From: Maribacter spongiicola
GTDB lineage: Bacteria > Bacteroidota > Bacteroidia > Flavobacteriales > Flavobacteriaceae
Length of the DNA: 64,000 nucleotides
Direction: 5' to 3'
Assembly: GCF_004364165.1 (NCBI RefSeq)
Contig: NZ_SOAY01000010.1
Coordinates: forward strand, 771,098 to 835,097
The notes beneath the pieces were generated by a model. That model saw only the letters and a list, made by a program, of their open reading frames with translations. It ran no database searches and was not told the origin of the DNA. Shown here in pieces: positions 1 through 64,000 of this stretch. Within the stretch, counting starts at the first letter, position 1. Each line of letters begins with the position of its first letter. The translations under genes were made by a program, and so were the position numbers.

Positions 1-2
1 AT

Positions 3-2081
3 GATTCCGTAACTGGAAACTGGATTTTACCTAGTTTGGCTAACGGTGCAAGTGTATCGGTAGAAATAGCGACTATAGTTAATGCCCCTACAGGTGCTGC
101 AAACGAATATTTGAATATTGCACAGGTAACTTCGGCAACAAATTACGATTCTGATTCTGTACCTAATAATGATGACGGAGATCAAAGTGAGGATGATGAA
201 GCATCGGCATCTATTGTGCCTCAGGTGGCAGATTTAGAAGTGACAAATACAATTTCACAACCAAGTGCAAATCCTGGTGATGCATTGATAATTACTGTTG
301 ATGTTCTTAATAATGGTCCTGATGATGTTACCAATGTTAGTATAGAAAATGTTGTTCCGGTAGGCTTTACAGTTACAGGAATAAATGACGGTGGTACGCA
401 AGGCGGTAATACTATTACCTGGTCTGGATTATCAATACCAAATGGAACAACCGCTACAATGACCTTTAATGTTGATGTAAATAATCCTGTAAATACTGTT
501 GATGAGTACTTAAATACGGTTCAGGTTGTTGCAGTGGATCAGTTTGATACTGATTCTACTCCAAATAATGATGATGGCGATCAAAGTGAAGATGATGAGG
601 ATAATGTAGAACTGCGATTACAATCAACAGATTTAGAAATTATAAATACCGTTACACCAGGTACAGGTAATCCGGGTGATGTATTAACGTTTACTGTTGA
701 GGTTGTCAATAATGGAACTGATGATGCCACAAATGTTGAGATATCTAATATTATTCCTTCCGGATTTACAGTAGTAAATGTAAATGATGGCGGAGTGCAA
801 ACGGGTAATGAAATTCTATGGACAGTGTTGAATGTTCCTAATGGTACATCAAGTACATTGACATTTGAAGCATCTATTAATGTACCAACAAATACTGCAG
901 ATGAATATTTAAATACGGTGCAGATTGTAAATGTAGATCAGTTAGATCCAGATTCTACGCCTAACAATGACGATGGCGATCAAAGTGAAGATGATGAGGA
1001 TAATGCTGAAATCGTTTTAATTCCGGCGGATTTAAGTTTAGGTAAAGCATTAAGTGCGGCATCGAACCCAGCACCAAATGCAGGAGATACGGTAACTTTT
1101 GAATTGACTTTAACAAATAACGGACCTGGTATTGCTACAAATGTGAGTATTGAAGATACTTTACCTAGTGGTTATACTTTAGGTACAGTAAATAACGGTG
1201 GTAGCGTTTCTGGAAATTTGATTACTTGGAGCTTTGCCAATGTGCCTGTAGGTACACAAGTCGTAAGCTATGAGGTGACTTTAAATGCGCCAAACAATGT
1301 TGCAGATGAGTATACCAATATCGCACAAGTAATATCATCTGATCAATTTGATCCAAACTCATCTCCTAATAATGATGACGGAGATCAGAGTGAAGATGAT
1401 GAAATTAGTCATATGATAAATGCGCCAACGGTTGACTTGGAAATTTCAAAATTTGTAGACAAAGAAGAAACTTTCTTTGAAGATACTATTGTGTTTACAG
1501 TAACTGTTACCAATAATAGTACTTATGAAGCAACAAATGTTGGCGTGGAAGATGTGCTTCCGTCAGGTTATGAATTTGTTTCCGCGACAGCTACAGATGG
1601 TGATTATAGTGAAACATCTTCAACTTGGGATATTCCTAGCATAGCAATTGGTGCAACGGCATCTTTAGAAATGACGGTCAATGTTACAGATGTTGATGAC
1701 TATACCAATGTGGCGGAATTAATCTATGTGGATCAAGTAGATCTCAATATGGATAATGATAGAGCAGAGGCAACGCCGGTAGTAACCCAGGCACAATGCT
1801 TTACAGTATTTAACAAGTTTACACCGAATAACGATGGTTTAAATGATGTGTTCTTTATAGAGTGTATTGAGAATTATCCTAATAACAATGTAAAGGTGTT
1901 TAATAGATGGGGTAATCAAGTATTTGAAATGGATAATTATGATAATACATGGGATGGAACCTCTATGGGAAGAGCTACGATAAGCGCACCAGAGAAACTG
2001 CCAGTAGGTACATATTTCTATCTAATAGATTTCGGTGATGGTTCAGAGCCAAAAACAGGTTGGTTATACATAACAAGATAA
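3..2081 (+). CDS. Type IX-secreted adhesin with DUF11 repeats, 5'-truncated by window edge
   Basis: This is the C-terminal part of a large secreted surface protein. The frame is open from base 3, so the internal TTG at 36 is not the real start. It contains four to five DUF11-type beta-sandwich repeats of about 133 residues, recognisable from recurring blocks such as ADLEVTNT, NPGDALTFTVEV and NGTDDATNV. Adjacent repeats are separated by an almost invariant acidic linker, PNNDDGDQSEDDE, seen four times. From about base 1798 to the end there is a gliding-motility-type C-terminal domain (FTPNNDGLNDVF, then VKVFNRWGNQVFE and GTYFYLIDF), which in this family is the type B signal for secretion through the type IX system. 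The protein is therefore expected outside the cell or on its surface. A PorP/SprF gene follows 15 bp downstream, the usual partner for type B substrates. The acidic linkers look able to bind calcium, but that is inference. Confidence 0.93.
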   Translation, partial: DSVTGNWILPSLANGASVSVEIATIVNAPTGAANEYLNIAQVTSATNYDSDSVPNNDDGDQSEDDEASASIVPQVADLEVTNTISQPSANPGDALIITVDVLNNGPDDVTNVSIENVVPVGFTVTGINDGGTQGGNTITWSGLSIPNGTTATMTFNVDVNNPVNTVDEYLNTVQVVAVDQFDTDSTPNNDDGDQSEDDEDNVELRLQSTDLEIINTVTPGTGNPGDVLTFTVEVVNNGTDDATNVEISNIIPSGFTVVNVNDGGVQTGNEILWTVLNVPNGTSSTLTFEASINVPTNTADEYLNTVQIVNVDQLDPDSTPNNDDGDQSEDDEDNAEIVLIPADLSLGKALSAASNPAPNAGDTVTFELTLTNNGPGIATNVSIEDTLPSGYTLGTVNNGGSVSGNLITWSFANVPVGTQVVSYEVTLNAPNNVADEYTNIAQVISSDQFDPNSSPNNDDGDQSEDDEISHMINAPTVDLEISKFVDKEETFFEDTIVFTVTVTNNSTYEATNVGVEDVLPSGYEFVSATATDGDYSETSSTWDIPSIAIGATASLEMTVNVTDVDDYTNVAELIYVDQVDLNMDNDRAEATPVVTQAQCFTVFNKFTPNNDGLNDVFFIECIENYPNNNVKVFNRWGNQVFEMDNYDNTWDGTSMGRATISAPEKLPVGTYFYLIDFGDGSEPKTGWLYITR

Positions 2082-2096
2082 AATTATAAAATAGGT

Positions 2097-3020
2097 ATGA
2101 AGCTTAGCTTATACATAACGATACTTATAGTGGCTTTAATAGGTACTACGGAAGGGTTCGCTCAACAGGATCCGCAGTATACCCATTATAACTATAATAC
2201 AATGACCGTTAATTCGGCATATACAGGGTCTAGAGGAAACCTAGCGATCATCTCCTTATATAGAAATCAATGGGTAGGAGTTGAGGGAGCGCCTAAAACT
2301 ATCACTTTTGGTATAGATTCTCCAATAGGAAAATATGATGGAGCGGGACTTTCAATCGTACAAGATGAAATTGGACCTTCTTCTGAAACTTACATTGATG
2401 GTAATTATGCGCATCAAATAGTTGTTAACAGAAAGGGAGATAAACTTGCTTTCGGATTAAAAGCCGGTGTTCGGTTTTTAAGTATAGATTGGAGCAAAGG
2501 ATTGTATAGGGATGAGGGTGATGTATTTTTAAACGAAAATATAAACGGAAAGCTGTTACCATCTATTGGTGCAGGGGCTTTTTATTACACTAGAAATGCA
2601 TATATAGGATTATCTACGCCAAATATTTTGACCAATACCCATTATGATGAAATACAAGAAGCAGAATCTGTAGAGCGTATTCATATATTCTTAATTGGTG
2701 GTTACGTATTTGATTTAAATCCGTTTTTGAAGTTCAAACCATCATTTTTTGTAAAACATGTTGTAGGTGCGCCTCTTTCTGCAGATGTATCGGCAAACTT
2801 CTTAATGAACGAAAAATTAACCCTTGGTGTAAACTATAGATGGGATGATAGTGTAAGTGCACTTTTCGGATTGCAAATTACACCACAGTTAAATATGGGT
2901 TATGCCTATGATTTTTCTACCACCCAATTAACTGCATATAATTCCGGTACGCACGAAATCTTTTTAAGATTTATGCTGAAATCTAGAGACAGAATAATTA
3001 AGTCACCAAGATTCTTTTAA
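2097..3020 (+). CDS. PorP/SprF family type IX secretion system membrane protein
   Basis: This 307-residue outer-membrane protein belongs to the PorP/SprF family. It has a signal peptide at residues 1-22 (ends GFAQQ), then the family hallmark QDPQYTHYNYNTMTVNSAY, and later NQWVGVEGAPKTITFGID. The rest alternates short beta strands as in a beta-barrel. SprF-type paralogues are usually encoded just downstream of a giant type B substrate and are needed for its secretion or surface attachment. The 15-bp gap to the adhesin gene fits a dedicated pair. It is probably not the core PorP, which normally sits elsewhere with the other secretion genes. A strong hairpin terminator follows at 3041. Confidence 0.92.
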   Translation: MKLSLYITILIVALIGTTEGFAQQDPQYTHYNYNTMTVNSAYTGSRGNLAIISLYRNQWVGVEGAPKTITFGIDSPIGKYDGAGLSIVQDEIGPSSETYIDGNYAHQIVVNRKGDKLAFGLKAGVRFLSIDWSKGLYRDEGDVFLNENINGKLLPSIGAGAFYYTRNAYIGLSTPNILTNTHYDEIQEAESVERIHIFLIGGYVFDLNPFLKFKPSFFVKHVVGAPLSADVSANFLMNEKLTLGVNYRWDDSVSALFGLQITPQLNMGYAYDFSTTQLTAYNSGTHEIFLRFMLKSRDRIIKSPRFF

Positions 3021-3040
3021 ACTAAACAATGTAAACTAAT

Positions 3041-3069
3041 AAAAGCTCTCAATTTCTTGAGAGCTTTTT
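3041..3069. terminator. Hairpin terminator copy 1, bidirectional
   Basis: A 12-bp stem (AAAAGCTCTCAA with TTGAGAGCTTTT) and a 4-base loop end in a T run on both strands. It ends the adhesin-porP operon on the plus strand. The same 28 bases occur again at 3432-3459 beside tRNA-Asp, so this copy probably came with a duplicated tRNA/terminator unit. Confidence 0.85.
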
Positions 3070-3074
3070 GCGGT

Positions 3075-3103
3075 CTGTCTCTCGGCTGAGCCGGGACAGA
3101 CAG
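3075..3103. repeat. Palindromic element within tRNA remnant, copy A
   Basis: This is an imperfect 29-base palindrome centred on CGGCTGAGCCG and flanked by CTGTC and GACAG arms. A 20-base core matches copy B at 3123-3142 at 17 of 20 positions. Two related copies inside one tRNA relic suggest a small mobile or dispersed intergenic palindrome. Its copy number elsewhere in the genome is unknown. Confidence 0.55.
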
Positions 3104-3121
3104 GAACTCGAACCGGCGACC

Positions 3122-3142
3122 CTCTTGGCTGAACCGAGACAG
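3122..3142. repeat. Palindromic element within tRNA remnant, copy B
   Basis: This segment (TCTTGGCTGAACCGAGACAG) is related to copy A at 3075-3103, with three differences in 20 bases. It lies where the anticodon arm of the tRNA copy should be. The palindrome is weaker than in copy A. Confidence 0.45.
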
Positions 3143-3152
3143 GTATTCTACG

Positions 3153-3405
3153 CTATTTTATAGGGTTTGTTTTTTGATTGAAAAGCCAAAGCAAATATTG
3201 CCGATGTTGCCTTTTTAGAATTTTCTCCTTTATGAGCGCTTCTTTTTTGGTATCTAATTGTTCTGCATATACCAGTCCCCATGGTCCTTTGTTTTTGGTG
3301 TATGTTGTCTTGCCTTGATTATGATGTTCCAGACGCATTATATAATCTGTAGAATATCCTTTGTAATAGACGTCATTTGAAGAAGAATACATAATAATAG
3401 GTCAT
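3153..3405 (-). pseudogene. GIY-YIG nuclease family gene, frameshifted at its 5' end
   Basis: The open frame 3153-3392 encodes the body of a small single-domain GIY-YIG protein: YYKGYSTDYIMRLEHHNQG, then TYTKNKGPWGLVY, and EALIKEKILKR. This is the YIG half, the RxxxH region and the conserved K-GPW-LVY block. Family members begin with an M-x-YYVYILYS strand that carries the GIY motif. Here that start survives in another frame: the ATG at 3403-3405 reads MTYYYV and then runs out of frame, while the nuclease frame picks up at YSSSND. A deletion of about 11 bases (3n+2) near the N terminus would explain this. The product starting at 3392 lacks the first catalytic Tyr strand and is probably inactive. 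Genes of this type are often found beside tRNA genes in flavobacteria, as here between a tRNA and a tRNA relic. Confidence 0.7.
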
Positions 3406-3431
3406 AAAAAAGAAAAAAGATTATAAACGAA

Positions 3432-3459
3432 AAAAGCTCTCAATTTCTTGAGAGCTTTT
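3432..3459 (-). terminator. Terminator of tRNA-Asp, copy 2 of the hairpin
   Basis: The 12-bp stem with 4-base loop (TTTC on the plus strand) is the same 28-base sequence as at 3041-3068. It starts two bases past the 3' end of tRNA-Asp in the direction of transcription and ends in a T run. Confidence 0.85.
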
Positions 3460-3461
3460 AG

Positions 3462-3535
3462 CGGTCTGGACGGGACTCGAACCCGCGACCCCCTGCGTGA
3501 CAGGCAGGTATTCTAACCAACTGAACTACCAGACC
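3462..3535 (-). tRNA. tRNA-Asp (anticodon GTC)
   Basis: The reverse strand folds as a complete 74-base cloverleaf. It has a GGTCTGG/CCAGACC acceptor, a D arm GTTC/GAAT, an anticodon stem CCTGC/GCAGG around the loop CTGTCAC (anticodon GTC), a T arm GCGGG/CCCGT with loop TTCGAGT, and discriminator G. The CCA end is not encoded. A strong promoter lies just upstream and a hairpin terminator just downstream, so it is an independent transcription unit. Confidence 0.97.
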
Positions 3536-3552
3536 GTGGCGTTTAGCGAGTG

Positions 3553-3583
3553 CAAATATATGTGGTTTATTTAATTGCACAAA
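3553..3583 (-). promoter_or_regulatory. Bacteroidota-type promoter of tRNA-Asp
   Basis: On the minus strand TTTG (3583-3580) and TATATTTG (3560-3553) are separated by 19 bases. This matches the Bacteroidota sigma-A consensus TTTG-N19-TAnnTTTG exactly. It lies 17 bases ahead of the mature tRNA 5' end. Confidence 0.85.
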
Positions 3584-3608
3584 CATTTTTTTTACTTTTT
3601 TTTTCACT

Positions 3609-4538
3609 CTAGAGAAATTTATTTCTTTCTACGAGAAAAGTATTGAGCACCGTGGAGAAATCTCGGTGTATATCTATGTCCACATATTTGATTTTATATT
3701 GCGCACATTTCATTTTTATGTCAGATAAATATGCGGTAATACGTTCATTATAAGCTTCCTTAATATTATCGGCATATAAATCTAAATGTTCGCCGGTTTC
3801 TACGTCGACAAATCTCTTGGGTGTATTTTCAAAATTAAAGAATAATTCTCGCTGTTTATCCATCGGGTGAAAAAGTACGACATCGTGCTTATTATATTTC
3901 AAATGACGTAGCGCTTCAAACAATTCATCATCGTTTTTTTCGGTTTGAAACATGTCTGTAAACAGAAAAATGAGACTTCTACGTTTAATATTTTCTGCGA
4001 TTTGATGTAAATAGGTATAAGTATTTGTTTCCTTTGGCGGATTTTTAGCCATACCAACCGCACTTAATTGCGCCAACAGCATTTGAAAATGACGTTCGCT
4101 TCCTTTTTCTGGAGCGTAATAATTATAGGTATCAGAGTAGATGCTTAACCCGACTGCATCGCGCTGTCGTTTAAGTACGTTCATTAATGCAGCTATGGCT
4201 AAGACGCTAAATCCTATTTTGTTTAAAGAATCAATGCTTAGATTATCTATCTGCGGATAATACATGGAGGCAGAGTTATCCAGAATCATGTGACACCTTA
4301 AATTCGTCTCCTCTTCATACCGTTTTGTGTACAATTTATCTGTCTTTGCAAACAGCTTCCAGTCTATATGTTTGGTGCTTTCGCCATTGTTATAGATTTT
4401 ATGCTCGGCAAACTCCGCAGAGAACCCATGAAACGGACTCCTGTGTATTCCGCTAATAAAGCCTTCTACTACTTGGTTGGCAAGCAGCTCTAGATTAGAG
4501 AATAAAGATGATTTATTTAATTCTGATTGTAGATTCAC
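3609..4538 (-). CDS. DUF58 domain-containing protein
   Basis: This 309-residue cytoplasmic protein belongs to the DUF58 family. The N-terminal third carries the family core HRSPFHGFSAEFAEHKIY and STKHIDWKLFAKTDKLYTKRYEEETN. It runs into a von Willebrand A-like fold with a MIDAS-like DNSASM segment (about residue 87) and later FLFTDMF. DUF58 proteins usually sit in a MoxR ATPase-DUF58-Bat operon thought to assist folding or cofactor insertion of envelope proteins. Here no MoxR or Bat gene is adjacent, so this may be a solitary paralogue. A terminator separates it from the upstream trxA, so it should have its own promoter. The biochemical role is unknown. Confidence 0.85.
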   Translation of the reverse strand: MNLQSELNKSSLFSNLELLANQVVEGFISGIHRSPFHGFSAEFAEHKIYNNGESTKHIDWKLFAKTDKLYTKRYEEETNLRCHMILDNSASMYYPQIDNLSIDSLNKIGFSVLAIAALMNVLKRQRDAVGLSIYSDTYNYYAPEKGSERHFQMLLAQLSAVGMAKNPPKETNTYTYLHQIAENIKRRSLIFLFTDMFQTEKNDDELFEALRHLKYNKHDVVLFHPMDKQRELFFNFENTPKRFVDVETGEHLDLYADNIKEAYNERITAYLSDIKMKCAQYKIKYVDIDIHRDFSTVLNTFLVERNKFL

Positions 4539-4601
4539 ACTTCTAAAGATACTAAAGACGGTTAAACTTTAAGGAGGCAAGGAATTAAAATTATCCCAAA
4601 T

Positions 4602-4630
4602 AAAAAATCCTGCTTTTAGCAGGATTTTTT
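4602..4630 (-). terminator. Terminator downstream of trxA
   Basis: A perfect 13-bp stem (AAAAAATCCTGCT with AGCAGGATTTTTT) around a TTT loop has T runs on both strands. It lies 38 bp past the trxA stop and separates trxA from the DUF58 gene. Confidence 0.9.
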
Positions 4631-4667
4631 AAATTTTATATTCCCTTTTAATAGGGGTAGGGAGATT

Positions 4668-4985
4668 TTACAAAGCTGCGTCAATTGCATCTGTGTAAAC
4701 TTTCTTAGGTGATACACCTACCTGTCTGCTTACTATTTCACCGTTTTTAAATACTAATACAGTAGGTATATTACGTACCCCGTACTTAGCTGCAAATTCT
4801 TGATTTGCATCTACATCAACTTTACCTACAACAGCTTTACCGTCATATTCAGTACTAACTTCATCGATGATAGGACCTACCATACGACAAGGACCGCACC
4901 ATGCTGCCCAAAAATCAACTACTACTGGTTTATCGCTTTTTAAAACTACCTCGTCAAAAGTAGCATCTGTTATTTCTAATGCCAT
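4668..4985 (-). CDS. trxA: Thioredoxin
   Basis: This 105-residue cytoplasmic thioredoxin is of standard family length. The redox-active WCGPC motif is at residues 29-33, preceded by the buried Asp of VVVDFWAAW, and the cis-proline loop is RNIPTVLVF. It reduces disulfides in target proteins using electrons from thioredoxin reductase, which is not in this window. There is no signal peptide, so it is cytoplasmic rather than one of the periplasmic TlpA-like proteins common in this phylum. A TAAATTTG box 23 bases upstream of the ATG suggests its own promoter. Confidence 0.97.
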   Translation of the reverse strand: MALEITDATFDEVVLKSDKPVVVDFWAAWCGPCRMVGPIIDEVSTEYDGKAVVGKVDVDANQEFAAKYGVRNIPTVLVFKNGEIVSRQVGVSPKKVYTDAIDAAL

Positions 4986-5008
4986 TTTAATATCTTTTAT
5001 TGATTATG

Positions 5009-5016
5009 CAAATTTA
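5009..5016 (-). promoter_or_regulatory. Putative -7 box of trxA
   Basis: TAAATTTG on the minus strand matches the Bacteroidota TAnnTTTG -7 element 23 bases upstream of the trxA ATG. I found no well-spaced TTTG -33 box, so support is moderate. Confidence 0.5.
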
Positions 5017-5196
5017 GTCAATTATTCTTCGCTTTCCTTACGGGTCAATAATTCCTTTTGTCTATTAAGGTATCAAGCTAATTTATCTATTTATAAGGTT
5101 CTTTTATTGCAACCAAGTGCTAAATTAAGGTTATGATTATTGGTTTTGGTTTGCAAAATATTCTAATTTTAAATTTCTAACCAAATACTTGCCTCA

Positions 5197-8100
5197 TTAA
5201 TTCAGTTTAAAATGAACGTCTTGTTTTTCTAAAAGTTGTAATAACTCACTCGAAATCTGTACTTTTTGTTTCCGGCTATTTAAAGTCACCTTTATTTTTT
5301 CTTTCATTTCATAAACGATAAAGTTGACATTATGTTCTCCTTTATGATTGTTGAAGGTATCTTTTAAAGTGCGTACGTTCTCTTCTTTCAGTTCGGCGAT
5401 GTTCAGTTTTATGGTAAGCTTTTTGGCATAAGTTTCCATTACTTCTTGTAATAGCATAAAGCTATTGAATTGCATTCTTGGGTCTCCTTTTTTTCCCGTA
5501 TCCTTATTCATCCATCCATCACGAACAAATAACTTTACGTATGCAAATGAATTGATCATTAAGAAATGTCTGAATTTTAAATACTCCTCACCAAAAATCC
5601 TGAATTCATAGGAGTCCGTATAATCTTCCATAGTGAAAGCCGCCCAACCTTTTCCATTTTTAGAAACCCTGTGTTGTACGTCTGTAATTACAGCTGCAAA
5701 CGTAAGTTCTCTATTTACATAGGTAGGTAAATCATTTACGCAAGCTATGTTTGCATTGCAAAATGCCTTCACCTCGGTTTTGAAATCATCTAATGGGTGT
5801 CCGGAAATATAAATACCGACCACTTCTTTTTCTCTTCGAAGCTTCTCCATTGTTCCCCATTCTTCACATGGTGGTACAACAGGTTCTGGTATTTGTACTT
5901 CGCTGGCATCACCAAAAAGACTTACTTGACTAGAGTTTTCACTTTCTTGAAACTTAGCGCCATATTTTATTGTCTTCTCTAAAAATGTAACTCCGTCTCC
6001 TTCATCATGAAAATACTGTGCCCTATGGGTATCCCCGAAAGAATCAAATCCGCCAGCAACTGCTAAACTTTCAAAAGCTTTTTTATTAGCGGCACGAAGG
6101 TCTATTCGTTTGGCAAAATCGAAGACAGATTTATAGCTTCCTTCTTCTTTTCTTTTTTCTACGATGGTTTCAACAGCACCACGACCAACACCTTTTACGG
6201 CACCCATTCCGAAACGTACAGCGCCGGCATCGTTAACGGCAAATTTATAGTATGATTCATTTACGTCTGGACCTAATACTTCTAAGCCCATTCGCTTACA
6301 TTCTTCCATAAAGAAAGTAACCTGCTTGATATCGTTCATATTATTACTCAATACCGCAGCCATATATTCAGCAGGGTAGTGGGCTTTACAATATGCGGTC
6401 TGGTATGCGATCCAAGCGTAGCAGGTAGAGTGAGATTTGTTGAAGGCATAGGCAGCGAAAGCTTCCCAATCTTTCCAAATTTTCTCTAATTTATCGACTG
6501 CATGTCCTTTTGCCGAAGCTTGTTCAATGAACTTTGGCTTCATTTTATCTAGTACATACTTTTGCTTCTTACCCATTGCCTTACGCAAGACATCGGCTTC
6601 ACCTTTTGTAAAATCTGCCAATTTTTGCGATAACAACATCACTTGCTCTTGGTATACCGTAATACCATAGGTTTCTGCTAAGTATTCTTCATTGGCATCA
6701 AGGTCATATATAATTTCTTCGGTACCATGTTTACGGGCAATGAAGCTTGGTATATATTCCATAGGACCAGGACGATATAAGGCGTTCATGGCAATTAAAT
6801 CTGCAAAAACTGTTGGTTTTAACGCCCTCATGTGTTTCTGCATTCCAGGAGATTCATATTGGAACACCCCTACGGTTTCCCCTCTTTGAAAGAGTTCGTA
6901 TGTTTTTACATCGTCTAACGGAAAATTTTCTGGATCTAATTCAATACCGTGTTTCGCTTTTACGATTTTTACGGTGTCCTTAATTAAGGTTAGCGTTTTT
7001 AATCCCAAGAAATCCATCTTCAACAATCCTGCATCTTCCACAACAGAGTTATCGAATTGCGTACAGTACATCTCAGAATCTTTAGCTAGTGCTACGGGAA
7101 CGAATTTGGTAATATCATCGGGAGTAATGATTACACCACAGGCATGAATACCAGTGTTACGAACAGATCCTTCAAGAATATAAGCTTGATTCAAGGTTTC
7201 TGCTTCAAGTCCATCGCCCTCAGAAATCGCTAAAAGCTCATTTATTTTTTCTAAATCTTCAGACCTGAATTTCTCTCTTAAAATTTTTTCATCGACCCCA
7301 ATAATCTTCTTCAGCTTAGACATGTCGGGTATCAACTTCGCCATGCGGTCGGAATCTTGCAAAGGCAAATCTAACGCACGTGCCGTATCTCTTATGGCAG
7401 ATTTGGCCGCCATGGTACCGTACGTGATAATCTGTGCTACTTGATTAGAACCGTATTTGTCGATTACATAATCCATAACTCGACCACGCCCCTCATCATC
7501 AAAGTCAATATCAATATCGGGCATAGACACACGATCCGGATTTAAGAAACGCTCAAAAAGCAGATCGTACTTAATAGGATCCAAATTCGTAATCCATAAG
7601 CAATAAGCAACGGCAGAACCTGCGGCTGATCCACGACCAGGACCTACAGATACATCCATAGCTCTTGCGGCCCTTATAAAATCTTCTACAATCAAGAAAT
7701 AACCAGGGTAACCGGTTTTCTCAATAACTTTTAGCTCAAAGTCTAATCGTTCATCAATTGCCGGGGTTATTTCGCCGTATCTTTTCTTGGCGCCCTCGTA
7801 GGTAATATGCCGTAGAAATTTGTTTTCACCTCGTTTACCACCATCTAGTTTGTCTTCTTTAAATTGAAATTCTTCTGGAATATCAAAAGCAGGTAACAGT
7901 ACATCACGTGCCAAGGTAAAGGTGTCTACTTTGTCTACGATTTCTTGAATATTGATGATAGCTTCAGGAATATCCTTAAAAAGCTCTTTCATCTCATCAG
8001 ATGACTTGAAATAGTATTCTTGGTTGGGTAGCCCATAGCGATAGCCACGACCACGACCTATTGGTGTAGCTTGTTTTTCGCCATCCTTAACACATAATAG

Positions 8101-9633
8101 AATATCATGCGCATGTGCATTTTCTTTCTCTGCGTAGTAGGTGTTATTGGTGGCAACCAGTTTTACATTGTGCTTTTTTGCAAACTGAATCAATACTTGA
8201 TTTACGCGATCTTCATCTTCCTGACCGTGACGCATGATTTCAATATATAAATCATCGCCAAAAGTCTCTTTCCACCAAATTAAAGCTTCTTCTGCCTGAT
8301 TTTCACCAATGTTCAATACTTTACTCGGCACTTCACCATACAGGTTACCTGTCAATACTATAACATCTTCTTTGTACTGCTCAATAACTTTCTTATCTAT
8401 ACGCGGCACATAATATTTACCTGATACGAATGCAATAGAAGACATTTTTGCAAGGTTCAAATACCCTTGTTTGGTCTTGGCAAGCATTACTATTTGGTAT
8501 CCGTTATCTTTTTGCGATTTGTTGGTGTGATCTTCACAAACTTGAAATTCGCAACCTATTATTGGTGTAATTTCTTGTTCAGGTTCCGGTAACTCATGTA
8601 AAGGTTCTTGCCCTTCTTCTAACGTACCGTTTTGGGTAGCTTCATATCTTTTTTGGTTTGCTTCATTTCTAGCTACTACACCTTTATTATGGTTCAGTAC
8701 CCCGTTTACGAAATGGAAAGCACCCATCATGTTCGCATGATCCGTCATTGCGACCGCAGGCATTTTTGCTTTGGCGGTATTGGCAATTAGATCGGAGATA
8801 CTGGTGGTAGATTGTAATATCGAGAACTGGGTATGGTTATGTAGATGTGCAAAACTGGCATTTTCTAATGTAGCCAAGTTCTCTTCGATTTCTTCTTCGG
8901 TTACACCGCCCGTATCTTTTGCCCAAAGTGCATCGGCTATTTTTTTCGATGCTTTTTTTAGGTTGATATGTTTAAGACCGATAAGTTCGATTTCTTTTGG
9001 GTTCGCCTCAGAGAAATTCTTGAAATAATCAGGTTGAACATCCAACTGTTCTTTGGTGTACTGTTGCTTACGAATAAGCTCTAAAAAGCAACGTGTGGTG
9101 GCTTCAACATCGGCAGTTGCATTATGTGCTTCGCCAAAAGGTTCGCCGAATAAATACTGATGTAATTCTGTTAATGTCGGAAGCTTGAACTTACCGCCAC
9201 GACCACCGGGTATTTGACACAATTGTGCCGTATGTTCTGTACAGGTATCTAAAATAGGAAGTTCTTGTAGCGGATTTTCAACTCCCATTCGGTGAAATTC
9301 AGCACCCATAATATTTAAATCGAACCCAACATTCTGTCCTACAACAAATTTTGTTTTAGACATGGCAATGTTGAATTTCTCTAATACTTCAGATAGAGAA
9401 ATACCTTTTTGCTCTGCCAGCTCAGTAGAAATACCGTGAATTTGTTCGGCGTCATAGGGAATATTGAAACCGTCAGGGCGTACCAAATAATCTTGGTGTT
9501 CAATACAATTACCCATTTCGTCATGCAACTGCCATGCTATTTGTATACAACGAGGCCAGTTGTCTGTGTCGGTAATAGGGGCGTTCCAATTTTTTGGAAG
9601 ACCGGTGGTTTCGGTATCAAAGATAAGGTACAT
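5197..9633 (-). CDS. dnaE: DNA polymerase III alpha subunit with fused N-terminal 3'-5' exonuclease
   Basis: This is the replicative polymerase, 1478 residues against about 1160 in E. coli. The excess is an N-terminal DEDDh exonuclease domain (residues 1-190: DTE at 6-8, FDLNI with Asp105, HNATAD at 170-175). A PHP domain starts near 262 (AHLHNHTQFS, then AMTDHANMMG). The family C polymerase core follows, with GPGRGSAAGS near 664, the catalytic aspartates in PDIDIDFDDEGRG (Asp706, Asp708) and KMDFLGLKTL. A helix-hairpin-helix region and an OB-fold (FAAVITDVQHRVSKNGKGW) lie near the C terminus. Proofreading may be carried on the same chain instead of a separate DnaQ. It lies 211 bp upstream of trxA. 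Confidence 0.97.
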   Translation of the reverse strand: MYLIFDTETTGLPKNWNAPITDTDNWPRCIQIAWQLHDEMGNCIEHQDYLVRPDGFNIPYDAEQIHGISTELAEQKGISLSEVLEKFNIAMSKTKFVVGQNVGFDLNIMGAEFHRMGVENPLQELPILDTCTEHTAQLCQIPGGRGGKFKLPTLTELHQYLFGEPFGEAHNATADVEATTRCFLELIRKQQYTKEQLDVQPDYFKNFSEANPKEIELIGLKHINLKKASKKIADALWAKDTGGVTEEEIEENLATLENASFAHLHNHTQFSILQSTTSISDLIANTAKAKMPAVAMTDHANMMGAFHFVNGVLNHNKGVVARNEANQKRYEATQNGTLEEGQEPLHELPEPEQEITPIIGCEFQVCEDHTNKSQKDNGYQIVMLAKTKQGYLNLAKMSSIAFVSGKYYVPRIDKKVIEQYKEDVIVLTGNLYGEVPSKVLNIGENQAEEALIWWKETFGDDLYIEIMRHGQEDEDRVNQVLIQFAKKHNVKLVATNNTYYAEKENAHAHDILLCVKDGEKQATPIGRGRGYRYGLPNQEYYFKSSDEMKELFKDIPEAIINIQEIVDKVDTFTLARDVLLPAFDIPEEFQFKEDKLDGGKRGENKFLRHITYEGAKKRYGEITPAIDERLDFELKVIEKTGYPGYFLIVEDFIRAARAMDVSVGPGRGSAAGSAVAYCLWITNLDPIKYDLLFERFLNPDRVSMPDIDIDFDDEGRGRVMDYVIDKYGSNQVAQIITYGTMAAKSAIRDTARALDLPLQDSDRMAKLIPDMSKLKKIIGVDEKILREKFRSEDLEKINELLAISEGDGLEAETLNQAYILEGSVRNTGIHACGVIITPDDITKFVPVALAKDSEMYCTQFDNSVVEDAGLLKMDFLGLKTLTLIKDTVKIVKAKHGIELDPENFPLDDVKTYELFQRGETVGVFQYESPGMQKHMRALKPTVFADLIAMNALYRPGPMEYIPSFIARKHGTEEIIYDLDANEEYLAETYGITVYQEQVMLLSQKLADFTKGEADVLRKAMGKKQKYVLDKMKPKFIEQASAKGHAVDKLEKIWKDWEAFAAYAFNKSHSTCYAWIAYQTAYCKAHYPAEYMAAVLSNNMNDIKQVTFFMEECKRMGLEVLGPDVNESYYKFAVNDAGAVRFGMGAVKGVGRGAVETIVEKRKEEGSYKSVFDFAKRIDLRAANKKAFESLAVAGGFDSFGDTHRAQYFHDEGDGVTFLEKTIKYGAKFQESENSSQVSLFGDASEVQIPEPVVPPCEEWGTMEKLRREKEVVGIYISGHPLDDFKTEVKAFCNANIACVNDLPTYVNRELTFAAVITDVQHRVSKNGKGWAAFTMEDYTDSYEFRIFGEEYLKFRHFLMINSFAYVKLFVRDGWMNKDTGKKGDPRMQFNSFMLLQEVMETYAKKLTIKLNIAELKEENVRTLKDTFNNHKGEHNVNFIVYEMKEKIKVTLNSRKQKVQISSELLQLLEKQDVHFKLN

Positions 9634-9919
9634 ATAGAATATTCTGAGTGTTCAAAAAGGGTCAGTTACTTGACCTAAAAAGTGCCTATAAAATTACAAA
9701 AAAGGAGCTGTTCGGAAAAGTAGAGTTGCTAAGAGTTATTAACGAACGAAATTGTAGATACATAATAATAGATGATTCACTAAATTTTAATCTGTAATAT
9801 AAATTGATGATTGTTGTTATATATCAGTGTTAATGTGGTTTGTGTAATGTTTTCTCGTTTTTTGCACCTGAATCATATTGAAATTTTTCTATGGTTATTT
9901 AAATAACTATTATTAGTAG

Positions 9920-9949
9920 TTGCCATTTCGGTATTTTGAATTATATTTG
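9920..9949 (+). promoter_or_regulatory. Promoter of rpsP-rimM
   Basis: TTG at 9920-9922 and TATATTTG at 9942-9949 are separated by 19 bases and match the Bacteroidota promoter consensus. The predicted start is near 9956, leaving a leader of about 65 bases before the rpsP ATG. Confidence 0.75.
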
Positions 9950-9990
9950 CACCCGCTTAAGAGTAAGCGAAAAACTAGAATTAATAATCA

Positions 9991-10005
9991 AGGGTCGGGC
10001 ACCCT
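9991..10005 (+). promoter_or_regulatory. Short hairpin in the rpsP leader
   Basis: AGGGT and ACCCT form a 5-bp stem around a CGGGC loop, 15 bases before the rpsP start codon. It could limit ribosome access or bind S16, but a hairpin this small may also be chance. Confidence 0.3.
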
Positions 10006-10020
10006 ACAAATTAATGTGAT

Positions 10021-10596
10021 ATGCCAGTAAAAATTAGATTACAAAGACACGGTAAAAAAGGAAAACCATTCTATTGGGTAGTTGCTGCAGATGCAAGAGC
10101 TAAAAGAGATGGTAAATTCTTAGAAAAATTAGGTATCTACAATCCTAATACAAACCCTGCAACTATTGAACTTGATGTTGATAGTTCAGTAAAGTGGTTA
10201 CAAAACGGTGCACAACCTACAGATACAGCTAAAGCTATTCTCTCTTATAGAGGTGTTCTTTTAAAGCATCACTTATTAGGTGGTGTTCGTAAAGGTGCAT
10301 TAACTGAAGAGCAGGCTGAAGAAAAATTCAATACTTGGGTTTCTGAAAAAGAACAAGCTATTGCTGATAAAGTTGGTGGTTTAGATAAAGTAAAAGCTGA
10401 TGCTAGAGCTGCTGCGTTAAAAGCGGAAAAAGAAGTAAACGATAAGCGTGCTGCAGATGCTGCCGCTGCTGCTTTACCAGAAGTTGCTGAAGGTGAAAAC
10501 GCTGAAGCTGAGGTAGAAGCTGTTGAAGCTGCTGGCGAGCCAGAGCAAGTTGTTGAAACTCCAGAAGCTCCGGCTGCTGAAGAAGATAAAGCATAA
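10021..10596 (+). CDS. rpsP: 30S ribosomal protein S16 with long acidic-alanine C-terminal extension
   Basis: Residues 1 to about 80 are a normal S16 (MPVKIRLQRHGKKGKPFYW, then KFLEKLGIYNPNTNP and LLKHHLLGG). S16 binds 16S rRNA early in 30S assembly. The protein is 191 residues long, more than twice the common bacterial length. The extra part is a charged helix region (ADKVGGLDKVKADARA) followed by a low-complexity Ala/Glu/Val tail that ends PAAEEDKA. Extended S16 proteins are known in Bacteroidota; the role of the tail is not known to me. rimM follows after 13 bp, the usual pairing. Confidence 0.97.
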   Translation: MPVKIRLQRHGKKGKPFYWVVAADARAKRDGKFLEKLGIYNPNTNPATIELDVDSSVKWLQNGAQPTDTAKAILSYRGVLLKHHLLGGVRKGALTEEQAEEKFNTWVSEKEQAIADKVGGLDKVKADARAAALKAEKEVNDKRAADAAAAALPEVAEGENAEAEVEAVEAAGEPEQVVETPEAPAAEEDKA

Positions 10597-10609
10597 TTTT
10601 TAAGAAACG

Positions 10610-11137
10610 ATGCGAAAGGAAGATTGTTTCTACCTAGGTAATATCGTTTCAAAATATAGTTTCAAAGGTGAGGTGTTAGTAAAACTAGATACCGATGACC
10701 CCGAGATATACGAAAACATGGAATCAGTATTCGTTTCTTTAGGAAACAATCTGGTTCCATTTTTTATTAAAAAATGCCGACTTCATAAATCGAACTTACT
10801 ACGTATAGATTTTGAAGAAGTGAAATCAGAATCTGATGCAGACCGCATTATGAAATCTGGACTCTATTTACCACTTACCATGTTGCCTAAACTTACGGGT
10901 AACAAGTTTTATTACCACGAAATTATAGGCTTTACCATGATAGACTCCGTTCATGGTGATATTGGTATTATACAAAGTGTCAACGATACTACGGCACAAG
11001 CTTTGTTCGAAGTGGAGAAAGAAGATAAGCAACTGCTTATACCTGTTAGTGATGATATCATTACAAAAATAGACCGCGATAACAAAAGTATTTTCGTCAC
11101 TACACCCGAAGGACTTGTAGATTTATATCTTTCGTAA
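10610..11137 (+). CDS. rimM: Ribosome maturation factor RimM
   Basis: This 175-residue protein has the N-terminal RimM beta-barrel (FYLGNIVSKYSFKGEVLVKL) and a C-terminal PRC-barrel ending in the family signature IPVSDDIITKIDRDNKSIFV and PEGLVDLYLS. RimM binds S19 and helps mature the 30S head. It is co-transcribed with rpsP; the trmD and rplS genes that follow in many other bacteria are absent here. Length is normal. The 189-bp gap downstream has no gene. Confidence 0.95.
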   Translation: MRKEDCFYLGNIVSKYSFKGEVLVKLDTDDPEIYENMESVFVSLGNNLVPFFIKKCRLHKSNLLRIDFEEVKSESDADRIMKSGLYLPLTMLPKLTGNKFYYHEIIGFTMIDSVHGDIGIIQSVNDTTAQALFEVEKEDKQLLIPVSDDIITKIDRDNKSIFVTTPEGLVDLYLS

Positions 11138-11326
11138 ATTAACCTCAATTTTACATTGTTATTATCTTAGGTTCGACCATTAGATATTGTTATAGTAATA
11201 AATTTTATCCTCATTTTTTAGAATTCTAGTAGTATCTAGCTTCTGTACTTCGTTATTGGTCGAATTTTAACTGTTATTATATTGTAAAGTTTGTAAGTTC
11301 AATGCAGTATTAAAAAACCTGCACCA

Positions 11327-13672
11327 ATGTCCAAAAACTTTATGAGTAGCTCCCTCGGTTTTATTAATATGGCACTTGCTTGCTGTGTATTGTTGAGTTG
11401 TTCGTCAAAATCAGAAAAAACAATTGCCTTAAATGATAGTACTGGTCAAAACAGTATTCCCGAAAAAATTGATTTTACTTTTCATGTAAAACCCATATTA
11501 TCTGATCGTTGCTTTATATGTCATGGTCCTGATAAGAACGCTGTAGAAGGTGACCTTTCGCTTCATTCCGCAGAAGAAGCTTACAGAGCTTTGGGCGAGT
11601 TAAAAGATCACGCTGCCATTGTTCCTGGAGATGCTACTAAAAGTAGTTTGGTCGAGCGTATTTTTAGTGATGATTCGAATTTAATTATGCCTCCACCAGA
11701 ATCTAATTTAGTTTTAGAAGAATATGAAAAGAAGATTCTAGAAAAATGGATAGAACAAGGTGCTGAATATAAAACACATTGGGCATTTATTCCGCCAACA
11801 CAACAAGAAGTACCTGATAATGATAAGGAATGGGGGAATAATGAAATTGATGCTTTTGTGTTGAGTAAGTTGACAGAAAAAAATATGAGCCCGAGTGATC
11901 GGGCGAGTAGCGAGAAATTGCTGCGTAGAATTACATTCGATTTAACAGGACTTCCGCCAACTTTAAAGCAATTAGAAAAATTTGCGGCTGATCCTTCTAA
12001 AGAGAAGTACGAAGAAATAATAGATTCACTATTGTTATCTGTTGATTATGCGGAGAATATGGCAGCTGAATGGATGGATATTGCACGATATGCAGATACT
12101 CATGGTTATCAAGATGATTTTGAGCGCACTATGTGGCCTTGGCGAGATTGGGTAATTCATGCGTTCAAAGAAAATATGCCGTATGATCAATTTGTTACCT
12201 ATCAGTTAGCCGGAGATCTATTGCCAAATGCCAATCTAGAACAAATATTAGCTACCGGTTTTAACAGGAATCACAAAATTACTGCTGAAGGCGGCGTGAT
12301 TCCTGAAGAATACCGGGTTGAATATGTTGAAGATAGAAATACCACGCTAGGTACTGCATTTTTAGGATTGACCCTAGAATGTGCGCGTTGTCATGATCAT
12401 AAGTATGATCCCATCAGTCAAAAAGAGCACTTTCAATTCTATAGTTTTTTTAATAATATTCCTGAGAAAGGTTTGTTAGCAAATGCTGCAGAACTACCAG
12501 AACCTTATATAAAGGTTACTCCGAAAGAGGTAAATGACATCCTCGGATTCATTAATCTTAATAAAAGTGACATGAAAGAGGTGCCGGTAATGGTGATGAA
12601 AGAAATGGACCAGCCTAGGCCTACCTTTATATTGAAAAGAGGTATTTATGACCAGTATGGGGATGAAGTTTTTCCTGATACTCCTTCTTCTATTCTTCCT
12701 TTCGACGATTATCCGAAGAATAGATTAGGATTGGCACAATGGCTTTTTGAAGATAAGCATCCACTTACGGCAAGGGTTGCGGTCAATAGGTTGTGGCAGC
12801 GAATGTTTGGTAGCGGAATTGTGGCTTCTTCGTTTGATTTTGGTAATCAAGGGTCGTTACCTACGCATCCAGAATTGTTAGATTATTTGGCTATCAAATA
12901 TAAAAATGAAGGGTGGAATACTAGGGAGATGCTGAAGTACATTGCTATGTCTGAAGCCTATCAACAAGACACAAAAGCTAGTCCCGAGAAATTAGAACAA
13001 GATCCTGAAAATAAATATTTGGCACGAGCATCGCGATTACGTTTATCGTCTGAAGCAATTCGTGATCAAGCGCTAGCTTTTAGCGGATTGTTGAATAAAG
13101 AAGTTGGTGGACCAAGTGTAAAACCCTATCAGCCTGAAGGTATTTGGGAAGAAACTACCGGCGGCGGTGGCGGAAGTACTGCATCATATACTTTAAGTGA
13201 AGGCAAGGATGTCTATAGAAAAAGTATATATACATTTTGGAAACGTACCGTGCCACCACCTAGTATGATGACTTTTGATAGTAGCTCTAGAGATTATTGT
13301 TCTGTAAAAAGACAAGAAACCAATACTCCATTGCAAGCTTTGGTATTACTAAATGATCCACAGATAGTTGAAGCTGCGAGAGTAGCTGCTGTGGGTGAAA
13401 TGACTGCGCATCCCAATTCTGAGAATGAGCAGATAAAGACTTTGTTTTATAAAGCTACTTCTCGATTACCAAATGAAATTGAAGTACAGTCGCTGGTTGA
13501 TTATTATACTGAAATGTTGGGTAAAGTAGAGAGTGGTGAAGTTTCGGTAAGCGAGTATTTAAGTATTGGTAGAAGTGAAGTACCTACAGAACTGAATAAA
13601 GAGAAACTAGTGGCAATGACTCTAACTGCACACACGATTTTAAATTTAGACGAAACCATAAATAGAGGCTAA
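11327..13672 (+). CDS. PSCyt1-DUF1549-DUF1553 (PSD1) cytochrome lipoprotein
   Basis: This 781-residue exported lipoprotein has the lipobox LLSC with Cys25. Domains in order are a planctomycete-type cytochrome c domain with haem site CFICHGPDK (about residues 62-70), DUF1549 (ARYADTHGYQDDFERTMWPW), a second CxxCH, CARCHDHKYDPI near residue 351, and DUF1553/PSD1 (ARVAVNRLWQRMFGSGIV, then SMMTFDSSSRDYC and ETNTPLQALVLLNDP). These families are abundant in Planctomycetes, Verrucomicrobia and marine Bacteroidota and have no settled function. It heads a five-gene operon; the DUF1501 gene starts 2 bp after its stop, the standard partner arrangement. The haem motifs imply an electron-transfer or redox role outside the cytoplasm. 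Confidence 0.9.
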   Translation: MSKNFMSSSLGFINMALACCVLLSCSSKSEKTIALNDSTGQNSIPEKIDFTFHVKPILSDRCFICHGPDKNAVEGDLSLHSAEEAYRALGELKDHAAIVPGDATKSSLVERIFSDDSNLIMPPPESNLVLEEYEKKILEKWIEQGAEYKTHWAFIPPTQQEVPDNDKEWGNNEIDAFVLSKLTEKNMSPSDRASSEKLLRRITFDLTGLPPTLKQLEKFAADPSKEKYEEIIDSLLLSVDYAENMAAEWMDIARYADTHGYQDDFERTMWPWRDWVIHAFKENMPYDQFVTYQLAGDLLPNANLEQILATGFNRNHKITAEGGVIPEEYRVEYVEDRNTTLGTAFLGLTLECARCHDHKYDPISQKEHFQFYSFFNNIPEKGLLANAAELPEPYIKVTPKEVNDILGFINLNKSDMKEVPVMVMKEMDQPRPTFILKRGIYDQYGDEVFPDTPSSILPFDDYPKNRLGLAQWLFEDKHPLTARVAVNRLWQRMFGSGIVASSFDFGNQGSLPTHPELLDYLAIKYKNEGWNTREMLKYIAMSEAYQQDTKASPEKLEQDPENKYLARASRLRLSSEAIRDQALAFSGLLNKEVGGPSVKPYQPEGIWEETTGGGGGSTASYTLSEGKDVYRKSIYTFWKRTVPPPSMMTFDSSSRDYCSVKRQETNTPLQALVLLNDPQIVEAARVAAVGEMTAHPNSENEQIKTLFYKATSRLPNEIEVQSLVDYYTEMLGKVESGEVSVSEYLSIGRSEVPTELNKEKLVAMTLTAHTILNLDETINRG

Positions 13673-13674
13673 TT

Positions 13675-15168
13675 ATGAGCGAGAAGAAAATAGTAGAAGA
13701 ACGGTCTCTAATTTTAAATAGACGATCTTTTTTAGGAAAGGCAGCAATGGGTGTTGGCGGAATAGGATTAGCATCTTTATTAGGTACCAACTTATTTAGA
13801 AAGGGTGAAAACGGATTGTATACAGCCGATAGCGGACCAGCTGGAGTAAAAGGAGTATTAGATTCATTGCATCATCCATCAAAAATAAAAAGAGTTATTT
13901 ATCTTTTTCAAAGTGGTGGACCATCACAATTAGAATTGTTCGATTATAAACCGCTATTGAATCAGCGTAGAGGTGAAGATTTACCGGAGTCTATTCGTAA
14001 CGGACAACGTTTAACGGGTATGACCTCTGGTCAAGATAAATTCCCGCTTGTAGGCTCTAATTTTGAATTTCAAAGGCATGGTAAAAACGGAACTTATATA
14101 AGTGACTTATTGCCTTATACGGCTAAAATGGTTGATGATATTTGTATCGTAAAGTCCATGTATACCGAGGCGATAAATCATGATCCCGCAGTTACCTTCT
14201 TTCAAACAGGTTCTCAGCAACCGGGCAGACCTAGTATTGGGTCGTGGTTAAGTTATGGACTTGGTAGTGAGAATGAAAACTTACCGGCATTTACGGTGTT
14301 ACTTTCAAGAGGTTCGGGTAGACCAAACGGACAGCCATTATATACCAGACTTTGGGGTAACGGATTTTTACATTCCCTTCACCAAGGTGTGCAGTTTAGA
14401 GCGGCAAAAGATCCTGTTTTATATTTAAATGACCCAAAGGGGACTACAGCAGATGTCAAAAGATCTATGCTCGATAAATTGGCTGAGCTGAACGATCAGC
14501 ATTATCAAGAATCTAACGACCCAGAAATACAAAGTAGAATTGCCCAATACGAAATGGCATATAGAATGCAAACTTCTGTTCCTGATGTTATGAATACTGA
14601 AGGTGAACCAGATTATATCTATAAAATGTACGGGTCAGATGCTAAGATTCCTGGTACATTCGCAGCAAACTGTTTGTTAGCAAGACGTTTGGCAGAAAAA
14701 GATGTCCGTTTTATACAATTGTACCATATGGGTTGGGATCAGCATGATAATTTGCCCGGTGCCATTCAAAAACAGGCTAAAGATGTAGATCAAGCGTCTG
14801 CAGCTTTAATTGCCGATTTAAAACAACGTGGAATGCTAGAAGATACCTTGGTTGTTTGGGGTGGGGAGTTTGGTAGAACAAACTACTCTCAAGGTTTGCT
14901 AACAGATACTACTTATGGTAGGGATCACCACCCAAGATGCTTTACCATGTGGATGGCAGGTGGTGGTATTAAACCTGGTATTGTATACGGCGAAACTGAT
15001 GAATTTGGATATAATATTACTCAAAACCCAGTACACGTGCATGATTTTCAAGCGACTATGTTACATCAATTAGGAATTGATCACGAGAAATTCACCTATA
15101 AATATCAAGGTAGACGCTTTAGGTTAACTGATGTTGAGGGTCATGTGATTAAAGATATTTTATCTTAA
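13675..15168 (+). CDS. DUF1501 domain protein with Tat signal
   Basis: This 497-residue protein has a twin-arginine signal (LNRRSFLGKAAMGVGGIGLA, residues 15-34) and so is exported folded. The body is DUF1501, an alkaline phosphatase/sulfatase-like fold: IKRVIYLFQSGGPSQLELFD at the start, NHDPAVTFFQTGSQQPGRPS in the middle, and WGGEFGRTNYSQG with GRDHHPRCFTMWMAGGG near the C terminus. The Asp, His and Glu residues in these blocks resemble metal ligands. DUF1501 genes almost always follow PSD1 genes. The exact reaction is unknown. It overlaps the next gene by one base (TAATG). Confidence 0.9.
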   Translation: MSEKKIVEERSLILNRRSFLGKAAMGVGGIGLASLLGTNLFRKGENGLYTADSGPAGVKGVLDSLHHPSKIKRVIYLFQSGGPSQLELFDYKPLLNQRRGEDLPESIRNGQRLTGMTSGQDKFPLVGSNFEFQRHGKNGTYISDLLPYTAKMVDDICIVKSMYTEAINHDPAVTFFQTGSQQPGRPSIGSWLSYGLGSENENLPAFTVLLSRGSGRPNGQPLYTRLWGNGFLHSLHQGVQFRAAKDPVLYLNDPKGTTADVKRSMLDKLAELNDQHYQESNDPEIQSRIAQYEMAYRMQTSVPDVMNTEGEPDYIYKMYGSDAKIPGTFAANCLLARRLAEKDVRFIQLYHMGWDQHDNLPGAIQKQAKDVDQASAALIADLKQRGMLEDTLVVWGGEFGRTNYSQGLLTDTTYGRDHHPRCFTMWMAGGGIKPGIVYGETDEFGYNITQNPVHVHDFQATMLHQLGIDHEKFTYKYQGRRFRLTDVEGHVIKDILS

Positions 15169-16202
15169 TGGAGAGAAGAACTTTTATAAAAAATACTGCT
15201 GCTGCGTCAGCCGGCTTATTGACTTGTTCATCTGTGGGTGCAAATTTATTAGCGTATAAAGATGCTATTATAGGTCACGGTAGTCATCAATATAAGATTG
15301 ATTTAAATTGGGGTGCATTGAATCCGAATTACTATCCGGTGAACGATTGCCATGAAATGGTGCAAGATTCTAAAGGGCGAATTTTACTATTAACCAACCA
15401 CACCAAAAACAACATCATCGTTTATGACCGTTCAGGCAAGTTATTAGAAACTTGGGGTACCGATTATCCAGGTGCTCACGGGTTGACATTGAATGTTGAA
15501 AACGGTGAAGATTTCCTTTATATATCAGATAATACGCGTCATGAAGTTATTAAAACAACTATAGATGGTAGGGTAGTACAGTTTTTTACTTATCCGAAGG
15601 AATCAGGAAAATATACTTCTAAAGACGAATATATACCTACCGAAACTACCATTGCTGAAAACGGAGATGTATATATTGCCGATGGTTATGGGGCACAATA
15701 TATTATGCGGTATAATGCTAAAGGGGAGTTGCTACAAACTTTTGGTGGTAGGGGCGATGCAGATCACCTATTTAATAATGCACATGGAATTTGTATTGAT
15801 ACTAGAGGAGGAAAATCTCCTGAGCTTTTAATTACTGCCAGACAACAGAATAAGTTGAAACGTTTTACTATGGATGGTAAATTTATAGAAAGCATAGATT
15901 TACCCGGAGCGTTTATATGTAGACCTGTAATAAAGGGTGATAATGTGTATTTGGCAACCATTTGGTCTGGTGACGGATCTGATGGTACTGGCTTTATTTC
16001 CATTTTAGATAAAGACAATAAGTTGATTTCTGCTCCAGGCGGATGCACTCCTGTATATGAGAATAATGTGTTGAAGCCAATGTGTCAATCTATCAAAATA
16101 TTTACCCATCCGCATGATGTGTGTGTAGACGATGATGATAATTTATATGTAGCGCAGTGGAATTCAGGAAAAACATATCCTATAAAATTGAATAGAATAT
16201 GA
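15168..16202 (+). CDS. Exported NHL-repeat (six-bladed beta-propeller) protein
   Basis: This 344-residue protein starts with a Tat-like signal (MERRTFIKNTAAASAGLLTC); a Cys at 20 could also serve as lipid anchor. The rest reads as a beta-propeller of NHL type: DSKGRILLLTNHTKNNIIVY, then GEDFLYISDNTRHEVIK, NGDVYIADGYGAQYIMRYN, FNNAHGICIDTRG and FTHPHDVCVDDDDNLYVAQW. Such propellers bind ligands or act as lyases or lactonases; substrate and activity cannot be told here. It is embedded by one-base and four-base overlaps between the DUF1501 gene and the next gene, so it is translated with them. Confidence 0.82.
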   Translation: MERRTFIKNTAAASAGLLTCSSVGANLLAYKDAIIGHGSHQYKIDLNWGALNPNYYPVNDCHEMVQDSKGRILLLTNHTKNNIIVYDRSGKLLETWGTDYPGAHGLTLNVENGEDFLYISDNTRHEVIKTTIDGRVVQFFTYPKESGKYTSKDEYIPTETTIAENGDVYIADGYGAQYIMRYNAKGELLQTFGGRGDADHLFNNAHGICIDTRGGKSPELLITARQQNKLKRFTMDGKFIESIDLPGAFICRPVIKGDNVYLATIWSGDGSDGTGFISILDKDNKLISAPGGCTPVYENNVLKPMCQSIKIFTHPHDVCVDDDDNLYVAQWNSGKTYPIKLNRI

Positions 16203-16993
16203 TGAAGCGAATTATTTTTTCTCTTGTAGTAATGTTGTTCTGCAAAGTTGGAATATCTCAAAATGCAGCAACAGAAATGTTTCAATTAGCTTCACCGAAG
16301 ATGAATGTTTCCGCTGTTTTTTTCGATTCATTTACGACACTCGAAATTACTAAAGACTTACCTAATTCGGTTATAAAATATTCGTTGGATGGCAGCGAAG
16401 TAAATCAAGACTCTAAAGTTTATAATGAGCCATTAAAAATTGCAGAAAGCGCCGTAATAAGAGCAATTGTGTACCATCCTGATTATTTGGAAAGTGACGA
16501 GGTGCAATTAGAAGTGGTAAAAACTGTAAAAGAAAGTGCGATTAAATCACTTGTTTTAAATCCGCAGCCTAGTGAAAAGTATTCCGGTTTGGGAGCTACA
16601 GGGTTAATGGATTTAAAGAAAGGTAGTGCGCAATTTGGCGGAGACAAACAATGGTTGGGGTATCAAACTGATAGTGTTTTGGCAACGTTGCAATTAGAAA
16701 AGAATAGTGAGGTATCAAAGGTGGTGCTTAGCGCATTGACCAATCAGTCTAACTGGATATTCGCTCCCGGTAAAATTGAAGTTTTTTATGATGGAGAAAT
16801 AATTGGAACCGAAACATATTCTAATAGTAAAATAGAAGCTTCAAATAGTGCTACTTTTTTAACTGTACCAGTAGTAAAAGGTGCATATAAAACTCTAGAT
16901 GTAGTCATTTATTCGCTTAGCGAAATACCAGAATGGCATCAAGGTAAAGGCACGACGCCATGGTTGTTTATAGACGAAATTATAATTCAATAG
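16199..16993 (+). CDS. Secreted protein with chitobiase C-terminal-like and discoidin-like domains
   Basis: This 264-residue protein has a signal peptide (MMKRIIFSLVVMLFCKVGIS). Residues 35-105 resemble the chitobiase/beta-hexosaminidase C-terminal fold (IKYSLDGSEVNQDSKVYNEP, IRAIVYHPDYLES). Residues 120-264 resemble an F5/8 type C (discoidin) sandwich with KYSGLGATGLMDLKKGS, QWLGYQTDSVLATLQL, SNWIFAPGKIEVFYDG and a closing PWLFIDEIIIQ. The same two-domain module ends the next gene. It carries no catalytic motif, so a binding or scaffolding role in the extracellular complex is more likely. It overlaps the upstream gene by four bases. Confidence 0.75.
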   Translation: MMKRIIFSLVVMLFCKVGISQNAATEMFQLASPKMNVSAVFFDSFTTLEITKDLPNSVIKYSLDGSEVNQDSKVYNEPLKIAESAVIRAIVYHPDYLESDEVQLEVVKTVKESAIKSLVLNPQPSEKYSGLGATGLMDLKKGSAQFGGDKQWLGYQTDSVLATLQLEKNSEVSKVVLSALTNQSNWIFAPGKIEVFYDGEIIGTETYSNSKIEASNSATFLTVPVVKGAYKTLDVVIYSLSEIPEWHQGKGTTPWLFIDEIIIQ

Positions 16994-16994
16994 C

Positions 16995-19052
16995 ATGATT
17001 CAATTAGGAATACAAATAGGACACCTACATCCACTTTTTGTTCATTTACCCATCGGTATTATAATGATGGCGTTTTTGCTTGAAGTATATAGTCGATTTA
17101 TAGCAAAAAAATCAATCGATGAAGTCATTGAGTTTACATTGCTAATTGCTGGGGCTACCGCAATATTGTCATTAGGCACGGGTTGGCTGCTAGGTGAAGA
17201 AAGTGGGTATGATGAAGATTCTCTTTTTCTTCACCGTTGGATGGCAGTATCTTTTACGGTAACTACCATGTTACTCTATTTTGTAAAGCGTAGCAAGATT
17301 ACCTGGGTTAGTAAATCTTATGTTCCTCTATTTCTTATTGTTTTGGGCTTAATAAGTTTAACTGGGCATTTTGGAGGGAACATGACTCATGGCGAAGACT
17401 ATTTGTTCGTAGAAGAAAAGGAAGAACTAGTCATTACAAACATACAAGAGGCTCAGGTATATGCACAGGTAATTCAGCCTATTTTAGATAATAAATGTGT
17501 AAGCTGCCATAATGCAAATAAAGCCAAAGGCGGATTGCTTATGAGTACCCCTAATGAAATTCTTAAAGGTGGTGATTCGGGTAGTCTTTTGGATACTATC
17601 TCTGGTCATGAGCAAACATTGTTTTTAGAGCGTGTGCATTTGCCTCTAGAAAATGATGATCATATGCCGCCAAAAGGTAAGGTTCAATTAACAGACAATG
17701 AGAAGGTTTTGTTAGAATGGTGGATAGCCAATAAAAATTGCTTTGAATGCAAAGTGAACGAGCTGCCAACAGAAGGAAAATTAGCCGCAATACTAACTTC
17801 TCTTGAGCAAGATACTTCTGCATTGGCTGTTTTAGCCAAAGAGGCTGTTGAGATACCTAAAGAGTGGTTGCAGAATGTTAGAGCTGCAGGTATACCTGTA
17901 CAAAAACTTTCCGGGAAAAATCACTTATTAGCAGTGAACATGGCGAGTATGGATGCTATTACTGAAGACAAGTTAGAGGTGTTAGAAGAATATGCCCCTA
18001 ATATTATAGAGATGGATTTCGGTTTTAGTAATTTCAATGATGAGCTAATGTCGCAATTAAAACCGTTTAAGAATTTACTAAAATTAAAGCTACAGCATAC
18101 ACAGGTTACTGATGCTATTGCTGATGATTTGGCTGATTTTGAATTACTAGAATCACTGAATCTTTATGGTACTGCAGTAACCGATAAGTTGGTAATTGAA
18201 CTTAAAAAGAACAAAAAACTCCAAAGTATTTATTTATGGAACACAGGTGTTTCTACAGATGGTTTAGCGCAACTTCAAACAAATAACCCTGGGTTGACCA
18301 TACAGCAAATTGGTGCTGATGTCTTTGAAGCAACTATTTTAGATCCACCTACGATAATAAGTGATGTTAGTTTTTTTAGTGATCATCTCACTATTTCAAT
18401 TGAAAGCCTTTTTGAGGGCACCGAAATATACTACACCATTGATGGCTCTACGCCAACAGAAGCTTCTTTAAAATATGATACTGAAATTACTTTGCAAACC
18501 ACTGCTAATGTAAAAGCAATTGCCGTAAAAAAAGAGTGGAAGCCAAGTGTGATAGCCGAGCGTACATTCATTAAGAATAACATCGCTTACAATAATGTAG
18601 ATTTATTGACCGTACCAAATGAGAAGTATGCTGGTCAAAAGGGCAAGACTTTAATGGACCAGAAACGTGGGTCTATAAATTTTGTTGACGGCAATTGGCT
18701 GGGTTTTGAAGGCAAGCACTTAAATGCAATTGTTGAGTTAAAAGAACAGAATAAAATATCTAAAGTATCTATTGGTGCTTTATCGGCACCCGCAAGTTGG
18801 ATATTCTACCCTAAGGCATTTGTCGTTTCGGCTTCTAAAGACGGAGTTAATTTTAAAGAAATTGGAAGAAAAGAAATGGGTGAAGAAAACCCGAATGCAG
18901 AAGTTAAACTTACTTTTTTCGATTTAGATGTTACACCGACCGACGCTAAATATGTAAAATTGCAAATACAAAGTCCGTTGAAGAACCCTGCTTGGCATAC
19001 AGATCCAGGTGGTAAAAGTTGGATATTTATTGATGAAGTAGTGCTGAATTAA
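16995..19052 (+). CDS. Membrane-anchored cytochrome c: DUF2231, PSCyt1, LRR-like and CHB/discoidin-like domains
   Basis: This 685-residue mosaic begins with a four-helix DUF2231 membrane domain (IGHLHPLFVHLPIGIIMMAF, then GHFGGNMTHGE). A cytochrome c domain follows with one haem site, CVSCHNANKAKGG (about residues 168-180), and HMPPKGKVQLTDNEKVLLEW. A leucine-rich-repeat-like stretch spans about 330-430 (LLKLKLQHTQVTDAIADDL, LESLNLYGTAVTD). A chitobiase-C-like domain (IYYTIDGSTPTEASLKYD) and a discoidin-like module (KYAGQKGKTLMDQKRGS, SWIFIDEVVLN) end the protein. It is the last gene of the operon and the likely inner-membrane anchor linking the quinone pool or periplasm to the exported PSD1 cytochrome; that wiring is inference. 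Confidence 0.83.
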   Translation: MIQLGIQIGHLHPLFVHLPIGIIMMAFLLEVYSRFIAKKSIDEVIEFTLLIAGATAILSLGTGWLLGEESGYDEDSLFLHRWMAVSFTVTTMLLYFVKRSKITWVSKSYVPLFLIVLGLISLTGHFGGNMTHGEDYLFVEEKEELVITNIQEAQVYAQVIQPILDNKCVSCHNANKAKGGLLMSTPNEILKGGDSGSLLDTISGHEQTLFLERVHLPLENDDHMPPKGKVQLTDNEKVLLEWWIANKNCFECKVNELPTEGKLAAILTSLEQDTSALAVLAKEAVEIPKEWLQNVRAAGIPVQKLSGKNHLLAVNMASMDAITEDKLEVLEEYAPNIIEMDFGFSNFNDELMSQLKPFKNLLKLKLQHTQVTDAIADDLADFELLESLNLYGTAVTDKLVIELKKNKKLQSIYLWNTGVSTDGLAQLQTNNPGLTIQQIGADVFEATILDPPTIISDVSFFSDHLTISIESLFEGTEIYYTIDGSTPTEASLKYDTEITLQTTANVKAIAVKKEWKPSVIAERTFIKNNIAYNNVDLLTVPNEKYAGQKGKTLMDQKRGSINFVDGNWLGFEGKHLNAIVELKEQNKISKVSIGALSAPASWIFYPKAFVVSASKDGVNFKEIGRKEMGEENPNAEVKLTFFDLDVTPTDAKYVKLQIQSPLKNPAWHTDPGGKSWIFIDEVVLN

Positions 19053-19100
19053 ATTCAGCACCGAACGAGGAGGAATCCGTTAGAATGGTCTGTTGACTAA

Positions 19101-22100
19101 TTAATTTTTCTGTACTTCAAAAAACTGCAGCGCATCATTATTGTTTCCTACTAAAAAGTACTCTTTTTGACCATTGTTTATCCATACTAGCTTTTTGGCA
19201 TCTTTATCAGCAAAGAATCCTATTTCCGCACCTCGCTTGCCGGTAAAAGAACCTTTTCCATCTCCGAGCAAAAGAATACCTGTTCCAGCATCGTTTCTCG
19301 GCGTTTCTATCTCTGATACGTATAAATTACCAACAGCAAGAACATCTAATGCTCCATCGCCATTAAAATCCTTTACAAGCATGTCGTTTAGGTTAGATAG
19401 CTGCGCCATATTTGGCAAATCTAACATTTTGAATTGACCATTCCCTAAATTCTCGATGTAGACCGAAGCAAAGGTGTCGGCACTATAATGCAAGGAGTTC
19501 TTTAATTTTTCTTCTCCGTATACATCTTTCAACTCCATAGACGCAAAAGCATCGTACTTAACAATTTTTTTCTTTAAGTCTGGTACTTGTTCCGAAGAAC
19601 AAGAGAAACCTCGTAGTGGATAATGTTTTTCTTTGTTGTAATACCCCAGAACGATATCGCTGTTACCGTTGGCATCAAAATCATTATAGTACACGTCAAA
19701 AGGTTTGTCTGTGCTCGTTTTGTACTTGTAGTTCAAACCTAAATTACCTGCGATATAATCCATATCACCATCATTATCAAAATCGCCTTGTTCAATACTA
19801 AACCACCAGCCCTTTGTTGCATTGAAATTTTCAACATCAGTTATAGTAAGTTTTCCATTATTATTTTCGAAAATGGTTATTGGCATCCATTCGCCTACGA
19901 CCATTAAATCTAGATCTTTGTCATTATCATAATCGCTCCAAATAGCATCTGAAATCATACCAATATTTAATAATTCTGGAGATAATTGCTCAGTATTATT
20001 TGATAGTTGACCGTTATCATTTATGAGCAACATACTAGAAGACGGATTTGGGTATTGCTGTGGTGTATGTCTACCACCAACAAAAAGATCAATATCTCCA
20101 TCACCATCATAGTCGGCAGATTTCACTACAGACCCACTAATTCTACTCGCATTAAGTATGGCTCCTTTTTTGAACGTTCCATTACCTTCGTTTAAATAGA
20201 GTCTGTCAGTATAATGGAAATCATTTTTCGGGTATTCGTTGCCGCCACTTACTACATATAAATCTTTTAATCCGTCGTTATTGATGTCAACAAATAAGGC
20301 ATCAACATCTTCATAGCCTGCTTCTTTTTGCCAGAATGCAGTCTGACTTTCTTTAAAGTTGCCATCTTTTTGTTGAACGAATAGGATAGGAGCTTGATTT
20401 GCCGCACCACCAATGTAGAAATCATCTAGTCCGTCGTTATTAATATCACCTGCAGTTAATGCCGGTCCGAATTGCGATAGTTTATGCGGAAGTAGTACTT
20501 GCTTCTCAAAGTCATCGAATTTGTTTTCTTGATGTTGAAATTGAGCAGAGAAAGTCGTTGTTCTATCTGCAAAAAGGTATTTATTTGATTCTTCAGGTTT
20601 TTGAGGGGTAGTTTCCGAATCATTAGAAAAAATTTGTAATAACTGATTGGCTTTTATATCCCTTTTTATAGTGGTATTTCCATTAGGCCAAAGAATACTA
20701 AGACTATCAATTTTAGTCAAAGAATTTAGACCAAAATGAAGGGTAGACTCACTTGTGGAATAAATGCCACGTACGTTTGTAGATTCTAAAGTTTGAACAC
20801 CTTGTTTAGTGTAAATGTTTACTCTAGACCCAAAAACTGGTTTGTTAGCTTGGTCTTTCAGGGTTATTCTTATATAGTTTTTGTCAGATTGTGTCTCTGA
20901 ATTGTTTCTATATAAGAAAGCTTCGTTGTTAATGTTATTGGTAACTAAGTCTAAATCACCATCATTATCAAAATCAGCATAGGCAGAACCGTTAGAAAAA
21001 GACTCATCATCTAAGCCCCATTCATTGGAACTGTTTGCAAATTCTAAGTCTCCTTTATTTTTATAAGCATAATTTTTTAATGGTTGGGAAGGAACCATGT
21101 TAACCGCTTTTTCAAGATCGACGATATCCCAAATGCTTTTTACATTTTGAGCGTTCGGATTCTTTTGAAGCCATTGAGCTCTGGTCGTATTTATGTAGTT
21201 CGTCACATTTTTATCGGCATCTGTATTTCTTATATCTCTTAGGAGTCCGTTTGTGACGTACGTATCTTTAAGGCCATCATTGTCAAAATCGGCAATAAGG
21301 TTTGACCAGCTCCAATCGGTTGCTGCCATACCTGTAAATTGAGCAATATTGCTAAAAGTTTCATTGCCATTGTTTAGTTGTAAGGTGTTGTACATATATT
21401 GATAACCACCACCATCTTCAACTACTTTCCAGAAAGAGCTAATGTTCATTCCGCTCATGTTAGATTTTAGTCTAAAGTTGTCTTCAGAAACCATATCTAA
21501 AACAAATATGTCTAAGTTTTGATCATTATTTATATCGGCAACATCAACGCCCATGCTATAATATGAGGTTTGTTTTAATGCACTCTTTTCAATGCTTGAA
21601 AATGTTCCATCTTGGTTGTTTAGAAATAGAAAATCTGGAGCATAAAAATCATTTGCAACATAAAGGTCTGTCCATCCATCATTATTTATATCACTTGCTG
21701 AAACTGCATTCGGGAAACCGGTTTTGTTTATTCCTGCATGTCCCGAGACATCTTGAAAAGTAGCTCCATTATTTTTGTATAATTTTAAAGAATATTCAGG
21801 TATTAGAAGATTGTTGGCATCATGATATTTAGACAAACTACCTGGGTTCGGTGGTTGTGTTAGTAGAAATAAATCTAGTAGTCCATCTTTGTCATAATCT
21901 AAAAATGTAGCATGTCTTGTTCTTTCGGTATTTGCTATTAGAAATTCTTCAGCCTTTTCTTCAAAAGTTCCATCGCCCTTGTTAATGTAGAGTAGGTTTC
22001 TTCGCCATGCTGGGTTTTCATCGTACAATTCTCTGCTGACATAGATATCTAAGTGTCCGTCATTGTTAATATCTGCAACAGTTACGCCAGTAGACCATCC

Positions 22101-22439
22101 ATCGAAATTTTTAATACCTGCTTTTGCCGTAATATCCTCAAAAACTAAATTTCCTTTGTTTAAGTACAATTTATCAGGAACCATATTTCCTGCAAAAAAA
22201 ATATCTTCTAGTCCGTCATTATTAAAATCGCCCACACCAACACCTGCCCCACCGTAAAAATTGGCATACGCGAATATATTTTTGTCCTTGTCGTCTTTAA
22301 TAATATTGTTGAAATCAATACCAGTTACATCTGATTTAAGTAACGTAAATAGTGTACTGTTGTTCTCTATCTTTTTAGGCGCTTGTTCGCAACATAAAAA
22401 CAGTGAGGAGCAGAGGTAGAATAAATGCCTGATTTTCAT
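19101..22439 (-). CDS. FG-GAP/VCBS repeat lipoprotein with ASPIC/UnbV domain (CRTAC1-like)
   Basis: This 1112-residue lipoprotein has the lipobox FLCC near residue 17. It consists of many FG-GAP/VCBS blades with calcium-loop motifs DFNNDGLEDIFF, DINNDGHLDIYV, DYDKDGLLDLFL and DYDNDKDLDLMVV, forming two beta-propellers. Between them, about residues 525-610, is an ASPIC/UnbV domain (FGSRVNIYTKQGVQTLEST, then HFGLNSLTKIDSLSILWPNG). Such proteins are commonly encoded directly after SusC/SusD pairs in marine Bacteroidota and are thought to be surface-exposed binding proteins. It is the last gene of the minus-strand locus (118 bp after susD) and is convergent with the cytochrome operon. Confidence 0.9.
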   Translation of the reverse strand: MKIRHLFYLCSSLFLCCEQAPKKIENNSTLFTLLKSDVTGIDFNNIIKDDKDKNIFAYANFYGGAGVGVGDFNNDGLEDIFFAGNMVPDKLYLNKGNLVFEDITAKAGIKNFDGWSTGVTVADINNDGHLDIYVSRELYDENPAWRRNLLYINKGDGTFEEKAEEFLIANTERTRHATFLDYDKDGLLDLFLLTQPPNPGSLSKYHDANNLLIPEYSLKLYKNNGATFQDVSGHAGINKTGFPNAVSASDINNDGWTDLYVANDFYAPDFLFLNNQDGTFSSIEKSALKQTSYYSMGVDVADINNDQNLDIFVLDMVSEDNFRLKSNMSGMNISSFWKVVEDGGGYQYMYNTLQLNNGNETFSNIAQFTGMAATDWSWSNLIADFDNDGLKDTYVTNGLLRDIRNTDADKNVTNYINTTRAQWLQKNPNAQNVKSIWDIVDLEKAVNMVPSQPLKNYAYKNKGDLEFANSSNEWGLDDESFSNGSAYADFDNDGDLDLVTNNINNEAFLYRNNSETQSDKNYIRITLKDQANKPVFGSRVNIYTKQGVQTLESTNVRGIYSTSESTLHFGLNSLTKIDSLSILWPNGNTTIKRDIKANQLLQIFSNDSETTPQKPEESNKYLFADRTTTFSAQFQHQENKFDDFEKQVLLPHKLSQFGPALTAGDINNDGLDDFYIGGAANQAPILFVQQKDGNFKESQTAFWQKEAGYEDVDALFVDINNDGLKDLYVVSGGNEYPKNDFHYTDRLYLNEGNGTFKKGAILNASRISGSVVKSADYDGDGDIDLFVGGRHTPQQYPNPSSSMLLINDNGQLSNNTEQLSPELLNIGMISDAIWSDYDNDKDLDLMVVGEWMPITIFENNNGKLTITDVENFNATKGWWFSIEQGDFDNDGDMDYIAGNLGLNYKYKTSTDKPFDVYYNDFDANGNSDIVLGYYNKEKHYPLRGFSCSSEQVPDLKKKIVKYDAFASMELKDVYGEEKLKNSLHYSADTFASVYIENLGNGQFKMLDLPNMAQLSNLNDMLVKDFNGDGALDVLAVGNLYVSEIETPRNDAGTGILLLGDGKGSFTGKRGAEIGFFADKDAKKLVWINNGQKEYFLVGNNNDALQFFEVQKN

Positions 22440-22556
22440 AATTACAAGATACTATTTTAAACAAAAAAAAGGAGAGTTTCCTCCCCTTTTCAAACTCAAT
22501 AAAAATTAACTCAACGATTATGAGAGGTTTCACTCAAAAACCAAACTTAATTACTG

Positions 22557-24035
22557 TTATTGCACATCCCACCATACTCTTGTGGTAAGTACATCTGGAC
22601 CTTGTGCAGCTACTGCAGCTGCATAATTTTCTGCATTTACACTTGCTTCGCTTTCAGAATACGTAAGTCTTCTTGGAATTGTACCACCTGTTTCATTACC
22701 TGGGTAATTTACAGGAGTTAATACAGGGAAACCTGTTCTTCTCCAGTTAGAAAAAGTTTCATATTCATTTAAAAATGTAGCTGCCCAATACTGTGTGCTG
22801 ATCTGCTCGATAGCATTTGCTGCATCGTACGGATTATCTGTTAAGTATGTTGCAATTGCGTCATCTTCTATTATTGCAGCATCGCTAAATAGGGCTAGTT
22901 GCTTCATTGCTGCAGTAACACCATTATTGTAATGTGTTTCTGCATCGCCAGCTAAGCCCCAACGTACATTAGCTTCAGCTAGCATGAATTCTACTTCAGC
23001 ATAGGTTTGAAAAATCATTGGTGCATCAAAACCAGCGAGAATAGCTCTGTTAGGTTCTGCATAATTATCTGTGTTTTCTTCACCAGTTAATTCTAATAAT
23101 AAAGCACTATCTAATCCATTTGGAAAACCTATTAAATCAGCAACTTCAGTACTACCATCAGATCTTCTTGCCGCAAGAATTGGAAGTCTTGGATCATTAC
23201 CATCTTTTAGAAAATTGATAAAAGTATCACTCATTCTTGGATTACCGTCGGCATCAAATACTTCAGATATACCATTTCTATTATCTTGGTCATGCTTTAA
23301 GAAGAAAATATCTTCGTTTGAAGTCATAACACCGCCTGCAATAGCTTTAGTTGCCCAAGCTTGAGAAGCAGCGGCATCTACTTTTATTAAACGTAAGCCT
23401 AAGCGCAACATTAAAGAATTTGCCAATCTTTTCCATTTAGCTTGATCACCACCATAAATAACATCTGCAGCACCAAATTCTGAAGTACCACTAGATAATG
23501 CAGCAGCAGATTCTTCCAATTCTTTTAGCATATCTGCATAAATATCACTTTGCTTGTCATATTTAGGAAGAAAAATACCGTCGATTACAGCTTTACCTGC
23601 TTCAGAATAAGGAACATCACCATGCAAGTCAGTTATTCTAGAAAAAGCGAATACCCTTAAAATACGAGCAATTGCTTTCATTTCTTCAGGAGATTCTTCT
23701 TCATCTAACTGAACAATTAAATCTTGAGCGGTTTTTATGGCATTACCATAATATCTATCTAAAAGAGATGATGCGTAACCTCTGTTCCAAGTATACTTAT
23801 CTCCAGACCAATATCCTGCTGTTGTTGCAATGTGTTGCATCATTGTTGACTGGTAAATCATACCTGCACGCCAGTTATCATATCGCTCACTAGATATATA
23901 TTTTTCTAATGCAGTAAGTTTATTAGCTGATGCTATTTGTGCAGATTTCGTTGGATTTACGTTTAGTTCTTCAAACCCGTCATCGCAAGCGCCTACTATA
24001 AGCGCCATTATTAATAAAAGAAATACTTTTTTCAT
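22557..24035 (-). CDS. SusD/RagB family nutrient-binding outer-membrane lipoprotein
   Basis: This 492-residue surface lipoprotein has the lipobox VGAC (Cys at about 17), then DDGFEELNVNPTKS, typical of the SusD-like group. TPR-type helices follow, with blocks such as ARILRVFAFSRITDLHGDVPYSEA, WKRLANSLMLRLGLRLIKVD and MIFQTYAEVEFMLAEANVRW. SusD proteins sit on top of the SusC porin and capture the substrate. The gene follows susC by 12 bp. The substrate cannot be read from sequence; this SusD group is not restricted to polysaccharides. Confidence 0.94.
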   Translation of the reverse strand: MKKVFLLLIMALIVGACDDGFEELNVNPTKSAQIASANKLTALEKYISSERYDNWRAGMIYQSTMMQHIATTAGYWSGDKYTWNRGYASSLLDRYYGNAIKTAQDLIVQLDEEESPEEMKAIARILRVFAFSRITDLHGDVPYSEAGKAVIDGIFLPKYDKQSDIYADMLKELEESAAALSSGTSEFGAADVIYGGDQAKWKRLANSLMLRLGLRLIKVDAAASQAWATKAIAGGVMTSNEDIFFLKHDQDNRNGISEVFDADGNPRMSDTFINFLKDGNDPRLPILAARRSDGSTEVADLIGFPNGLDSALLLELTGEENTDNYAEPNRAILAGFDAPMIFQTYAEVEFMLAEANVRWGLAGDAETHYNNGVTAAMKQLALFSDAAIIEDDAIATYLTDNPYDAANAIEQISTQYWAATFLNEYETFSNWRRTGFPVLTPVNYPGNETGGTIPRRLTYSESEASVNAENYAAAVAAQGPDVLTTRVWWDVQ

Positions 24036-24047
24036 TTCGCTTTTTTT

Positions 24048-27000
24048 TTAAAATTTTAGGTTGATGCTCATACCATAATTTCTTGAAGCTGGAACACCAA
24101 AATATTCCAATCCTTGAGAGTTTCCTACAGTGTATGCACTTTCAGGGTCAATATTATCTATGCTTCTAGAAATGTAAAATAAGTTAGAAGCAATGAATGA
24201 TACATTTACGTTAGTTAAGAATACATTTTCTAAAGCTCTTTTAGGTAATGAATAACCTAAACTAAGTTGTCTGAATTTAATGTAATCTGAATCTTCTACA
24301 AATTCTTCGGCAATATCATTGACCTCTCCCCAATAGGTAGATAGATTTTCTGGTGCAACAGTTGTTGTAAATGGTTGATCTGTAGCATTGTCAATACCTG
24401 ATACTGTCAAGCCTGTTTCTCTACCTTCTGTTGTGATTTTATGAAGACCGTTACCATAAAGAATAGTATTGGTACCTGAGAATATCTGTCCGCCGAATTT
24501 ACCATCGATTAAAATGTTAAGGCTAAGGTTCTTGTAAGTAAAAGTGTTTGTGAAACCCATTGTTAATGGAGCAACACCTTCACCTAATATTTTACGTTCA
24601 CCTTCTACAGCTCTTGGTACACCATCGGCATCTATATCATATTTTATAACACCATTGGCATCTCTCTCGTAAGATACACCTATTATGGTACCGTATCTTT
24701 CACCAACTCTGTGCGTTATTCTAACATTCTGCGTACGTGGCTCATCTAAGTTTACGTCTGAATCAACGTCATCGGTAGCTACTACTAAACTTTCATTGTA
24801 TGCCCCATTGATAGAAACATTCCAGCTGAAATTGTCTGTTCTTATTGGGGTACCGCTTACCAAAAATTCAAAACCTTTGTTAGAGACTTCACCAAGGTTT
24901 GCACTAGCACCGCCATAACCTGAATATGGAGATGTTGCAACATCTACAATATCATTGGTAGTGTTGTTCTTGTAGTAAGCAAGGTCAAACGATAGTCTGT
25001 TATTGAACATGCGTAGGTCTAAACCTATTTCTGTTTCATTTTTACTAAATGCCACTAAGTTTGCATTTGGCACAGTACCGCCGTTTATAGCACCTGTAGG
25101 CTGACCTTGTAGAGGAACTCCGAAAATTCCATATGTCAATCCTAATGCATATGGATTTTGAGCTCCACCGGCAACTTCAGAGTAACCACCTCTTAATTTA
25201 AGAAAGCTAATGAAATTAGGTAGTTCTAATGCGTCTGAAATGATTAAACTTCCATTAATTGAAGGATAAAAATCATCATTTGGAGTTGTTTTGCCTGGGA
25301 AAGATAACGTTGAGAACCAGTCATTTCTTCCTGTAAACGTTACATAGGCCCAACGGTCGTATGATAATTCTATAGATCCGTATAATGAACCAATTTTTCT
25401 TTCAGAATATTCTCTGCTTCTTGATTGAGACACCGTATTGCCAATATCTTCTAACCCTGGTACAATAAAATCATTACCTCCAAGAAATAAATTTTCACTT
25501 TTTAGATGATTGGTGTTTGCACCTACCAATGCAGATATTGCAAATTTATCTGTTATATCTTTGTCAGCAGCTAAAATAATATCAGCATCTACTTGGTTTG
25601 TTCTTCTTTCAGAATCACTGATGCCACCTCTTGGCTTAAAACCAGTTCCAAAAGGTTCAACTTCAGTTCTTCTAATGATATCATTATCAATACCTATTCT
25701 ACCTGTTAAAGACAACCAATCGGTAAATTCATATCGTAAAGATGTAGAAGCTATGATTCTATTTCTTTGATCTTTTCTTCTAAAATTATAAGCCGAAAAG
25801 TATGGGTTGGTAACAAAGGTATTATCAGTAAACTGACGTTCTAAACCGTTCTCATCTGTTGCCGGTAAAAGGGTGGTAACATCTAAATTACCAGGTAATA
25901 GACCTGCGGAGAAGTTAGCATTACCTGGACTATCAGATAATCTAGCTCTATTCTGTACTTTTTCAATAATGTATTTCACATTAACACTACTAGTTAATTT
26001 TTCAGACATTACAGAGCTTGCGTTTAAAGAAAAAGATTTTCTATTTAAACCGGCGTTTGGTAAAATATCTTCGTTGTTAAGGTCTGAAGCAGAAAGTCTA
26101 TACGTAAGATTTTCTGAAGCATTCGTTAAAGCAACAGTATTTATAAAGGTTGATCCTGTTCTGTAGAACTTATCGATATTATTACCTGTATAAGAATATG
26201 GTCTTGAAACTCCGTCAAATTGAGGTACAAGGCTACCGTCAAATTTTGGTCCCCAAGAGCTGAAACCTGCTTCAAGAGCTCCTGCTTGATTTGCAGGTGT
26301 TTCTCCTCTAATTCCTTGTCCGTAATCGGTTTGGTAATCTTGTAATGAAGTGTTTACTTGGTCAAAAGTTACTTGGCTACTTACTTCTACACCAAAACCT
26401 TGTTGGTCTTTACCAGATTTGGTAGTAACAATAATAACACCACCTGCAGCACGGGAACCGTAAAGCGCAGATGCGGCACCACCTTTAAGAACAGAAATAG
26501 ATTCAATGTCGTCTGGGTTTAAGCTAGAAATACCATCACCACCATCAGATCCACCCCACATACTAGCAGCACCATTATTGGCATTGTTAATAGGGATACC
26601 ATCTACAACATATAAAGGTTGGTTTTCTCCAGAAAGTGAACTTGATCCACGAATAATAACTCTACTAGAACCTGCGGCTCCCGTAGAATTCTGTGAGATG
26701 TTAACACCGGCAATCTTACCCTGTAAAGAGTTAATAGCGTTTGGTGTTTTAATAGTTGCAATTTCTTCTCCACCAACCTCGGTTAAAGAATAGCCTAATG
26801 CTTTAGTTTCTTTACGAATACCTAAAGCAGTTACCACTACTTCATCTAGTTCGCTTGCATCTTCGGAAATAGAAGTATTTATGGTAGATTTACCATTGAC
26901 GCTAACTTCTTTAGACTTATACCCTAAAGAAGAGAATACCAATGTTGCATTTGCATCAACGCTAATAACGTAATTTCCATCAAAATCGGTAGAAGTACCG

Positions 27001-27152
27001 TTAGATGTGCCTTTTTCAACAACGTTTACACCTGGCAAAGGTGATCCTGTATCGTCTGTGACAATACCTGATACGCTTTTAGTCTGACCTGTTACTCCTT
27101 GGAAAAAAAGCAGTAAAATAACAGTCAAAAAACTTAAGAATTTTTTGTTCAT
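24048..27152 (-). CDS. SusC/RagA family TonB-linked outer-membrane transporter
   Basis: This TonB-dependent outer-membrane transporter has about 1034 residues. I chose the ATG at 27152, which gives a clean signal peptide (MNKKFLSFLTVILLLFFQGV); an upstream ATG at 27233 adds 27 residues without signal-peptide character. After the signal comes a carboxypeptidase-regulatory-like domain (VSGIVTDDTGSPLPGVNV), then the TonB box/plug region (DELDEVVVTALGIRKETKALGY, PLYVVDGIPINN, ALYGSRAAGGVIIVTTK) and the 22-strand barrel ending in NYGMSINLKF. It imports the ligand delivered by the SusD partner. The upstream GHL10 and CBM9-like genes run in the same direction, with about 145 bp between. Confidence 0.95.
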   Translation of the reverse strand: MNKKFLSFLTVILLLFFQGVTGQTKSVSGIVTDDTGSPLPGVNVVEKGTSNGTSTDFDGNYVISVDANATLVFSSLGYKSKEVSVNGKSTINTSISEDASELDEVVVTALGIRKETKALGYSLTEVGGEEIATIKTPNAINSLQGKIAGVNISQNSTGAAGSSRVIIRGSSSLSGENQPLYVVDGIPINNANNGAASMWGGSDGGDGISSLNPDDIESISVLKGGAASALYGSRAAGGVIIVTTKSGKDQQGFGVEVSSQVTFDQVNTSLQDYQTDYGQGIRGETPANQAGALEAGFSSWGPKFDGSLVPQFDGVSRPYSYTGNNIDKFYRTGSTFINTVALTNASENLTYRLSASDLNNEDILPNAGLNRKSFSLNASSVMSEKLTSSVNVKYIIEKVQNRARLSDSPGNANFSAGLLPGNLDVTTLLPATDENGLERQFTDNTFVTNPYFSAYNFRRKDQRNRIIASTSLRYEFTDWLSLTGRIGIDNDIIRRTEVEPFGTGFKPRGGISDSERRTNQVDADIILAADKDITDKFAISALVGANTNHLKSENLFLGGNDFIVPGLEDIGNTVSQSRSREYSERKIGSLYGSIELSYDRWAYVTFTGRNDWFSTLSFPGKTTPNDDFYPSINGSLIISDALELPNFISFLKLRGGYSEVAGGAQNPYALGLTYGIFGVPLQGQPTGAINGGTVPNANLVAFSKNETEIGLDLRMFNNRLSFDLAYYKNNTTNDIVDVATSPYSGYGGASANLGEVSNKGFEFLVSGTPIRTDNFSWNVSINGAYNESLVVATDDVDSDVNLDEPRTQNVRITHRVGERYGTIIGVSYERDANGVIKYDIDADGVPRAVEGERKILGEGVAPLTMGFTNTFTYKNLSLNILIDGKFGGQIFSGTNTILYGNGLHKITTEGRETGLTVSGIDNATDQPFTTTVAPENLSTYWGEVNDIAEEFVEDSDYIKFRQLSLGYSLPKRALENVFLTNVNVSFIASNLFYISRSIDNIDPESAYTVGNSQGLEYFGVPASRNYGMSINLKF

Positions 27153-27298
27153 AAATGATTGAGTTAAGTTAGTTGTATTTAATAAGGGATTAAGGTGAGC
27201 TATAATTTGTTGAATGATGAAAAATTTCGACAAATAACTATTGTGAAAAGCTTAACAACGTGTTAACAAAAAGTAAAATTTAAAAAATTAAACAAAAA

Positions 27299-28432
27299 TC
27301 AAGGTTTTTGTGAAGCCTTTATTACCTGCCATTGTTCTTCAGTAATTGCAGGTCCATCAAAGAAAGATACTCCGTTTGCACCGTTGCTTTTTGCTTGATT
27401 TATAGCTTCTTTTAACTGATTAACAGTCATTTCTGGCACATAAATACCAGTATGTAATTCCGTATTTCTACCTTTTAAATCTTCAACCCCTTGTTTGGTG
27501 GCGTACCCGATCCAATCAATTTCTTCATTGTAGAAGACATTATAAATCATTGGTAATACAGCATCTACTTTCCATTTATCCCATCTTTGACGTACCATAT
27601 GGTCTGCCATTTCTGGATAAGGAAATACTGCTGCAGTCAATATTTTTCCGTTTTCGTGTGTAATTTTATAGGCTTCGTCTACAATAGCCTTTACCTTATT
27701 TAATCTGAAATTTTTCCATTCCATATCAATCGCTGGGTTTGTGAAGTCATTCGGATTTTTGTGATGTTCTTTTTCGAACTCAGCCGTACATACATCGCAA
27801 TAGCAAAAGTCATATTCTGGTAGTTCAGTTTCTTGCTTTAAGTCATATTTAGGTAGCAACCCAATAGGTAAAAAGATGTCTGAGTATCTTATATAATCTA
27901 AATGAAAACTAGCTACACCTTCTACTTTTGCCAACCCTTCTATTAAGCCTAGAATATGTTCGCGAGATTCTTTTCTGGTAGGGCAAAGCCATTTGTAATA
28001 ACCTACATATGGTGGTTCGTCAAAGCAAGATTTGCCATCTCTACTTACCGCATACCATTCTGGGTGTTGTTCTGCGACTTTATCACCAGGGCGATTCATG
28101 GTAAACATCCACGCATGAACTTCTAAATTGTGTTTTTTGGCTATTGGTACTAGTCTAGCTAATAGTTCTGGGTCTCCGTACGTGTTAATTAAAATTGCAT
28201 CTAATCCGTTATCGCCATACTTTTTAAATTCCTCGTCAAATGAGGCATCGGTTCTGGTTTTTTCAGCAGTAATCCATGTCCAAAATTTAAAAGGCTCCTT
28301 TTCAACTTCAGCGTTTTCGCTGGTGGTTGTAAATCCTGTTTCTTTTTTTGTTTCACATGAAATATTCAGAGTGAATATAAATAGGGCCAGAAAAGGTAAA
28401 AATTTAGTTGTTTTTATCATGGTGGGTTTCAA
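27299..28432 (-). CDS. GHL10-type putative glycoside hydrolase lipoprotein
   Basis: This lipoprotein of about 377 residues has the lipobox NISC. A start at the ATG 28420 (MIKTTKFLPF) is as good as 28432. The mature part is a TIM-barrel of the GHL10/DUF187 group: FKFWTWITAEKTRTDASFDE, NGLDAILINTYGD, LEVHAWMFTMNRPGD, and FHLDYIRYSD, the conserved HLDYIRY strand of the family, followed by AVFPYPEMADH and VDAVLPMIYNVFY. An unusual CYCDVCTAEF cluster lies in the middle and might bind metal. Members are thought to cleave glycans, but specificity is undefined. It overlaps the end of the upstream CBM9-like gene, so the two are translationally coupled. Confidence 0.8.
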   Translation of the reverse strand: MKPTMIKTTKFLPFLALFIFTLNISCETKKETGFTTTSENAEVEKEPFKFWTWITAEKTRTDASFDEEFKKYGDNGLDAILINTYGDPELLARLVPIAKKHNLEVHAWMFTMNRPGDKVAEQHPEWYAVSRDGKSCFDEPPYVGYYKWLCPTRKESREHILGLIEGLAKVEGVASFHLDYIRYSDIFLPIGLLPKYDLKQETELPEYDFCYCDVCTAEFEKEHHKNPNDFTNPAIDMEWKNFRLNKVKAIVDEAYKITHENGKILTAAVFPYPEMADHMVRQRWDKWKVDAVLPMIYNVFYNEEIDWIGYATKQGVEDLKGRNTELHTGIYVPEMTVNQLKEAINQAKSNGANGVSFFDGPAITEEQWQVIKASQKP

Positions 28433-29471
28433 ATTTTCCGTCGGTATGTATGATTAGTTTGTTATTTGTGAAGGGACTTTTTACCCAAAGGTCAAAGCCG
28501 AAATTATTTTTTTCCAATTGAGCGATAACCGGTTTACCTTTTATTAGTTTGGGTGCTGTTTGTAGTACTTCATTTTTGGAAGTCCATGCTTTTTCGTTTC
28601 CGCTAAAAATACCTCTGTAAAGCTCATACATATACCACTTAATATGGTCATCTTCCGGTATTGTAAATTCAGCTTTATTTGAGTCTTTATTAAAATAAAC
28701 ATAACCCCATCGTTCTGGTTCGTGCATATTTATGACTTCTTGTGTTGACCATACCCAGTTGTATTCTGGTAGATATTTACCTGCACTGTCTTTTTTTCGA
28801 GAATACTTGCCATTTTGCAAATCGTAATCCCAATTCACTCTCGAAAAATTTATTCTCCAATACTCATTTCCTGGTACATGAGGTTTTCCGCCGGGTGCAG
28901 TGTTGAACGACCATGGTATTGCGATTTCTATAGACCAACCTTCATCAATATCAGAAGCATTGTTTAAGGTGCCGTTTACCTGTACTGCTGTTTGTATTCC
29001 TTTAAAATCCCATCCATCAGTTATATGACCGTTGTTTCTATAGGGTTTAGATAGGTAAAGATCCCAAATTGTATTTAAGGCATTCATTTCAAATTCGTAG
29101 TAATTATGCGTGTCACCGTCTGGGTCAAGAAAGATTTCAAAATCATTATTGTAAAATATTATAGTGTCCTTTTCTTTTAAAGTTCCCCAAACATGTGGTT
29201 CCTTCAATTCAGCAAAAAAGTAGATGTTCGTATCGTCCCATAGCATTTTAAACTTTGTTTCATAAGTTGGTTTTTTAACGCCTTCAATATCTATAAATGA
29301 GCTAGACCAAGATGTTTTTTGCCATGAATGTTCATCCATTTTGCCATCTATCGTAATATTTTCTTCGGTATTCTGCGCTTCGTAAGTACGCGGTGTTTTT
29401 TGAGCTGCCATTGATATGGCACCTAGGTACAGTAAAAACAATAGCAGGGCAACTGCTTTTTTTGACTTCAT
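28404..29471 (-). CDS. CBM9-like carbohydrate-binding secreted protein
   Basis: This secreted protein has a signal peptide (MKSKKAVALLLFLLYLGAIS). The ATG at 29471 was chosen over the one at 29495 because it gives the normal signal-peptide start. The mature part matches the CBM9-like domain: ITIDGKMDEHSWQKTSWSSS, MLWDDTNIYFFAELKEPHVW, FYNNDFEIFLDPDGDTHNYY, EFEMNALNTIWDLYLSKPYR and WSIEIAIPW. The aromatic and acidic residues in these blocks form the sugar-binding face in the family. It is the first gene of the minus-strand SusCD locus. It probably binds sugar ends or assists the GHL10 hydrolase encoded right after it. Confidence 0.85.
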   Translation of the reverse strand: MKSKKAVALLLFLLYLGAISMAAQKTPRTYEAQNTEENITIDGKMDEHSWQKTSWSSSFIDIEGVKKPTYETKFKMLWDDTNIYFFAELKEPHVWGTLKEKDTIIFYNNDFEIFLDPDGDTHNYYEFEMNALNTIWDLYLSKPYRNNGHITDGWDFKGIQTAVQVNGTLNNASDIDEGWSIEIAIPWSFNTAPGGKPHVPGNEYWRINFSRVNWDYDLQNGKYSRKKDSAGKYLPEYNWVWSTQEVINMHEPERWGYVYFNKDSNKAEFTIPEDDHIKWYMYELYRGIFSGNEKAWTSKNEVLQTAPKLIKGKPVIAQLEKNNFGFDLWVKSPFTNNKLIIHTDGKFETHHDKNN

Positions 29472-29495
29472 TGAATTTTTATTGATGATTGCCAT

Positions 29496-29849
29496 AACGT
29501 TATTTTTAATGTGGGGATTATTTTTTGCTAATATCCATTTCTCCAGTTAATACAACACTTAGAGTTGAATGATGTTAGGTAAGTCAATCCTTTTACTTTA
29601 ATTTGTTCTACCCTTTGGTTGAATTTAATATTACAAGTCGATACGATTTGGCTACTAATCTCATTTTAATAAATGGGATTATGCTATTGTTGTTTTTCAG
29701 TATTTTTAGCAATGATTACTATTTACGTAATCTAAACAGTCACGTGAAATATTTTTAAAATATTGGTTAATCTGAATAATTTTAGCCTAACAACTAAAGA
29801 TTGATGCTCAACGTCAAATTAAGTTATAAAACAGAAGTGTATTTAGCCT
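29496..29849. other. Divergent intergenic region, SusCD locus versus two-component system
   Basis: This 354-bp AT-rich spacer carries promoters in both directions. A perfect AT-only palindrome (AATATTTT, T, AAAATATT) at 29748-29764 is the only clear symmetric site and could be a regulator-binding site. I could not place a consensus TAnnTTTG box with confidence. Confidence 0.5.
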
Positions 29850-30935
29850 ATGGATATTAGATTACGGAAGTTTTTAAGTATGCCTAAATTCTTTGGTACC
29901 AGTGAAATTAAACTCTGGCACCATGTTTTGTTTTGGTCGGTCTACTTCGTTTTTAATACTTTTCGGTGGAGTTTTATTCACAACGATTTTCTACTTTCTT
30001 TACGTACCAATTTAATAGGCTTTCCTATACATATGTTTTTGGCGTATTTAAATGCCTATTATTTAATGCCAAAGTTCATATATACCAAAAAATACGTGCA
30101 GTATACCGTGTATATATTTTTGGCTTTGGTAGTTATGCTTTTATTTAAGTACAACCTTACTTATTATTTGGTGAGTACAGATGTTATGCCAGAAGCAAAT
30201 GAAGTTATAGACACACTTACAGTTGGCTATGCAGTACAAACTATGATTGGTGAAGTATATGTAATATCATTTTTTACCGCTATTAAGTTAACTGTCGATT
30301 GGCTTAGAGAAAGTACTAAACTACACGATTTAGAAAAGAGACAATTAAAAACTGAACTTCGTTTTTTACGTTCTCAGGTTTCTCCGCATTTCTTTTTTAA
30401 TACTTTAAATAACATCTATTCTTTAACGCTAGAAAAATCTGACCAGGCACCAGAAGTTATTTTAAAATTGTCTGAGCTGATGCGTTATTTATTATATGCA
30501 ACAAAAAAGCAACGACAAGATTTAACCAGCGAAATTAATTGTATTAGAAATTACATAGATTTGGAACGCATTAGGTTCGATGACTCTTTGAAGATCGATA
30601 TGAATATTTCTGGTGACCTTGTTAATTGTAAAATACCGCCCATGTTACTTATTCCTCTTATAGAAAATTGCTTTAAGCATGGGGCAAGTAAGAATATTGG
30701 GGAAATGAAAATAAAAATTGATGTAAAGGTTGAAGATGGTTTTATGGATTTTAAAGTGTCGAATTCTATACCTAATGTCAATAAAGAGTATGTTTATCCG
30801 GTAAAAAGAGGTGGTATAGGTCTATCTAATGTAAAAAAGCGTTTAGAGTTAGGCTATGGTAAAAGTGATTATGATTTGCGGATATTCGAAGAGAATAAAA
30901 TGTTCAATGTTTTTTTAAAGCTTAAGGTGATATGA
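29850..30935 (+). CDS. LytS-type sensor histidine kinase
   Basis: This 361-residue membrane histidine kinase has four or five hydrophobic helices in residues 22-150 and no periplasmic sensor domain. A short coiled stretch (LHDLEKRQLKTELRFLRSQ) leads to the His_kinase motif SPHFFFNTLNNIYSL with phospho-acceptor His180, and an ATPase domain with N-box PLIENCFKHGA and GGIGLSNVKKRLEL. It overlaps the response regulator gene by four bases (ATGA). Placement divergent from the SusCD locus suggests, but does not prove, control of that locus. Confidence 0.92.
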   Translation: MDIRLRKFLSMPKFFGTSEIKLWHHVLFWSVYFVFNTFRWSFIHNDFLLSLRTNLIGFPIHMFLAYLNAYYLMPKFIYTKKYVQYTVYIFLALVVMLLFKYNLTYYLVSTDVMPEANEVIDTLTVGYAVQTMIGEVYVISFFTAIKLTVDWLRESTKLHDLEKRQLKTELRFLRSQVSPHFFFNTLNNIYSLTLEKSDQAPEVILKLSELMRYLLYATKKQRQDLTSEINCIRNYIDLERIRFDDSLKIDMNISGDLVNCKIPPMLLIPLIENCFKHGASKNIGEMKIKIDVKVEDGFMDFKVSNSIPNVNKEYVYPVKRGGIGLSNVKKRLELGYGKSDYDLRIFEENKMFNVFLKLKVI

Positions 30936-31645
30936 TTTTGAAAGTGATAGTTGTAGATGATGAACCGTTAGCAGTAAATGTGCTTAAAAATTATATAGAG
31001 AGAGTTAAAGAATTGCAATTAGAAGGCACCTTTTCAAACGCACTGGATGCATCTACTTTTTTAAGGGACAACCAAGTTGATATTATGTTCTTGGATATTA
31101 ATATGCCCTTTCTTGACGGATTGGAATTTTTGAGTACCCTACATAAAAAACCATTTGTTATTATGACAACGGCACATGAAGAGCATGCATTGAAGAGCTT
31201 TGAACTTGAGGCCATAGATTATTTGGTAAAGCCTATTTCATTACCTCGCTTTTTTAAATCTGTAGATCGTGTAATTGGTTTAAAGAGAGGATTAGGCAAT
31301 GGTTCTTCAGATAAAGATGAGAAACCATCAATTTTCGTTAAGGTCGATAAAAAGAAACTTCAGAAAATATATCTTGAAGAGATTATGGTGATAGAAAGTC
31401 TAAAAGATTATATCAGAATCATTACCCCGACCGCAAAATATATCATTCATAGTACGCTGAGTAGTTTTACAGATGAACTACCTGGTGATAATTTTCTTAG
31501 AATTCATAGATCGTACACCATTGCGGTAGATAAGGTTAGTGTTGTTGAAGGTAATAGTGTTGAAATTGGCGGTATTAGATATACTATTGGTAGAAGCTAT
31601 TTGTCAGATGCAAAAAGTAGAATATTAAATGATTTAACGGATTAG
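30932..31645 (+). CDS. LytTR-family response regulator
   Basis: This 237-residue regulator has a receiver domain at residues 1-115 (VVDDEPLAVNVLKNY, phospho-acceptor Asp55 in FLDINMPFLDGLEF, and the switch region ATDYLVKP-like EAIDYLVKPISLPRF). A LytTR DNA-binding domain spans about 135-237 (FVKVDKKKLQKIYLEEIMVI, FLRIHRSYTIAVDKV, TIGRSYLSDAKSRIL). It is the cognate partner of the kinase whose reading frame it overlaps. LytTR proteins bind paired direct repeats upstream of their targets; I did not find a convincing pair in the adjacent intergenic region. Confidence 0.94.
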   Translation: MILKVIVVDDEPLAVNVLKNYIERVKELQLEGTFSNALDASTFLRDNQVDIMFLDINMPFLDGLEFLSTLHKKPFVIMTTAHEEHALKSFELEAIDYLVKPISLPRFFKSVDRVIGLKRGLGNGSSDKDEKPSIFVKVDKKKLQKIYLEEIMVIESLKDYIRIITPTAKYIIHSTLSSFTDELPGDNFLRIHRSYTIAVDKVSVVEGNSVEIGGIRYTIGRSYLSDAKSRILNDLTD

Positions 31646-31655
31646 GATTTTTACT

Positions 31656-32369
31656 GTGAGCGAACCTTTTAAATTTAAACAGTTCAGTGTCAACCAAGAT
31701 CGCTGTGCCATGAAAATTGGTACGGACGGAGTTCTTTTAGGTGCTTGGGCAAATGTCGAAAATAAGCCAGAATCTATTCTTGATATCGGCGCTGGTACAG
31801 GTGTTGTTTCTTTAATGTTAGCGCAAAGATGCTTTGCCGAAGTCATGGATGCCATAGAAATTGATGCAGATACCTATGAGCAATGTGTTGAGAATTTTGA
31901 ATTATCGCCATGGGGAGATCGATTATATTGCTATCATGCCGGTTTAGATGAATTCGTCGATGAAATTGAAGATCAATATGAACTGATTGTGTGTAACCCA
32001 CCTTTTTATGCTGAAACCGTAACTTCAGGTAATCTGCAGCGGGATCAAGCACGACAAAATGAGTTTCTCCCTTTTAACGAGCTTCTCGATGGAGTTTCGA
32101 AATTGTTAACAGAAAACGGACAGTTCGCTACCATTATTCCTTTTAAGGAAAAAGAGGCATTTGTGCATATGGCGGCAGACTTAGGTCTGTTTCCAAAAGA
32201 ATGTCTTCATGTGAAAGGGAACCCGAGCGCAGAAATAAAACGTGTGTTATTGGCGTTCGCTAGAGTAGAGCAAGAATGTAATACTACCGAGTTGGTCATT
32301 GAAACAGATAGGCATGTCTATACTGCTGATTATGTGGACCTGACTAAAGCGTTTTATTTAAAAATGTAA
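31656..32369 (+). CDS. trmN6: tRNA1(Val) (adenine(37)-N6)-methyltransferase family protein
   Basis: This 237-residue SAM-dependent methyltransferase starts at GTG, 10 bp after the regulator gene. Motif I is ILDIGAGTGVVSLMLAQR, the acidic motif II is AIEIDADTYEQC, and the catalytic N-x-x-F/Y-type motif is VCNPPFY. The opening KFKQFSVNQDRCAMKIGTDG is characteristic of the TrmN6/YfiC group, which methylates A37 of tRNA-Val. Length fits the family. Co-orientation with the two-component genes is probably incidental. Confidence 0.88.
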   Translation: MSEPFKFKQFSVNQDRCAMKIGTDGVLLGAWANVENKPESILDIGAGTGVVSLMLAQRCFAEVMDAIEIDADTYEQCVENFELSPWGDRLYCYHAGLDEFVDEIEDQYELIVCNPPFYAETVTSGNLQRDQARQNEFLPFNELLDGVSKLLTENGQFATIIPFKEKEAFVHMAADLGLFPKECLHVKGNPSAEIKRVLLAFARVEQECNTTELVIETDRHVYTADYVDLTKAFYLKM

Positions 32370-32424
32370 CTTTAGTCTTGCATAATGTTATATTCCTTTA
32401 TTTATCTTTGATAAAAGCATTGTT

Positions 32425-33603
32425 ATGAGACCAGATTTATTTGAAGCACCAGATTACTACAATTTAGATGATTTACTTTCTGAAGAACATTTATTAGTTC
32501 GTGATGCCGCACGCCAATGGGTGAAGCGAGATGTATCTCCAATAATTGAAGAATATGCTCAAAAGGCAGAATTTCCAAAGCAAATCATAAAAGGTCTTGC
32601 CGAAATAGGTGCTTTTGGTCCATATATTCCTGAGGAATACGGTGGTGCTGGTCTTGATCAGATCAGTTACGGACTCATCATGCAAGAAATTGAGAGGGGA
32701 GATAGTGGTGTCCGTTCTACAGCATCGGTACAATCTTCTTTGGTGATGTATCCTATTTTTACATACGGTACTGAAGAGCAACGTAAAAAATACTTACCAA
32801 AATTAGCATCTGGTGAATGGATGGGTTCTTTCGGGTTAACCGAGCCTAACCATGGTTCTAACCCTAGTGGTATGGAGAGCAAGTATAAAGATATGGGTGA
32901 TCATTATCTTTTGAACGGTGCTAAACTTTGGATATCAAATTCACCTTTCTGTGATATTGCCGTAGTATGGGCAAAGAATGAACAAGGTCGTATTCACGGT
33001 TTAATCGTGGAACGTGGAATGGAAGGTTTTACCACACCAGAAACACATAACAAATGGTCTTTAAGAGCATCGGCAACAGGAGAATTGATTTTTGATAACG
33101 TAAAAGTTCCGAAAGAAAATCTTTTGCCAAATAAATCTGGATTAGGAGCACCACTAGGATGTTTAGATTCTGCAAGATTCGGTATTGCTTGGGGTGCAAT
33201 CGGTGCAGCGATGGATTGTTATGATACCGCATTAAGATATGCAAAAGAACGTGTGCAATTCGGTAAGCCTATTGCAGCAACACAATTGCAACAAAAGAAA
33301 TTAGCAGAAATGATTACCGAAATCACCAAGGCGCAATTATTGGCATTCAGGTTGGGACAATTGAAAAATCAAGGTAAAGCGACTACTGCTCAAATATCAA
33401 TGGCGAAAAGAAACAATGTTGAGATGGCTATAAAGATAGCTCGTGAAGCAAGACAGGTATTAGGCGGTATGGGTATTACTGGTGAATATAGCATTATGCG
33501 CCACATGATGAACTTAGAAAGTGTTATTACATATGAAGGCACTCATGATATTCATTTGCTAATTACTGGTGCAGATATTACAGGAATGCCAGCTTTTCAA
33601 TAA
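32425..33603 (+). CDS. Acyl-CoA dehydrogenase, glutaryl-CoA dehydrogenase-like
   Basis: This 392-residue cytoplasmic flavoenzyme has the acyl-CoA dehydrogenase N-terminal helical domain, the FAD loop MGSFGLTEPNHGSNPSGM and LNGAKLWISN, and the C-terminal domain with VQFGKPIAATQLQQKKLAEM and RQVLGGMGITGEY. The catalytic base is Glu371 in TYEGTHDIH. That motif position and GRGDSG-like IERGDSGVRSTASVQSSL match the glutaryl-CoA dehydrogenase branch, which oxidises and decarboxylates glutaryl-CoA in lysine and tryptophan breakdown. No pathway partners adjoin. A terminator follows at 33705. Confidence 0.92.
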   Translation: MRPDLFEAPDYYNLDDLLSEEHLLVRDAARQWVKRDVSPIIEEYAQKAEFPKQIIKGLAEIGAFGPYIPEEYGGAGLDQISYGLIMQEIERGDSGVRSTASVQSSLVMYPIFTYGTEEQRKKYLPKLASGEWMGSFGLTEPNHGSNPSGMESKYKDMGDHYLLNGAKLWISNSPFCDIAVVWAKNEQGRIHGLIVERGMEGFTTPETHNKWSLRASATGELIFDNVKVPKENLLPNKSGLGAPLGCLDSARFGIAWGAIGAAMDCYDTALRYAKERVQFGKPIAATQLQQKKLAEMITEITKAQLLAFRLGQLKNQGKATTAQISMAKRNNVEMAIKIAREARQVLGGMGITGEYSIMRHMMNLESVITYEGTHDIHLLITGADITGMPAFQ

Positions 33604-33704
33604 TGTAACGGTTTGGTATAATTGCCTTAACATAGAATAAAGAACGTACTTATACCTTTGAACAGTGCGTGTAAGATGTGTGCATGTTTTTTGGATAAAA
33701 GCTT

Positions 33705-33730
33705 AAGCCGATGGGAGCATCGGCTTTTTT
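33705..33730 (+). terminator. Terminator after acyl-CoA dehydrogenase gene
   Basis: AAGCCGAT and ATCGGCTT form an 8-bp stem around GGGAGC, followed by a T run. It lies between the convergent acyl-CoA dehydrogenase and GH1 genes. Confidence 0.88.
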
Positions 33731-33741
33731 ATGCCTTTATT

Positions 33742-35097
33742 TTAGCTCGACAGGAATTTAGAAAACCATTTTCCAGATTCTTTGACTGTTCTTTTTAGTG
33801 TTTTAAAATCGATATGTACCAATCCGAATCTTGGATGATAACCTTCTGCCCATTCAAAGTTATCTGTAAAGGTCCAAACGAAATATCCGTGTATATTTAA
33901 GCCTTCTTGTTTCGCTTTTAGCACTTCACTCAAATAGCGTTGTAGAAAATTTAATCGGTCTTTGTCAGATATAATCTCTCCTTCAATAGTGTCTTCAAAA
34001 GCAGCGCCATTTTCGGTAATGATTATTTTTTTTATCTGAGTATACGCTCCGAATTTCTTGATCATATTGTATATGCTAGGTGGGTACACCTCCCAATCCA
34101 TCAACGTAGTTTCTACATTTCGTTTGCTAGCTTTTACAATCTTAGCTCTTATGTAGGGTACCAAAAGACTGTACTTTACTTTTTCTCGAGTATAGTTTTG
34201 TATTCCGATAAAATCAAAATCGAATATGCAATTTTCCATATCGGTCGGTTGAATGTAAGGCTGCAATTTTTTTAATACTGGGGCTTCTTTTGTAGGGTAG
34301 CCCAACCCAAGAGCTGGTTCTATAAATAAACGATTAAGCAAAGCATCGACCATTATCGCAGTTTTTTGATCTCGCCTATTCTGTCTATACGGGGTAATTT
34401 GTGAGCATGAAAATGTAGTGCCTATTTGAGCATCGGGCACTAATTTTCTAAGTATTCGACCGCCTGCTGCCTGACATAGAACTGCGTGGTGTGCGGCAGG
34501 TAGAAAATTCTTTAGTCCTTTTTTACCTGGTGCATGCACACCTAAAAAATATCCAGCTCCTGTAAATACCATGGGCTCGTTCAAGACCATCCAATGTTTA
34601 ACTCGGTCGCCAAAAGCATCAGCACACACTTGTGTAAATTCTGAAAACCAGGTTGTGATTTCCCTATTTGTCCATCCTCCTTTATTTTCTAGTATCTGAG
34701 GTAGATCCCAATGATATAATGTCACCCAAGGGGTAATTTCGTTTTCTAGACAAAAGTCTATTACCTTATTATAGAAATCTACACCCGCGGCATTTATGGT
34801 TCCGACGCCATAAGGTAAAATTCTGGTCCATGATATTGAGAAGCGGTAATTATCAATATTCATGGACTTCATTAAAAGAATATCTTCTTTGTACTTATTA
34901 TAAAAGTCGCAAGTGACATTTGCTTGATCTCCGTTATGAATCATTTTCGGGTTGTCGGTAAATTTGTCCCAAATGGAGCGACCTTTCCCGTCTGCGTCAT
35001 GACCACCTTCAATTTGATATGCTGCAGTCGATACGCCCCATGTAAAATCGTCACCAAAGTCTGATGCATTCAAAAAGGGCTCTTTTTGTTCTTTCAA
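33742..35097 (-). CDS. GH1 family beta-glucosidase
   Basis: This 451-residue glycoside hydrolase family 1 enzyme has no signal peptide, so it is cytoplasmic. The family N-terminal signature is FTWGVSTAAYQIEGGHDADG. The acid/base is Glu174 in VLNEPMVF and the nucleophile is Glu362 in ITENGAAFED. The +1/-1 aromatic platform TFTDNFEWAEGYHPRFGLV is also present. It hydrolyses beta-glucosides or beta-galactosides. It is the last gene of a three-gene set after a metallophosphoesterase and a glycosyltransferase-like gene (15 bp gap), an arrangement suggesting turnover or synthesis of a glycolipid rather than diet polysaccharide use; that is inference. Confidence 0.95.
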   Translation of the reverse strand: MKEQKEPFLNASDFGDDFTWGVSTAAYQIEGGHDADGKGRSIWDKFTDNPKMIHNGDQANVTCDFYNKYKEDILLMKSMNIDNYRFSISWTRILPYGVGTINAAGVDFYNKVIDFCLENEITPWVTLYHWDLPQILENKGGWTNREITTWFSEFTQVCADAFGDRVKHWMVLNEPMVFTGAGYFLGVHAPGKKGLKNFLPAAHHAVLCQAAGGRILRKLVPDAQIGTTFSCSQITPYRQNRRDQKTAIMVDALLNRLFIEPALGLGYPTKEAPVLKKLQPYIQPTDMENCIFDFDFIGIQNYTREKVKYSLLVPYIRAKIVKASKRNVETTLMDWEVYPPSIYNMIKKFGAYTQIKKIIITENGAAFEDTIEGEIISDKDRLNFLQRYLSEVLKAKQEGLNIHGYFVWTFTDNFEWAEGYHPRFGLVHIDFKTLKRTVKESGKWFSKFLSS

Positions 35098-35112
35098 TTG
35101 AATTGGGCTTTT

Positions 35113-36111
35113 TTAGCGAATGACTAGAGATGCTTCCAGAAGTTTTGAAACGATTTCATCTGTAATATCTGGGTAATTTACGGGTACAATAGTATCCGTA
35201 TCTAACCAATGTTTCAGTTTAGCTAAGTGCTTTTTTTTGAGCGATTTAATTACCGGAACTCCCATTTCTGAAAGTGCAGCGGCATTACATTGCTGCTCGT
35301 ATTGCCCTTTCATGGGTATGACCAGTAATTTTTTTTGCATGAAAAGACTTTCTGCAGGAGTTTCAAAACCGGCTCCACATAAGACACCTTTACTTGATGC
35401 CATACTTTTTACAAAGGCTTCATTGGTAATGGGTTTTATATGAATGTTATTGCTAAAATATTCATAGGTATTGTGTTTCGAAAACACCTCCCATTTTGTG
35501 CTTTTCATCTTGCTTAAAAAGCGCAATAATTTTTCATCACTATACGAGGGTAAATACACCGTATAATGTTCACCTTTTGAAACTGTACCAGTACGAATAT
35601 CGCTTCTAATTATAGGTGTATATACGTTTGCTTCGTACGGTTTAAAATGAAGTCCGAATTGATGGCTTGTAGGTGCGTAGTTATTCAAAATCCATTTGCC
35701 CATTCTGTCTTTCTTCTTAGGCTTAGGAGCCAAATTGGATAAAACTGCCGCTTGGTGACTAAAACTATAACAAGGCTTGTTTTTTAACTTACATGCCCAT
35801 GCTGTTACCGGTTCAAAATCATTTATGATGAGGTCGTATTCTTCTACAGGTATGCTTTTAATTTCTTTCTGTAAACGAATGGAGTTGGCTTTGTAATAGG
35901 TTTTCCAGACATCCACACCTCCTTTTTTTCCGAAGATGAAACTTAGCCCTTTTAATTGATATTTAATAGGGTAGGGCAACTTAATATCGGCTTGTATGCC
36001 GCTTACCAAAATATCTAACGAAATGTTGTGTTTTAAAAGCGCAGGGATAACATCTCGTGCTCTACTTAAATGTCCGTTGCCAGTACCTTGTATTGCGTAT
36101 AATACTTTCAT
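35113..36111 (-). CDS. GT-B fold glycosyltransferase-like protein
   Basis: This protein has 332 residues from the ATG at 36109-36111, which overlaps the upstream stop as ATGA; an upstream start at 36135 is less likely. The N terminus MKVLYAIQGTGNGHLSRARD is that of the MurG/MJ1255-like glycosyltransferase group. The C-terminal donor-binding region reads GVLCGAGFETPAESLF and VIPMKGQYEQQCNAAALSEMG, as in GT28-type enzymes. No signal peptide is seen. The acceptor is unknown. Coupling to an LpxH-like phosphoesterase gene suggests an envelope-lipid or glycolipid substrate. Confidence 0.82.
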   Translation of the reverse strand: MKVLYAIQGTGNGHLSRARDVIPALLKHNISLDILVSGIQADIKLPYPIKYQLKGLSFIFGKKGGVDVWKTYYKANSIRLQKEIKSIPVEEYDLIINDFEPVTAWACKLKNKPCYSFSHQAAVLSNLAPKPKKKDRMGKWILNNYAPTSHQFGLHFKPYEANVYTPIIRSDIRTGTVSKGEHYTVYLPSYSDEKLLRFLSKMKSTKWEVFSKHNTYEYFSNNIHIKPITNEAFVKSMASSKGVLCGAGFETPAESLFMQKKLLVIPMKGQYEQQCNAAALSEMGVPVIKSLKKKHLAKLKHWLDTDTIVPVNYPDITDEIVSKLLEASLVIR

Positions 36112-36971
36112 TTGGTTTGTTGGGTCATTCCACAAATTCTAAACTCTTGTAATAGGCTTTCGAAAAGTTCTGCCTTTTCTAGGACAAAGGTTTCTTCTTT
36201 ACTATCTTCTTGATGGTCTATAGTAAGTTGGTCTTCTAAATATGAATACAATTTCCACTTGCCCTTATGGTATTCTAGTGCGGTTAAATTCTCGATCCAG
36301 TCTCCTGAATTTAAATAGGTAACCTCGCCTTTATCCGTTTTTATTTTACGAATTTCTGGTTGGTGAATATGTCCGCATATCACATAGTCATATCCATTTT
36401 CAATAGCGATATCGGCAGCAATCTGCTCAAAATCATTTATAAACTTAACGGCAGATTTTACACTGTTCTTTATCTTTTTCGACATAGAAATGGGACCTCT
36501 GCCTATTTTCTTGCTAGCGAAGTTAATACCTCTATTTAGTAGAATTAAAGAGTCGTACCCCTTTGCACCAAGCTTGGCAACCCATTTACTATGTTGCATG
36601 GTGACATCAAAAACATCACCATGAAAAATCCATGCTTTTTTATCTTCAAGCGGAATCACCATTTTATTGACAATACTTAATGACCCCATACTATTGCCGG
36701 AAAATTTACGCAACAATTCATCATGGTTACCTGTAATATAATGTACAGGTACACCTTTGGCTACCCACTCTAATAAAAGCTTAATTACCTTCATGTGAGA
36801 TTTTGGAAAATAACGCTTGCTAAATTGCCAAATATCTATAATATCACCATTAAGAATGACTTCTTTTGGCTTTATAGATTTCATGTATTTTAAAAGCTCT
36901 TTAGCGTGGCAGCCATATGTTCCTAAATGAACATCAGAAATGACCACAATGTCAACTGGTCTTTTTTTCAT
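36108..36971 (-). CDS. LpxH-like metallophosphoesterase
   Basis: This 287-residue calcineurin-type phosphoesterase shows all metal-binding blocks: DVHLG (Asp13, His15), LNGDIIDIW, TGNHDELL, HGDVFD and CGHIHQPEI. The ordering and the WQFSKRYFP insertion match the UDP-2,3-diacylglucosamine diphosphatase-related group, although the true LpxH of this organism may be elsewhere. It is the first gene of the phosphoesterase-glycosyltransferase-GH1 set. Exact substrate is uncertain. Confidence 0.85.
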   Translation of the reverse strand: MKKRPVDIVVISDVHLGTYGCHAKELLKYMKSIKPKEVILNGDIIDIWQFSKRYFPKSHMKVIKLLLEWVAKGVPVHYITGNHDELLRKFSGNSMGSLSIVNKMVIPLEDKKAWIFHGDVFDVTMQHSKWVAKLGAKGYDSLILLNRGINFASKKIGRGPISMSKKIKNSVKSAVKFINDFEQIAADIAIENGYDYVICGHIHQPEIRKIKTDKGEVTYLNSGDWIENLTALEYHKGKWKLYSYLEDQLTIDHQEDSKEETFVLEKAELFESLLQEFRICGMTQQTK

Positions 36972-37209
36972 AAAATGATTGGAGGTTTTTACCTGAAGAT
37001 TTTGAAATATTAATTAGGGGTAGATTGACCTCCAACTTGGTATTATTTGCAAGAAGGGCATTTGAGAAAACGGTCAATTCAATAGATTTCATGTACTGAA
37101 ACATATGACCGTAAAGTTTCAAAAAATATGAGAATAGATGCGTTACTGCTAACTTATTTTTGAGTTACCACATTGTTAAGTATTTGAATTTTAATGCGAT
37201 ATTGGTTAA

Positions 37210-39507
37210 CTATTTCTTTACCAATCTCACCTTAACAGATTTGCTTATTGGTGTTTTGCTTCTGTCTGCAAAATGGTTGTAAGGCACTAATACATTGGTT
37301 TCTGGAAAATAAGATGCCAAATTGCCTGATGGAATATTGTAAGGTACTACCTTAAAGTTATGGGCAACTCGAATAGTTTCATCATAAGTACTGGTGATAT
37401 CGACTACATCTAGTTTTTTGAGTCCGATGGCTTTCATATCATTAATATTCATGAAAATAACACGTCTTGCATTATAGACACCTCTATAACGATCATCAAG
37501 ACCATAAATGGTGGTATTGAATTGATCATGCGAGCGTATGGTCATTAACATGTACTCATCTTTTGCCAATTTGTGCTCGGGTAATTTATTGACTGAAAAC
37601 TGTGCTTTTCCGTTTGGTAGCATGCTAAAATCTAACTCACGTACATTGTTTGGTAAATAGTAACCTGCGCCTACAGAACGTTCTTCTGTTTTGCTGAAAC
37701 CCTTGGCTACTTGATCTATTTGTGTTCTGATCAATTCATAATCATTACCCAACAATTTCCAGTTCATAGAATGGCTGTCTCCAAAATATGCATGTCCCAT
37801 ATTTGCGATAATCTCTGGTTCGCTCATTATGGTGTCCGCAGCAGGTTTTAAAATTCCTTTAGAACGTTTTACGCGTCCCATACTGTTTTCTACCGTAAAA
37901 TGGCGGGGCTTGCCATTTTTCATATCTTTTTCGGATCTGCCAATAGTAGGGAGAATAAGTGCTGTTTTGCCAGTAATTAAATGTGTGCGATTTAGTTTCG
38001 TACTAACTTGAACCGTAAGATTACAATTTTGAATACCCTTAGCTGTATATTCAGTGTCAGAAGCAGCCATTAAAAAGTTACCGCCTAAAGACATAAATAC
38101 TTTAGCCTTGCCTTCATACATAGCTTTCAACGTACCTACCACATCTACACCTTCATGCTCTGGTGGGGTAAAACCTAAATATTCTTTAATACGTTCGTTC
38201 ATTGCCTTATCAACAAAATGCTGAATACCAACACTACGGTCACCTTGTACATTACTATGCCCGCGTACCGGGCATGTACCGGCATTAGGTTTGCCTATGG
38301 CACCTTTTAATAAAAGAAGGTTTATAAATTCCCTTATATTCTCTACGCCGTTTTTATGTTGTGTAAGCCCCATAGCCCAACACACTATAATTTTAGATTT
38401 GCTCGCTAATAACGCTACAGTTTCATTAATTTTTTCTTCGGATACGCCAGTTTGTGCTAATAGTTCTTCGGATGAATAATTCTTAAGATCAGCAATTAAA
38501 GACTCAAATCCCTCAGTATATTTTTCGATAAAGGCGTGGTCAAATACATCTTTTGATTGTTCATCTAAAGCAACTAATTTCTTAAGAATTAATTTTACCA
38601 ACGGGATGTCTTGGTTGATATTGACCGGCAAATGAATATCTGCCATATCTTCACCGCCACCGATCCATCCGCCAAGATGTTGCGGATTTTTAAAATTTAC
38701 CAATCCAGATTCTTCAAGCGGATTAATACTAATCACCTTACCGCCATTCTGTTTGCATTTTTCTAATGCAGATAACATTCTTGGATGGTTGGTACCTGGA
38801 TTTTGACCGGCAATTAAAATCACCTCAGCTTCATAAAGATCTTCTAAAGTGGTAGATCCTTTACCAATACCTAGAGTTTCGCCTAATGCAACACCACTAC
38901 TTTCATGGCACATATTAGAGCAGTCGGGTAAATTATTAGTGCCTAAAGCACGTGCAAACATTCCGTATAAAAAGGCTGCCTCGTTACTAGACCTACCAGA
39001 GGTGTAGAAAATAGCCTCGTCTGGATTATTTAATTTTTTTAATTCTGATGCAATTAAATCAAAAGCAGCTTGCCAAGAGATAGGTTCATAATGAACACTG
39101 CCAGGTTTTAAAATCAATGGTTCTACTAAACGACCAAATTTGTTTAGTTCGTAGTCGGTTAATTGAGACAATTCTTCAACCGAGTTCTTTTGAAAGAAAC
39201 TGGCTCCGATTTTTTCTGTGGTAGCTTCATCGCCTAGAGCTTTTGCGCCATTTTCGCAATATTCGGCTACGGGTGAAGGATGTTCTGGATCAGGCCATGC
39301 GCAACTAGGGCAATCGAAACCGTCTTTCTGATTCATGCTAAGCAACGTTCGCATGGATCTAAGAACGCCCATTTCTTTAAAAGTATGTTTTAAAGCTTCA
39401 CGAACACCGAGATACCCTGCGGCATGCGTAATGGGGTCTTTTAATTCAATATCTAAAAATTCTTCTGAGCCTCTAAATGAAACGTTGCGTTCGGTTTTTG
39501 CATCCAT
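37210..39507 (-). CDS. FdhF/YdeP family molybdopterin oxidoreductase
   Basis: This 765-residue cytoplasmic molybdoenzyme belongs to the formate dehydrogenase alpha/YdeP family. The molybdopterin domain has YTSGRSSNEAAFLYGMFARA, LPDCSNMCHESSGVALGETL (Cys200-His201 at the place of SeCys-His in FdhF), LIAGQNPGTNHPRMLSALE and TCPVRGHSNVQGDRS. The C-terminal molydop-binding domain has MLMTIRSHDQFNTTIYGLDD and HFADRSKTPISKSVKVRLV. The N terminus has only CPSC and no full four-Cys iron-sulfur motif, as in YdeP relatives. The true substrate of the family is not settled. No FdhD or electron-transfer subunit is adjacent. Confidence 0.92.
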   Translation of the reverse strand: MDAKTERNVSFRGSEEFLDIELKDPITHAAGYLGVREALKHTFKEMGVLRSMRTLLSMNQKDGFDCPSCAWPDPEHPSPVAEYCENGAKALGDEATTEKIGASFFQKNSVEELSQLTDYELNKFGRLVEPLILKPGSVHYEPISWQAAFDLIASELKKLNNPDEAIFYTSGRSSNEAAFLYGMFARALGTNNLPDCSNMCHESSGVALGETLGIGKGSTTLEDLYEAEVILIAGQNPGTNHPRMLSALEKCKQNGGKVISINPLEESGLVNFKNPQHLGGWIGGGEDMADIHLPVNINQDIPLVKLILKKLVALDEQSKDVFDHAFIEKYTEGFESLIADLKNYSSEELLAQTGVSEEKINETVALLASKSKIIVCWAMGLTQHKNGVENIREFINLLLLKGAIGKPNAGTCPVRGHSNVQGDRSVGIQHFVDKAMNERIKEYLGFTPPEHEGVDVVGTLKAMYEGKAKVFMSLGGNFLMAASDTEYTAKGIQNCNLTVQVSTKLNRTHLITGKTALILPTIGRSEKDMKNGKPRHFTVENSMGRVKRSKGILKPAADTIMSEPEIIANMGHAYFGDSHSMNWKLLGNDYELIRTQIDQVAKGFSKTEERSVGAGYYLPNNVRELDFSMLPNGKAQFSVNKLPEHKLAKDEYMLMTIRSHDQFNTTIYGLDDRYRGVYNARRVIFMNINDMKAIGLKKLDVVDITSTYDETIRVAHNFKVVPYNIPSGNLASYFPETNVLVPYNHFADRSKTPISKSVKVRLVKK

Positions 39508-39590
39508 ACTATAAACTTAGTAATTGTTATAGTAACGAGTGTACTCAAATTCATTAAAACTGTCCTGAAATTTATAAAATATACTTGATT

Positions 39591-39956
39591 TTAACTCAAC
39601 TTTGGGTTTGGGTAATTGTCAGACTGGTCTTCAATTGTGTTATCTAGGCAAGTGAAATCTTTTTCTAAAAGTAAGTAAAGTACGTTTCCGTACGCTGTCT
39701 TCATGGTATGGTCATAGGTAATAATTTCATTTTCAAACCATACTTTACCTACAGCTTCTGGCATTTCTAAAATAACTCGATTATTCTCAAAGCTAATATG
39801 TAATTGATCGGCATTACTTTTTAGAATAACTCCGTAACTGAATACTTGACTTCCAAAATTGGTACTGTCGTAAATCTCGCCGTTTGTAGAAAGCGATTTA
39901 ACTTCTGATTGGGTTAGTCGAAACCTAACGGAATCACCTTTTATTCTAATTTTCAT
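39591..39956 (-). CDS. Small conserved protein of unknown function
   Basis: This 121-residue cytoplasmic protein, without signal peptide or membrane segment, starts MKIRIKGDSVRFRLTQSEVK and has alternating beta-type segments (VFSYGVILKSNADQLHISFE, VWFENEIITYDHTMK). I recognise it only as a small domain of unknown function (possibly DUF7009). It lies 83 bp upstream of the FdhF/YdeP gene in the same direction and may be co-transcribed, which makes a helper role for that enzyme possible but unproven. Confidence 0.7.
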   Translation of the reverse strand: MKIRIKGDSVRFRLTQSEVKSLSTNGEIYDSTNFGSQVFSYGVILKSNADQLHISFENNRVILEMPEAVGKVWFENEIITYDHTMKTAYGNVLYLLLEKDFTCLDNTIEDQSDNYPNPKLS

Positions 39957-40061
39957 AGCTATAAATTGAGTTCACAACAAAAATAGACCATCTGACAACA
40001 AAAAATGAGTAGTTGACATCAATTTGTTTCTAATATTTAACCTTACCTGTACATTTACAGT

Positions 40062-40145
40062 GTAATCAAAAACGAATTAAAATTTTTTCATTTTCATATA
40101 GTGTTCTCGTAAAAGAGTCCGGTCTGTTAAGATCGGACTCTTTTT
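40062..40145 (+). ncRNA. Possible small RNA ending in a hairpin terminator
   Basis: A strong hairpin with T run (40111-40145) has no plus-strand gene upstream. A weak promoter-like pair, TTTG near 40025 and TACATTTA near 40052, could start a transcript of about 85 bases. It may instead be a second terminator for the minus-strand nucleotidyltransferase gene. Confidence 0.2.
40111..40145. terminator. Hairpin terminator, orientation uncertain
   Basis: AAAAGAGTCCG and CGGACTCTTTTT form a long stem with an inner TCT/AGA pairing and a GTTA loop. T runs exist on both strands. It lies in the 264-bp gap between the small unknown gene and the nucleotidyltransferase gene. Confidence 0.75.
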
Positions 40146-40170
40146 AGTTTAGGTCATTTTTGAACATAAA

Positions 40171-40202
40171 AAAACCCATTAAATAGATATCTAATGGGTT
40201 TT
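40171..40202 (-). terminator. Terminator of the nucleotidyltransferase gene
   Basis: AAAACCCATTA and TAATGGGTTTT form an 11-bp stem around a 10-base loop. On the minus strand a T run follows the stem. It starts 19 bases past the stop of the nucleotidyltransferase gene. Confidence 0.85.
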
Positions 40203-40220
40203 AAAATAATATTGAAAAGT

Positions 40221-41099
40221 TTATTTCCAAATGGGAGCAGGGTATTTACCTGATTCAGACTTTTCTTTTAAACTGTTCATTGCTTTTTCTTTATCACTTG
40301 CATACGTAACACCAAACCAGTCTCCACCAGAAGGTATACATTTTACTTCAATCTCTTTTGCTTGAAGCATTTCCTGTATCATTAAAGGAATGTATAATTC
40401 GCTGTTAGCAATACGGTCGTCGTCTTTCAAGAAAATTCTGAATTCAGATTCTATTTTATCAAAGATAGAAGGTCTACATACCCAAAAATTCATACTAGCT
40501 TGTTCATTACCAGTAAATTCTAGGTTGGTATCTTCATCAATAATGTTGTTCTCTTTTTGAACCAATTTTAAACGTTCTTGAACAGAAACTAAATTATCTC
40601 CGTTTACTTCACAAACACCTCTAGAAACAGAACCGTGTTCAGATAAAGTGTCTTTTAAAGTGTATCCTAAAAGAGCATAAGCTTCATCATTAGATTTCAT
40701 AAAATCAGCTGCTTTCTTATACGCAGATTGTCCGTAAAAATCATCAGCGTTAAGAACCACAAATGGTCCGTCGATTACGTTTCTTGCGGTCCAAACTGCA
40801 TGTGCCGTACCCCATGGTTTTTTGCGCTCACCAGTGAATGTAACTCCGTCAGGTAAATCTGTAAGTTCTTGGGCAAGAACGTTTAATTTTATAGTACTAG
40901 GTATTCTTTTAGAAAGGTGCTCTTCTAAAAAAGAAACGTTCTCTTTTTTGGTAATAACTACAATTTGCTCAAAATTATTCTGGATGGCGTCGTAAATGGC
41001 AAACTCCATTAAAAACTCGCCATTAGGACCTAAATCATCAAATTGTTTAAGCTTTCCATATCTACTACCGCTACCGGCAGCCATTAAAAGTAATGTCAT
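40221..41099 (-). CDS. Sugar nucleotidyltransferase family protein
   Basis: This 292-residue cytoplasmic protein has the Rossmann-like nucleotidyltransferase fold. The nucleotide loop is LLLMAAGSGSRYGKLKQFDD, the metal-binding region is FVVLNADDFYGQSAYK, and the substrate side has GVTFTGERKKPWGTAHAVW and NEQASMNFWVCRPS. It would couple a sugar phosphate to NTP. Length and motifs resemble UTP/GTP:sugar-1-phosphate enzymes; the sugar cannot be told. It is a single-gene unit with its own terminator. Confidence 0.85.
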   Translation of the reverse strand: MTLLLMAAGSGSRYGKLKQFDDLGPNGEFLMEFAIYDAIQNNFEQIVVITKKENVSFLEEHLSKRIPSTIKLNVLAQELTDLPDGVTFTGERKKPWGTAHAVWTARNVIDGPFVVLNADDFYGQSAYKKAADFMKSNDEAYALLGYTLKDTLSEHGSVSRGVCEVNGDNLVSVQERLKLVQKENNIIDEDTNLEFTGNEQASMNFWVCRPSIFDKIESEFRIFLKDDDRIANSELYIPLMIQEMLQAKEIEVKCIPSGGDWFGVTYASDKEKAMNSLKEKSESGKYPAPIWK

Positions 41100-41242
41100 A
41101 ATTTTCTGTATTTACAGCGCAAAAGTAGCGAATGTGATTAAAATTCGTACAAATTATCGGTGGTAACCTCATTATAATTGATGATAAGTTAATATGGGTC
41201 GGTAAGTTTTTATAAATTCAGAGTTCATAAAATTCACATCGC

Positions 41243-42595
41243 ATGGCATCAAGAAGAAATTTTATAAAGAATACATCAATAGCTAGTATGGGATTATTTG
41301 CAGTACCTGGTTTTGCCCATAATAGTTTTAGTGCTGCCGATAAACTTAATGTCGGTTTAATAGGTGTAGGCCTGAGAGGTACCAACCACTTACAGAATTT
41401 GTTGCTTAGAAAAGATGTGAATGTTACCGCTATTTGTGATGTTGATGCTGATAGAATAACTATTGCTAAAAAGCACATTGCCGATGCTAAGTGTAAAACC
41501 CCAAAAGTATTTGGAGCAAATGAATTAGATTATAAGAACCTTTTAGCGTTGCCAGATGTTGATGCTGTAATTATTGCTACACCTTGGTTATGGCATACCC
41601 GTATGACTGTCGATGCTATGGAAGCCGGTAAATATGCCGGCGTAGAAGTATCTGCTTCTAATACTTTAGAAGAATGTTGGGATTTGGTAAATACCCATGA
41701 GCGTACAGGTACGCATATGATGATTTTAGAAAATGTGAATTATCGTAGAGATGTTTTGGCGGTGCTGAATATGGTAAAGCAAAATATATTTGGCGAAATG
41801 GTACATTACAGATGTGGCTATCAGCATGATTTGCGACATGTAAAATTCAATGATGGTAAAACGGCTTATGGAAAAGGGGTGGAGTTTGGTGAGAAAGGAA
41901 TATCAGAGTCTAAATGGCGTACCGAGCATTCGGTAAAACGTAATGCAGATGTATACCCAACTCATGGACTGGGACCTATTGCAGTAATGGCAGATGTTAA
42001 CCGTGGTAATCGTTTTATGTCAATGACTTCGCATGCATCAAAAGGTATTGGGTTGCATAATTATATAGTGAAGGAAGGTGGTGAGCAACACCCGAATGCA
42101 AAAGTAAAGTTTAAACAGGGTGATGTTATTACCTCTACGATTGATACTGCAAACGGAGAAACTATTATCATTACACACGATTGTAATTTGCCAAGACCTT
42201 ATTCTTTAGGGTTTCGTACGCAAGGTGCTAACGGACTCTGGGAAGTAGACGGTAGTCGAATATATGTGGAAGGAAAATCTGAACCACATCAATGGGATGA
42301 AGCTCAGCCTTGGTTAGATAAATATGATCATCCACTTTGGAAAAAGTACGGAGAATATGCCTTAAATGCCGGTCATGGCGGAATGGACTTTTTTGTATTG
42401 AATTCATTTGTAGAATCAGCAAAGCAGAATATTGCACCGCCTTTAGATGCTTATGATGCTGCGGCGTGGAGTGCGGTAACACCACTTTCTGAACTTTCTA
42501 TTGCGAATAACGGTGAGCCTCAAGATTTTCCTGATTTTACTCGAGGCCTTTGGATGAAAAGAACTCCTTATAATTGGATGAAAGAAACCTATTAA
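41243..42595 (+). CDS. Gfo/Idh/MocA family protein, GH109-like, with Tat signal
   Basis: This 450-residue protein has a twin-arginine signal (SRRNFIKNTSIASMGLFAV). The NAD-binding Rossmann motif is VGLIGVGLRGTNHLQNLLL, with AICDVDADR after the second strand. Family GH109 features are present: VDAVIIATPWLWHTRMTVDA, EVSASNTLEECWDLV and YPTHGLGPIAVMADVNRGNR, which contains the conserved catalytic-region His. GH109 enzymes cleave alpha-N-acetylgalactosamine by an NAD-dependent redox mechanism with bound cofactor, which explains Tat export of the folded protein. Substrate is inferred from family only. It is tail-to-tail with the AEC permease gene (3 bp). Confidence 0.85.
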   Translation: MASRRNFIKNTSIASMGLFAVPGFAHNSFSAADKLNVGLIGVGLRGTNHLQNLLLRKDVNVTAICDVDADRITIAKKHIADAKCKTPKVFGANELDYKNLLALPDVDAVIIATPWLWHTRMTVDAMEAGKYAGVEVSASNTLEECWDLVNTHERTGTHMMILENVNYRRDVLAVLNMVKQNIFGEMVHYRCGYQHDLRHVKFNDGKTAYGKGVEFGEKGISESKWRTEHSVKRNADVYPTHGLGPIAVMADVNRGNRFMSMTSHASKGIGLHNYIVKEGGEQHPNAKVKFKQGDVITSTIDTANGETIIITHDCNLPRPYSLGFRTQGANGLWEVDGSRIYVEGKSEPHQWDEAQPWLDKYDHPLWKKYGEYALNAGHGGMDFFVLNSFVESAKQNIAPPLDAYDAAAWSAVTPLSELSIANNGEPQDFPDFTRGLWMKRTPYNWMKETY

Positions 42596-42598
42596 GTC

Positions 42599-43786
42599 TT
42601 AGCTGGCTTTGGCTTCGTTCAAAGTTTTTTCGTCTTCATAATTACCTTTCGCAATGGTCATTTTAGATTTCTTTTTTAATTTTTTTCGTGCAATTTTGCG
42701 CTCTCTATCTGCTCTGAAACTGGTTGTTTTAAAAATGTCCGGAGCAAAGGATATCGCTAAAATAATGGTACCTAAGCCAAGCAACGTTATCGGATTAATA
42801 AAGTAATCGCTAAATGAAAATATTCCTATAATTAGTAGCGTTGAGAATGGTAGTGAACATGCTAATATGTTTAATCCGAAGTTAACATCAAAAGTTGGGT
42901 TTGGTTGTTTATCTTTCTCTTCCATTGATTGTATGGCACTCATGTGGGCAAATGGCCAAAAGCTACATGCACTTTGTGGGAATACCACTAATAGTAAAAT
43001 CATAGCCGGAGTTAACGCGGGTATGGTATATGCAAAAAGACCGCTCAATAAAAATGCAAGTCCCATTCTACGAAACAGCATAGAAATTATCAGTTTAAAC
43101 TCTCCTTTATTTATTCTAACCGCCATGCCAATAAATAATAGTACTAACGGTGTCATTAAATCTTTAATGCTTAAAGCGGTGTTTTGAAAGAATGTAGGTA
43201 AAGATGAAAGGTCCAAACCGAAGCCTAACATTAGTAAGCCTACTACGATAACGATGTTTATAGGCTCATTTATTAAAGAAATGAACAGTCCTTTTAATTT
43301 GGCTGAAGAAGATTCTTGTTTTTCTACAACAGCGTTTTTTCGATACCAATGCATGGCGAGCATGTATAGAAGTATCAGAACAAATATTTTATTTCCAATA
43401 TCTGCAAGTGCAGCCAATGCTAAGGTATCATCACCTAAGTAAGCTACAATAAATGGAAAGCAAGAAAGACCAGGTGCAGTAGATGGTAAAAGCATCATCA
43501 AGGTCCGTTTTTTACTTTTTTCTTCTTTATGTAAAGAGGCTGCCAAAAAGTATTTGGTAGCTAATAACATCAAAAGATTAAAAGTTAAGGCAGCTAACGG
43601 AAAAACCAATAAGGTTCCGTTAAGTTCTATTTTTAAAAGTGCCACGAATATGGTCGCTGGTAACGCCACACTTAATATAAGGACTTTAACACCTTTTAAA
43701 TCTTGCTTAGCTACCTTCTTTTGTAGCAGTACACCAAGACCTATAATTAGTATTAATTCGAGGGTTTTTTGTAATGCAAAATTCAT
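42599..43786 (-). CDS. AEC family permease
   Basis: This 395-residue inner-membrane protein has about ten hydrophobic segments, starting LELILIIGLGVLLQKKV and including FLLSGLFAYTIPALTPAMIL and ITLLGLGTIILAISFAPDIF. The fold and segment order match the auxin efflux carrier/AEC family, which transports small carboxylates or amino acids. The C-terminal tail is very basic (RADRERKIARKKLKKKSK) and probably cytoplasmic. It follows the Tat-exported aminotransferase gene by 118 bp in the same direction; joint function is inference. Confidence 0.82.
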   Translation of the reverse strand: MNFALQKTLELILIIGLGVLLQKKVAKQDLKGVKVLILSVALPATIFVALLKIELNGTLLVFPLAALTFNLLMLLATKYFLAASLHKEEKSKKRTLMMLLPSTAPGLSCFPFIVAYLGDDTLALAALADIGNKIFVLILLYMLAMHWYRKNAVVEKQESSSAKLKGLFISLINEPINIVIVVGLLMLGFGLDLSSLPTFFQNTALSIKDLMTPLVLLFIGMAVRINKGEFKLIISMLFRRMGLAFLLSGLFAYTIPALTPAMILLLVVFPQSACSFWPFAHMSAIQSMEEKDKQPNPTFDVNFGLNILACSLPFSTLLIIGIFSFSDYFINPITLLGLGTIILAISFAPDIFKTTSFRADRERKIARKKLKKKSKMTIAKGNYEDEKTLNEAKAS

Positions 43787-43904
43787 TTTTTGAGTGTTTT
43801 GGTTTGAGTAGTTAGTTGAATTATGAATAGTCCGTAGGAGTTGAATTCAGGATTTTTGTGTCAAGGCAATTATCCAATCTTCCAACTCCCGGACTAATTC
43901 AAAC

Positions 43905-45095
43905 TTAAACTAGCACTTTTTCAAGGGCAGCTGTAAACAACTTCATCTCATCCATAGTACCCATGCTTACTCGGCACCAGTTTTTACCATAAATTTCAAA
44001 AGCTCTTACGCCAACACCTTCTGCGGTCATTTTTTCTAAGAAAGGTTTACCGTCCATTTCAATCGGGAAAATGATAAAACTTGTAGAAGATGGAACATAA
44101 TCATACCCCATTCTTTTCAAGTTCTTATATACGTACTCTCTACACTCCTTGTTTAAAATAATAGTTTTTTCAGAAAAAGCAGTGTCGTCCATACTCGCCA
44201 TTGCTGCATGAACCGATGGTAGGGTTATGCCCATACCACCTCGTGTTACACTCTGAATAATTTCTAGAGTTTCAGGTTGGGCGACTACATAACCTACGCG
44301 TAGACCGGCCATTCCCTGTATTTTTGAGAACGTACGTGCGATCATTACATTCTTACCTTCGTTGATTAACGAAACCATACTTTTTTTCAAGCCTTCGCCT
44401 AAAAACCCTAAATAGGCCTCATCAATAAATACAGGTACTTTTTCAGAAACTCGTGAACAGAAATCTAAAAGTTCATTATGTTCGGTTATGCTACCGGTTG
44501 GATTGTTCGGGTTACAGATATAAATTAATTTCGTATCAGAATCAATAGCTGCTTCCATACCAGCCAAATCGTGAGACCAATCGTCTTTTAGTTTAATTGG
44601 TTTCCAAGTTGCCCCAGTTGCCTCTGCAACTTTGATCAGAGACATATACGCTGGATCTGCTGAGATGATATTGCCACCTTCTTTGAAAAAAACCATAGCT
44701 GTTTTTTCCAATAAATCAGATGAGCCAGGACCCATCATTATTGATTCGGGTTTTACACCTTCATATGCAGCTATTTTATCCATTAATGCGTATAGTTCTT
44801 TCCAAGCGTAACGATTTCCTCCAACAGCATACTTTTGCATTGCAGCTATTGCCATAGGCGATGGTCCAATCGGATTTTCGTTGGCATTCAGTTTTGCCAA
44901 AAGTTCTACCGGTGCCTGAGGCGCATGTGGTAAATACTCTTTAAAAAACGGAGTGTAAGGGATGTTTCCTTTTGCATCTACCGATATTGGTTGCGACGGG
45001 AAAGCGCCATAGGTCAAATACGGTGCTGCCATTACACCAGCTGCGGTAAGAACGCCTTTTTTAAGCCAATCTCTTCTGTTTACATTTGTTTTCAT
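43905..45095 (-). CDS. Tat-exported PLP-dependent aminotransferase (HisC-like fold type I)
   Basis: This 396-residue class I/II aminotransferase starts with a twin-arginine signal (NRRDWLKKGVLTAAGVMAAP, residues 6-25), so it should act in the periplasm. The catalytic core is intact: LNANENPIGPSP, the PLP-phosphate loop GPGSSDLLE, CNPNNPTGS (195-202), Asp225 in FIDEAYLG, the PLP lysine Lys258 in ARTFSKIQGMAGLRVGY, and the C-terminal Arg in NWCRVSMGT. It resembles histidinol-phosphate aminotransferases, but export argues against a role in histidine synthesis. It follows a lipoprotein and a TonB receptor gene (28-bp spacing) and precedes an AEC permease. An exported aminotransferase is unusual. 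Confidence 0.9.
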   Translation of the reverse strand: MKTNVNRRDWLKKGVLTAAGVMAAPYLTYGAFPSQPISVDAKGNIPYTPFFKEYLPHAPQAPVELLAKLNANENPIGPSPMAIAAMQKYAVGGNRYAWKELYALMDKIAAYEGVKPESIMMGPGSSDLLEKTAMVFFKEGGNIISADPAYMSLIKVAEATGATWKPIKLKDDWSHDLAGMEAAIDSDTKLIYICNPNNPTGSITEHNELLDFCSRVSEKVPVFIDEAYLGFLGEGLKKSMVSLINEGKNVMIARTFSKIQGMAGLRVGYVVAQPETLEIIQSVTRGGMGITLPSVHAAMASMDDTAFSEKTIILNKECREYVYKNLKRMGYDYVPSSTSFIIFPIEMDGKPFLEKMTAEGVGVRAFEIYGKNWCRVSMGTMDEMKLFTAALEKVLV

Positions 45096-45123
45096 ACTGT
45101 GCTATATTTAAGTTAAAAAATTT

Positions 45124-45627
45124 CTAGTTTGAATCTACCGGCGTAGCATTGGCACCTATATTTCCTTCGGCAACAACAGTGTCATCGACTGTGCTCAATG
45201 CAATGCTAACATGTGCGTCAAGTGTTTCTAAACTGTCGTAGAACGATGTGTCCGTAATTAGAAAGAACTTGTTTTCAGAAAGTTCTCCAGTAGTTCCGTC
45301 TACATCATCTAACGTTGTTAAAACCGAAGTGCCAACGCCAACGGCTCCATCAATAATCACTGCTGGGTGAAAGGTGTCCTCTATGGTATTGTACATTGAA
45401 ATTTGTACCAATGTTTGCTCTAAATCGGTCTTCCAGAATACGATTCTTCCAAAAACATTGGATCCCATTGGGTCTGTAGAATCTATGGTATAGGCGGTAA
45501 AAGTGTCTAAGGTTCCACCACCTTCGGCTGCCTCTTGAGCTGAATCTAGCCGTTCTAAATCGCACGACCCGAATGTTATTAAGATTACAGTTAATACACT
45601 TAACTTTTTTATATATGTCTTTATCAT
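45124..45627 (-). CDS. Small lipoprotein of unknown function
   Basis: This 167-residue lipoprotein has a lipobox with Cys23 (FGSCDLERLDS). The mature part is beta-rich and acidic, with blocks GSNVFGRIVFWKTDLEQTLV, VIIDGAVGVGTSVLTTL and VSIALSTVDDTVVAEGNIGA. The closing AEGNIGAN pattern is like small CHRD-type lipoproteins seen in flavobacteria, but I am not certain. It lies between the TonB receptor (28 bp) and the exported aminotransferase gene. Probably it sits in the periplasm or on the outer membrane and assists the receptor. Confidence 0.75.
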   Translation of the reverse strand: MIKTYIKKLSVLTVILITFGSCDLERLDSAQEAAEGGGTLDTFTAYTIDSTDPMGSNVFGRIVFWKTDLEQTLVQISMYNTIEDTFHPAVIIDGAVGVGTSVLTTLDDVDGTTGELSENKFFLITDTSFYDSLETLDAHVSIALSTVDDTVVAEGNIGANATPVDSN

Positions 45628-45655
45628 TTTCTTAATTTTTAATGTTAAACATCAA

Positions 45656-48619
45656 TTAGAAGCTTAGTGTAGCCCTTACTGAATAAAAAGCCCCTAGAGA
45701 TCCTTGTTGTGCATTACCGTATAGGTAAAAACCTCTTTCTTCTGATCGATATAAATCGGGATAATTATTGAAAATATTTTGTCCGGTTAGGGTAAAGGCC
45801 AGGTTCTCAGAAGCCTTATATGTAATCCCTAAATCAGAGGTAACCTGAGCCGAAAATGTTTGATCGGAAAAACCCTGTTCCCCAACATTTGGAAAGTTAG
45901 CATCGGTCAAGGTGCCAATACCATCATCTATTCTGGCGATTTCCCCAAAATAGTTACCTCTAAGCATTCCAGACCATTTTCCTATGCTATATGTTGCAGA
46001 AGCAATAAATTGTGTGTTTGGAACACCTTGCTCATAGGCACCTATTACAGCACGGTCAATATAAAGGTCTTCAAGTTCTTGATCCGTCAAAACCGTATTC
46101 AAATCAGGAACGTTTGCACCTTCAAAAGTTCTGTTTGATAGCAATCCGGATACGTTTAAATTCAACATTCCTTCGCCAACTCTTTCACTATAGTTAGCTA
46201 CTATTTCTATACCTTTTGTGCTGATATCACCACCGTTAATTCTAAAACTTGCCAAACCAGCACCTATAAGTGGTTCTAAAGCTGGGGCGTCACCTGCACT
46301 GAAGTTACCAGTACTGAACAAGCGGTCTTTAATATCGATTTGAAAGGCATCGATACTAAGGTCTAACTTGTTAAAAAGTTTTGCAGTGATTCCTAAACCT
46401 ATGTTAGTGGATCTTTCTTCCTGTAACTGTTGAATACCAATAGTTTTTGCGACCTGACTACTATTTGGATATAGTGTTCCGTCAAACGGTTCTAGATCAA
46501 CAAAAAAGGTAAACGTATGTGAGTAATTCAATTCTTGTAATGATGGTGCTCTAAAGCCATTACTGATTGATCCTCTAACTGATAAATTATCTGTAATAGA
46601 ATAACGAGTAGCAAATTTGCCGGTAAAAACTCCGCCAAAATCTGAGTATTGTTCTGTACGTAACGCACCACTTACAAACCATTTGTCTGTAACATCCAAT
46701 TCCAGGTCTAGATAAAGTCCTGTAACCGAGCGAAACTCATTTGCCTCGTTCTCAGGTGCAAAACCTCTAAAACATTGACAATTAGGACTGTATTGTAGAA
46801 CAGGGTAGGAGCTGACACCACCATAAGGTAGTACAAGTGCATCTCCATTAGCATCAACAATCGGACTGCCGTCCAAACCTTCTAAAGGAAAACCATCTGG
46901 TCCAATAAGTTGTTGATTGTCTTCTGTTGCGGTGATAACACCTGCATCGCCTGCAGCGTAACTTTCTTCTTGTCCTCTTTCTATAATATAGTTCTCAATT
47001 CTAAATTCTCCTCCAATAGCTATGTTAAGACCAGATAAGAAATCTGGGTAGTATCTAGAAAGGTCAAAGTTGGTTGTATTCTGTGTAAATTTGTGCGTAC
47101 CCAAATCTATTTCTGTTGGTGAAGCAGATTGTAAACTTGCGTTAAACGTATTAAATTGTCCAAGTCTTTGAGTGTTGGTGCCAAAGGTGTTGCTAAAATC
47201 AAAATCCCATTCACCTACTTTTCCTTTAATACCACCTGTAAAAGCCAAATTGGTTTGATCATTGGTCATTTGTGGTCTAAAACCGTTAGGATACAGGTCA
47301 TAATTGAAACGATCGGTTTGTGCTGATCTTCTATAAAAACATCCAAATAGCTGACCTGCTTTATACCCAAAATCACCAAAGGAATAAAAGCTGCTTTCAG
47401 ACATTTCAGAAAGTGGTATTTCTAGATCATAAGAAACTACGCCCAGTACACTTGGTGATAAACCTGCAAAGGTTGATATGTCTCTCGCAGTAAGGCCACG
47501 TGCAGCAAGTAGTCCTGCATCTGTCTGTAATTCTGCGGCAAGAGCAGCATCTCCGGCAGTTTGTGCGGCCAATAATTCAGGATTGGTTATTATAGGGTTA
47601 CCCTGTGCATCTGTTCTTTCATTATTTAGATAAGAGTCTCCATAAGGTGTAGCGCCGCTAATGTTTGGGCGAATTGCTGCTTCATTTTGACGATAAGTTC
47701 CTGCAACGTTTAGATATCCTCCGTTTTCAAAAGAGGTTCCGTAATTGATTCCAAGTTGATGTGTTATACCATCTGCTCCGTCTGTATCGTTAAGCAAATC
47801 TTGGTCAGATTGGCTAATATTGGAATCACTAATATCTGGATTGGAATTGGTATAAAACCCGGCAGTGTAGTTTGCAGTGAATTTGTCCGTACCTTTTCTG
47901 GTAACTATATTGATTACCCCTGCAATAGCGTCAGAACCATATTGTGCTGAGGCACCGTCCCGTAAAACTTCCACACGCTCTATAGCATCTAAAGAAATGA
48001 AATCCATATCAACTGAATTTGCAGATCCACCTGTTGCCGAACTTATTAATTGTGCTCCACTATGGCGTCTTTTGCCATTTACTAGAACCAATAACTGATT
48101 GGGACCCAAACCTCTTAAAGAAGGCGGTGTAACCGAAGCACTAAGGTCACCCCCCTGCGATCTAACAGCCGTAAACGATGGTGCAGAAGCAACAAGTAAT
48201 TGACCAACATCCAATTGTGGCATGTTAATGGCCTCTTTACTTACGCTTATAACATCTACCGGAGATGCAGTCTGTAATTTTGTTCTTGCTTGCCCTCTTG
48301 ATCCCACTACCACGGTCTCTGTCAATTGTTGTGCGGATTCTTCAAGAATAGCATTAATCGTTGTTTTACTATTTACGGGTATTTCTATTTTGGCATAACC
48401 TATAAAAGAATACACAAGTATGGCATCACTTGATGCCGTAATGGAGTAAAGTCCATCAAAATCTGTAATGACACCTTTAGTTGTTCCTTTGACCATAACG
48501 TTAACGCCGGGCAAGGGTCCTTGTGTGTCAGACACTTTACCGTTAATTGTAATTTCCTGTGCTTGTGCTACGAATACGGTACATAGTAGCAAGAAGGATA
48601 ATGTTAGAATTTTCTTCAT
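45656..48619 (-). CDS. TonB-dependent receptor with carboxypeptidase-regulatory-like domain
   Basis: This receptor has about 987 residues from the ATG at 48619 (MKKILTLSFLLLCTVFVAQA, a clean signal peptide); an ATG two codons upstream is possible. It has the regulatory-like domain (INGKVSDTQGPLPGVNVMVK), then the plug with ETVVVGSRGQARTK, PSLRGLGPNQLLVLVNGKRR and RDGASAQYGSDAIAGVINIV. The barrel ends YSVRATLSF. It is a classical TonB receptor, not SusC-type, and no SusD follows. The barrel contains a Cys-rich loop (YSPNCQCFRGF). It is the first gene of the set with the lipoprotein, exported aminotransferase and AEC permease, and is divergent from an Lrp/AsnC gene. Confidence 0.93.
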   Translation of the reverse strand: MKKILTLSFLLLCTVFVAQAQEITINGKVSDTQGPLPGVNVMVKGTTKGVITDFDGLYSITASSDAILVYSFIGYAKIEIPVNSKTTINAILEESAQQLTETVVVGSRGQARTKLQTASPVDVISVSKEAINMPQLDVGQLLVASAPSFTAVRSQGGDLSASVTPPSLRGLGPNQLLVLVNGKRRHSGAQLISSATGGSANSVDMDFISLDAIERVEVLRDGASAQYGSDAIAGVINIVTRKGTDKFTANYTAGFYTNSNPDISDSNISQSDQDLLNDTDGADGITHQLGINYGTSFENGGYLNVAGTYRQNEAAIRPNISGATPYGDSYLNNERTDAQGNPIITNPELLAAQTAGDAALAAELQTDAGLLAARGLTARDISTFAGLSPSVLGVVSYDLEIPLSEMSESSFYSFGDFGYKAGQLFGCFYRRSAQTDRFNYDLYPNGFRPQMTNDQTNLAFTGGIKGKVGEWDFDFSNTFGTNTQRLGQFNTFNASLQSASPTEIDLGTHKFTQNTTNFDLSRYYPDFLSGLNIAIGGEFRIENYIIERGQEESYAAGDAGVITATEDNQQLIGPDGFPLEGLDGSPIVDANGDALVLPYGGVSSYPVLQYSPNCQCFRGFAPENEANEFRSVTGLYLDLELDVTDKWFVSGALRTEQYSDFGGVFTGKFATRYSITDNLSVRGSISNGFRAPSLQELNYSHTFTFFVDLEPFDGTLYPNSSQVAKTIGIQQLQEERSTNIGLGITAKLFNKLDLSIDAFQIDIKDRLFSTGNFSAGDAPALEPLIGAGLASFRINGGDISTKGIEIVANYSERVGEGMLNLNVSGLLSNRTFEGANVPDLNTVLTDQELEDLYIDRAVIGAYEQGVPNTQFIASATYSIGKWSGMLRGNYFGEIARIDDGIGTLTDANFPNVGEQGFSDQTFSAQVTSDLGITYKASENLAFTLTGQNIFNNYPDLYRSEERGFYLYGNAQQGSLGAFYSVRATLSF

Positions 48620-49066
48620 AATCATGTGAGTTTAGTTGTTGCTCAATGGTGTATCTACCTAATAAGCAATCCTGGGGTTAGCAGGAAAACTACTGGGGGA
48701 AATACATTATGCGTAAAAGAAAAGTTCCGGATACTTTACGAGTCAAAAATCATGTTATTAGGTGATTAATTGACTTATACAATATTATACATTGTTCAAG
48801 TAAATTAAAAACAGCTCTTATTTCTGAGGTGTTGATTATGAAGGTGTTGAAGAGGTATATTCTGAATTATTGGCAGTTTTTTTAATATAATTTATCAATA
48901 ATTCAATTTTTTAGTTATTTGAAATTAAAAATGTAGTAATCTGATATTATTGCCCAGAAATGTGCTTTTTATGCTATTGATAATTTGATCAGAGGAAAAT
49001 AAACAATACCTCAATTATTGGCTGTTTTATTGCTATATTAATACTAAATATTAGATAAGTATAAAT

Positions 49067-49074
49067 TAAATTTG
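49067..49074 (+). promoter_or_regulatory. Putative -7 box of the Lrp/AsnC gene
   Basis: TAAATTTG matches TAnnTTTG about 80 bases upstream of the start codon. No clear -33 box is seen at the proper spacing. Confidence 0.4.
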
Positions 49075-49101
49075 TTAAAAAGGGTTAAATCCCTACAATT
49101 G

Positions 49102-49128
49102 TTCAATAATAATTCAAAATTTATTGAA
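49102..49128. promoter_or_regulatory. Inverted repeat in the leader of the Lrp/AsnC gene
   Basis: TTCAATAA and TTATTGAA are perfect 8-base arms separated by 11 bases, 26 bases before the start codon. The position fits an autoregulatory operator. Confidence 0.4.
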
Positions 49129-49153
49129 ATAGTCATTTAAACCAACAGGACAG

Positions 49154-49627
49154 ATGAGGAACAAATTAGACCAAGTTGATTTCAGTATTTTAAACATTTT
49201 AGCAGAAAATGCGCAGACCCCCTATACAGATGTAGCCAAGAAACTGATTGTTTCCCCTGGTACCGTACACATGCGAATGCGAAAAATGAGAGAAATGGGT
49301 TTAATTACTGGAGCGACCCTAAGTTTAGATTATGCTAAAATGGGCTGGAAAATGACCATTTTCTTAGGAATCTTCTTAAGTGAAATAAGTCTTTTTAAAA
49401 AAGTTATGTCGAGGTTGAACGAAATTGAAGAGGTAGTAAAAATACACCACGTAACCGGAAAATACGATGTCTTCATAAAAATGCATGCTAGAGATAGCTT
49501 TCATTACAAACAAGTGTATCAAGATGAAATTCTGAGTATTTCAGGTATACGTGGTATAGAATCTTTTATATCAATTGAAGAGAATTTGGAACGTCATATT
49601 CAATTCGTAGAAGTAGAAGAAGATTAA
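49154..49627 (+). CDS. Lrp/AsnC family transcriptional regulator
   Basis: This 157-residue regulator has an N-terminal winged helix (KLDQVDFSILNILAENAQTP, VAKKLIVSPGTVHMRMRKM) and a C-terminal RAM ligand-binding domain with KIHHVTGKYDVFIKMHARD. Lrp/AsnC proteins sense amino acids and often control neighbouring transport or catabolic genes and their own promoter. It is divergent from the TonB receptor/aminotransferase set, a strong hint at its target. Its stop abuts that of the converging oxidoreductase gene. Confidence 0.95.
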   Translation: MRNKLDQVDFSILNILAENAQTPYTDVAKKLIVSPGTVHMRMRKMREMGLITGATLSLDYAKMGWKMTIFLGIFLSEISLFKKVMSRLNEIEEVVKIHHVTGKYDVFIKMHARDSFHYKQVYQDEILSISGIRGIESFISIEENLERHIQFVEVEED

Positions 49628-51019
49628 TTATAGTAATTTCATTTCGGTCGGATCCCAGTCTACCGGTTGTTTTCTTGAATAACTTTCATTTGCTAATAAT
49701 GCCGCACCTGCCGCTCTTAACCCGAATTTTGGGTCTTGTATTATCTTTCCGTTAGTTCTTATACTCGTAAAGAAATTAAAGAAATGATCATAATGGGCTC
49801 CTTTATAATTTCGTTGCGCTTTCCAAGTAGTTGTACCTGTAGCTAAGCTACTTGCTCTAGTATTTAATTCTTTAGCAGCATATTCTTTTCTAATTTTAGC
49901 TTGCATATCTTCTGTAAAAGATATCATAGAATATCCGCTTGGTTCCATGCCAAGTTTAGAACGATTTATGGTTACCGAATTCTGACCTATTTCCATTTCG
50001 CCTTCTGTACCAATCAATTTAAATCCGCCACCACCGCCACTACCTGCGATGAAGTTGATGCGAAAAGCGGCATTAAACGGTGCGTGTGTTTCCGTTTTTG
50101 GGTAATCGTACAATGAAATGGAAACATCGGGTACATCTCTACCATCTTTCCAATAACGGAGTCCGCCAGTTGCTAAAGCTCTGTTCGGTCCGTCTGAATT
50201 TATTACATAGTTTAAGGTTGAGAATGCATGAACGAATAAATCGCCGGCAACACCGGTGCCATAATCTTGGTAGTTTCGCCATCTAAAAAATCGATTGTTA
50301 TCAAATGGGACTTTTGGTGCACTCCCCAAAAAGGTTTCAAAATCAATGGTTTTAAAATTGGCGTCGGTAGGTATTGGATATTGCCAAGCTCCTTCCGCAG
50401 AATACCGATCATTATACATATCTAACATTACAATATCACCAATAGCACCATCTTCATACAGCTCTTTTGCTTTTTCATTACCTAACGATGACATACCTTG
50501 ACTTCCTATTTGACAAATTTTCCCAGAATCTTTTTGGGCTTTAATAATCTCTTGACCTTCATTGAAATTTTGAACCATAGGTTTTTCGCAATACACATGC
50601 TTGCCAGCTTTTAATGCGGCTACGGTTATCGTTTGGTGCCAATGATCCGGTGTCGCAATTAGTACGGCATCAATATCTTTTCTATTTAAAATTTCTCGGT
50701 AATCTCTTGTTACAAAAATATTTTGTCCCCAAAGCTCTTTAGCTCTATCAAGTCTGCCCGTATACAAGTCACATGCCGCTACTATTTTTATACCGTCAAC
50801 TTGTAAAGCTGCCTGTGTATCATAAATGCCTTGAATACCCGTGCCTATGAGGGCTATATTAATTTGGTCATTAACCCCGAACTTTTGAAAGGAATAAGCT
50901 CTTTGTAGTAGTTCAGTTTGGTGTTTTGGTGCCGCAAGTAGAAACGGCGTAGTGCTTAAAGCTGCTGAGGTAAGTGAAGCTTGTTTTATAAACGACCTTC
51001 TAGAATTATTTTTTGTCAT
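49628..51019 (-). CDS. Gfo/Idh/MocA family oxidoreductase with Tat signal
   Basis: This 463-residue exported NAD(P)-dependent oxidoreductase has a twin-arginine signal (NSRRSFIKQASLTSAALSTT). The Rossmann motif is IALIGTGIQGIYDTQAAL, and the active-site block AGKHVYCEKPMVQNF contains the EKP motif. VLIATPDHWHQTITVAAL and GTGVAGDLFVHAFSTLNYVI follow; the latter carries the usual catalytic His region. It probably acts on a sugar or cyclitol in the periplasm with tightly bound cofactor. A low-complexity Gly run (GSGGGGGFKL) lies near residue 335. It differs from the GH109-like paralogue at 41243 and lacks its YPTHGLGP block. Confidence 0.9.
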   Translation of the reverse strand: MTKNNSRRSFIKQASLTSAALSTTPFLLAAPKHQTELLQRAYSFQKFGVNDQINIALIGTGIQGIYDTQAALQVDGIKIVAACDLYTGRLDRAKELWGQNIFVTRDYREILNRKDIDAVLIATPDHWHQTITVAALKAGKHVYCEKPMVQNFNEGQEIIKAQKDSGKICQIGSQGMSSLGNEKAKELYEDGAIGDIVMLDMYNDRYSAEGAWQYPIPTDANFKTIDFETFLGSAPKVPFDNNRFFRWRNYQDYGTGVAGDLFVHAFSTLNYVINSDGPNRALATGGLRYWKDGRDVPDVSISLYDYPKTETHAPFNAAFRINFIAGSGGGGGFKLIGTEGEMEIGQNSVTINRSKLGMEPSGYSMISFTEDMQAKIRKEYAAKELNTRASSLATGTTTWKAQRNYKGAHYDHFFNFFTSIRTNGKIIQDPKFGLRAAGAALLANESYSRKQPVDWDPTEMKLL

Positions 51020-51225
51020 GATGGTAAGCGTTGAAATTTGGTGTTGATGCTATTAAAAATACCAAATAATAATGGTCTTGGGGGTATGCGAATGCTGCAG
51101 AATCTTCTAATATTATTATTCTAAAAGCGTATGCGCTGTGTTTTACTGACATTCACCTGTATAATTGACTAATTGGCAACATTTATGATTTAAATGGCAT
51201 AAAATTTTTCGAGATCAACGTAGTT

Positions 51226-51708
51226 TTGCATTCCCTTAAAAAAACGGCATTGTTGAAAGATATTCTTATTGCTGCACTTTGGAGTATCTCCCCACTAGGA
51301 GAGGCTAAAGTTGGTATACCCTATGGTCTTCTTCAAGGGGTAAATATTTACGTTGTATTTGTAGTTTGTTTTTTAGCTAATGTTATGGTATTTCCTATCA
51401 TGATGTTTTTCTTAAATACAGTCAATAGGTATTTGCTGAGATGGCATTTTTATAAAAGGAATGCATTGTTTGTGGCCAGAAGAGCAAAGTCAGGCTCTGG
51501 AGACCAGATCAAGAAGTATGGCTTTTTCGGACTCATATTTTTCGTAATGTTACCTGTGCCAGGTACTGGTGTTTACGCTGGTAGTATTGCCAGTTACCTT
51601 TTTAAGATAGAAAGAAAGAAAGCCTTTTTGGCAAATACCATTGGTATATTTTTATCTTCTTTAATTGTTTGGGCAACTACTTTGTTGACCATGAAGGGAA
51701 TGGCATAA
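51226..51708 (+). CDS. Small multi-drug export family membrane protein
   Basis: This membrane protein has up to 160 residues and about four hydrophobic helices. The family core is ISPLGEAKVGIPYGLLQGV, then FLANVMVFPIMMFFLNTVN and FFVMLPVPGTGVYAGSIASY. It belongs to the COG2426/small multi-drug export group; the transported compound is not known. The start is uncertain: the first codon in frame is TTG at 51226, but this TTG is also the end of a TAGTTTTG promoter-like box (51221-51228), so translation may begin at TTG 51250 or 51253. Confidence 0.8.
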   Translation: MHSLKKTALLKDILIAALWSISPLGEAKVGIPYGLLQGVNIYVVFVVCFLANVMVFPIMMFFLNTVNRYLLRWHFYKRNALFVARRAKSGSGDQIKKYGFFGLIFFVMLPVPGTGVYAGSIASYLFKIERKKAFLANTIGIFLSSLIVWATTLLTMKGMA

Positions 51709-51790
51709 TATGTATTTCCCAAGATTTTTTATCCATTTATTTTGTGAATAACTATACCCAATTTTAATTTCATTTACTGACTCGGCCTTT

Positions 51791-51798
51791 TAAATTTG
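51791..51798 (+). promoter_or_regulatory. Putative -7 box
   Basis: TAAATTTG matches the Bacteroidota -7 element and lies 15 bases before the ATG at 51814, implying a very short leader. The -33 box is not clear. Confidence 0.4.
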
Positions 51799-51813
51799 TA
51801 GCTTTTTCAAGCT

Positions 51814-52167
51814 ATGGATACCCTTAAAATTGGAGACAAATTATATAATGTAGAGCAGAACGGTTTCAACGATTTTGCTAGATATTCTTTTTCTGAAGTT
51901 GTTCGACTTACCGAAACTCTTGCAGTTTTAAAAAATGGAGTACGACTTATTAACAGACCCAAACAATCTTACATTATAGAAGATGTTGGCTATTCTGTGA
52001 ATAGAAATAAGGGGTCGCATTGGCATATTGTTTCTTTAAAAGCAATTAGAAATGCCCAAATAGAAAATGAAAAAATAAGAATTCATGACTGGTTTGAAGA
52101 GAAGCAATTTACGCTAAAAGAAAAGCAACATATCTATAAGATGTTTAAAGCTCAAGAGTCGCAGTAA
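51814..52167 (+). CDS. Hypothetical protein
   Basis: This is a 117-residue soluble protein that I do not recognise. It starts MDTLKIGDKLYNVEQNGFND and has a beta-rich N-terminal half (VVRLTETLAVLKNGVRLINR) and a helical, charged C-terminal half (IHDWFEEKQFTLKEKQHIYK). There is no signal peptide or membrane segment. A TAnnTTTG box close upstream and normal codon use support a real gene. Neighbours give no functional hint. Confidence 0.75.
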   Translation: MDTLKIGDKLYNVEQNGFNDFARYSFSEVVRLTETLAVLKNGVRLINRPKQSYIIEDVGYSVNRNKGSHWHIVSLKAIRNAQIENEKIRIHDWFEEKQFTLKEKQHIYKMFKAQESQ

Positions 52168-52245
52168 TATTCAAAAAGGCTATACTTGTTACAAGAAATG
52201 AACAGACCGTTTTTTAATTAAAAAACTCTTACTACCTTTACGGCG

Positions 52246-52341
52246 TTGTGTTGTGTCTCAAAGAGATTTGAGGCAATTGTGTTTATCGAATTTAATCGAT
52301 AGAACCCAATGAAAGGCTTTCCATTAAGGGAGGCTTTTTTT
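52246..52341 (+). ncRNA. Candidate structured small RNA
   Basis: Three successive hairpins fill a gap without genes. The first pairs TGTCTCAAA with TTTGAGGCA around GAGA (52253-52274). The second pairs TTTATCGA with TCGATAGA around ATTTAA (52282-52303). The third is the terminator at 52314-52341. A promoter-like TACCTTTA (52233-52240) with a T-rich -33 region sits just upstream. The terminator T run is only good on the plus strand, and no plus-strand gene ends nearby, so an independent transcript of about 95 bases is plausible. I do not recognise it as a known RNA family. Confidence 0.4.
52314..52341 (+). terminator. Plus-strand terminator before hutG
   Basis: AGGCTTTCC and GGGAGGCTT pair over 9 bp with G-U pairs, around ATTAA, followed by a T run to 52341. 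Confidence 0.65.
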
Positions 52342-52350
52342 GTTTTTATC

Positions 52351-53307
52351 CTATAGGTTATGAATAACGTAATGAACCAATGATGCGGCTAATTTTGCTG
52401 TTTGGTCATCAATATCATACTTGGGGTTTAGTTCTACTACATCAAATCCTACTAATTTTCCAGAATCGATGATTAGTTTTAGACTTTCTAATACAATATC
52501 TGGAGAAAAGCCCATGGGCGAAGGGGCACTTACACCTGGTGCAAAAGCGGATGAAAAACCGTCTAAGTCTATTGTAGTATACACATAATCTACATCTTCT
52601 AGAAATTGAATGAGCCTTAACTGAACATGTTCAAGGTAGTTCATATTAAAATACTTCTGAAAAAGGTAGTTGACTTGATGCGCCTCGGCAAATTCGAATA
52701 AATCCTTTGTATTTGCATCTTTTCGTATGCCTAAAGCCATATATTTAATGACCTGACCTTTGTCTTGATGATCTGTGGCAATTTGGTAAAACGGTGTGCC
52801 AGAATTGTTTTCTTTCGTATTTGCCCTTAAATCAAAATGGGCATCAAAATTAATAATTCCTATTTTTTCTTTAGTTTTTACATGTTCTAGTAAACCATTG
52901 TAGTGAGCGTATGCCAAATCATGACTACCTCCAATTAGTATTGGTGTTGCCCTATTTTTAATTAAATGGCTTACAGCCTTTGTAAATTCGATTTGTTGCT
53001 CTTCTAAATCTTGATTTTTACATTCTAAATTTCCAAAATCTATTAATCGGGTATTATCTTTTAAATGATTTGGCATTTTCGCTAATTGCTTACGAATTTC
53101 GTCTGGTCCTAATGCTGCACCAACTCTGCCAAAATTTCGTCTAACACCTTCGTCACTACTATAGCCCAATAAAGCTATTGTTTTATTGTTCGTAACAGGT
53201 AAAGGGTCTTGAATACTAGAAAATGATATTTTTTCGTGCAGATAGAGCTGTTGGTTAGAAGCACGTCCTTTCCAATTATCCCTATTCGCTAATTTGTAAT
53301 TTGACAT
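52351..53307 (-). CDS. hutG: Formimidoylglutamase
   Basis: This 318-residue arginase-family hydrolase catalyses the last step of histidine use, N-formimidoyl-L-glutamate to glutamate and formamide. The manganese ligands are visible in ILIGGSHDLAYAH, NFDAHFDLR and TTIDLDGFSSAFAPGVSAPS. N-terminal length is normal and there is no signal peptide. It is the fourth gene of the minus-strand hut operon, 79 bp after hutU. Family and context together make the assignment firm over agmatinase or arginase. Confidence 0.93.
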   Translation of the reverse strand: MSNYKLANRDNWKGRASNQQLYLHEKISFSSIQDPLPVTNNKTIALLGYSSDEGVRRNFGRVGAALGPDEIRKQLAKMPNHLKDNTRLIDFGNLECKNQDLEEQQIEFTKAVSHLIKNRATPILIGGSHDLAYAHYNGLLEHVKTKEKIGIINFDAHFDLRANTKENNSGTPFYQIATDHQDKGQVIKYMALGIRKDANTKDLFEFAEAHQVNYLFQKYFNMNYLEHVQLRLIQFLEDVDYVYTTIDLDGFSSAFAPGVSAPSPMGFSPDIVLESLKLIIDSGKLVGFDVVELNPKYDIDDQTAKLAASLVHYVIHNL

Positions 53308-53386
53308 ATCATTTAATTCAAATAAATATTACGATTTTGAATCCGTCGTTTTATTAAAACGATAAAGTAGTCTTAATCTTACATTT

Positions 53387-55387
53387 TTAGAATAAATCTT
53401 TTAAATGTTTTTCTTCGACTAAAGATGGCATGGTAACTTTTAATGTTTTTGTTCTGTCCATTTCACGTTGTAAGGCAAACATTGCCTCTTTATTTCTAGC
53501 CCAGCTACGTCTTGCAATTCCGTTGTTTACATCATAAAAGAGCATATTTCTTAGCTTTCGCTCTGCATCTTTCGATCCGTCTAGAACCATTCCGAATCCG
53601 CCATTGGTGACCTCTCCCCAGCCAACTCCGCCACCGTTGTGTATTGAAACCCAAGTAGCACCTCTAAAACTGTCGCCAATGACATTATGTATGGCCATGT
53701 CTGCAGTAAATTTACTACCGTCATAAATGTTACTTGTTTCTCGGTAAGGCGAATCAGTACCACTTACATCATGGTGATCACGACCCAGAATTATTGGTGC
53801 GCTTAATTCTCCATTTTCAATGGCTTCGTTGAAAGCTAGTGCTATTTTTGCCCTACCCTCTGCATCGGCATATAAAATTCTGGCCTTTGAACCTACGACC
53901 AATTTATTTTGTTCAGCTTCAGCTATCCATTTGATATTATCTGATAGTTGCTGCTGAATTTCTGACGGAGCATCTTTTTTAATTTCTTCTAGTACACGAA
54001 ATGCAATAGCATCGGTCTTTCTTAAATCTTCTATTTTACCAGAGGAGCATACCCAACGAAATGGTCCAAATCCGTAATCGAAACACATGGGACCTAAAAT
54101 GTCTTGCACATACGACGGATACTTAAAGTCTATTTTGTTTTCTGCCATTACATCGGCACCTGCTCTTGAGGCTTCCAATAAAAAGGCATTGCCATAATCA
54201 AAGAAATAGGTTCCTTTTTTTGTATGCTGATTAATTGCTTCTGCATGTCTACGAAGCGATTCTTGAACTTTCGTTTTAAAGGCGTCAGGATTTTGATTCA
54301 TCATTTTGTTGGATTCCTCAAAAGTTGATCCGGCAGGATAATAACCACCGGCCCACGGGTTGTGTAATGAGGTTTGGTCAGAACCGAGGTGAATGAATAT
54401 AGCCTCCTTAAAGAAGCGTTCCCATACATCGACCACATTGCCAATAAAAGCAAGAGATACGACTTCGTTTTTAGATTTTGCTTCCTTTGTTCTTGAAACT
54501 AAAATATCTAAATCATCAATAAGTTCATCTACCCAACCTTGCTCATGTCTTTTCTTTGCTGCAAGTGGATTCACTTCTGCGCAAATGGTAATGCATCCGG
54601 CAATGTTACCGGCTTTTGGTTGTGCACCGCTCATTCCGCCTAATCCGGCAGTTAAGAATATTTTTCCATTGGGATTTTCATCCGCCTTCAACACCTTTCT
54701 AAAAGCATTCATAACTGTAATCGCTGTGCCATGAACAATGCCTTGCGGACCAATGTACATATAAGAACCCGCAGTCATTTGTCCATATTGGGTTACGCCA
54801 AGCGCATTGTATTTTTCCCAATCGTCTTGTTTGGAATAGTTCGGAATCATCATTCCGTTAGTAACCACAACTCTAGGTGCTTCTTTTGATGACGGAAATA
54901 ATCCCATAGGGTGACCAGAATAGATATGTAAGGTCTGCTCGTTGGTCATTTCTGACAGATACTGCATGGTCAATAGGTACTGTGCCCAATTCTGAAATAC
55001 AGCACCGATACCACCGTAGGTAATGAGTTCTTGTGGATGCTGTGCAACGGCAGGATCCAGATTATTCTGAATCATTAGCATGATTGCCGCAGCGTGACTC
55101 GTTTGTGCCGGGTAAGCTGAAATAGCACGAGCATGCATATCATAAGTGGGTTGAAAGCGATACATGTAGATTCTGCCGTAGGTCTGTAACTCTTCAGCAA
55201 ATTCAGTAGCCAATACCGCATGCCAGTCCGCCGGAAAATAACGCAACGCATTTCTAATCGCCAATTGCTTCTCTTCTCTAGAAAGTATTTGCTTTCGGTT
55301 TGGTGCGTGACTAACCGCTGAAGAACGCTCCTTTTTTGGAGGAAGTTCTGTCGGTATACCAATCTGTATTTGTGCTTTAAAATCCAT
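53387..55387 (-). CDS. hutU: Urocanate hydratase
   Basis: This 666-residue enzyme adds water to urocanate, giving imidazolonepropionate, with bound NAD. Conserved blocks are YSGHPMGLFPSS, MTAGSYMYIGPQGIVHGT, FLTAGLGGMSGAQPKAG, LGSDQTSLHNPWAGGYYPAG, MCFDYGFGPFRWVCSSG and IHNGGGVGWGEVTNGGFGMV. It is about 110 residues longer than the classical enzyme, with extra sequence at the N terminus and in mid-protein, as in the long form found in Bacteroidota. It lies 55 bp downstream of hutI. Confidence 0.96.
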   Translation of the reverse strand: MDFKAQIQIGIPTELPPKKERSSAVSHAPNRKQILSREEKQLAIRNALRYFPADWHAVLATEFAEELQTYGRIYMYRFQPTYDMHARAISAYPAQTSHAAAIMLMIQNNLDPAVAQHPQELITYGGIGAVFQNWAQYLLTMQYLSEMTNEQTLHIYSGHPMGLFPSSKEAPRVVVTNGMMIPNYSKQDDWEKYNALGVTQYGQMTAGSYMYIGPQGIVHGTAITVMNAFRKVLKADENPNGKIFLTAGLGGMSGAQPKAGNIAGCITICAEVNPLAAKKRHEQGWVDELIDDLDILVSRTKEAKSKNEVVSLAFIGNVVDVWERFFKEAIFIHLGSDQTSLHNPWAGGYYPAGSTFEESNKMMNQNPDAFKTKVQESLRRHAEAINQHTKKGTYFFDYGNAFLLEASRAGADVMAENKIDFKYPSYVQDILGPMCFDYGFGPFRWVCSSGKIEDLRKTDAIAFRVLEEIKKDAPSEIQQQLSDNIKWIAEAEQNKLVVGSKARILYADAEGRAKIALAFNEAIENGELSAPIILGRDHHDVSGTDSPYRETSNIYDGSKFTADMAIHNVIGDSFRGATWVSIHNGGGVGWGEVTNGGFGMVLDGSKDAERKLRNMLFYDVNNGIARRSWARNKEAMFALQREMDRTKTLKVTMPSLVEEKHLKDLF

Positions 55388-55429
55388 CTTTTATGTTTTG
55401 AACTATAGAATTAGTACTTTTTAGGAGTT

Positions 55430-55442
55430 CCCCCTTTGGGGG
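55430..55442. repeat. GC-rich hairpin between hutI and hutU
   Basis: CCCCC-TTT-GGGGG abuts the hutI stop codon in an otherwise AT-rich region, with a further imperfect pairing outside. It may be a copy of a dispersed intergenic element or an operon-internal RNA-stability hairpin. Confidence 0.35.
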
Positions 55443-56696
55443 CTAGGGAGCTTTATGCCTATCAAAAACCAACTCCCCATTTTTCCAAATCATACAAGGT
55501 TTTAAATTCCCTTGATTGTATAATATATCTTGATAATTATCGGAGTGAAATACGGCCAGGTCAGCTAAAAGTCCGGCTTCCAATTTTCCACGGTCCTCCA
55601 ATTTCAAAGCTGCTGCTGCTCTGAAGGTAATTCCTGCTAGAACCTCGGCATTAGTCAATTTTTCAAATGTTCCCAGAATACTGGCTTGGGTCAGTAAATC
55701 TCCCATTGGTGCAGATCCAGGGTTGTGATCACTTGCGATTGCAAGTGCCGCACCTGCATCCAATAATTTACGTGCTGGAGTAAAATCGCATCCTAAACCT
55801 ATTGAAGCTCCGGGTAGTGCAACAGAAATGGTATCACTTTGTGCTAATAATGCTATTTCTGTATCTCCGCTTGCCTCTAAATGGTCTGCACTAATCGCAT
55901 TAAAATCAACTGCTACTTTACTGCCACCTGCAGAAAATTGGTCTGCGTGCACGGTAATATCAAAATTAATTTCGCTGGCTTTTGAAAAATATGCCTGAAT
56001 CTCATCCGCTGAAAAAGCGCTTTGCTCAATAAAGGCATCAACCCGATGCGTTAGATTTTCTTCCTTAAGAATCGGGAACAGTTCCTCACTTATCATTTTT
56101 AAATACTCCTTTTCTGTTCCTTCAAAATCTTTTGGTAACATATGCGCTGCAAGGCACGTAGAAATCAATTCTGGCAATGCCTTTGCATTAGCCTCTTTAA
56201 CTGCGCGAAGCATTTTTAATTCTTCATCTACTGTTAATCCGTAGCCACTTTTAACCTCTAGGGTAGTTGTTCCGTTTTTAAGATGACGATTAGCTCTTTT
56301 AATAGTGCTTTTGGTCAATTCTTCTATAGACGATTTTCTGGTTTGGGTAACCGTATCCCAAATACCACCTCCTGCATTTGCGATTTCTAAGTATGATTTG
56401 CCCGCATTTCTCATGGCGTAATCTTGGGCGCGAGAGCCACCAAAACATATATGGGTATGAGCATCTATAAAGCCAGGAAGACAAATATGATTTCCTTTCA
56501 ATACATGAATCTCTGCTTCTGGATATTTTAATTTTAAATCTTCAAAATCGCCTGTGGCAACTATTGCCTTGTTTTCTATAACAATTCCGCCTTCAGCAAT
56601 AATAGCTAGCTCATTATCAGAAATTGCACCTTTAAGCTTTATTCCCGTCATGGGTATGATCTGTACAAACGGACCTATAAGTGTTCTTTTTGTCAT
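55443..56696 (-). CDS. hutI: Imidazolonepropionase
   Basis: This 417-residue amidohydrolase opens the imidazolone ring to give formimidoylglutamate. Metal-binding features are FIDAHTHICFGGSRAQDY (HxH), ITVHADQFSAGGSKVAV and AIASDHNPGSAPMGDLLTQA. LEVKSGYGLTVDEELKMLRA is also typical. It starts 4 bp after the hutH stop, so translation is probably coupled. Confidence 0.97.
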   Translation of the reverse strand: MTKRTLIGPFVQIIPMTGIKLKGAISDNELAIIAEGGIVIENKAIVATGDFEDLKLKYPEAEIHVLKGNHICLPGFIDAHTHICFGGSRAQDYAMRNAGKSYLEIANAGGGIWDTVTQTRKSSIEELTKSTIKRANRHLKNGTTTLEVKSGYGLTVDEELKMLRAVKEANAKALPELISTCLAAHMLPKDFEGTEKEYLKMISEELFPILKEENLTHRVDAFIEQSAFSADEIQAYFSKASEINFDITVHADQFSAGGSKVAVDFNAISADHLEASGDTEIALLAQSDTISVALPGASIGLGCDFTPARKLLDAGAALAIASDHNPGSAPMGDLLTQASILGTFEKLTNAEVLAGITFRAAAALKLEDRGKLEAGLLADLAVFHSDNYQDILYNQGNLKPCMIWKNGELVFDRHKAP

Positions 56697-56700
56697 TAGA

Positions 56701-58275
56701 TTAGTAGTTTTCGAACTCTTCTGAGTGTTTTGTCTTTAAAGATATGTTATGTTCTGCTTGTACGCGGTCTATAACTTTTAGTATGGTCTGATCTTTAATC
56801 ATGGTAATGCCCTTTTCAATGTCATCAGAGAATACACGGTCTTTACTAGCAAAAGGCACTTGCTCGCGTACGGCATTATGTACCTCGTCTAAATAAATGC
56901 CCGATTTCAACGGCTTTCTAAATTCAAAAGCTTGGGCAGCGGTCAGTAATTCAATTGCCAATATCTTCTCAACATTACCAATTACCTGTAATGCTTTTCT
57001 ACCACCAATAGACCCCATACTTACATGGTCTTCTTGACCCAAGGATGTAGGAATACTATCTGCGCTAGACGGAAAGCAAAGTCCCTTATTCTCACTTGCC
57101 AATGCTGCGGTAGTGTATTGTAAAATCATGTACCCGGAATTAATTCCCGTATCGTTCATGAGTAGTTTTGGTACACCGGGACTATTACCTTCTAAGGATA
57201 AATAAATGCGACGGTCAGATATATTTCCTATTTCAGATGCCGCTAAACAAGCATAATCTAGTGCCATTGCCAAAGGTTGACCGTGAAAATTACCACCACT
57301 TATAGTCAGTTCTTCATTTATAATTACCGGATTATCGGTAACCGAATTTAACTCGACTTCTAATAATTCTTTTAAATGTAACCATGCAGTTCTTGAAGCT
57401 CCATGAACTTGTGGAATACAACGAATGGAGTAGGGGTCTTGTACTTTTTCGCAATCTACGTGGGCTTCCATAATTTCAGAACCCTTCAATAATTTTTTAA
57501 CTCGTTTTGCCACATGCACGTTTCCTTTAAATGGGCGCAGTGCATGAAGTTCATTGTAAAAGGGTTTTACAGAACCTTGCAGACCTTCTATCATCATAGC
57601 GCCAATTACATCTGCCTGAGCTAAAATAGAATGTAATTGAGCTACCACTTTTACAGCATGTGCCGCTATAAATTGCGTGCCGTTTATCAATGCCAGCCCT
57701 TCTTTCGGACCTAAAGCGATTGGTGCTAATCCTGTTTTTTTGAAAAGGGTTTCAGTAGTTATGGTTTCATTCTTGTATTCTACCTTGCCTAAACCAATAA
57801 GTGGTAGGAATAAATGTGAAAGCGGCGCCAAATCTCCAGATGCACCAACAGAACCTTGTGAGGGAACTACAGGAATTGCATCGTTTTCTATATGCCAAAT
57901 AATTCTATTTAACGTATTCAAGGCAATGCCCGAATAGCCTTTTGCCAGCGATTGCGCTTTCAGAATCAGCATCAACTTTGCAATGTCTTTTACTATAGGT
58001 TCCCCAACACCCACACTGTGACTTTGAAGTATGTTGGTCTGTAAAATATTGGTTTCTGACTTAGAAATCTTGGTGGTACATAATGGTCCAAAACCTGTAT
58101 TTATGCCATATACTGGGTGACCTTTATCTACAATGTTCTGTACAATTTTCCAGCTTGCGGTTATTTTATGTTCTGTAGCTTCAGAGAGTATGGTAGAATA
58201 TTCACCATGAACAATTTGCATTGCTTTCCCGGCGGTAAGCCAATCTTCACCCAATTTAAACGTCTGTTTGCCCAT
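56701..58275 (-). CDS. hutH: Histidine ammonia-lyase
   Basis: This 524-residue enzyme removes ammonia from histidine to give urocanate, the first step of the pathway. The self-forming MIO cofactor comes from Ala145-Ser146-Gly147 in GSVGASGDLAPLSH. Other family blocks are VYGINTGFGPLCTTKIS, ALINGTQFIAAHAV, SVTDNPVI with GGNFHGQPLAMALDY, and GQEDHVSMGSIGGRKALQV. It is the first gene of the hut operon, divergent from a LysR gene across an 84-bp spacer. Confidence 0.97.
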   Translation of the reverse strand: MGKQTFKLGEDWLTAGKAMQIVHGEYSTILSEATEHKITASWKIVQNIVDKGHPVYGINTGFGPLCTTKISKSETNILQTNILQSHSVGVGEPIVKDIAKLMLILKAQSLAKGYSGIALNTLNRIIWHIENDAIPVVPSQGSVGASGDLAPLSHLFLPLIGLGKVEYKNETITTETLFKKTGLAPIALGPKEGLALINGTQFIAAHAVKVVAQLHSILAQADVIGAMMIEGLQGSVKPFYNELHALRPFKGNVHVAKRVKKLLKGSEIMEAHVDCEKVQDPYSIRCIPQVHGASRTAWLHLKELLEVELNSVTDNPVIINEELTISGGNFHGQPLAMALDYACLAASEIGNISDRRIYLSLEGNSPGVPKLLMNDTGINSGYMILQYTTAALASENKGLCFPSSADSIPTSLGQEDHVSMGSIGGRKALQVIGNVEKILAIELLTAAQAFEFRKPLKSGIYLDEVHNAVREQVPFASKDRVFSDDIEKGITMIKDQTILKVIDRVQAEHNISLKTKHSEEFENY

Positions 58276-58318
58276 AGCCTTGCTTATTCAATATTTTTAT
58301 TAAAATTAATACCTATTT

Positions 58319-58338
58319 TTGATACTTGGTAATATCAA
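58319..58338. promoter_or_regulatory. Putative LysR operator in the hut/LysR spacer
   Basis: TTGATA and TATCAA are perfect 6-base arms separated by 8 bases, centred in the 84-bp divergent spacer. The spacing is in the range of LysR-type (T-N11-A) dyads, and it is the only strong symmetric site there. Confidence 0.55.
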
Positions 58339-58359
58339 TTTTGTCATTAATCGATAATT

Positions 58360-59253
58360 ATGAGTAATCAAATAGAATTGCGTCACCTTACCTATTTCCT
58401 AGCGGTAGCGCAAGAACTACACTTTAGAAAAGCTGCGGAAAAATTGTTTATTTCCCAACCGGGACTCAGTAGGCAGGTGAAGCAAATGGAAGAGATTCTA
58501 GGGACCCAATTATTTGAAAGAAACAAGAAAAAAGTTGCCTTAACACCTGCAGGTCACTATTTAAAAACAGAGGTTGAATACATTTTTAATCATCTTGAAA
58601 AAGTAGAACGACAATTAAAGTTGGTGGGCGATGGTAGTAGCGGCGAATTGCGAATCGGATTTTTAGGTTCGGCTATGCAGCAGGTGATTCCGGAATTGTT
58701 ATTGGGAATAAAAGAGAAATATCCGAAGGTAAAAACATCTTTAGAAGAACTATCAAATTTTGCCCAAGTAGATGCGGTATTAAATGATCAGTTGGATATG
58801 GGATTCGTTCGGGTATCTAGAGTGCCGAGTACCTTAGAAATGAAAACGGTCTTTACCGATACTTTCTCATTGGTGTTACCAGAAAGATACCCGATGCTGA
58901 CAAGGGAGTTTGACGGAATGGAGCGATTTGCTAAAGAAGATTTTATTTTATTCAGTCAGGCATATAGTCCGCTGTATTATGAAACGATCATGAGTATTTG
59001 TCAAGATGCTGGTTTTGCACCCAAAATCTCACATAAATCTGTGCATGCACATACCATTTTTAAGTTAGTAGAAAATCATATGGGTATTGCCATTGTGCCT
59101 ACATCATTGCAAAACGGATTTCAAATGCGGGTGAAGTTTGTGGAGCTAAAGGATATTCCCCAAAGAGCCGAATTATCGGTTATTTGGAAAAAGGAACATA
59201 CCAACCCTGTTCTTAAGAATTGTATGGAGTTGCTGTTAGAGGATAAGTTTTAA
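58360..59253 (+). CDS. LysR family transcriptional regulator
   Basis: This 297-residue regulator has the N-terminal winged helix ELRHLTYFLAVAQELHFRKA and LFISQPGLSRQVKQMEEILG, then a periplasmic-binding-protein-like effector domain (GELRIGFLGSAMQQVIPELL). It is divergent from hutH and is the likely activator or repressor of the hut operon; histidine or urocanate would be the expected effector. HutC, the usual GntR-type hut repressor of proteobacteria, is not present in the window. Confidence 0.93.
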   Translation: MSNQIELRHLTYFLAVAQELHFRKAAEKLFISQPGLSRQVKQMEEILGTQLFERNKKKVALTPAGHYLKTEVEYIFNHLEKVERQLKLVGDGSSGELRIGFLGSAMQQVIPELLLGIKEKYPKVKTSLEELSNFAQVDAVLNDQLDMGFVRVSRVPSTLEMKTVFTDTFSLVLPERYPMLTREFDGMERFAKEDFILFSQAYSPLYYETIMSICQDAGFAPKISHKSVHAHTIFKLVENHMGIAIVPTSLQNGFQMRVKFVELKDIPQRAELSVIWKKEHTNPVLKNCMELLLEDKF

Positions 59254-59304
59254 TACTTATCTAACATAGAATGCGCTTTTCAAATCTTAATTTTACTTTG
59301 ATTT

Positions 59305-59389
59305 AGAAAAGAGAGAAGAGAAAAGAGAGAATAGAGAATAGAGCTTGCTGCGAATTGCGCTATGCGCGCAGCGAACAACGAACAACGAA
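59305..59389 (+). repeat. Purine-rich low-complexity tract, hairpin and GAACAAC repeat
   Basis: A GA-only tract of about 39 bases with two T interruptions (59305-59343) runs into a GC-rich imperfect hairpin (GCTGCG with CGCAGC, 59348-59373) and then tandem GAACAAC units ending just before the nitroreductase ATG. The composition is very unlike the flanking DNA. It looks like an inserted dispersed intergenic element, although its presence elsewhere cannot be tested here. Confidence 0.45.
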
Positions 59390-59393
59390 ATTT

Positions 59394-59951
59394 ATGATAT
59401 TAGATATAATTAAAAAGAGACGCTCGGTGTTTCCGGTGCAATATAATGATACACCAATTGCGAAGGCAGATATAGAGAAAGTATTAGAAGCTGCGAATTG
59501 GGCACCTAACCATAAGTGTACAGAACCATGGCGATTTAAGGTGATTCAGGGGGAAGCAAAAGGTAGGCTAGGAGCTTTCTTATCTAAAAAATATGAAGAG
59601 CTTGACCCTAAGCCAAAGGCAATGAAGATTAAGAAACTGCAAGAGAACCCTAAAATGGCGGGCGCAATTATTGCAATTTGCATGCAAAGAGATCCTAATG
59701 AATCGATTCCGGAATGGGAAGAAGTAGCTGCAGTAGCTATGGCAGTTCAGAATATGTGGTTGCAGTGTACGGATATGGGTATAGGATCGTACTGGTCTTC
59801 ACCGGGACTCATAAAACACATGGGTGAGTTTTTAAGCTTAGCCGATGGTGAAAAATGTTTAGGATTTTTCTACATGGGTAATTTTGATGGCGAATTGACC
59901 GACGGTAAACGCGAGCCTATTGCAACTAAAACCGAATGGATATCGGAGTAA
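59394..59951 (+). CDS. Nitroreductase family protein
   Basis: This FMN-dependent oxidoreductase has 185 residues from the ATG at 59394; a start at 59355 lies inside the repeat element and is not credible. Motifs are IKKRRSVFPVQYND at the FMN phosphate site, EAANWAPNHKCTEPWRFKVI, MAVQNMWLQCTDMGIGSYWS and LGFFYMGNFDG. It reduces nitro or quinone-like compounds with NAD(P)H. The natural substrate is unknown. It is a single-gene unit. Confidence 0.92.
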   Translation: MILDIIKKRRSVFPVQYNDTPIAKADIEKVLEAANWAPNHKCTEPWRFKVIQGEAKGRLGAFLSKKYEELDPKPKAMKIKKLQENPKMAGAIIAICMQRDPNESIPEWEEVAAVAMAVQNMWLQCTDMGIGSYWSSPGLIKHMGEFLSLADGEKCLGFFYMGNFDGELTDGKREPIATKTEWISE

Positions 59952-59959
59952 TTACTCCT

Positions 59960-60475
59960 TTAATTGAAAAATGGAAATAGGGCATTACTATGCTCCCAAG
60001 CTTTTGAAATAAAGAGTCCTAGATAAACAATAGCGACCATAAATTTCAAGAATGTGCCTGTTAAGAATCCTAAAAAAGAACCAAAAGCCGCTTTCGTAGC
60101 GGTTTTTTTGTCCGCCTTATTGAGCAATTCTCCTACTAAAGCACCCACAAAAGGCCATATAATAATTCCGAATGGTCCAAGAACAGGGAATATTAAGGCA
60201 ACCAACAATCCTACGGTGGTTCCGATAACTCCGGCTTTCGTACCTCCAAACTTCTTTGTGCCTATGGCAGGTATGACGTAATCTAACCCGAAAACTATTA
60301 AAGCTATAGCTAGTGTAATACCTAGAAACGTCCAATTCATAGTAATGGCGCTTGTAGAATACAGTAAAAGAAGACCGACCCAACTAATTGGTGGTCCGGG
60401 TAAAACGGGTAAGAAACTCCCTAAAATGCCCACAAGCATTAAAATAAAGCCTAGAACTAATAAAAATATATCCAT
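59960..60475 (-). CDS. DUF456 membrane protein
   Basis: This 171-residue inner-membrane protein has four to five hydrophobic segments. It begins MDIFLLVLGFILMLVGILGS followed by FLPVLPGPPISWVGLLLLY, and has GTKKFGGTKAGVIGTTVGL and FGIIIWPFVGALVGELL, the glycine-rich core of DUF456. Function is unknown. It is convergent with the nitroreductase gene and divergent from the BlaI gene. Confidence 0.88.
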   Translation of the reverse strand: MDIFLLVLGFILMLVGILGSFLPVLPGPPISWVGLLLLYSTSAITMNWTFLGITLAIALIVFGLDYVIPAIGTKKFGGTKAGVIGTTVGLLVALIFPVLGPFGIIIWPFVGALVGELLNKADKKTATKAAFGSFLGFLTGTFLKFMVAIVYLGLFISKAWEHSNALFPFFN

Positions 60476-60563
60476 TGTAAATAGTAAGTGTTGCTTATAA
60501 GACTAATATAGGTTGCATTTGTTACATGATCACTTATCAAATGTAATTTTTTCAACTATAAAA

Positions 60564-60617
60564 TTAGTTTAAACTAAATATTTAGTTATATTTGAGCGTA
60601 GAACTAAAAGATTAGTT
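60564..60617. promoter_or_regulatory. BlaI-type operator/promoter with three palindromes
   Basis: Three dyads share the half-site ACTAA/TTAGT: TTAGTTTAAACTAA (60564-60577), AACTAAATATTTAGTT (60572-60587) and AACTAA-N4-TTAGTT (60602-60617). They cover the -33 region, the -7 box TATATTTG (60587-60594) and the start of the transcript, up to two bases from the start codon. This is the expected position for autorepression by the adjacent BlaI-like protein. Confidence 0.8.
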
Positions 60618-60619
60618 GA

Positions 60620-60982
60620 ATGAAACAGTTGACAAAAGCAGAGGAAGAAGTAATGATTGTGTTATGGGAATTACAGAAATGTAACGTAGCATCGATCATT
60701 GAAAAATTACCTGAACCAAAACCGGCTTATAACACCGTTTCTACTATTGTTAGAATTTTAGAAAGCAAGGGTTTTGTAGATCATGAGCAATTGGGGAAAG
60801 GATATTTGTATTTCCCTTTGGTGAAGAAATCAGATTACAGTAATCAGTCCATCAACAAATTGGTAGACGGCTATTTTCAAGGTTCATTTAAAAGTATGGT
60901 GTCATTTTTTATGAAGAAGAATGATATGAGCCTGTCGGAATTGGAATCGGTATTAAATGAAATTAAAAAGGAAAAACCATGA
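60620..60982 (+). CDS. BlaI/MecI/CopY family transcriptional repressor
   Basis: This 120-residue winged-helix repressor has the family start LTKAEEEVMIVLWELQKCNV and the recognition region PAYNTVSTIVRILESKGFVD, ending in a dimerisation helix (MSLSELESVLNEIKKEKP). BlaI proteins are inactivated by cleavage when a BlaR1/M56 membrane protease is activated. It overlaps the M56 gene by four bases (ATGA), the usual arrangement. Confidence 0.94.
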   Translation: MKQLTKAEEEVMIVLWELQKCNVASIIEKLPEPKPAYNTVSTIVRILESKGFVDHEQLGKGYLYFPLVKKSDYSNQSINKLVDGYFQGSFKSMVSFFMKKNDMSLSELESVLNEIKKEKP

Positions 60983-63423
60983 TACAATATATTTTGGAGT
61001 GCATCGCCTTTCAACTTCTATTCTTGGTTATTTATGACTTTTTTCTAAAGAAGGAAACTTTTTTTCAATGGAATAGGGTGTATTTAATTGGAACCTTTGG
61101 ATTGTCTTTGATTTTACCTTGGGTAAAAATAGAAGCTTTTAAACAGCAAGTACCACAGACCTTTGCGCAATACCCAGAGTATTTATGGGGATTACAAAAT
61201 ACAGATGTAGTAGTACAGGTTCAAGAGTCATCGGGCTGGAATGTTACTTGGCAAGAAGGAGTGCTGTATGGTGGAATGCTTGTTGCAATGGTGCTATTCG
61301 TATTAAAAATTAGACAATTATATCTATTAAGAAAGAGTGGCGAAAAGATTTCTTACCCTTTGTTTACCCAAATTGTTATAACAAATAGCAATATTGCTTT
61401 TTCATTCTTTAAATCCATTTTTATTGGAGATAAAGTATTGACGATGAAACATGATACCATAATAGCTCATGAATTGGTACATATAAAACAAAGGCATACG
61501 TACGACTTGTTATTCTTTGAGTTTATGAGAATTGTAGGTTGGTTTAATCCGTTAGTGTACGTATATCAAAATCGTATTTCAGAATTACATGAATTTATTG
61601 CCGATGCTCAAGTATCAAAAGAGCATAAAACGGATCATTATGAGCAGTTATTGGCTCAGGTTTTTCAGACCGAACATATATCATTCATCAATCAATTTTT
61701 TACACAATCATTAATCAAAAAACGAATAATCATGTTACAAAAATCAAAATCAAGAAAAATTTGGCAGTTGAAGTATTTGCTTCTTGTGCCAATGGTATTG
61801 GGAATGCTGCTATATACTAGTTGTAAAATGAATAAGACCACAACTGATAGTCAAGTAATCAATGAAAATGATGAGCTTTTAATTTCAGAAATAAAGGATG
61901 AAATTAAAGTGAATAATTTGGATATTAATTACTTATATACTTCTGGATTAGCGGAAAAATATGAGGATATTGACCAAGAAATTAACAAACAAGAATTTTT
62001 TCTATATAAAGTCTTGCAAAATGAAGTCATGGAAAAGGTATTTAAAGGTTATATTAAAGAAAACCCGGGTGAAAACATTGAGTTAGCAACGTTACAGCCA
62101 CCTTCTACTGATGGATATAATAGTTTTATAGGTCAAAGAAAAGCTTATAATTTAATAGATAATGACCTAAAATCATCGGTTAAAGCATTCGGAAAGGATA
62201 TTACTTTTTATGATAACAGTTTAGGGGCTTATCCATCAGATTTTCTAAAATATAAAGTAAATAATACATCGAAGCTTAGTTCAAATGAATTACAAAAATT
62301 CAATGAATTGTTAGTTAGTTTAGAAAATGAACCTGATTATTTAACGAATATTATTCTTTCTGATGACACAAATGTTTTTTTAATAAAGACCGATATTAAA
62401 GATTTAAGGGGTAGTATTGAGTCTCGTAGTGTTGAGATTGTAAGCGAAGAAGAATTTGAAGATATGGATAATGTCAATGTTGCTTTTGCAATAGTAGAGG
62501 AAGTCCCAATTTTTCCCGGCTGTGAAGATGCTGCCGATAAACGTGCTTGTTTCAATGAAAAAATGCAGCAGCATATTGGTATGCATTTTAATTATCCACA
62601 AGCTGCCCAAGATGCTAATATAGAAGGGCGAGTAAATACTATGTTCATCATTTCTTCAGAAGGTACTATTGAAAATATTAAAATGCGTGGTCCGGATAAG
62701 CTATTAGAAGATGAAGTGGCTCGTATCATAAAAAGTTTACCAAAGATGATTTCTGGTAAACAATCTGGTAAAGCTGTAAATGTTCCTTTTTCTATTCCTA
62801 TTCAATTCAAATTAGATGATAGTGATAGTTCTATAATAGATGAAAAAACATACATGAATGAAGATGATGTTCCTTTCGCTGTAGTTGATGAGGTTCCGAT
62901 TTTTCCTGGTTGTGAAGATGCAGATGATAAACGTGCTTGCTTTAATGAAAAAATGCAACAACATATTGGTAAACATTTTAATTATCCAAAAGCAGCTAGA
63001 GATGCGAATATAGAGGGTAGAGTTAGTGCTATGTTTTTAATTACTTCAGAAGGCGCTATTGAAAATATTAAAATGCGTGGTCCAGATAAGTTGTTAGAAG
63101 ATGAGGTGGAACGCATAATTAAAAGGTTGCCAAAGATGATTCCTGGTAAGCAATCTGGTAAAGTAGTAAATGTTCCTTTTTCTATTCCTGTTAATTTTAA
63201 ATTACAAGAAGGTAGTACAGTCAACATGGTTTCTGAAATTTCGAAAGAAAGTGAAGTGGAACCCATGTACTATGTTAATGATAGAAAAATCACTAAACTA
63301 GAAATGGAAGCTATTGATCCAAATACTATAGAAAGTATTTTTATTCTTAAAGACCAAAAAGCAATAGATAAATATGGTGAAGAAGGTAGAAATGGAGTAG
63401 TTGAAATAAAAATTAAAAAGTAA
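60979..63423 (+). CDS. BlaR1-type M56 metallopeptidase with two TonB C-terminal domains
   Basis: This 814-residue inner-membrane protein has N-terminal helices at about 5-25, 35-50 and 95-115. The zinc protease site is HELVHIKQRH (His164, Glu165, His168), followed by HEFIAD with Glu205. A fourth helix lies at about 265-285. The periplasmic part contains two TonB C-terminal domains at about 506-612 and 637-743; both contain VPIFPGCEDA, FNYP-A and SEG-IENIKMRGPDKLLEDE. The last 50 residues (ITKLEMEAIDPNTIESIFIL, GEEGRNGVVEIKI) resemble a TonB-receptor plug edge. It probably senses an envelope signal and cleaves the BlaI repressor; no beta-lactam-binding domain is visible. Confidence 0.92.
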   Translation: MIQYILECIAFQLLFLVIYDFFLKKETFFQWNRVYLIGTFGLSLILPWVKIEAFKQQVPQTFAQYPEYLWGLQNTDVVVQVQESSGWNVTWQEGVLYGGMLVAMVLFVLKIRQLYLLRKSGEKISYPLFTQIVITNSNIAFSFFKSIFIGDKVLTMKHDTIIAHELVHIKQRHTYDLLFFEFMRIVGWFNPLVYVYQNRISELHEFIADAQVSKEHKTDHYEQLLAQVFQTEHISFINQFFTQSLIKKRIIMLQKSKSRKIWQLKYLLLVPMVLGMLLYTSCKMNKTTTDSQVINENDELLISEIKDEIKVNNLDINYLYTSGLAEKYEDIDQEINKQEFFLYKVLQNEVMEKVFKGYIKENPGENIELATLQPPSTDGYNSFIGQRKAYNLIDNDLKSSVKAFGKDITFYDNSLGAYPSDFLKYKVNNTSKLSSNELQKFNELLVSLENEPDYLTNIILSDDTNVFLIKTDIKDLRGSIESRSVEIVSEEEFEDMDNVNVAFAIVEEVPIFPGCEDAADKRACFNEKMQQHIGMHFNYPQAAQDANIEGRVNTMFIISSEGTIENIKMRGPDKLLEDEVARIIKSLPKMISGKQSGKAVNVPFSIPIQFKLDDSDSSIIDEKTYMNEDDVPFAVVDEVPIFPGCEDADDKRACFNEKMQQHIGKHFNYPKAARDANIEGRVSAMFLITSEGAIENIKMRGPDKLLEDEVERIIKRLPKMIPGKQSGKVVNVPFSIPVNFKLQEGSTVNMVSEISKESEVEPMYYVNDRKITKLEMEAIDPNTIESIFILKDQKAIDKYGEEGRNGVVEIKIKK

Positions 63424-63455
63424 GCATTCTATTTATAAAAATGTTTTTAGCTTGT

Positions 63456-63486
63456 AAAGCTGAGGTTTATTCCTCGGCTTTACTAT
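63456..63486 (+). terminator. Terminator of the BlaI-M56 operon
   Basis: AAAGCTGAGG and CCTCGGCTTT form a 10-bp stem (one G-U pair) around TTTATT, followed by a T-rich stretch. It lies 33 bp after the M56 stop codon. Confidence 0.85.
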
Positions 63487-63491
63487 TTTGT

Positions 63492-63606
63492 ATGAATTCT
63501 ATAGAAGAAATTAAACTATTATCCTAATGATCATCCGTACTATTATGAAACTGCCAAAAAACGTATTTCTGAGTTAAAGGAAGAAATCCATTTTGCCAAA
63601 TATTAA
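63492..63606 (+). pseudogene. Possible remnant of a small gene
   Basis: An ATG at 63492 opens MNSIEEIKLLS and stops. In another frame, 63511-63606 continues with a plausible C-terminal peptide (NYYPNDHPYYYETAKKRISE, then LKEEIHFAKY and stop). Joined by a one- or two-base shift these would give a 35-40-residue charged peptide. It could be a decayed small gene or chance. Confidence 0.3.
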
Positions 63607-63648
63607 ACTCCTTAAAAAAATCGTAATTTCACTTGTAGAACAGGTGTA

Positions 63649-64000
63649 ATGAAACAAGTTGTGTTTTTTCTTTTAATGATACTTATAAGTTCATGTTCGT
63701 TCTTTGAGTCGAAACAAAAACGAACGCAAGAGCTTATAGATGAGGAATTGCGCCATATGGATTGGAACAGTGTAGATTCTTATCCGTTCTTTTACACTTG
63801 TGATGAAGCGGTTACTAAAGAACAGCAGAAAATTTGCTTTGAAGAAACCTTAATCTCCCATTTTCAAGAAACCTTAAATGATTTTGAATTTACCTTGACC
63901 GATAAAGAAAGTGAAACCGTTGAGGTGATTTTTGTTATTGATACCCTAGGTAAAATACGAGTTGCCGATATTTATAAAAATGAGCTAGTATTAAATCAGA
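63649..64000 (+). CDS. Lipoprotein of unknown function, 3'-truncated by window edge
   Basis: The reading frame is open from the ATG at 63649 to the window end (117 codons). It starts MKQVVFFLLMILISSCSFFE, a lipoprotein signal with Cys16 as the lipidated residue, followed by KQKRTQELIDEELRHMDWNS. The mature part contains CDEAVTKEQQKICFEETL and VEVIFVIDTLGKIRVADIY. The last stretch is like the beta strands of a TonB C-terminal domain, but this is weak. It follows the BlaI-M56 operon and its terminator, so it is a separate unit. Confidence 0.8.
   Translation, partial: MKQVVFFLLMILISSCSFFESKQKRTQELIDEELRHMDWNSVDSYPFFYTCDEAVTKEQQKICFEETLISHFQETLNDFEFTLTDKESETVEVIFVIDTLGKIRVADIYKNELVLNQ

Follow-up and report, generated by a model that had tools for sequence, protein, structure and literature searches.

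The window, by which we mean the whole 64,000-nucleotide stretch of Maribacter spongiicola DNA analysed here, contains a cassette of five open reading frames, genes A to E, all on the + strand (Table 1). An earlier, sequence-only reading had placed five tightly packed genes at exactly these positions, and the ORF coordinates and Pfam assignments agree with the packing, the protein families and the CxxCH motifs that it had claimed. Genes A and B are separated by a 2-bp gap, B and C overlap by one base and C and D by four, and D is followed by E after a 1-bp gap. With Pfam domains accepted above curated cut-offs, gene A comprises PSCyt1, PSCyt2 (DUF1549; 283.9 bits) and PSD1 (DUF1553; 317.2 bits), gene B is a DUF1501 protein, gene C an NHL protein and gene D a CHB_HEX_C_1/Fn3_assoc protein, while gene E combines DUF2231, PSCyt1, CHB_HEX_C_1 and F5_F8_type_C, its DUF2231 match lying barely over the cut-off (29.6 versus 26.4 bits). 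Gene A has CxxCH sites at residues 62 and 352, and gene E has one at residue 168. By eye, gene A has an LLSC lipobox, gene D a hydrophobic start, and genes B and C arginine pairs at residues 16-17 and 3-4, respectively.

Table 1. Positions in the window of the cassette genes, the membrane region of gene E and the convergent neighbours.
Feature	Position	Strand	Description
Gene A	11327..13672	+	Lipoprotein: PSCyt1 (CFICH 62-66, candidate distal M121), PSCyt2 (CARCH 352-356), PSD1
Gene B	13675..15168	+	Tat-signal DUF1501 protein; putative remote sulfatase relative, His169 at the nucleophile position
Gene C	15168..16202	+	Tat-like NHL beta-propeller; optional cassette member
Gene D	16199..16993	+	CHB_HEX_C_1 glycan-binding-type protein; resembles the gene E tail
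Gene E	16995..19052	+	DUF2231 (4 TM helices), PSCyt1 (CVSCH 168-172, M224), LRR, CHB_HEX_C_1, CBM32-like tail
Gene E TM region, residues 12-132	17028..17390	+	Invariant H12, H17, H80, H125, H132
Convergent neighbour genes, outside the operon	19101..29495	-	FG-GAP/ASPIC, SusD, SusC, GHL10, CBM9

The genome from which the window derives encodes a c-haem assembly protein, TatC, two COX1-family oxidases and an NrfD-type protein. Elsewhere in the window, a DUF11/CHU_C type IX secretion cargo protein is encoded at 36-3020, adjoining a PorP/SprF gene, and a molybdopterin oxidoreductase gene is found at 37210-39507.

A homologue of gene A in Maribacter litoralis is 89% identical to it. In an alignment of 80 gene A sequences ranging from Bacteroidota to Planctomycetota, C62, C65, H66 and M121 are invariant, as are C352, C355, H356, H358 and D361. 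M121 is thus a candidate distal ligand of the first haem, judged from the alignment. No invariant Met accompanies the second CxxCH in the same 80 sequences, a property that would suit a reactive haem, and we propose from the sequence that gene A may encode a catalytic haem-c enzyme. Its structure is predicted with high confidence (mean pLDDT 89.8, pTM 0.89), and a Foldseek search of the model against the PDB returned zero matches at E 0.001 or better, the top match having an E of 2.0. The PSCyt1 domain is the sole part of gene A with solved relatives, its haem domain aligning with those of FoxE, hydrazine synthase alpha and a one-haem cytochrome; for the PSCyt2-PSD1 core, PDB searches by sequence and by fold gave no solved relative.

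Gene E contains features that the sequence-only reading had not described, namely its PSCyt1 domain, a leucine-rich-repeat region, a CBM32/hexosaminidase-like tail and a set of invariant histidines. The structural model places helices at residues 12-35, 39-66, 74-99 and 109-132, and with a mean pLDDT of 86.9 and a pTM of 0.42 its domain arrangement is unreliable, so that we trust the single domains only. In 27 E proteins C168, C171, H172 and M224 are invariant. Across 79 sequences the loops at 33-44 and 97-112 carry a net positive charge and the N-terminus a slightly positive one, and the loop at 64-78 and the stretch after helix 4 are net negative. This distribution suggests that both ends of the membrane region face the periplasm, which would bring H12, H17, H80, H125 and H132 close to the periplasmic face and next to the c-haem domain.

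These five histidines, invariant and near one side of the membrane region, are candidate ligands for b-type haem. Among the DUF2231 regions fused to PSCyt1, retrieved with a model that was itself based on fused sequences, H12 and H17 are present in 78/78 with the region present and H80, H125 and H132 in 79/79; a CxxCH is found in 78/78 of the ORFs. Stand-alone DUF2231 proteins (PF09990) share the four-helix region and the first three histidines. In the 29 best-scoring stand-alone proteins without CxxCH, obtained by searching 80 genomes from the phylum, H12 is present in 29, H17 in 28 and H80 in 29, but H125 in only 3 and H132 in 2 (Fisher p near 1e-22, with relatedness ignored and near-duplicates included). 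Gene E thus differs from stand-alone DUF2231 by the fusion to a PSCyt1 c-haem domain and by the two extra histidines, and the rarity of H125 and H132 in stand-alone proteins suggests a b-type haem beside the c haem. Gene E may accordingly carry one or two b-type haems contacting quinone, to judge from the sequence pattern, although the five histidines could instead bind another metal or a quinone.

Gene D is 30% identical to the gene E tail, a similarity that the sequence-only reading had also left unmentioned. A stand-alone gene D occurs in 16 of 120 relatives and in the M. spongiicola genome itself, and every genome with a stand-alone D has an E homologue that shares this tail, although in G008 a contig end truncates one. 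Outside this count of 16, another frame, of 233 residues, is present in G111. In gene C, His37, His62, His104, His206 and His316 are invariant in 17 sequences; the protein matches NHL propellers, one of them a peptidylglycine-amidating enzyme, with no clear functional lead.

In formylglycine sulfatases the catalytic Cys or Ser lies in a C/S-x-P/A-x-R signature and is accompanied by a metal-binding Asp pair. The C-terminal part of DUF1501 aligns to sulfatases (hhalign probability 94, 104 columns), and a PDB search with DUF1501 gave weak sulfatase matches only (best E 0.08). In both of two forced full-length alignments to sulfatases, H169 stands opposite the catalytic Cys and is separated from an invariant Thr by the same nine-residue spacing as in sulfatases, in a stretch of low confidence; in one of the two, also at low confidence, the metal-binding Asp pair falls opposite a Gly-Gly of DUF1501. 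The formylglycine motif is not found, the site reading His169-Asp-Pro-Ala-Val in this low-confidence N-terminal alignment. We dropped gene B as a working sulfatase on account of His169 where the catalytic Cys is expected, and read DUF1501 as a probable remote relative of the sulfatase fold that would not act as a sulfatase. The M. spongiicola genome also holds a fourth, partial DUF1501 match (C1:636731-637186), inside a 576-aa frame.

This kinship, together with the binding domains in D and E, would fit a non-redox complex that binds and hydrolyses glycans, with DUF1501 as the active hydrolase and the CxxCH haems or cysteines structural or sensory. We regard such a complex as rather improbable: besides the low-confidence His at the catalytic Cys position, A and E alike keep their CxxCH and Met residues without exception, and the linked membrane protein has five conserved histidines.

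We surveyed linkage in the M. spongiicola genome and 120 relatives. A DUF2231-PSCyt1 match lies within 10 kb of 90 of the 98 DUF1501 matches, leaving eight without such a neighbour, and conversely 90 of the 95 DUF2231-PSCyt1 matches have DUF1501 within 10 kb. Gene maps of 33 regions, 30 of them from relatives, revealed the contiguous five-gene block in 15 of the 120 relatives. Ten same-genus loci (L054-L063) carry the block in place, behind rpsP-rimM, and the remaining blocks are at L064, L065, L066, L067 and L069. In a second survey, of the best 80 of 587 loci with taxonomic groups assigned by hand, we kept the 61 named loci whose PSD1 ORF was of sufficient length and which left 4.5 kb of room, and dropped 19. 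Among the Bacteroidota loci of this set, DUF1501 is the next ORF in 42/47, DUF2231-PSCyt1 lies within four ORFs in 40/47, an NHL gene is present in 19/47 and a stand-alone D in 6/47. Two of the five DUF1501 misses reflect a PSD1 duplication (L093) and a PSD1 ORF that is split (L130), and two Lunatimonas loci (L111, L112) have neither DUF1501 nor DUF2231. Among the planctomycete and verrucomicrobial loci of the same best 80 of 587, DUF1501 sits beside PSD1 in 13/14 and a DUF2231 gene in 0/14.

The conserved core is PSD1-DUF1501-DUF2231/PSCyt1(-LRR), and the NHL and small binding proteins are optional. The view of the five genes as a single unit, with all five expected together in neighbourhoods across Bacteroidota, therefore holds for this core and for the 15 relatives with the whole block, but an obligate five-gene unit is ruled out by the 41/47 named Bacteroidota loci that lack a stand-alone D and the 28/47 that lack NHL. 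In one family relative (L038:2417-9005) genes for thioredoxin (DsbH), a sulfatase and an asparaginase precede that for an E-type protein, and the region lacks any match to PSD1 or DUF1501. A GFO/IDH/MocA oxidoreductase gene (L042:3138-4475) immediately precedes a second-type PSD1 cassette, and in M. spongiicola itself ORFs of 2327 and 1600 aa coincide with two weak PSCyt1 matches (L053; contig 2, 138001-158000).

Gene fusions join the A and E types in single proteins. We picked nine extra regions in which a DUF2231-PSCyt1 match lay inside a long ORF, and in eight of these (L187-L194) DUF2231-PSCyt1-PSCyt2-PSD1 is a single protein. The same fusion is found in the M. spongiicola genome (L052) and in Rhabdobacter (L097), bringing the total to ten, and a DUF1501 gene adjoins all ten. 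The ninth region encodes a 1211-aa protein, DUF2231-PSCyt1-PSD3-PSD5-PSD4-PSCyt3-PSD2 (L195:1053-4688), in which DUF2231-PSCyt1 is joined to the second class of planctomycete-type haem protein. The PSD1 part of the fusion proteins, 25% identical to gene A in L052, keeps the CxxCH and has lost the His and Asp that follow it, which counts against a universal reading of the invariant residues of gene A. In view of the ten fusions, the two haem proteins very likely work together at the inner membrane; that the membrane module exchanges electrons with the fused haem cores has strong but indirect support. An electron route pairing a membrane haem protein with a haem lipoprotein, as the sequence-only reading had proposed, is supported by the 90/98 linkage and the ten fusions.

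The same reading had directed this route to an extracellular substrate. The LLSC lipobox of gene A, seen by eye, and the cassette's FG-GAP and SusD neighbours, present in 7 of the 10 in-place loci of the genus, would accord with a surface lipoprotein A that swaps electrons with an extracellular polymer through E. However, PSD1 is fused to an inner-membrane domain in ten proteins, a hydrophobic anchor replaces the lipobox in four gene A homologues (L049, L050, L069 and L070; by eye), and the porin and multihaem cytochrome of a porin-cytochrome extracellular conduit are both absent from the five genes. The fusions and the anchored homologues point to an inner-membrane location for the core of the enzyme, on the periplasmic side, and we consider exchange at the cell surface very unlikely.

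Clues to the substrate come from binding domains and neighbouring genes. Laminin_G_3 was found in 3/3 long PSD1 homologues scanned, and a carbohydrate-binding-type module is weakly detected in the fusion. In 7 of the 10 in-place same-genus loci the gene immediately after E encodes a sulfatase, and the other 3 have a sulfatase gene no more than three ORFs away; in L065-L067 E is not directly followed by one in the same operon. In the window itself no sulfatase follows gene E, and 48 bases part E from the convergent FG-GAP gene (19052-19101). FG-GAP and SusD genes follow the cassette in 7/10 of the in-place loci, with SusC visible in 6 (L056 is cut). Between E and the sulfatase, two loci encode a DUF7133-HEAT-cytochrome c-F5/8 protein (L061:4928-8778 and L056:11314-14106), and L061 also has a xylose-isomerase-like gene there.

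For varied Bacteroidota we scanned 100 of 234 genes near the cassette and 100 of 109 far genes, leaving out 23 loci with a PVC or similar label and 18 that were redundant or truncated, and listed the 25 commonest families of each set. Near genes include AraC regulators (5 per 100), cytochrome c (4), sulfatase (2) and GH92 (2), and far genes MFS transporters (5), GH92 (2), 3-keto-disaccharide hydrolase (2) and CBM9 (2); sulfatase is not among the 25 commonest far families. On these 100 + 100 genes and 25 commonest families each, carbohydrate families show no clear enrichment near the cassette, and the mixed flanks beyond the genus mark the sulfatase link as a Maribacter feature. A carbohydrate or its fragment is our best guess for the substrate, held with modest confidence. 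A parallel with glucoside 3-dehydrogenase was considered and dropped, as the literature search gave nothing usable.

Taken together, we propose that the products of the operon form a redox complex that is anchored to the inner membrane, faces the periplasm, and in which a substrate is oxidised and electrons pass to the aerobic chain, a reading to which we assign a probability of roughly 55%. Gene A would be the catalytic subunit, its first haem, with Cys/His and the invariant Met, relaying electrons and its second, without an invariant Met, being the likely reaction site. The regular partner of A, gene B, may have a degenerate sulfatase fold and serve to shape or prepare the substrate. Substrate binding would fall to genes C and D and the tail of E, the most likely ligand being a carbohydrate, or a fragment of one, taken up into the periplasm. 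Gene E would serve as the electron exit, its four-helix domain probably holding b-type haem near the periplasmic face and passing electrons between its own c-type haem and a quinone or a soluble cytochrome c.

The sequence does not fix the direction of flow. E could oxidise quinol towards cytochrome c, and the two proteins matched by PSCyt1, FoxE and hydrazine synthase alpha, differ in their chemistry; electrons from quinol might run via E to A and reduce a periplasmic substrate such as a peroxide, an oxidised sugar or a quinone. We judge this reverse flow unlikely, on the plausibility argument that carbohydrate-binding domains and haem-copper oxidases better fit oxidation of an electron-rich substrate. 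Oxidation of the substrate, with electrons entering the aerobic chain, is the most likely direction in the redox complex that we favour. More tentatively, the cytochrome-fused DUF2231 could be a new b/c electron-transfer module of the membrane, by which Bacteroidota connect both planctomycete haem classes (PSCyt2-PSD1, and PSCyt3-PSD2-5 in L195) to quinone or cytochrome c, and PSCyt2-PSD1 a new-fold, haem-c periplasmic oxidase of glycans or glycan fragments; we offer both with considerable doubt.

The PSCyt/PSD domains received their names in 2004, according to excerpts of the literature. PSD1 and DUF1501 proteins are numerous in Planctomycetes; for Rhodopirellula baltica, PMC2754498 gives a count of 41 for PSD1 and likewise for PSCyt2, and the literature excerpts describe the function as unknown. 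A link of PVC haem proteins with carbohydrate-binding modules and sulfatases is suggested in PMC5615132, and parts of PMC5615132 and PMC2754498 suggest a redox role for PSCyt/PSD proteins with carbohydrate-binding modules. Such proteins were thus already known from these excerpts, as was a DUF1501 genomic module (Kamneva et al. 2012, as relayed in parts of PMC4452313 and PMC4960237); PMC11495043, in the text available, uses PSCyt1 merely as a cytochrome label. The literature search found no paper combining DUF1501 with DUF1553, and the excerpts that it returned hold no report of DUF2231 with PSCyt-type cytochromes, DUF2231 being named in one database paper.

The PVC clusters of PSCyt1/PSCyt2/PSD1 and DUF1501, as excerpted in PMC5615132, share the PSD1 architecture described here and, in our survey, the adjoining DUF1501. 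Beyond these clusters, Bacteroidota have the DUF2231-PSCyt1-LRR protein, in part the NHL and small binding proteins, and single-gene fusions with DUF2231. New here are the fusions, H125 and H132 in cytochrome-fused DUF2231, a PSD1 without a PDB fold match and the probable kinship of DUF1501 with sulfatases.

The Bacteroidota cassette offers a handle on these proteins, with a membrane partner, interacting parts named by the fusions and invariant residues to mutate, and Maribacter provides culturable hosts for the study of PSD1 and DUF1501. If it is true that PSD1 is a new-fold haem enzyme, an oxidative step hidden so far in the degradation of organic matter in the sea would become testable.
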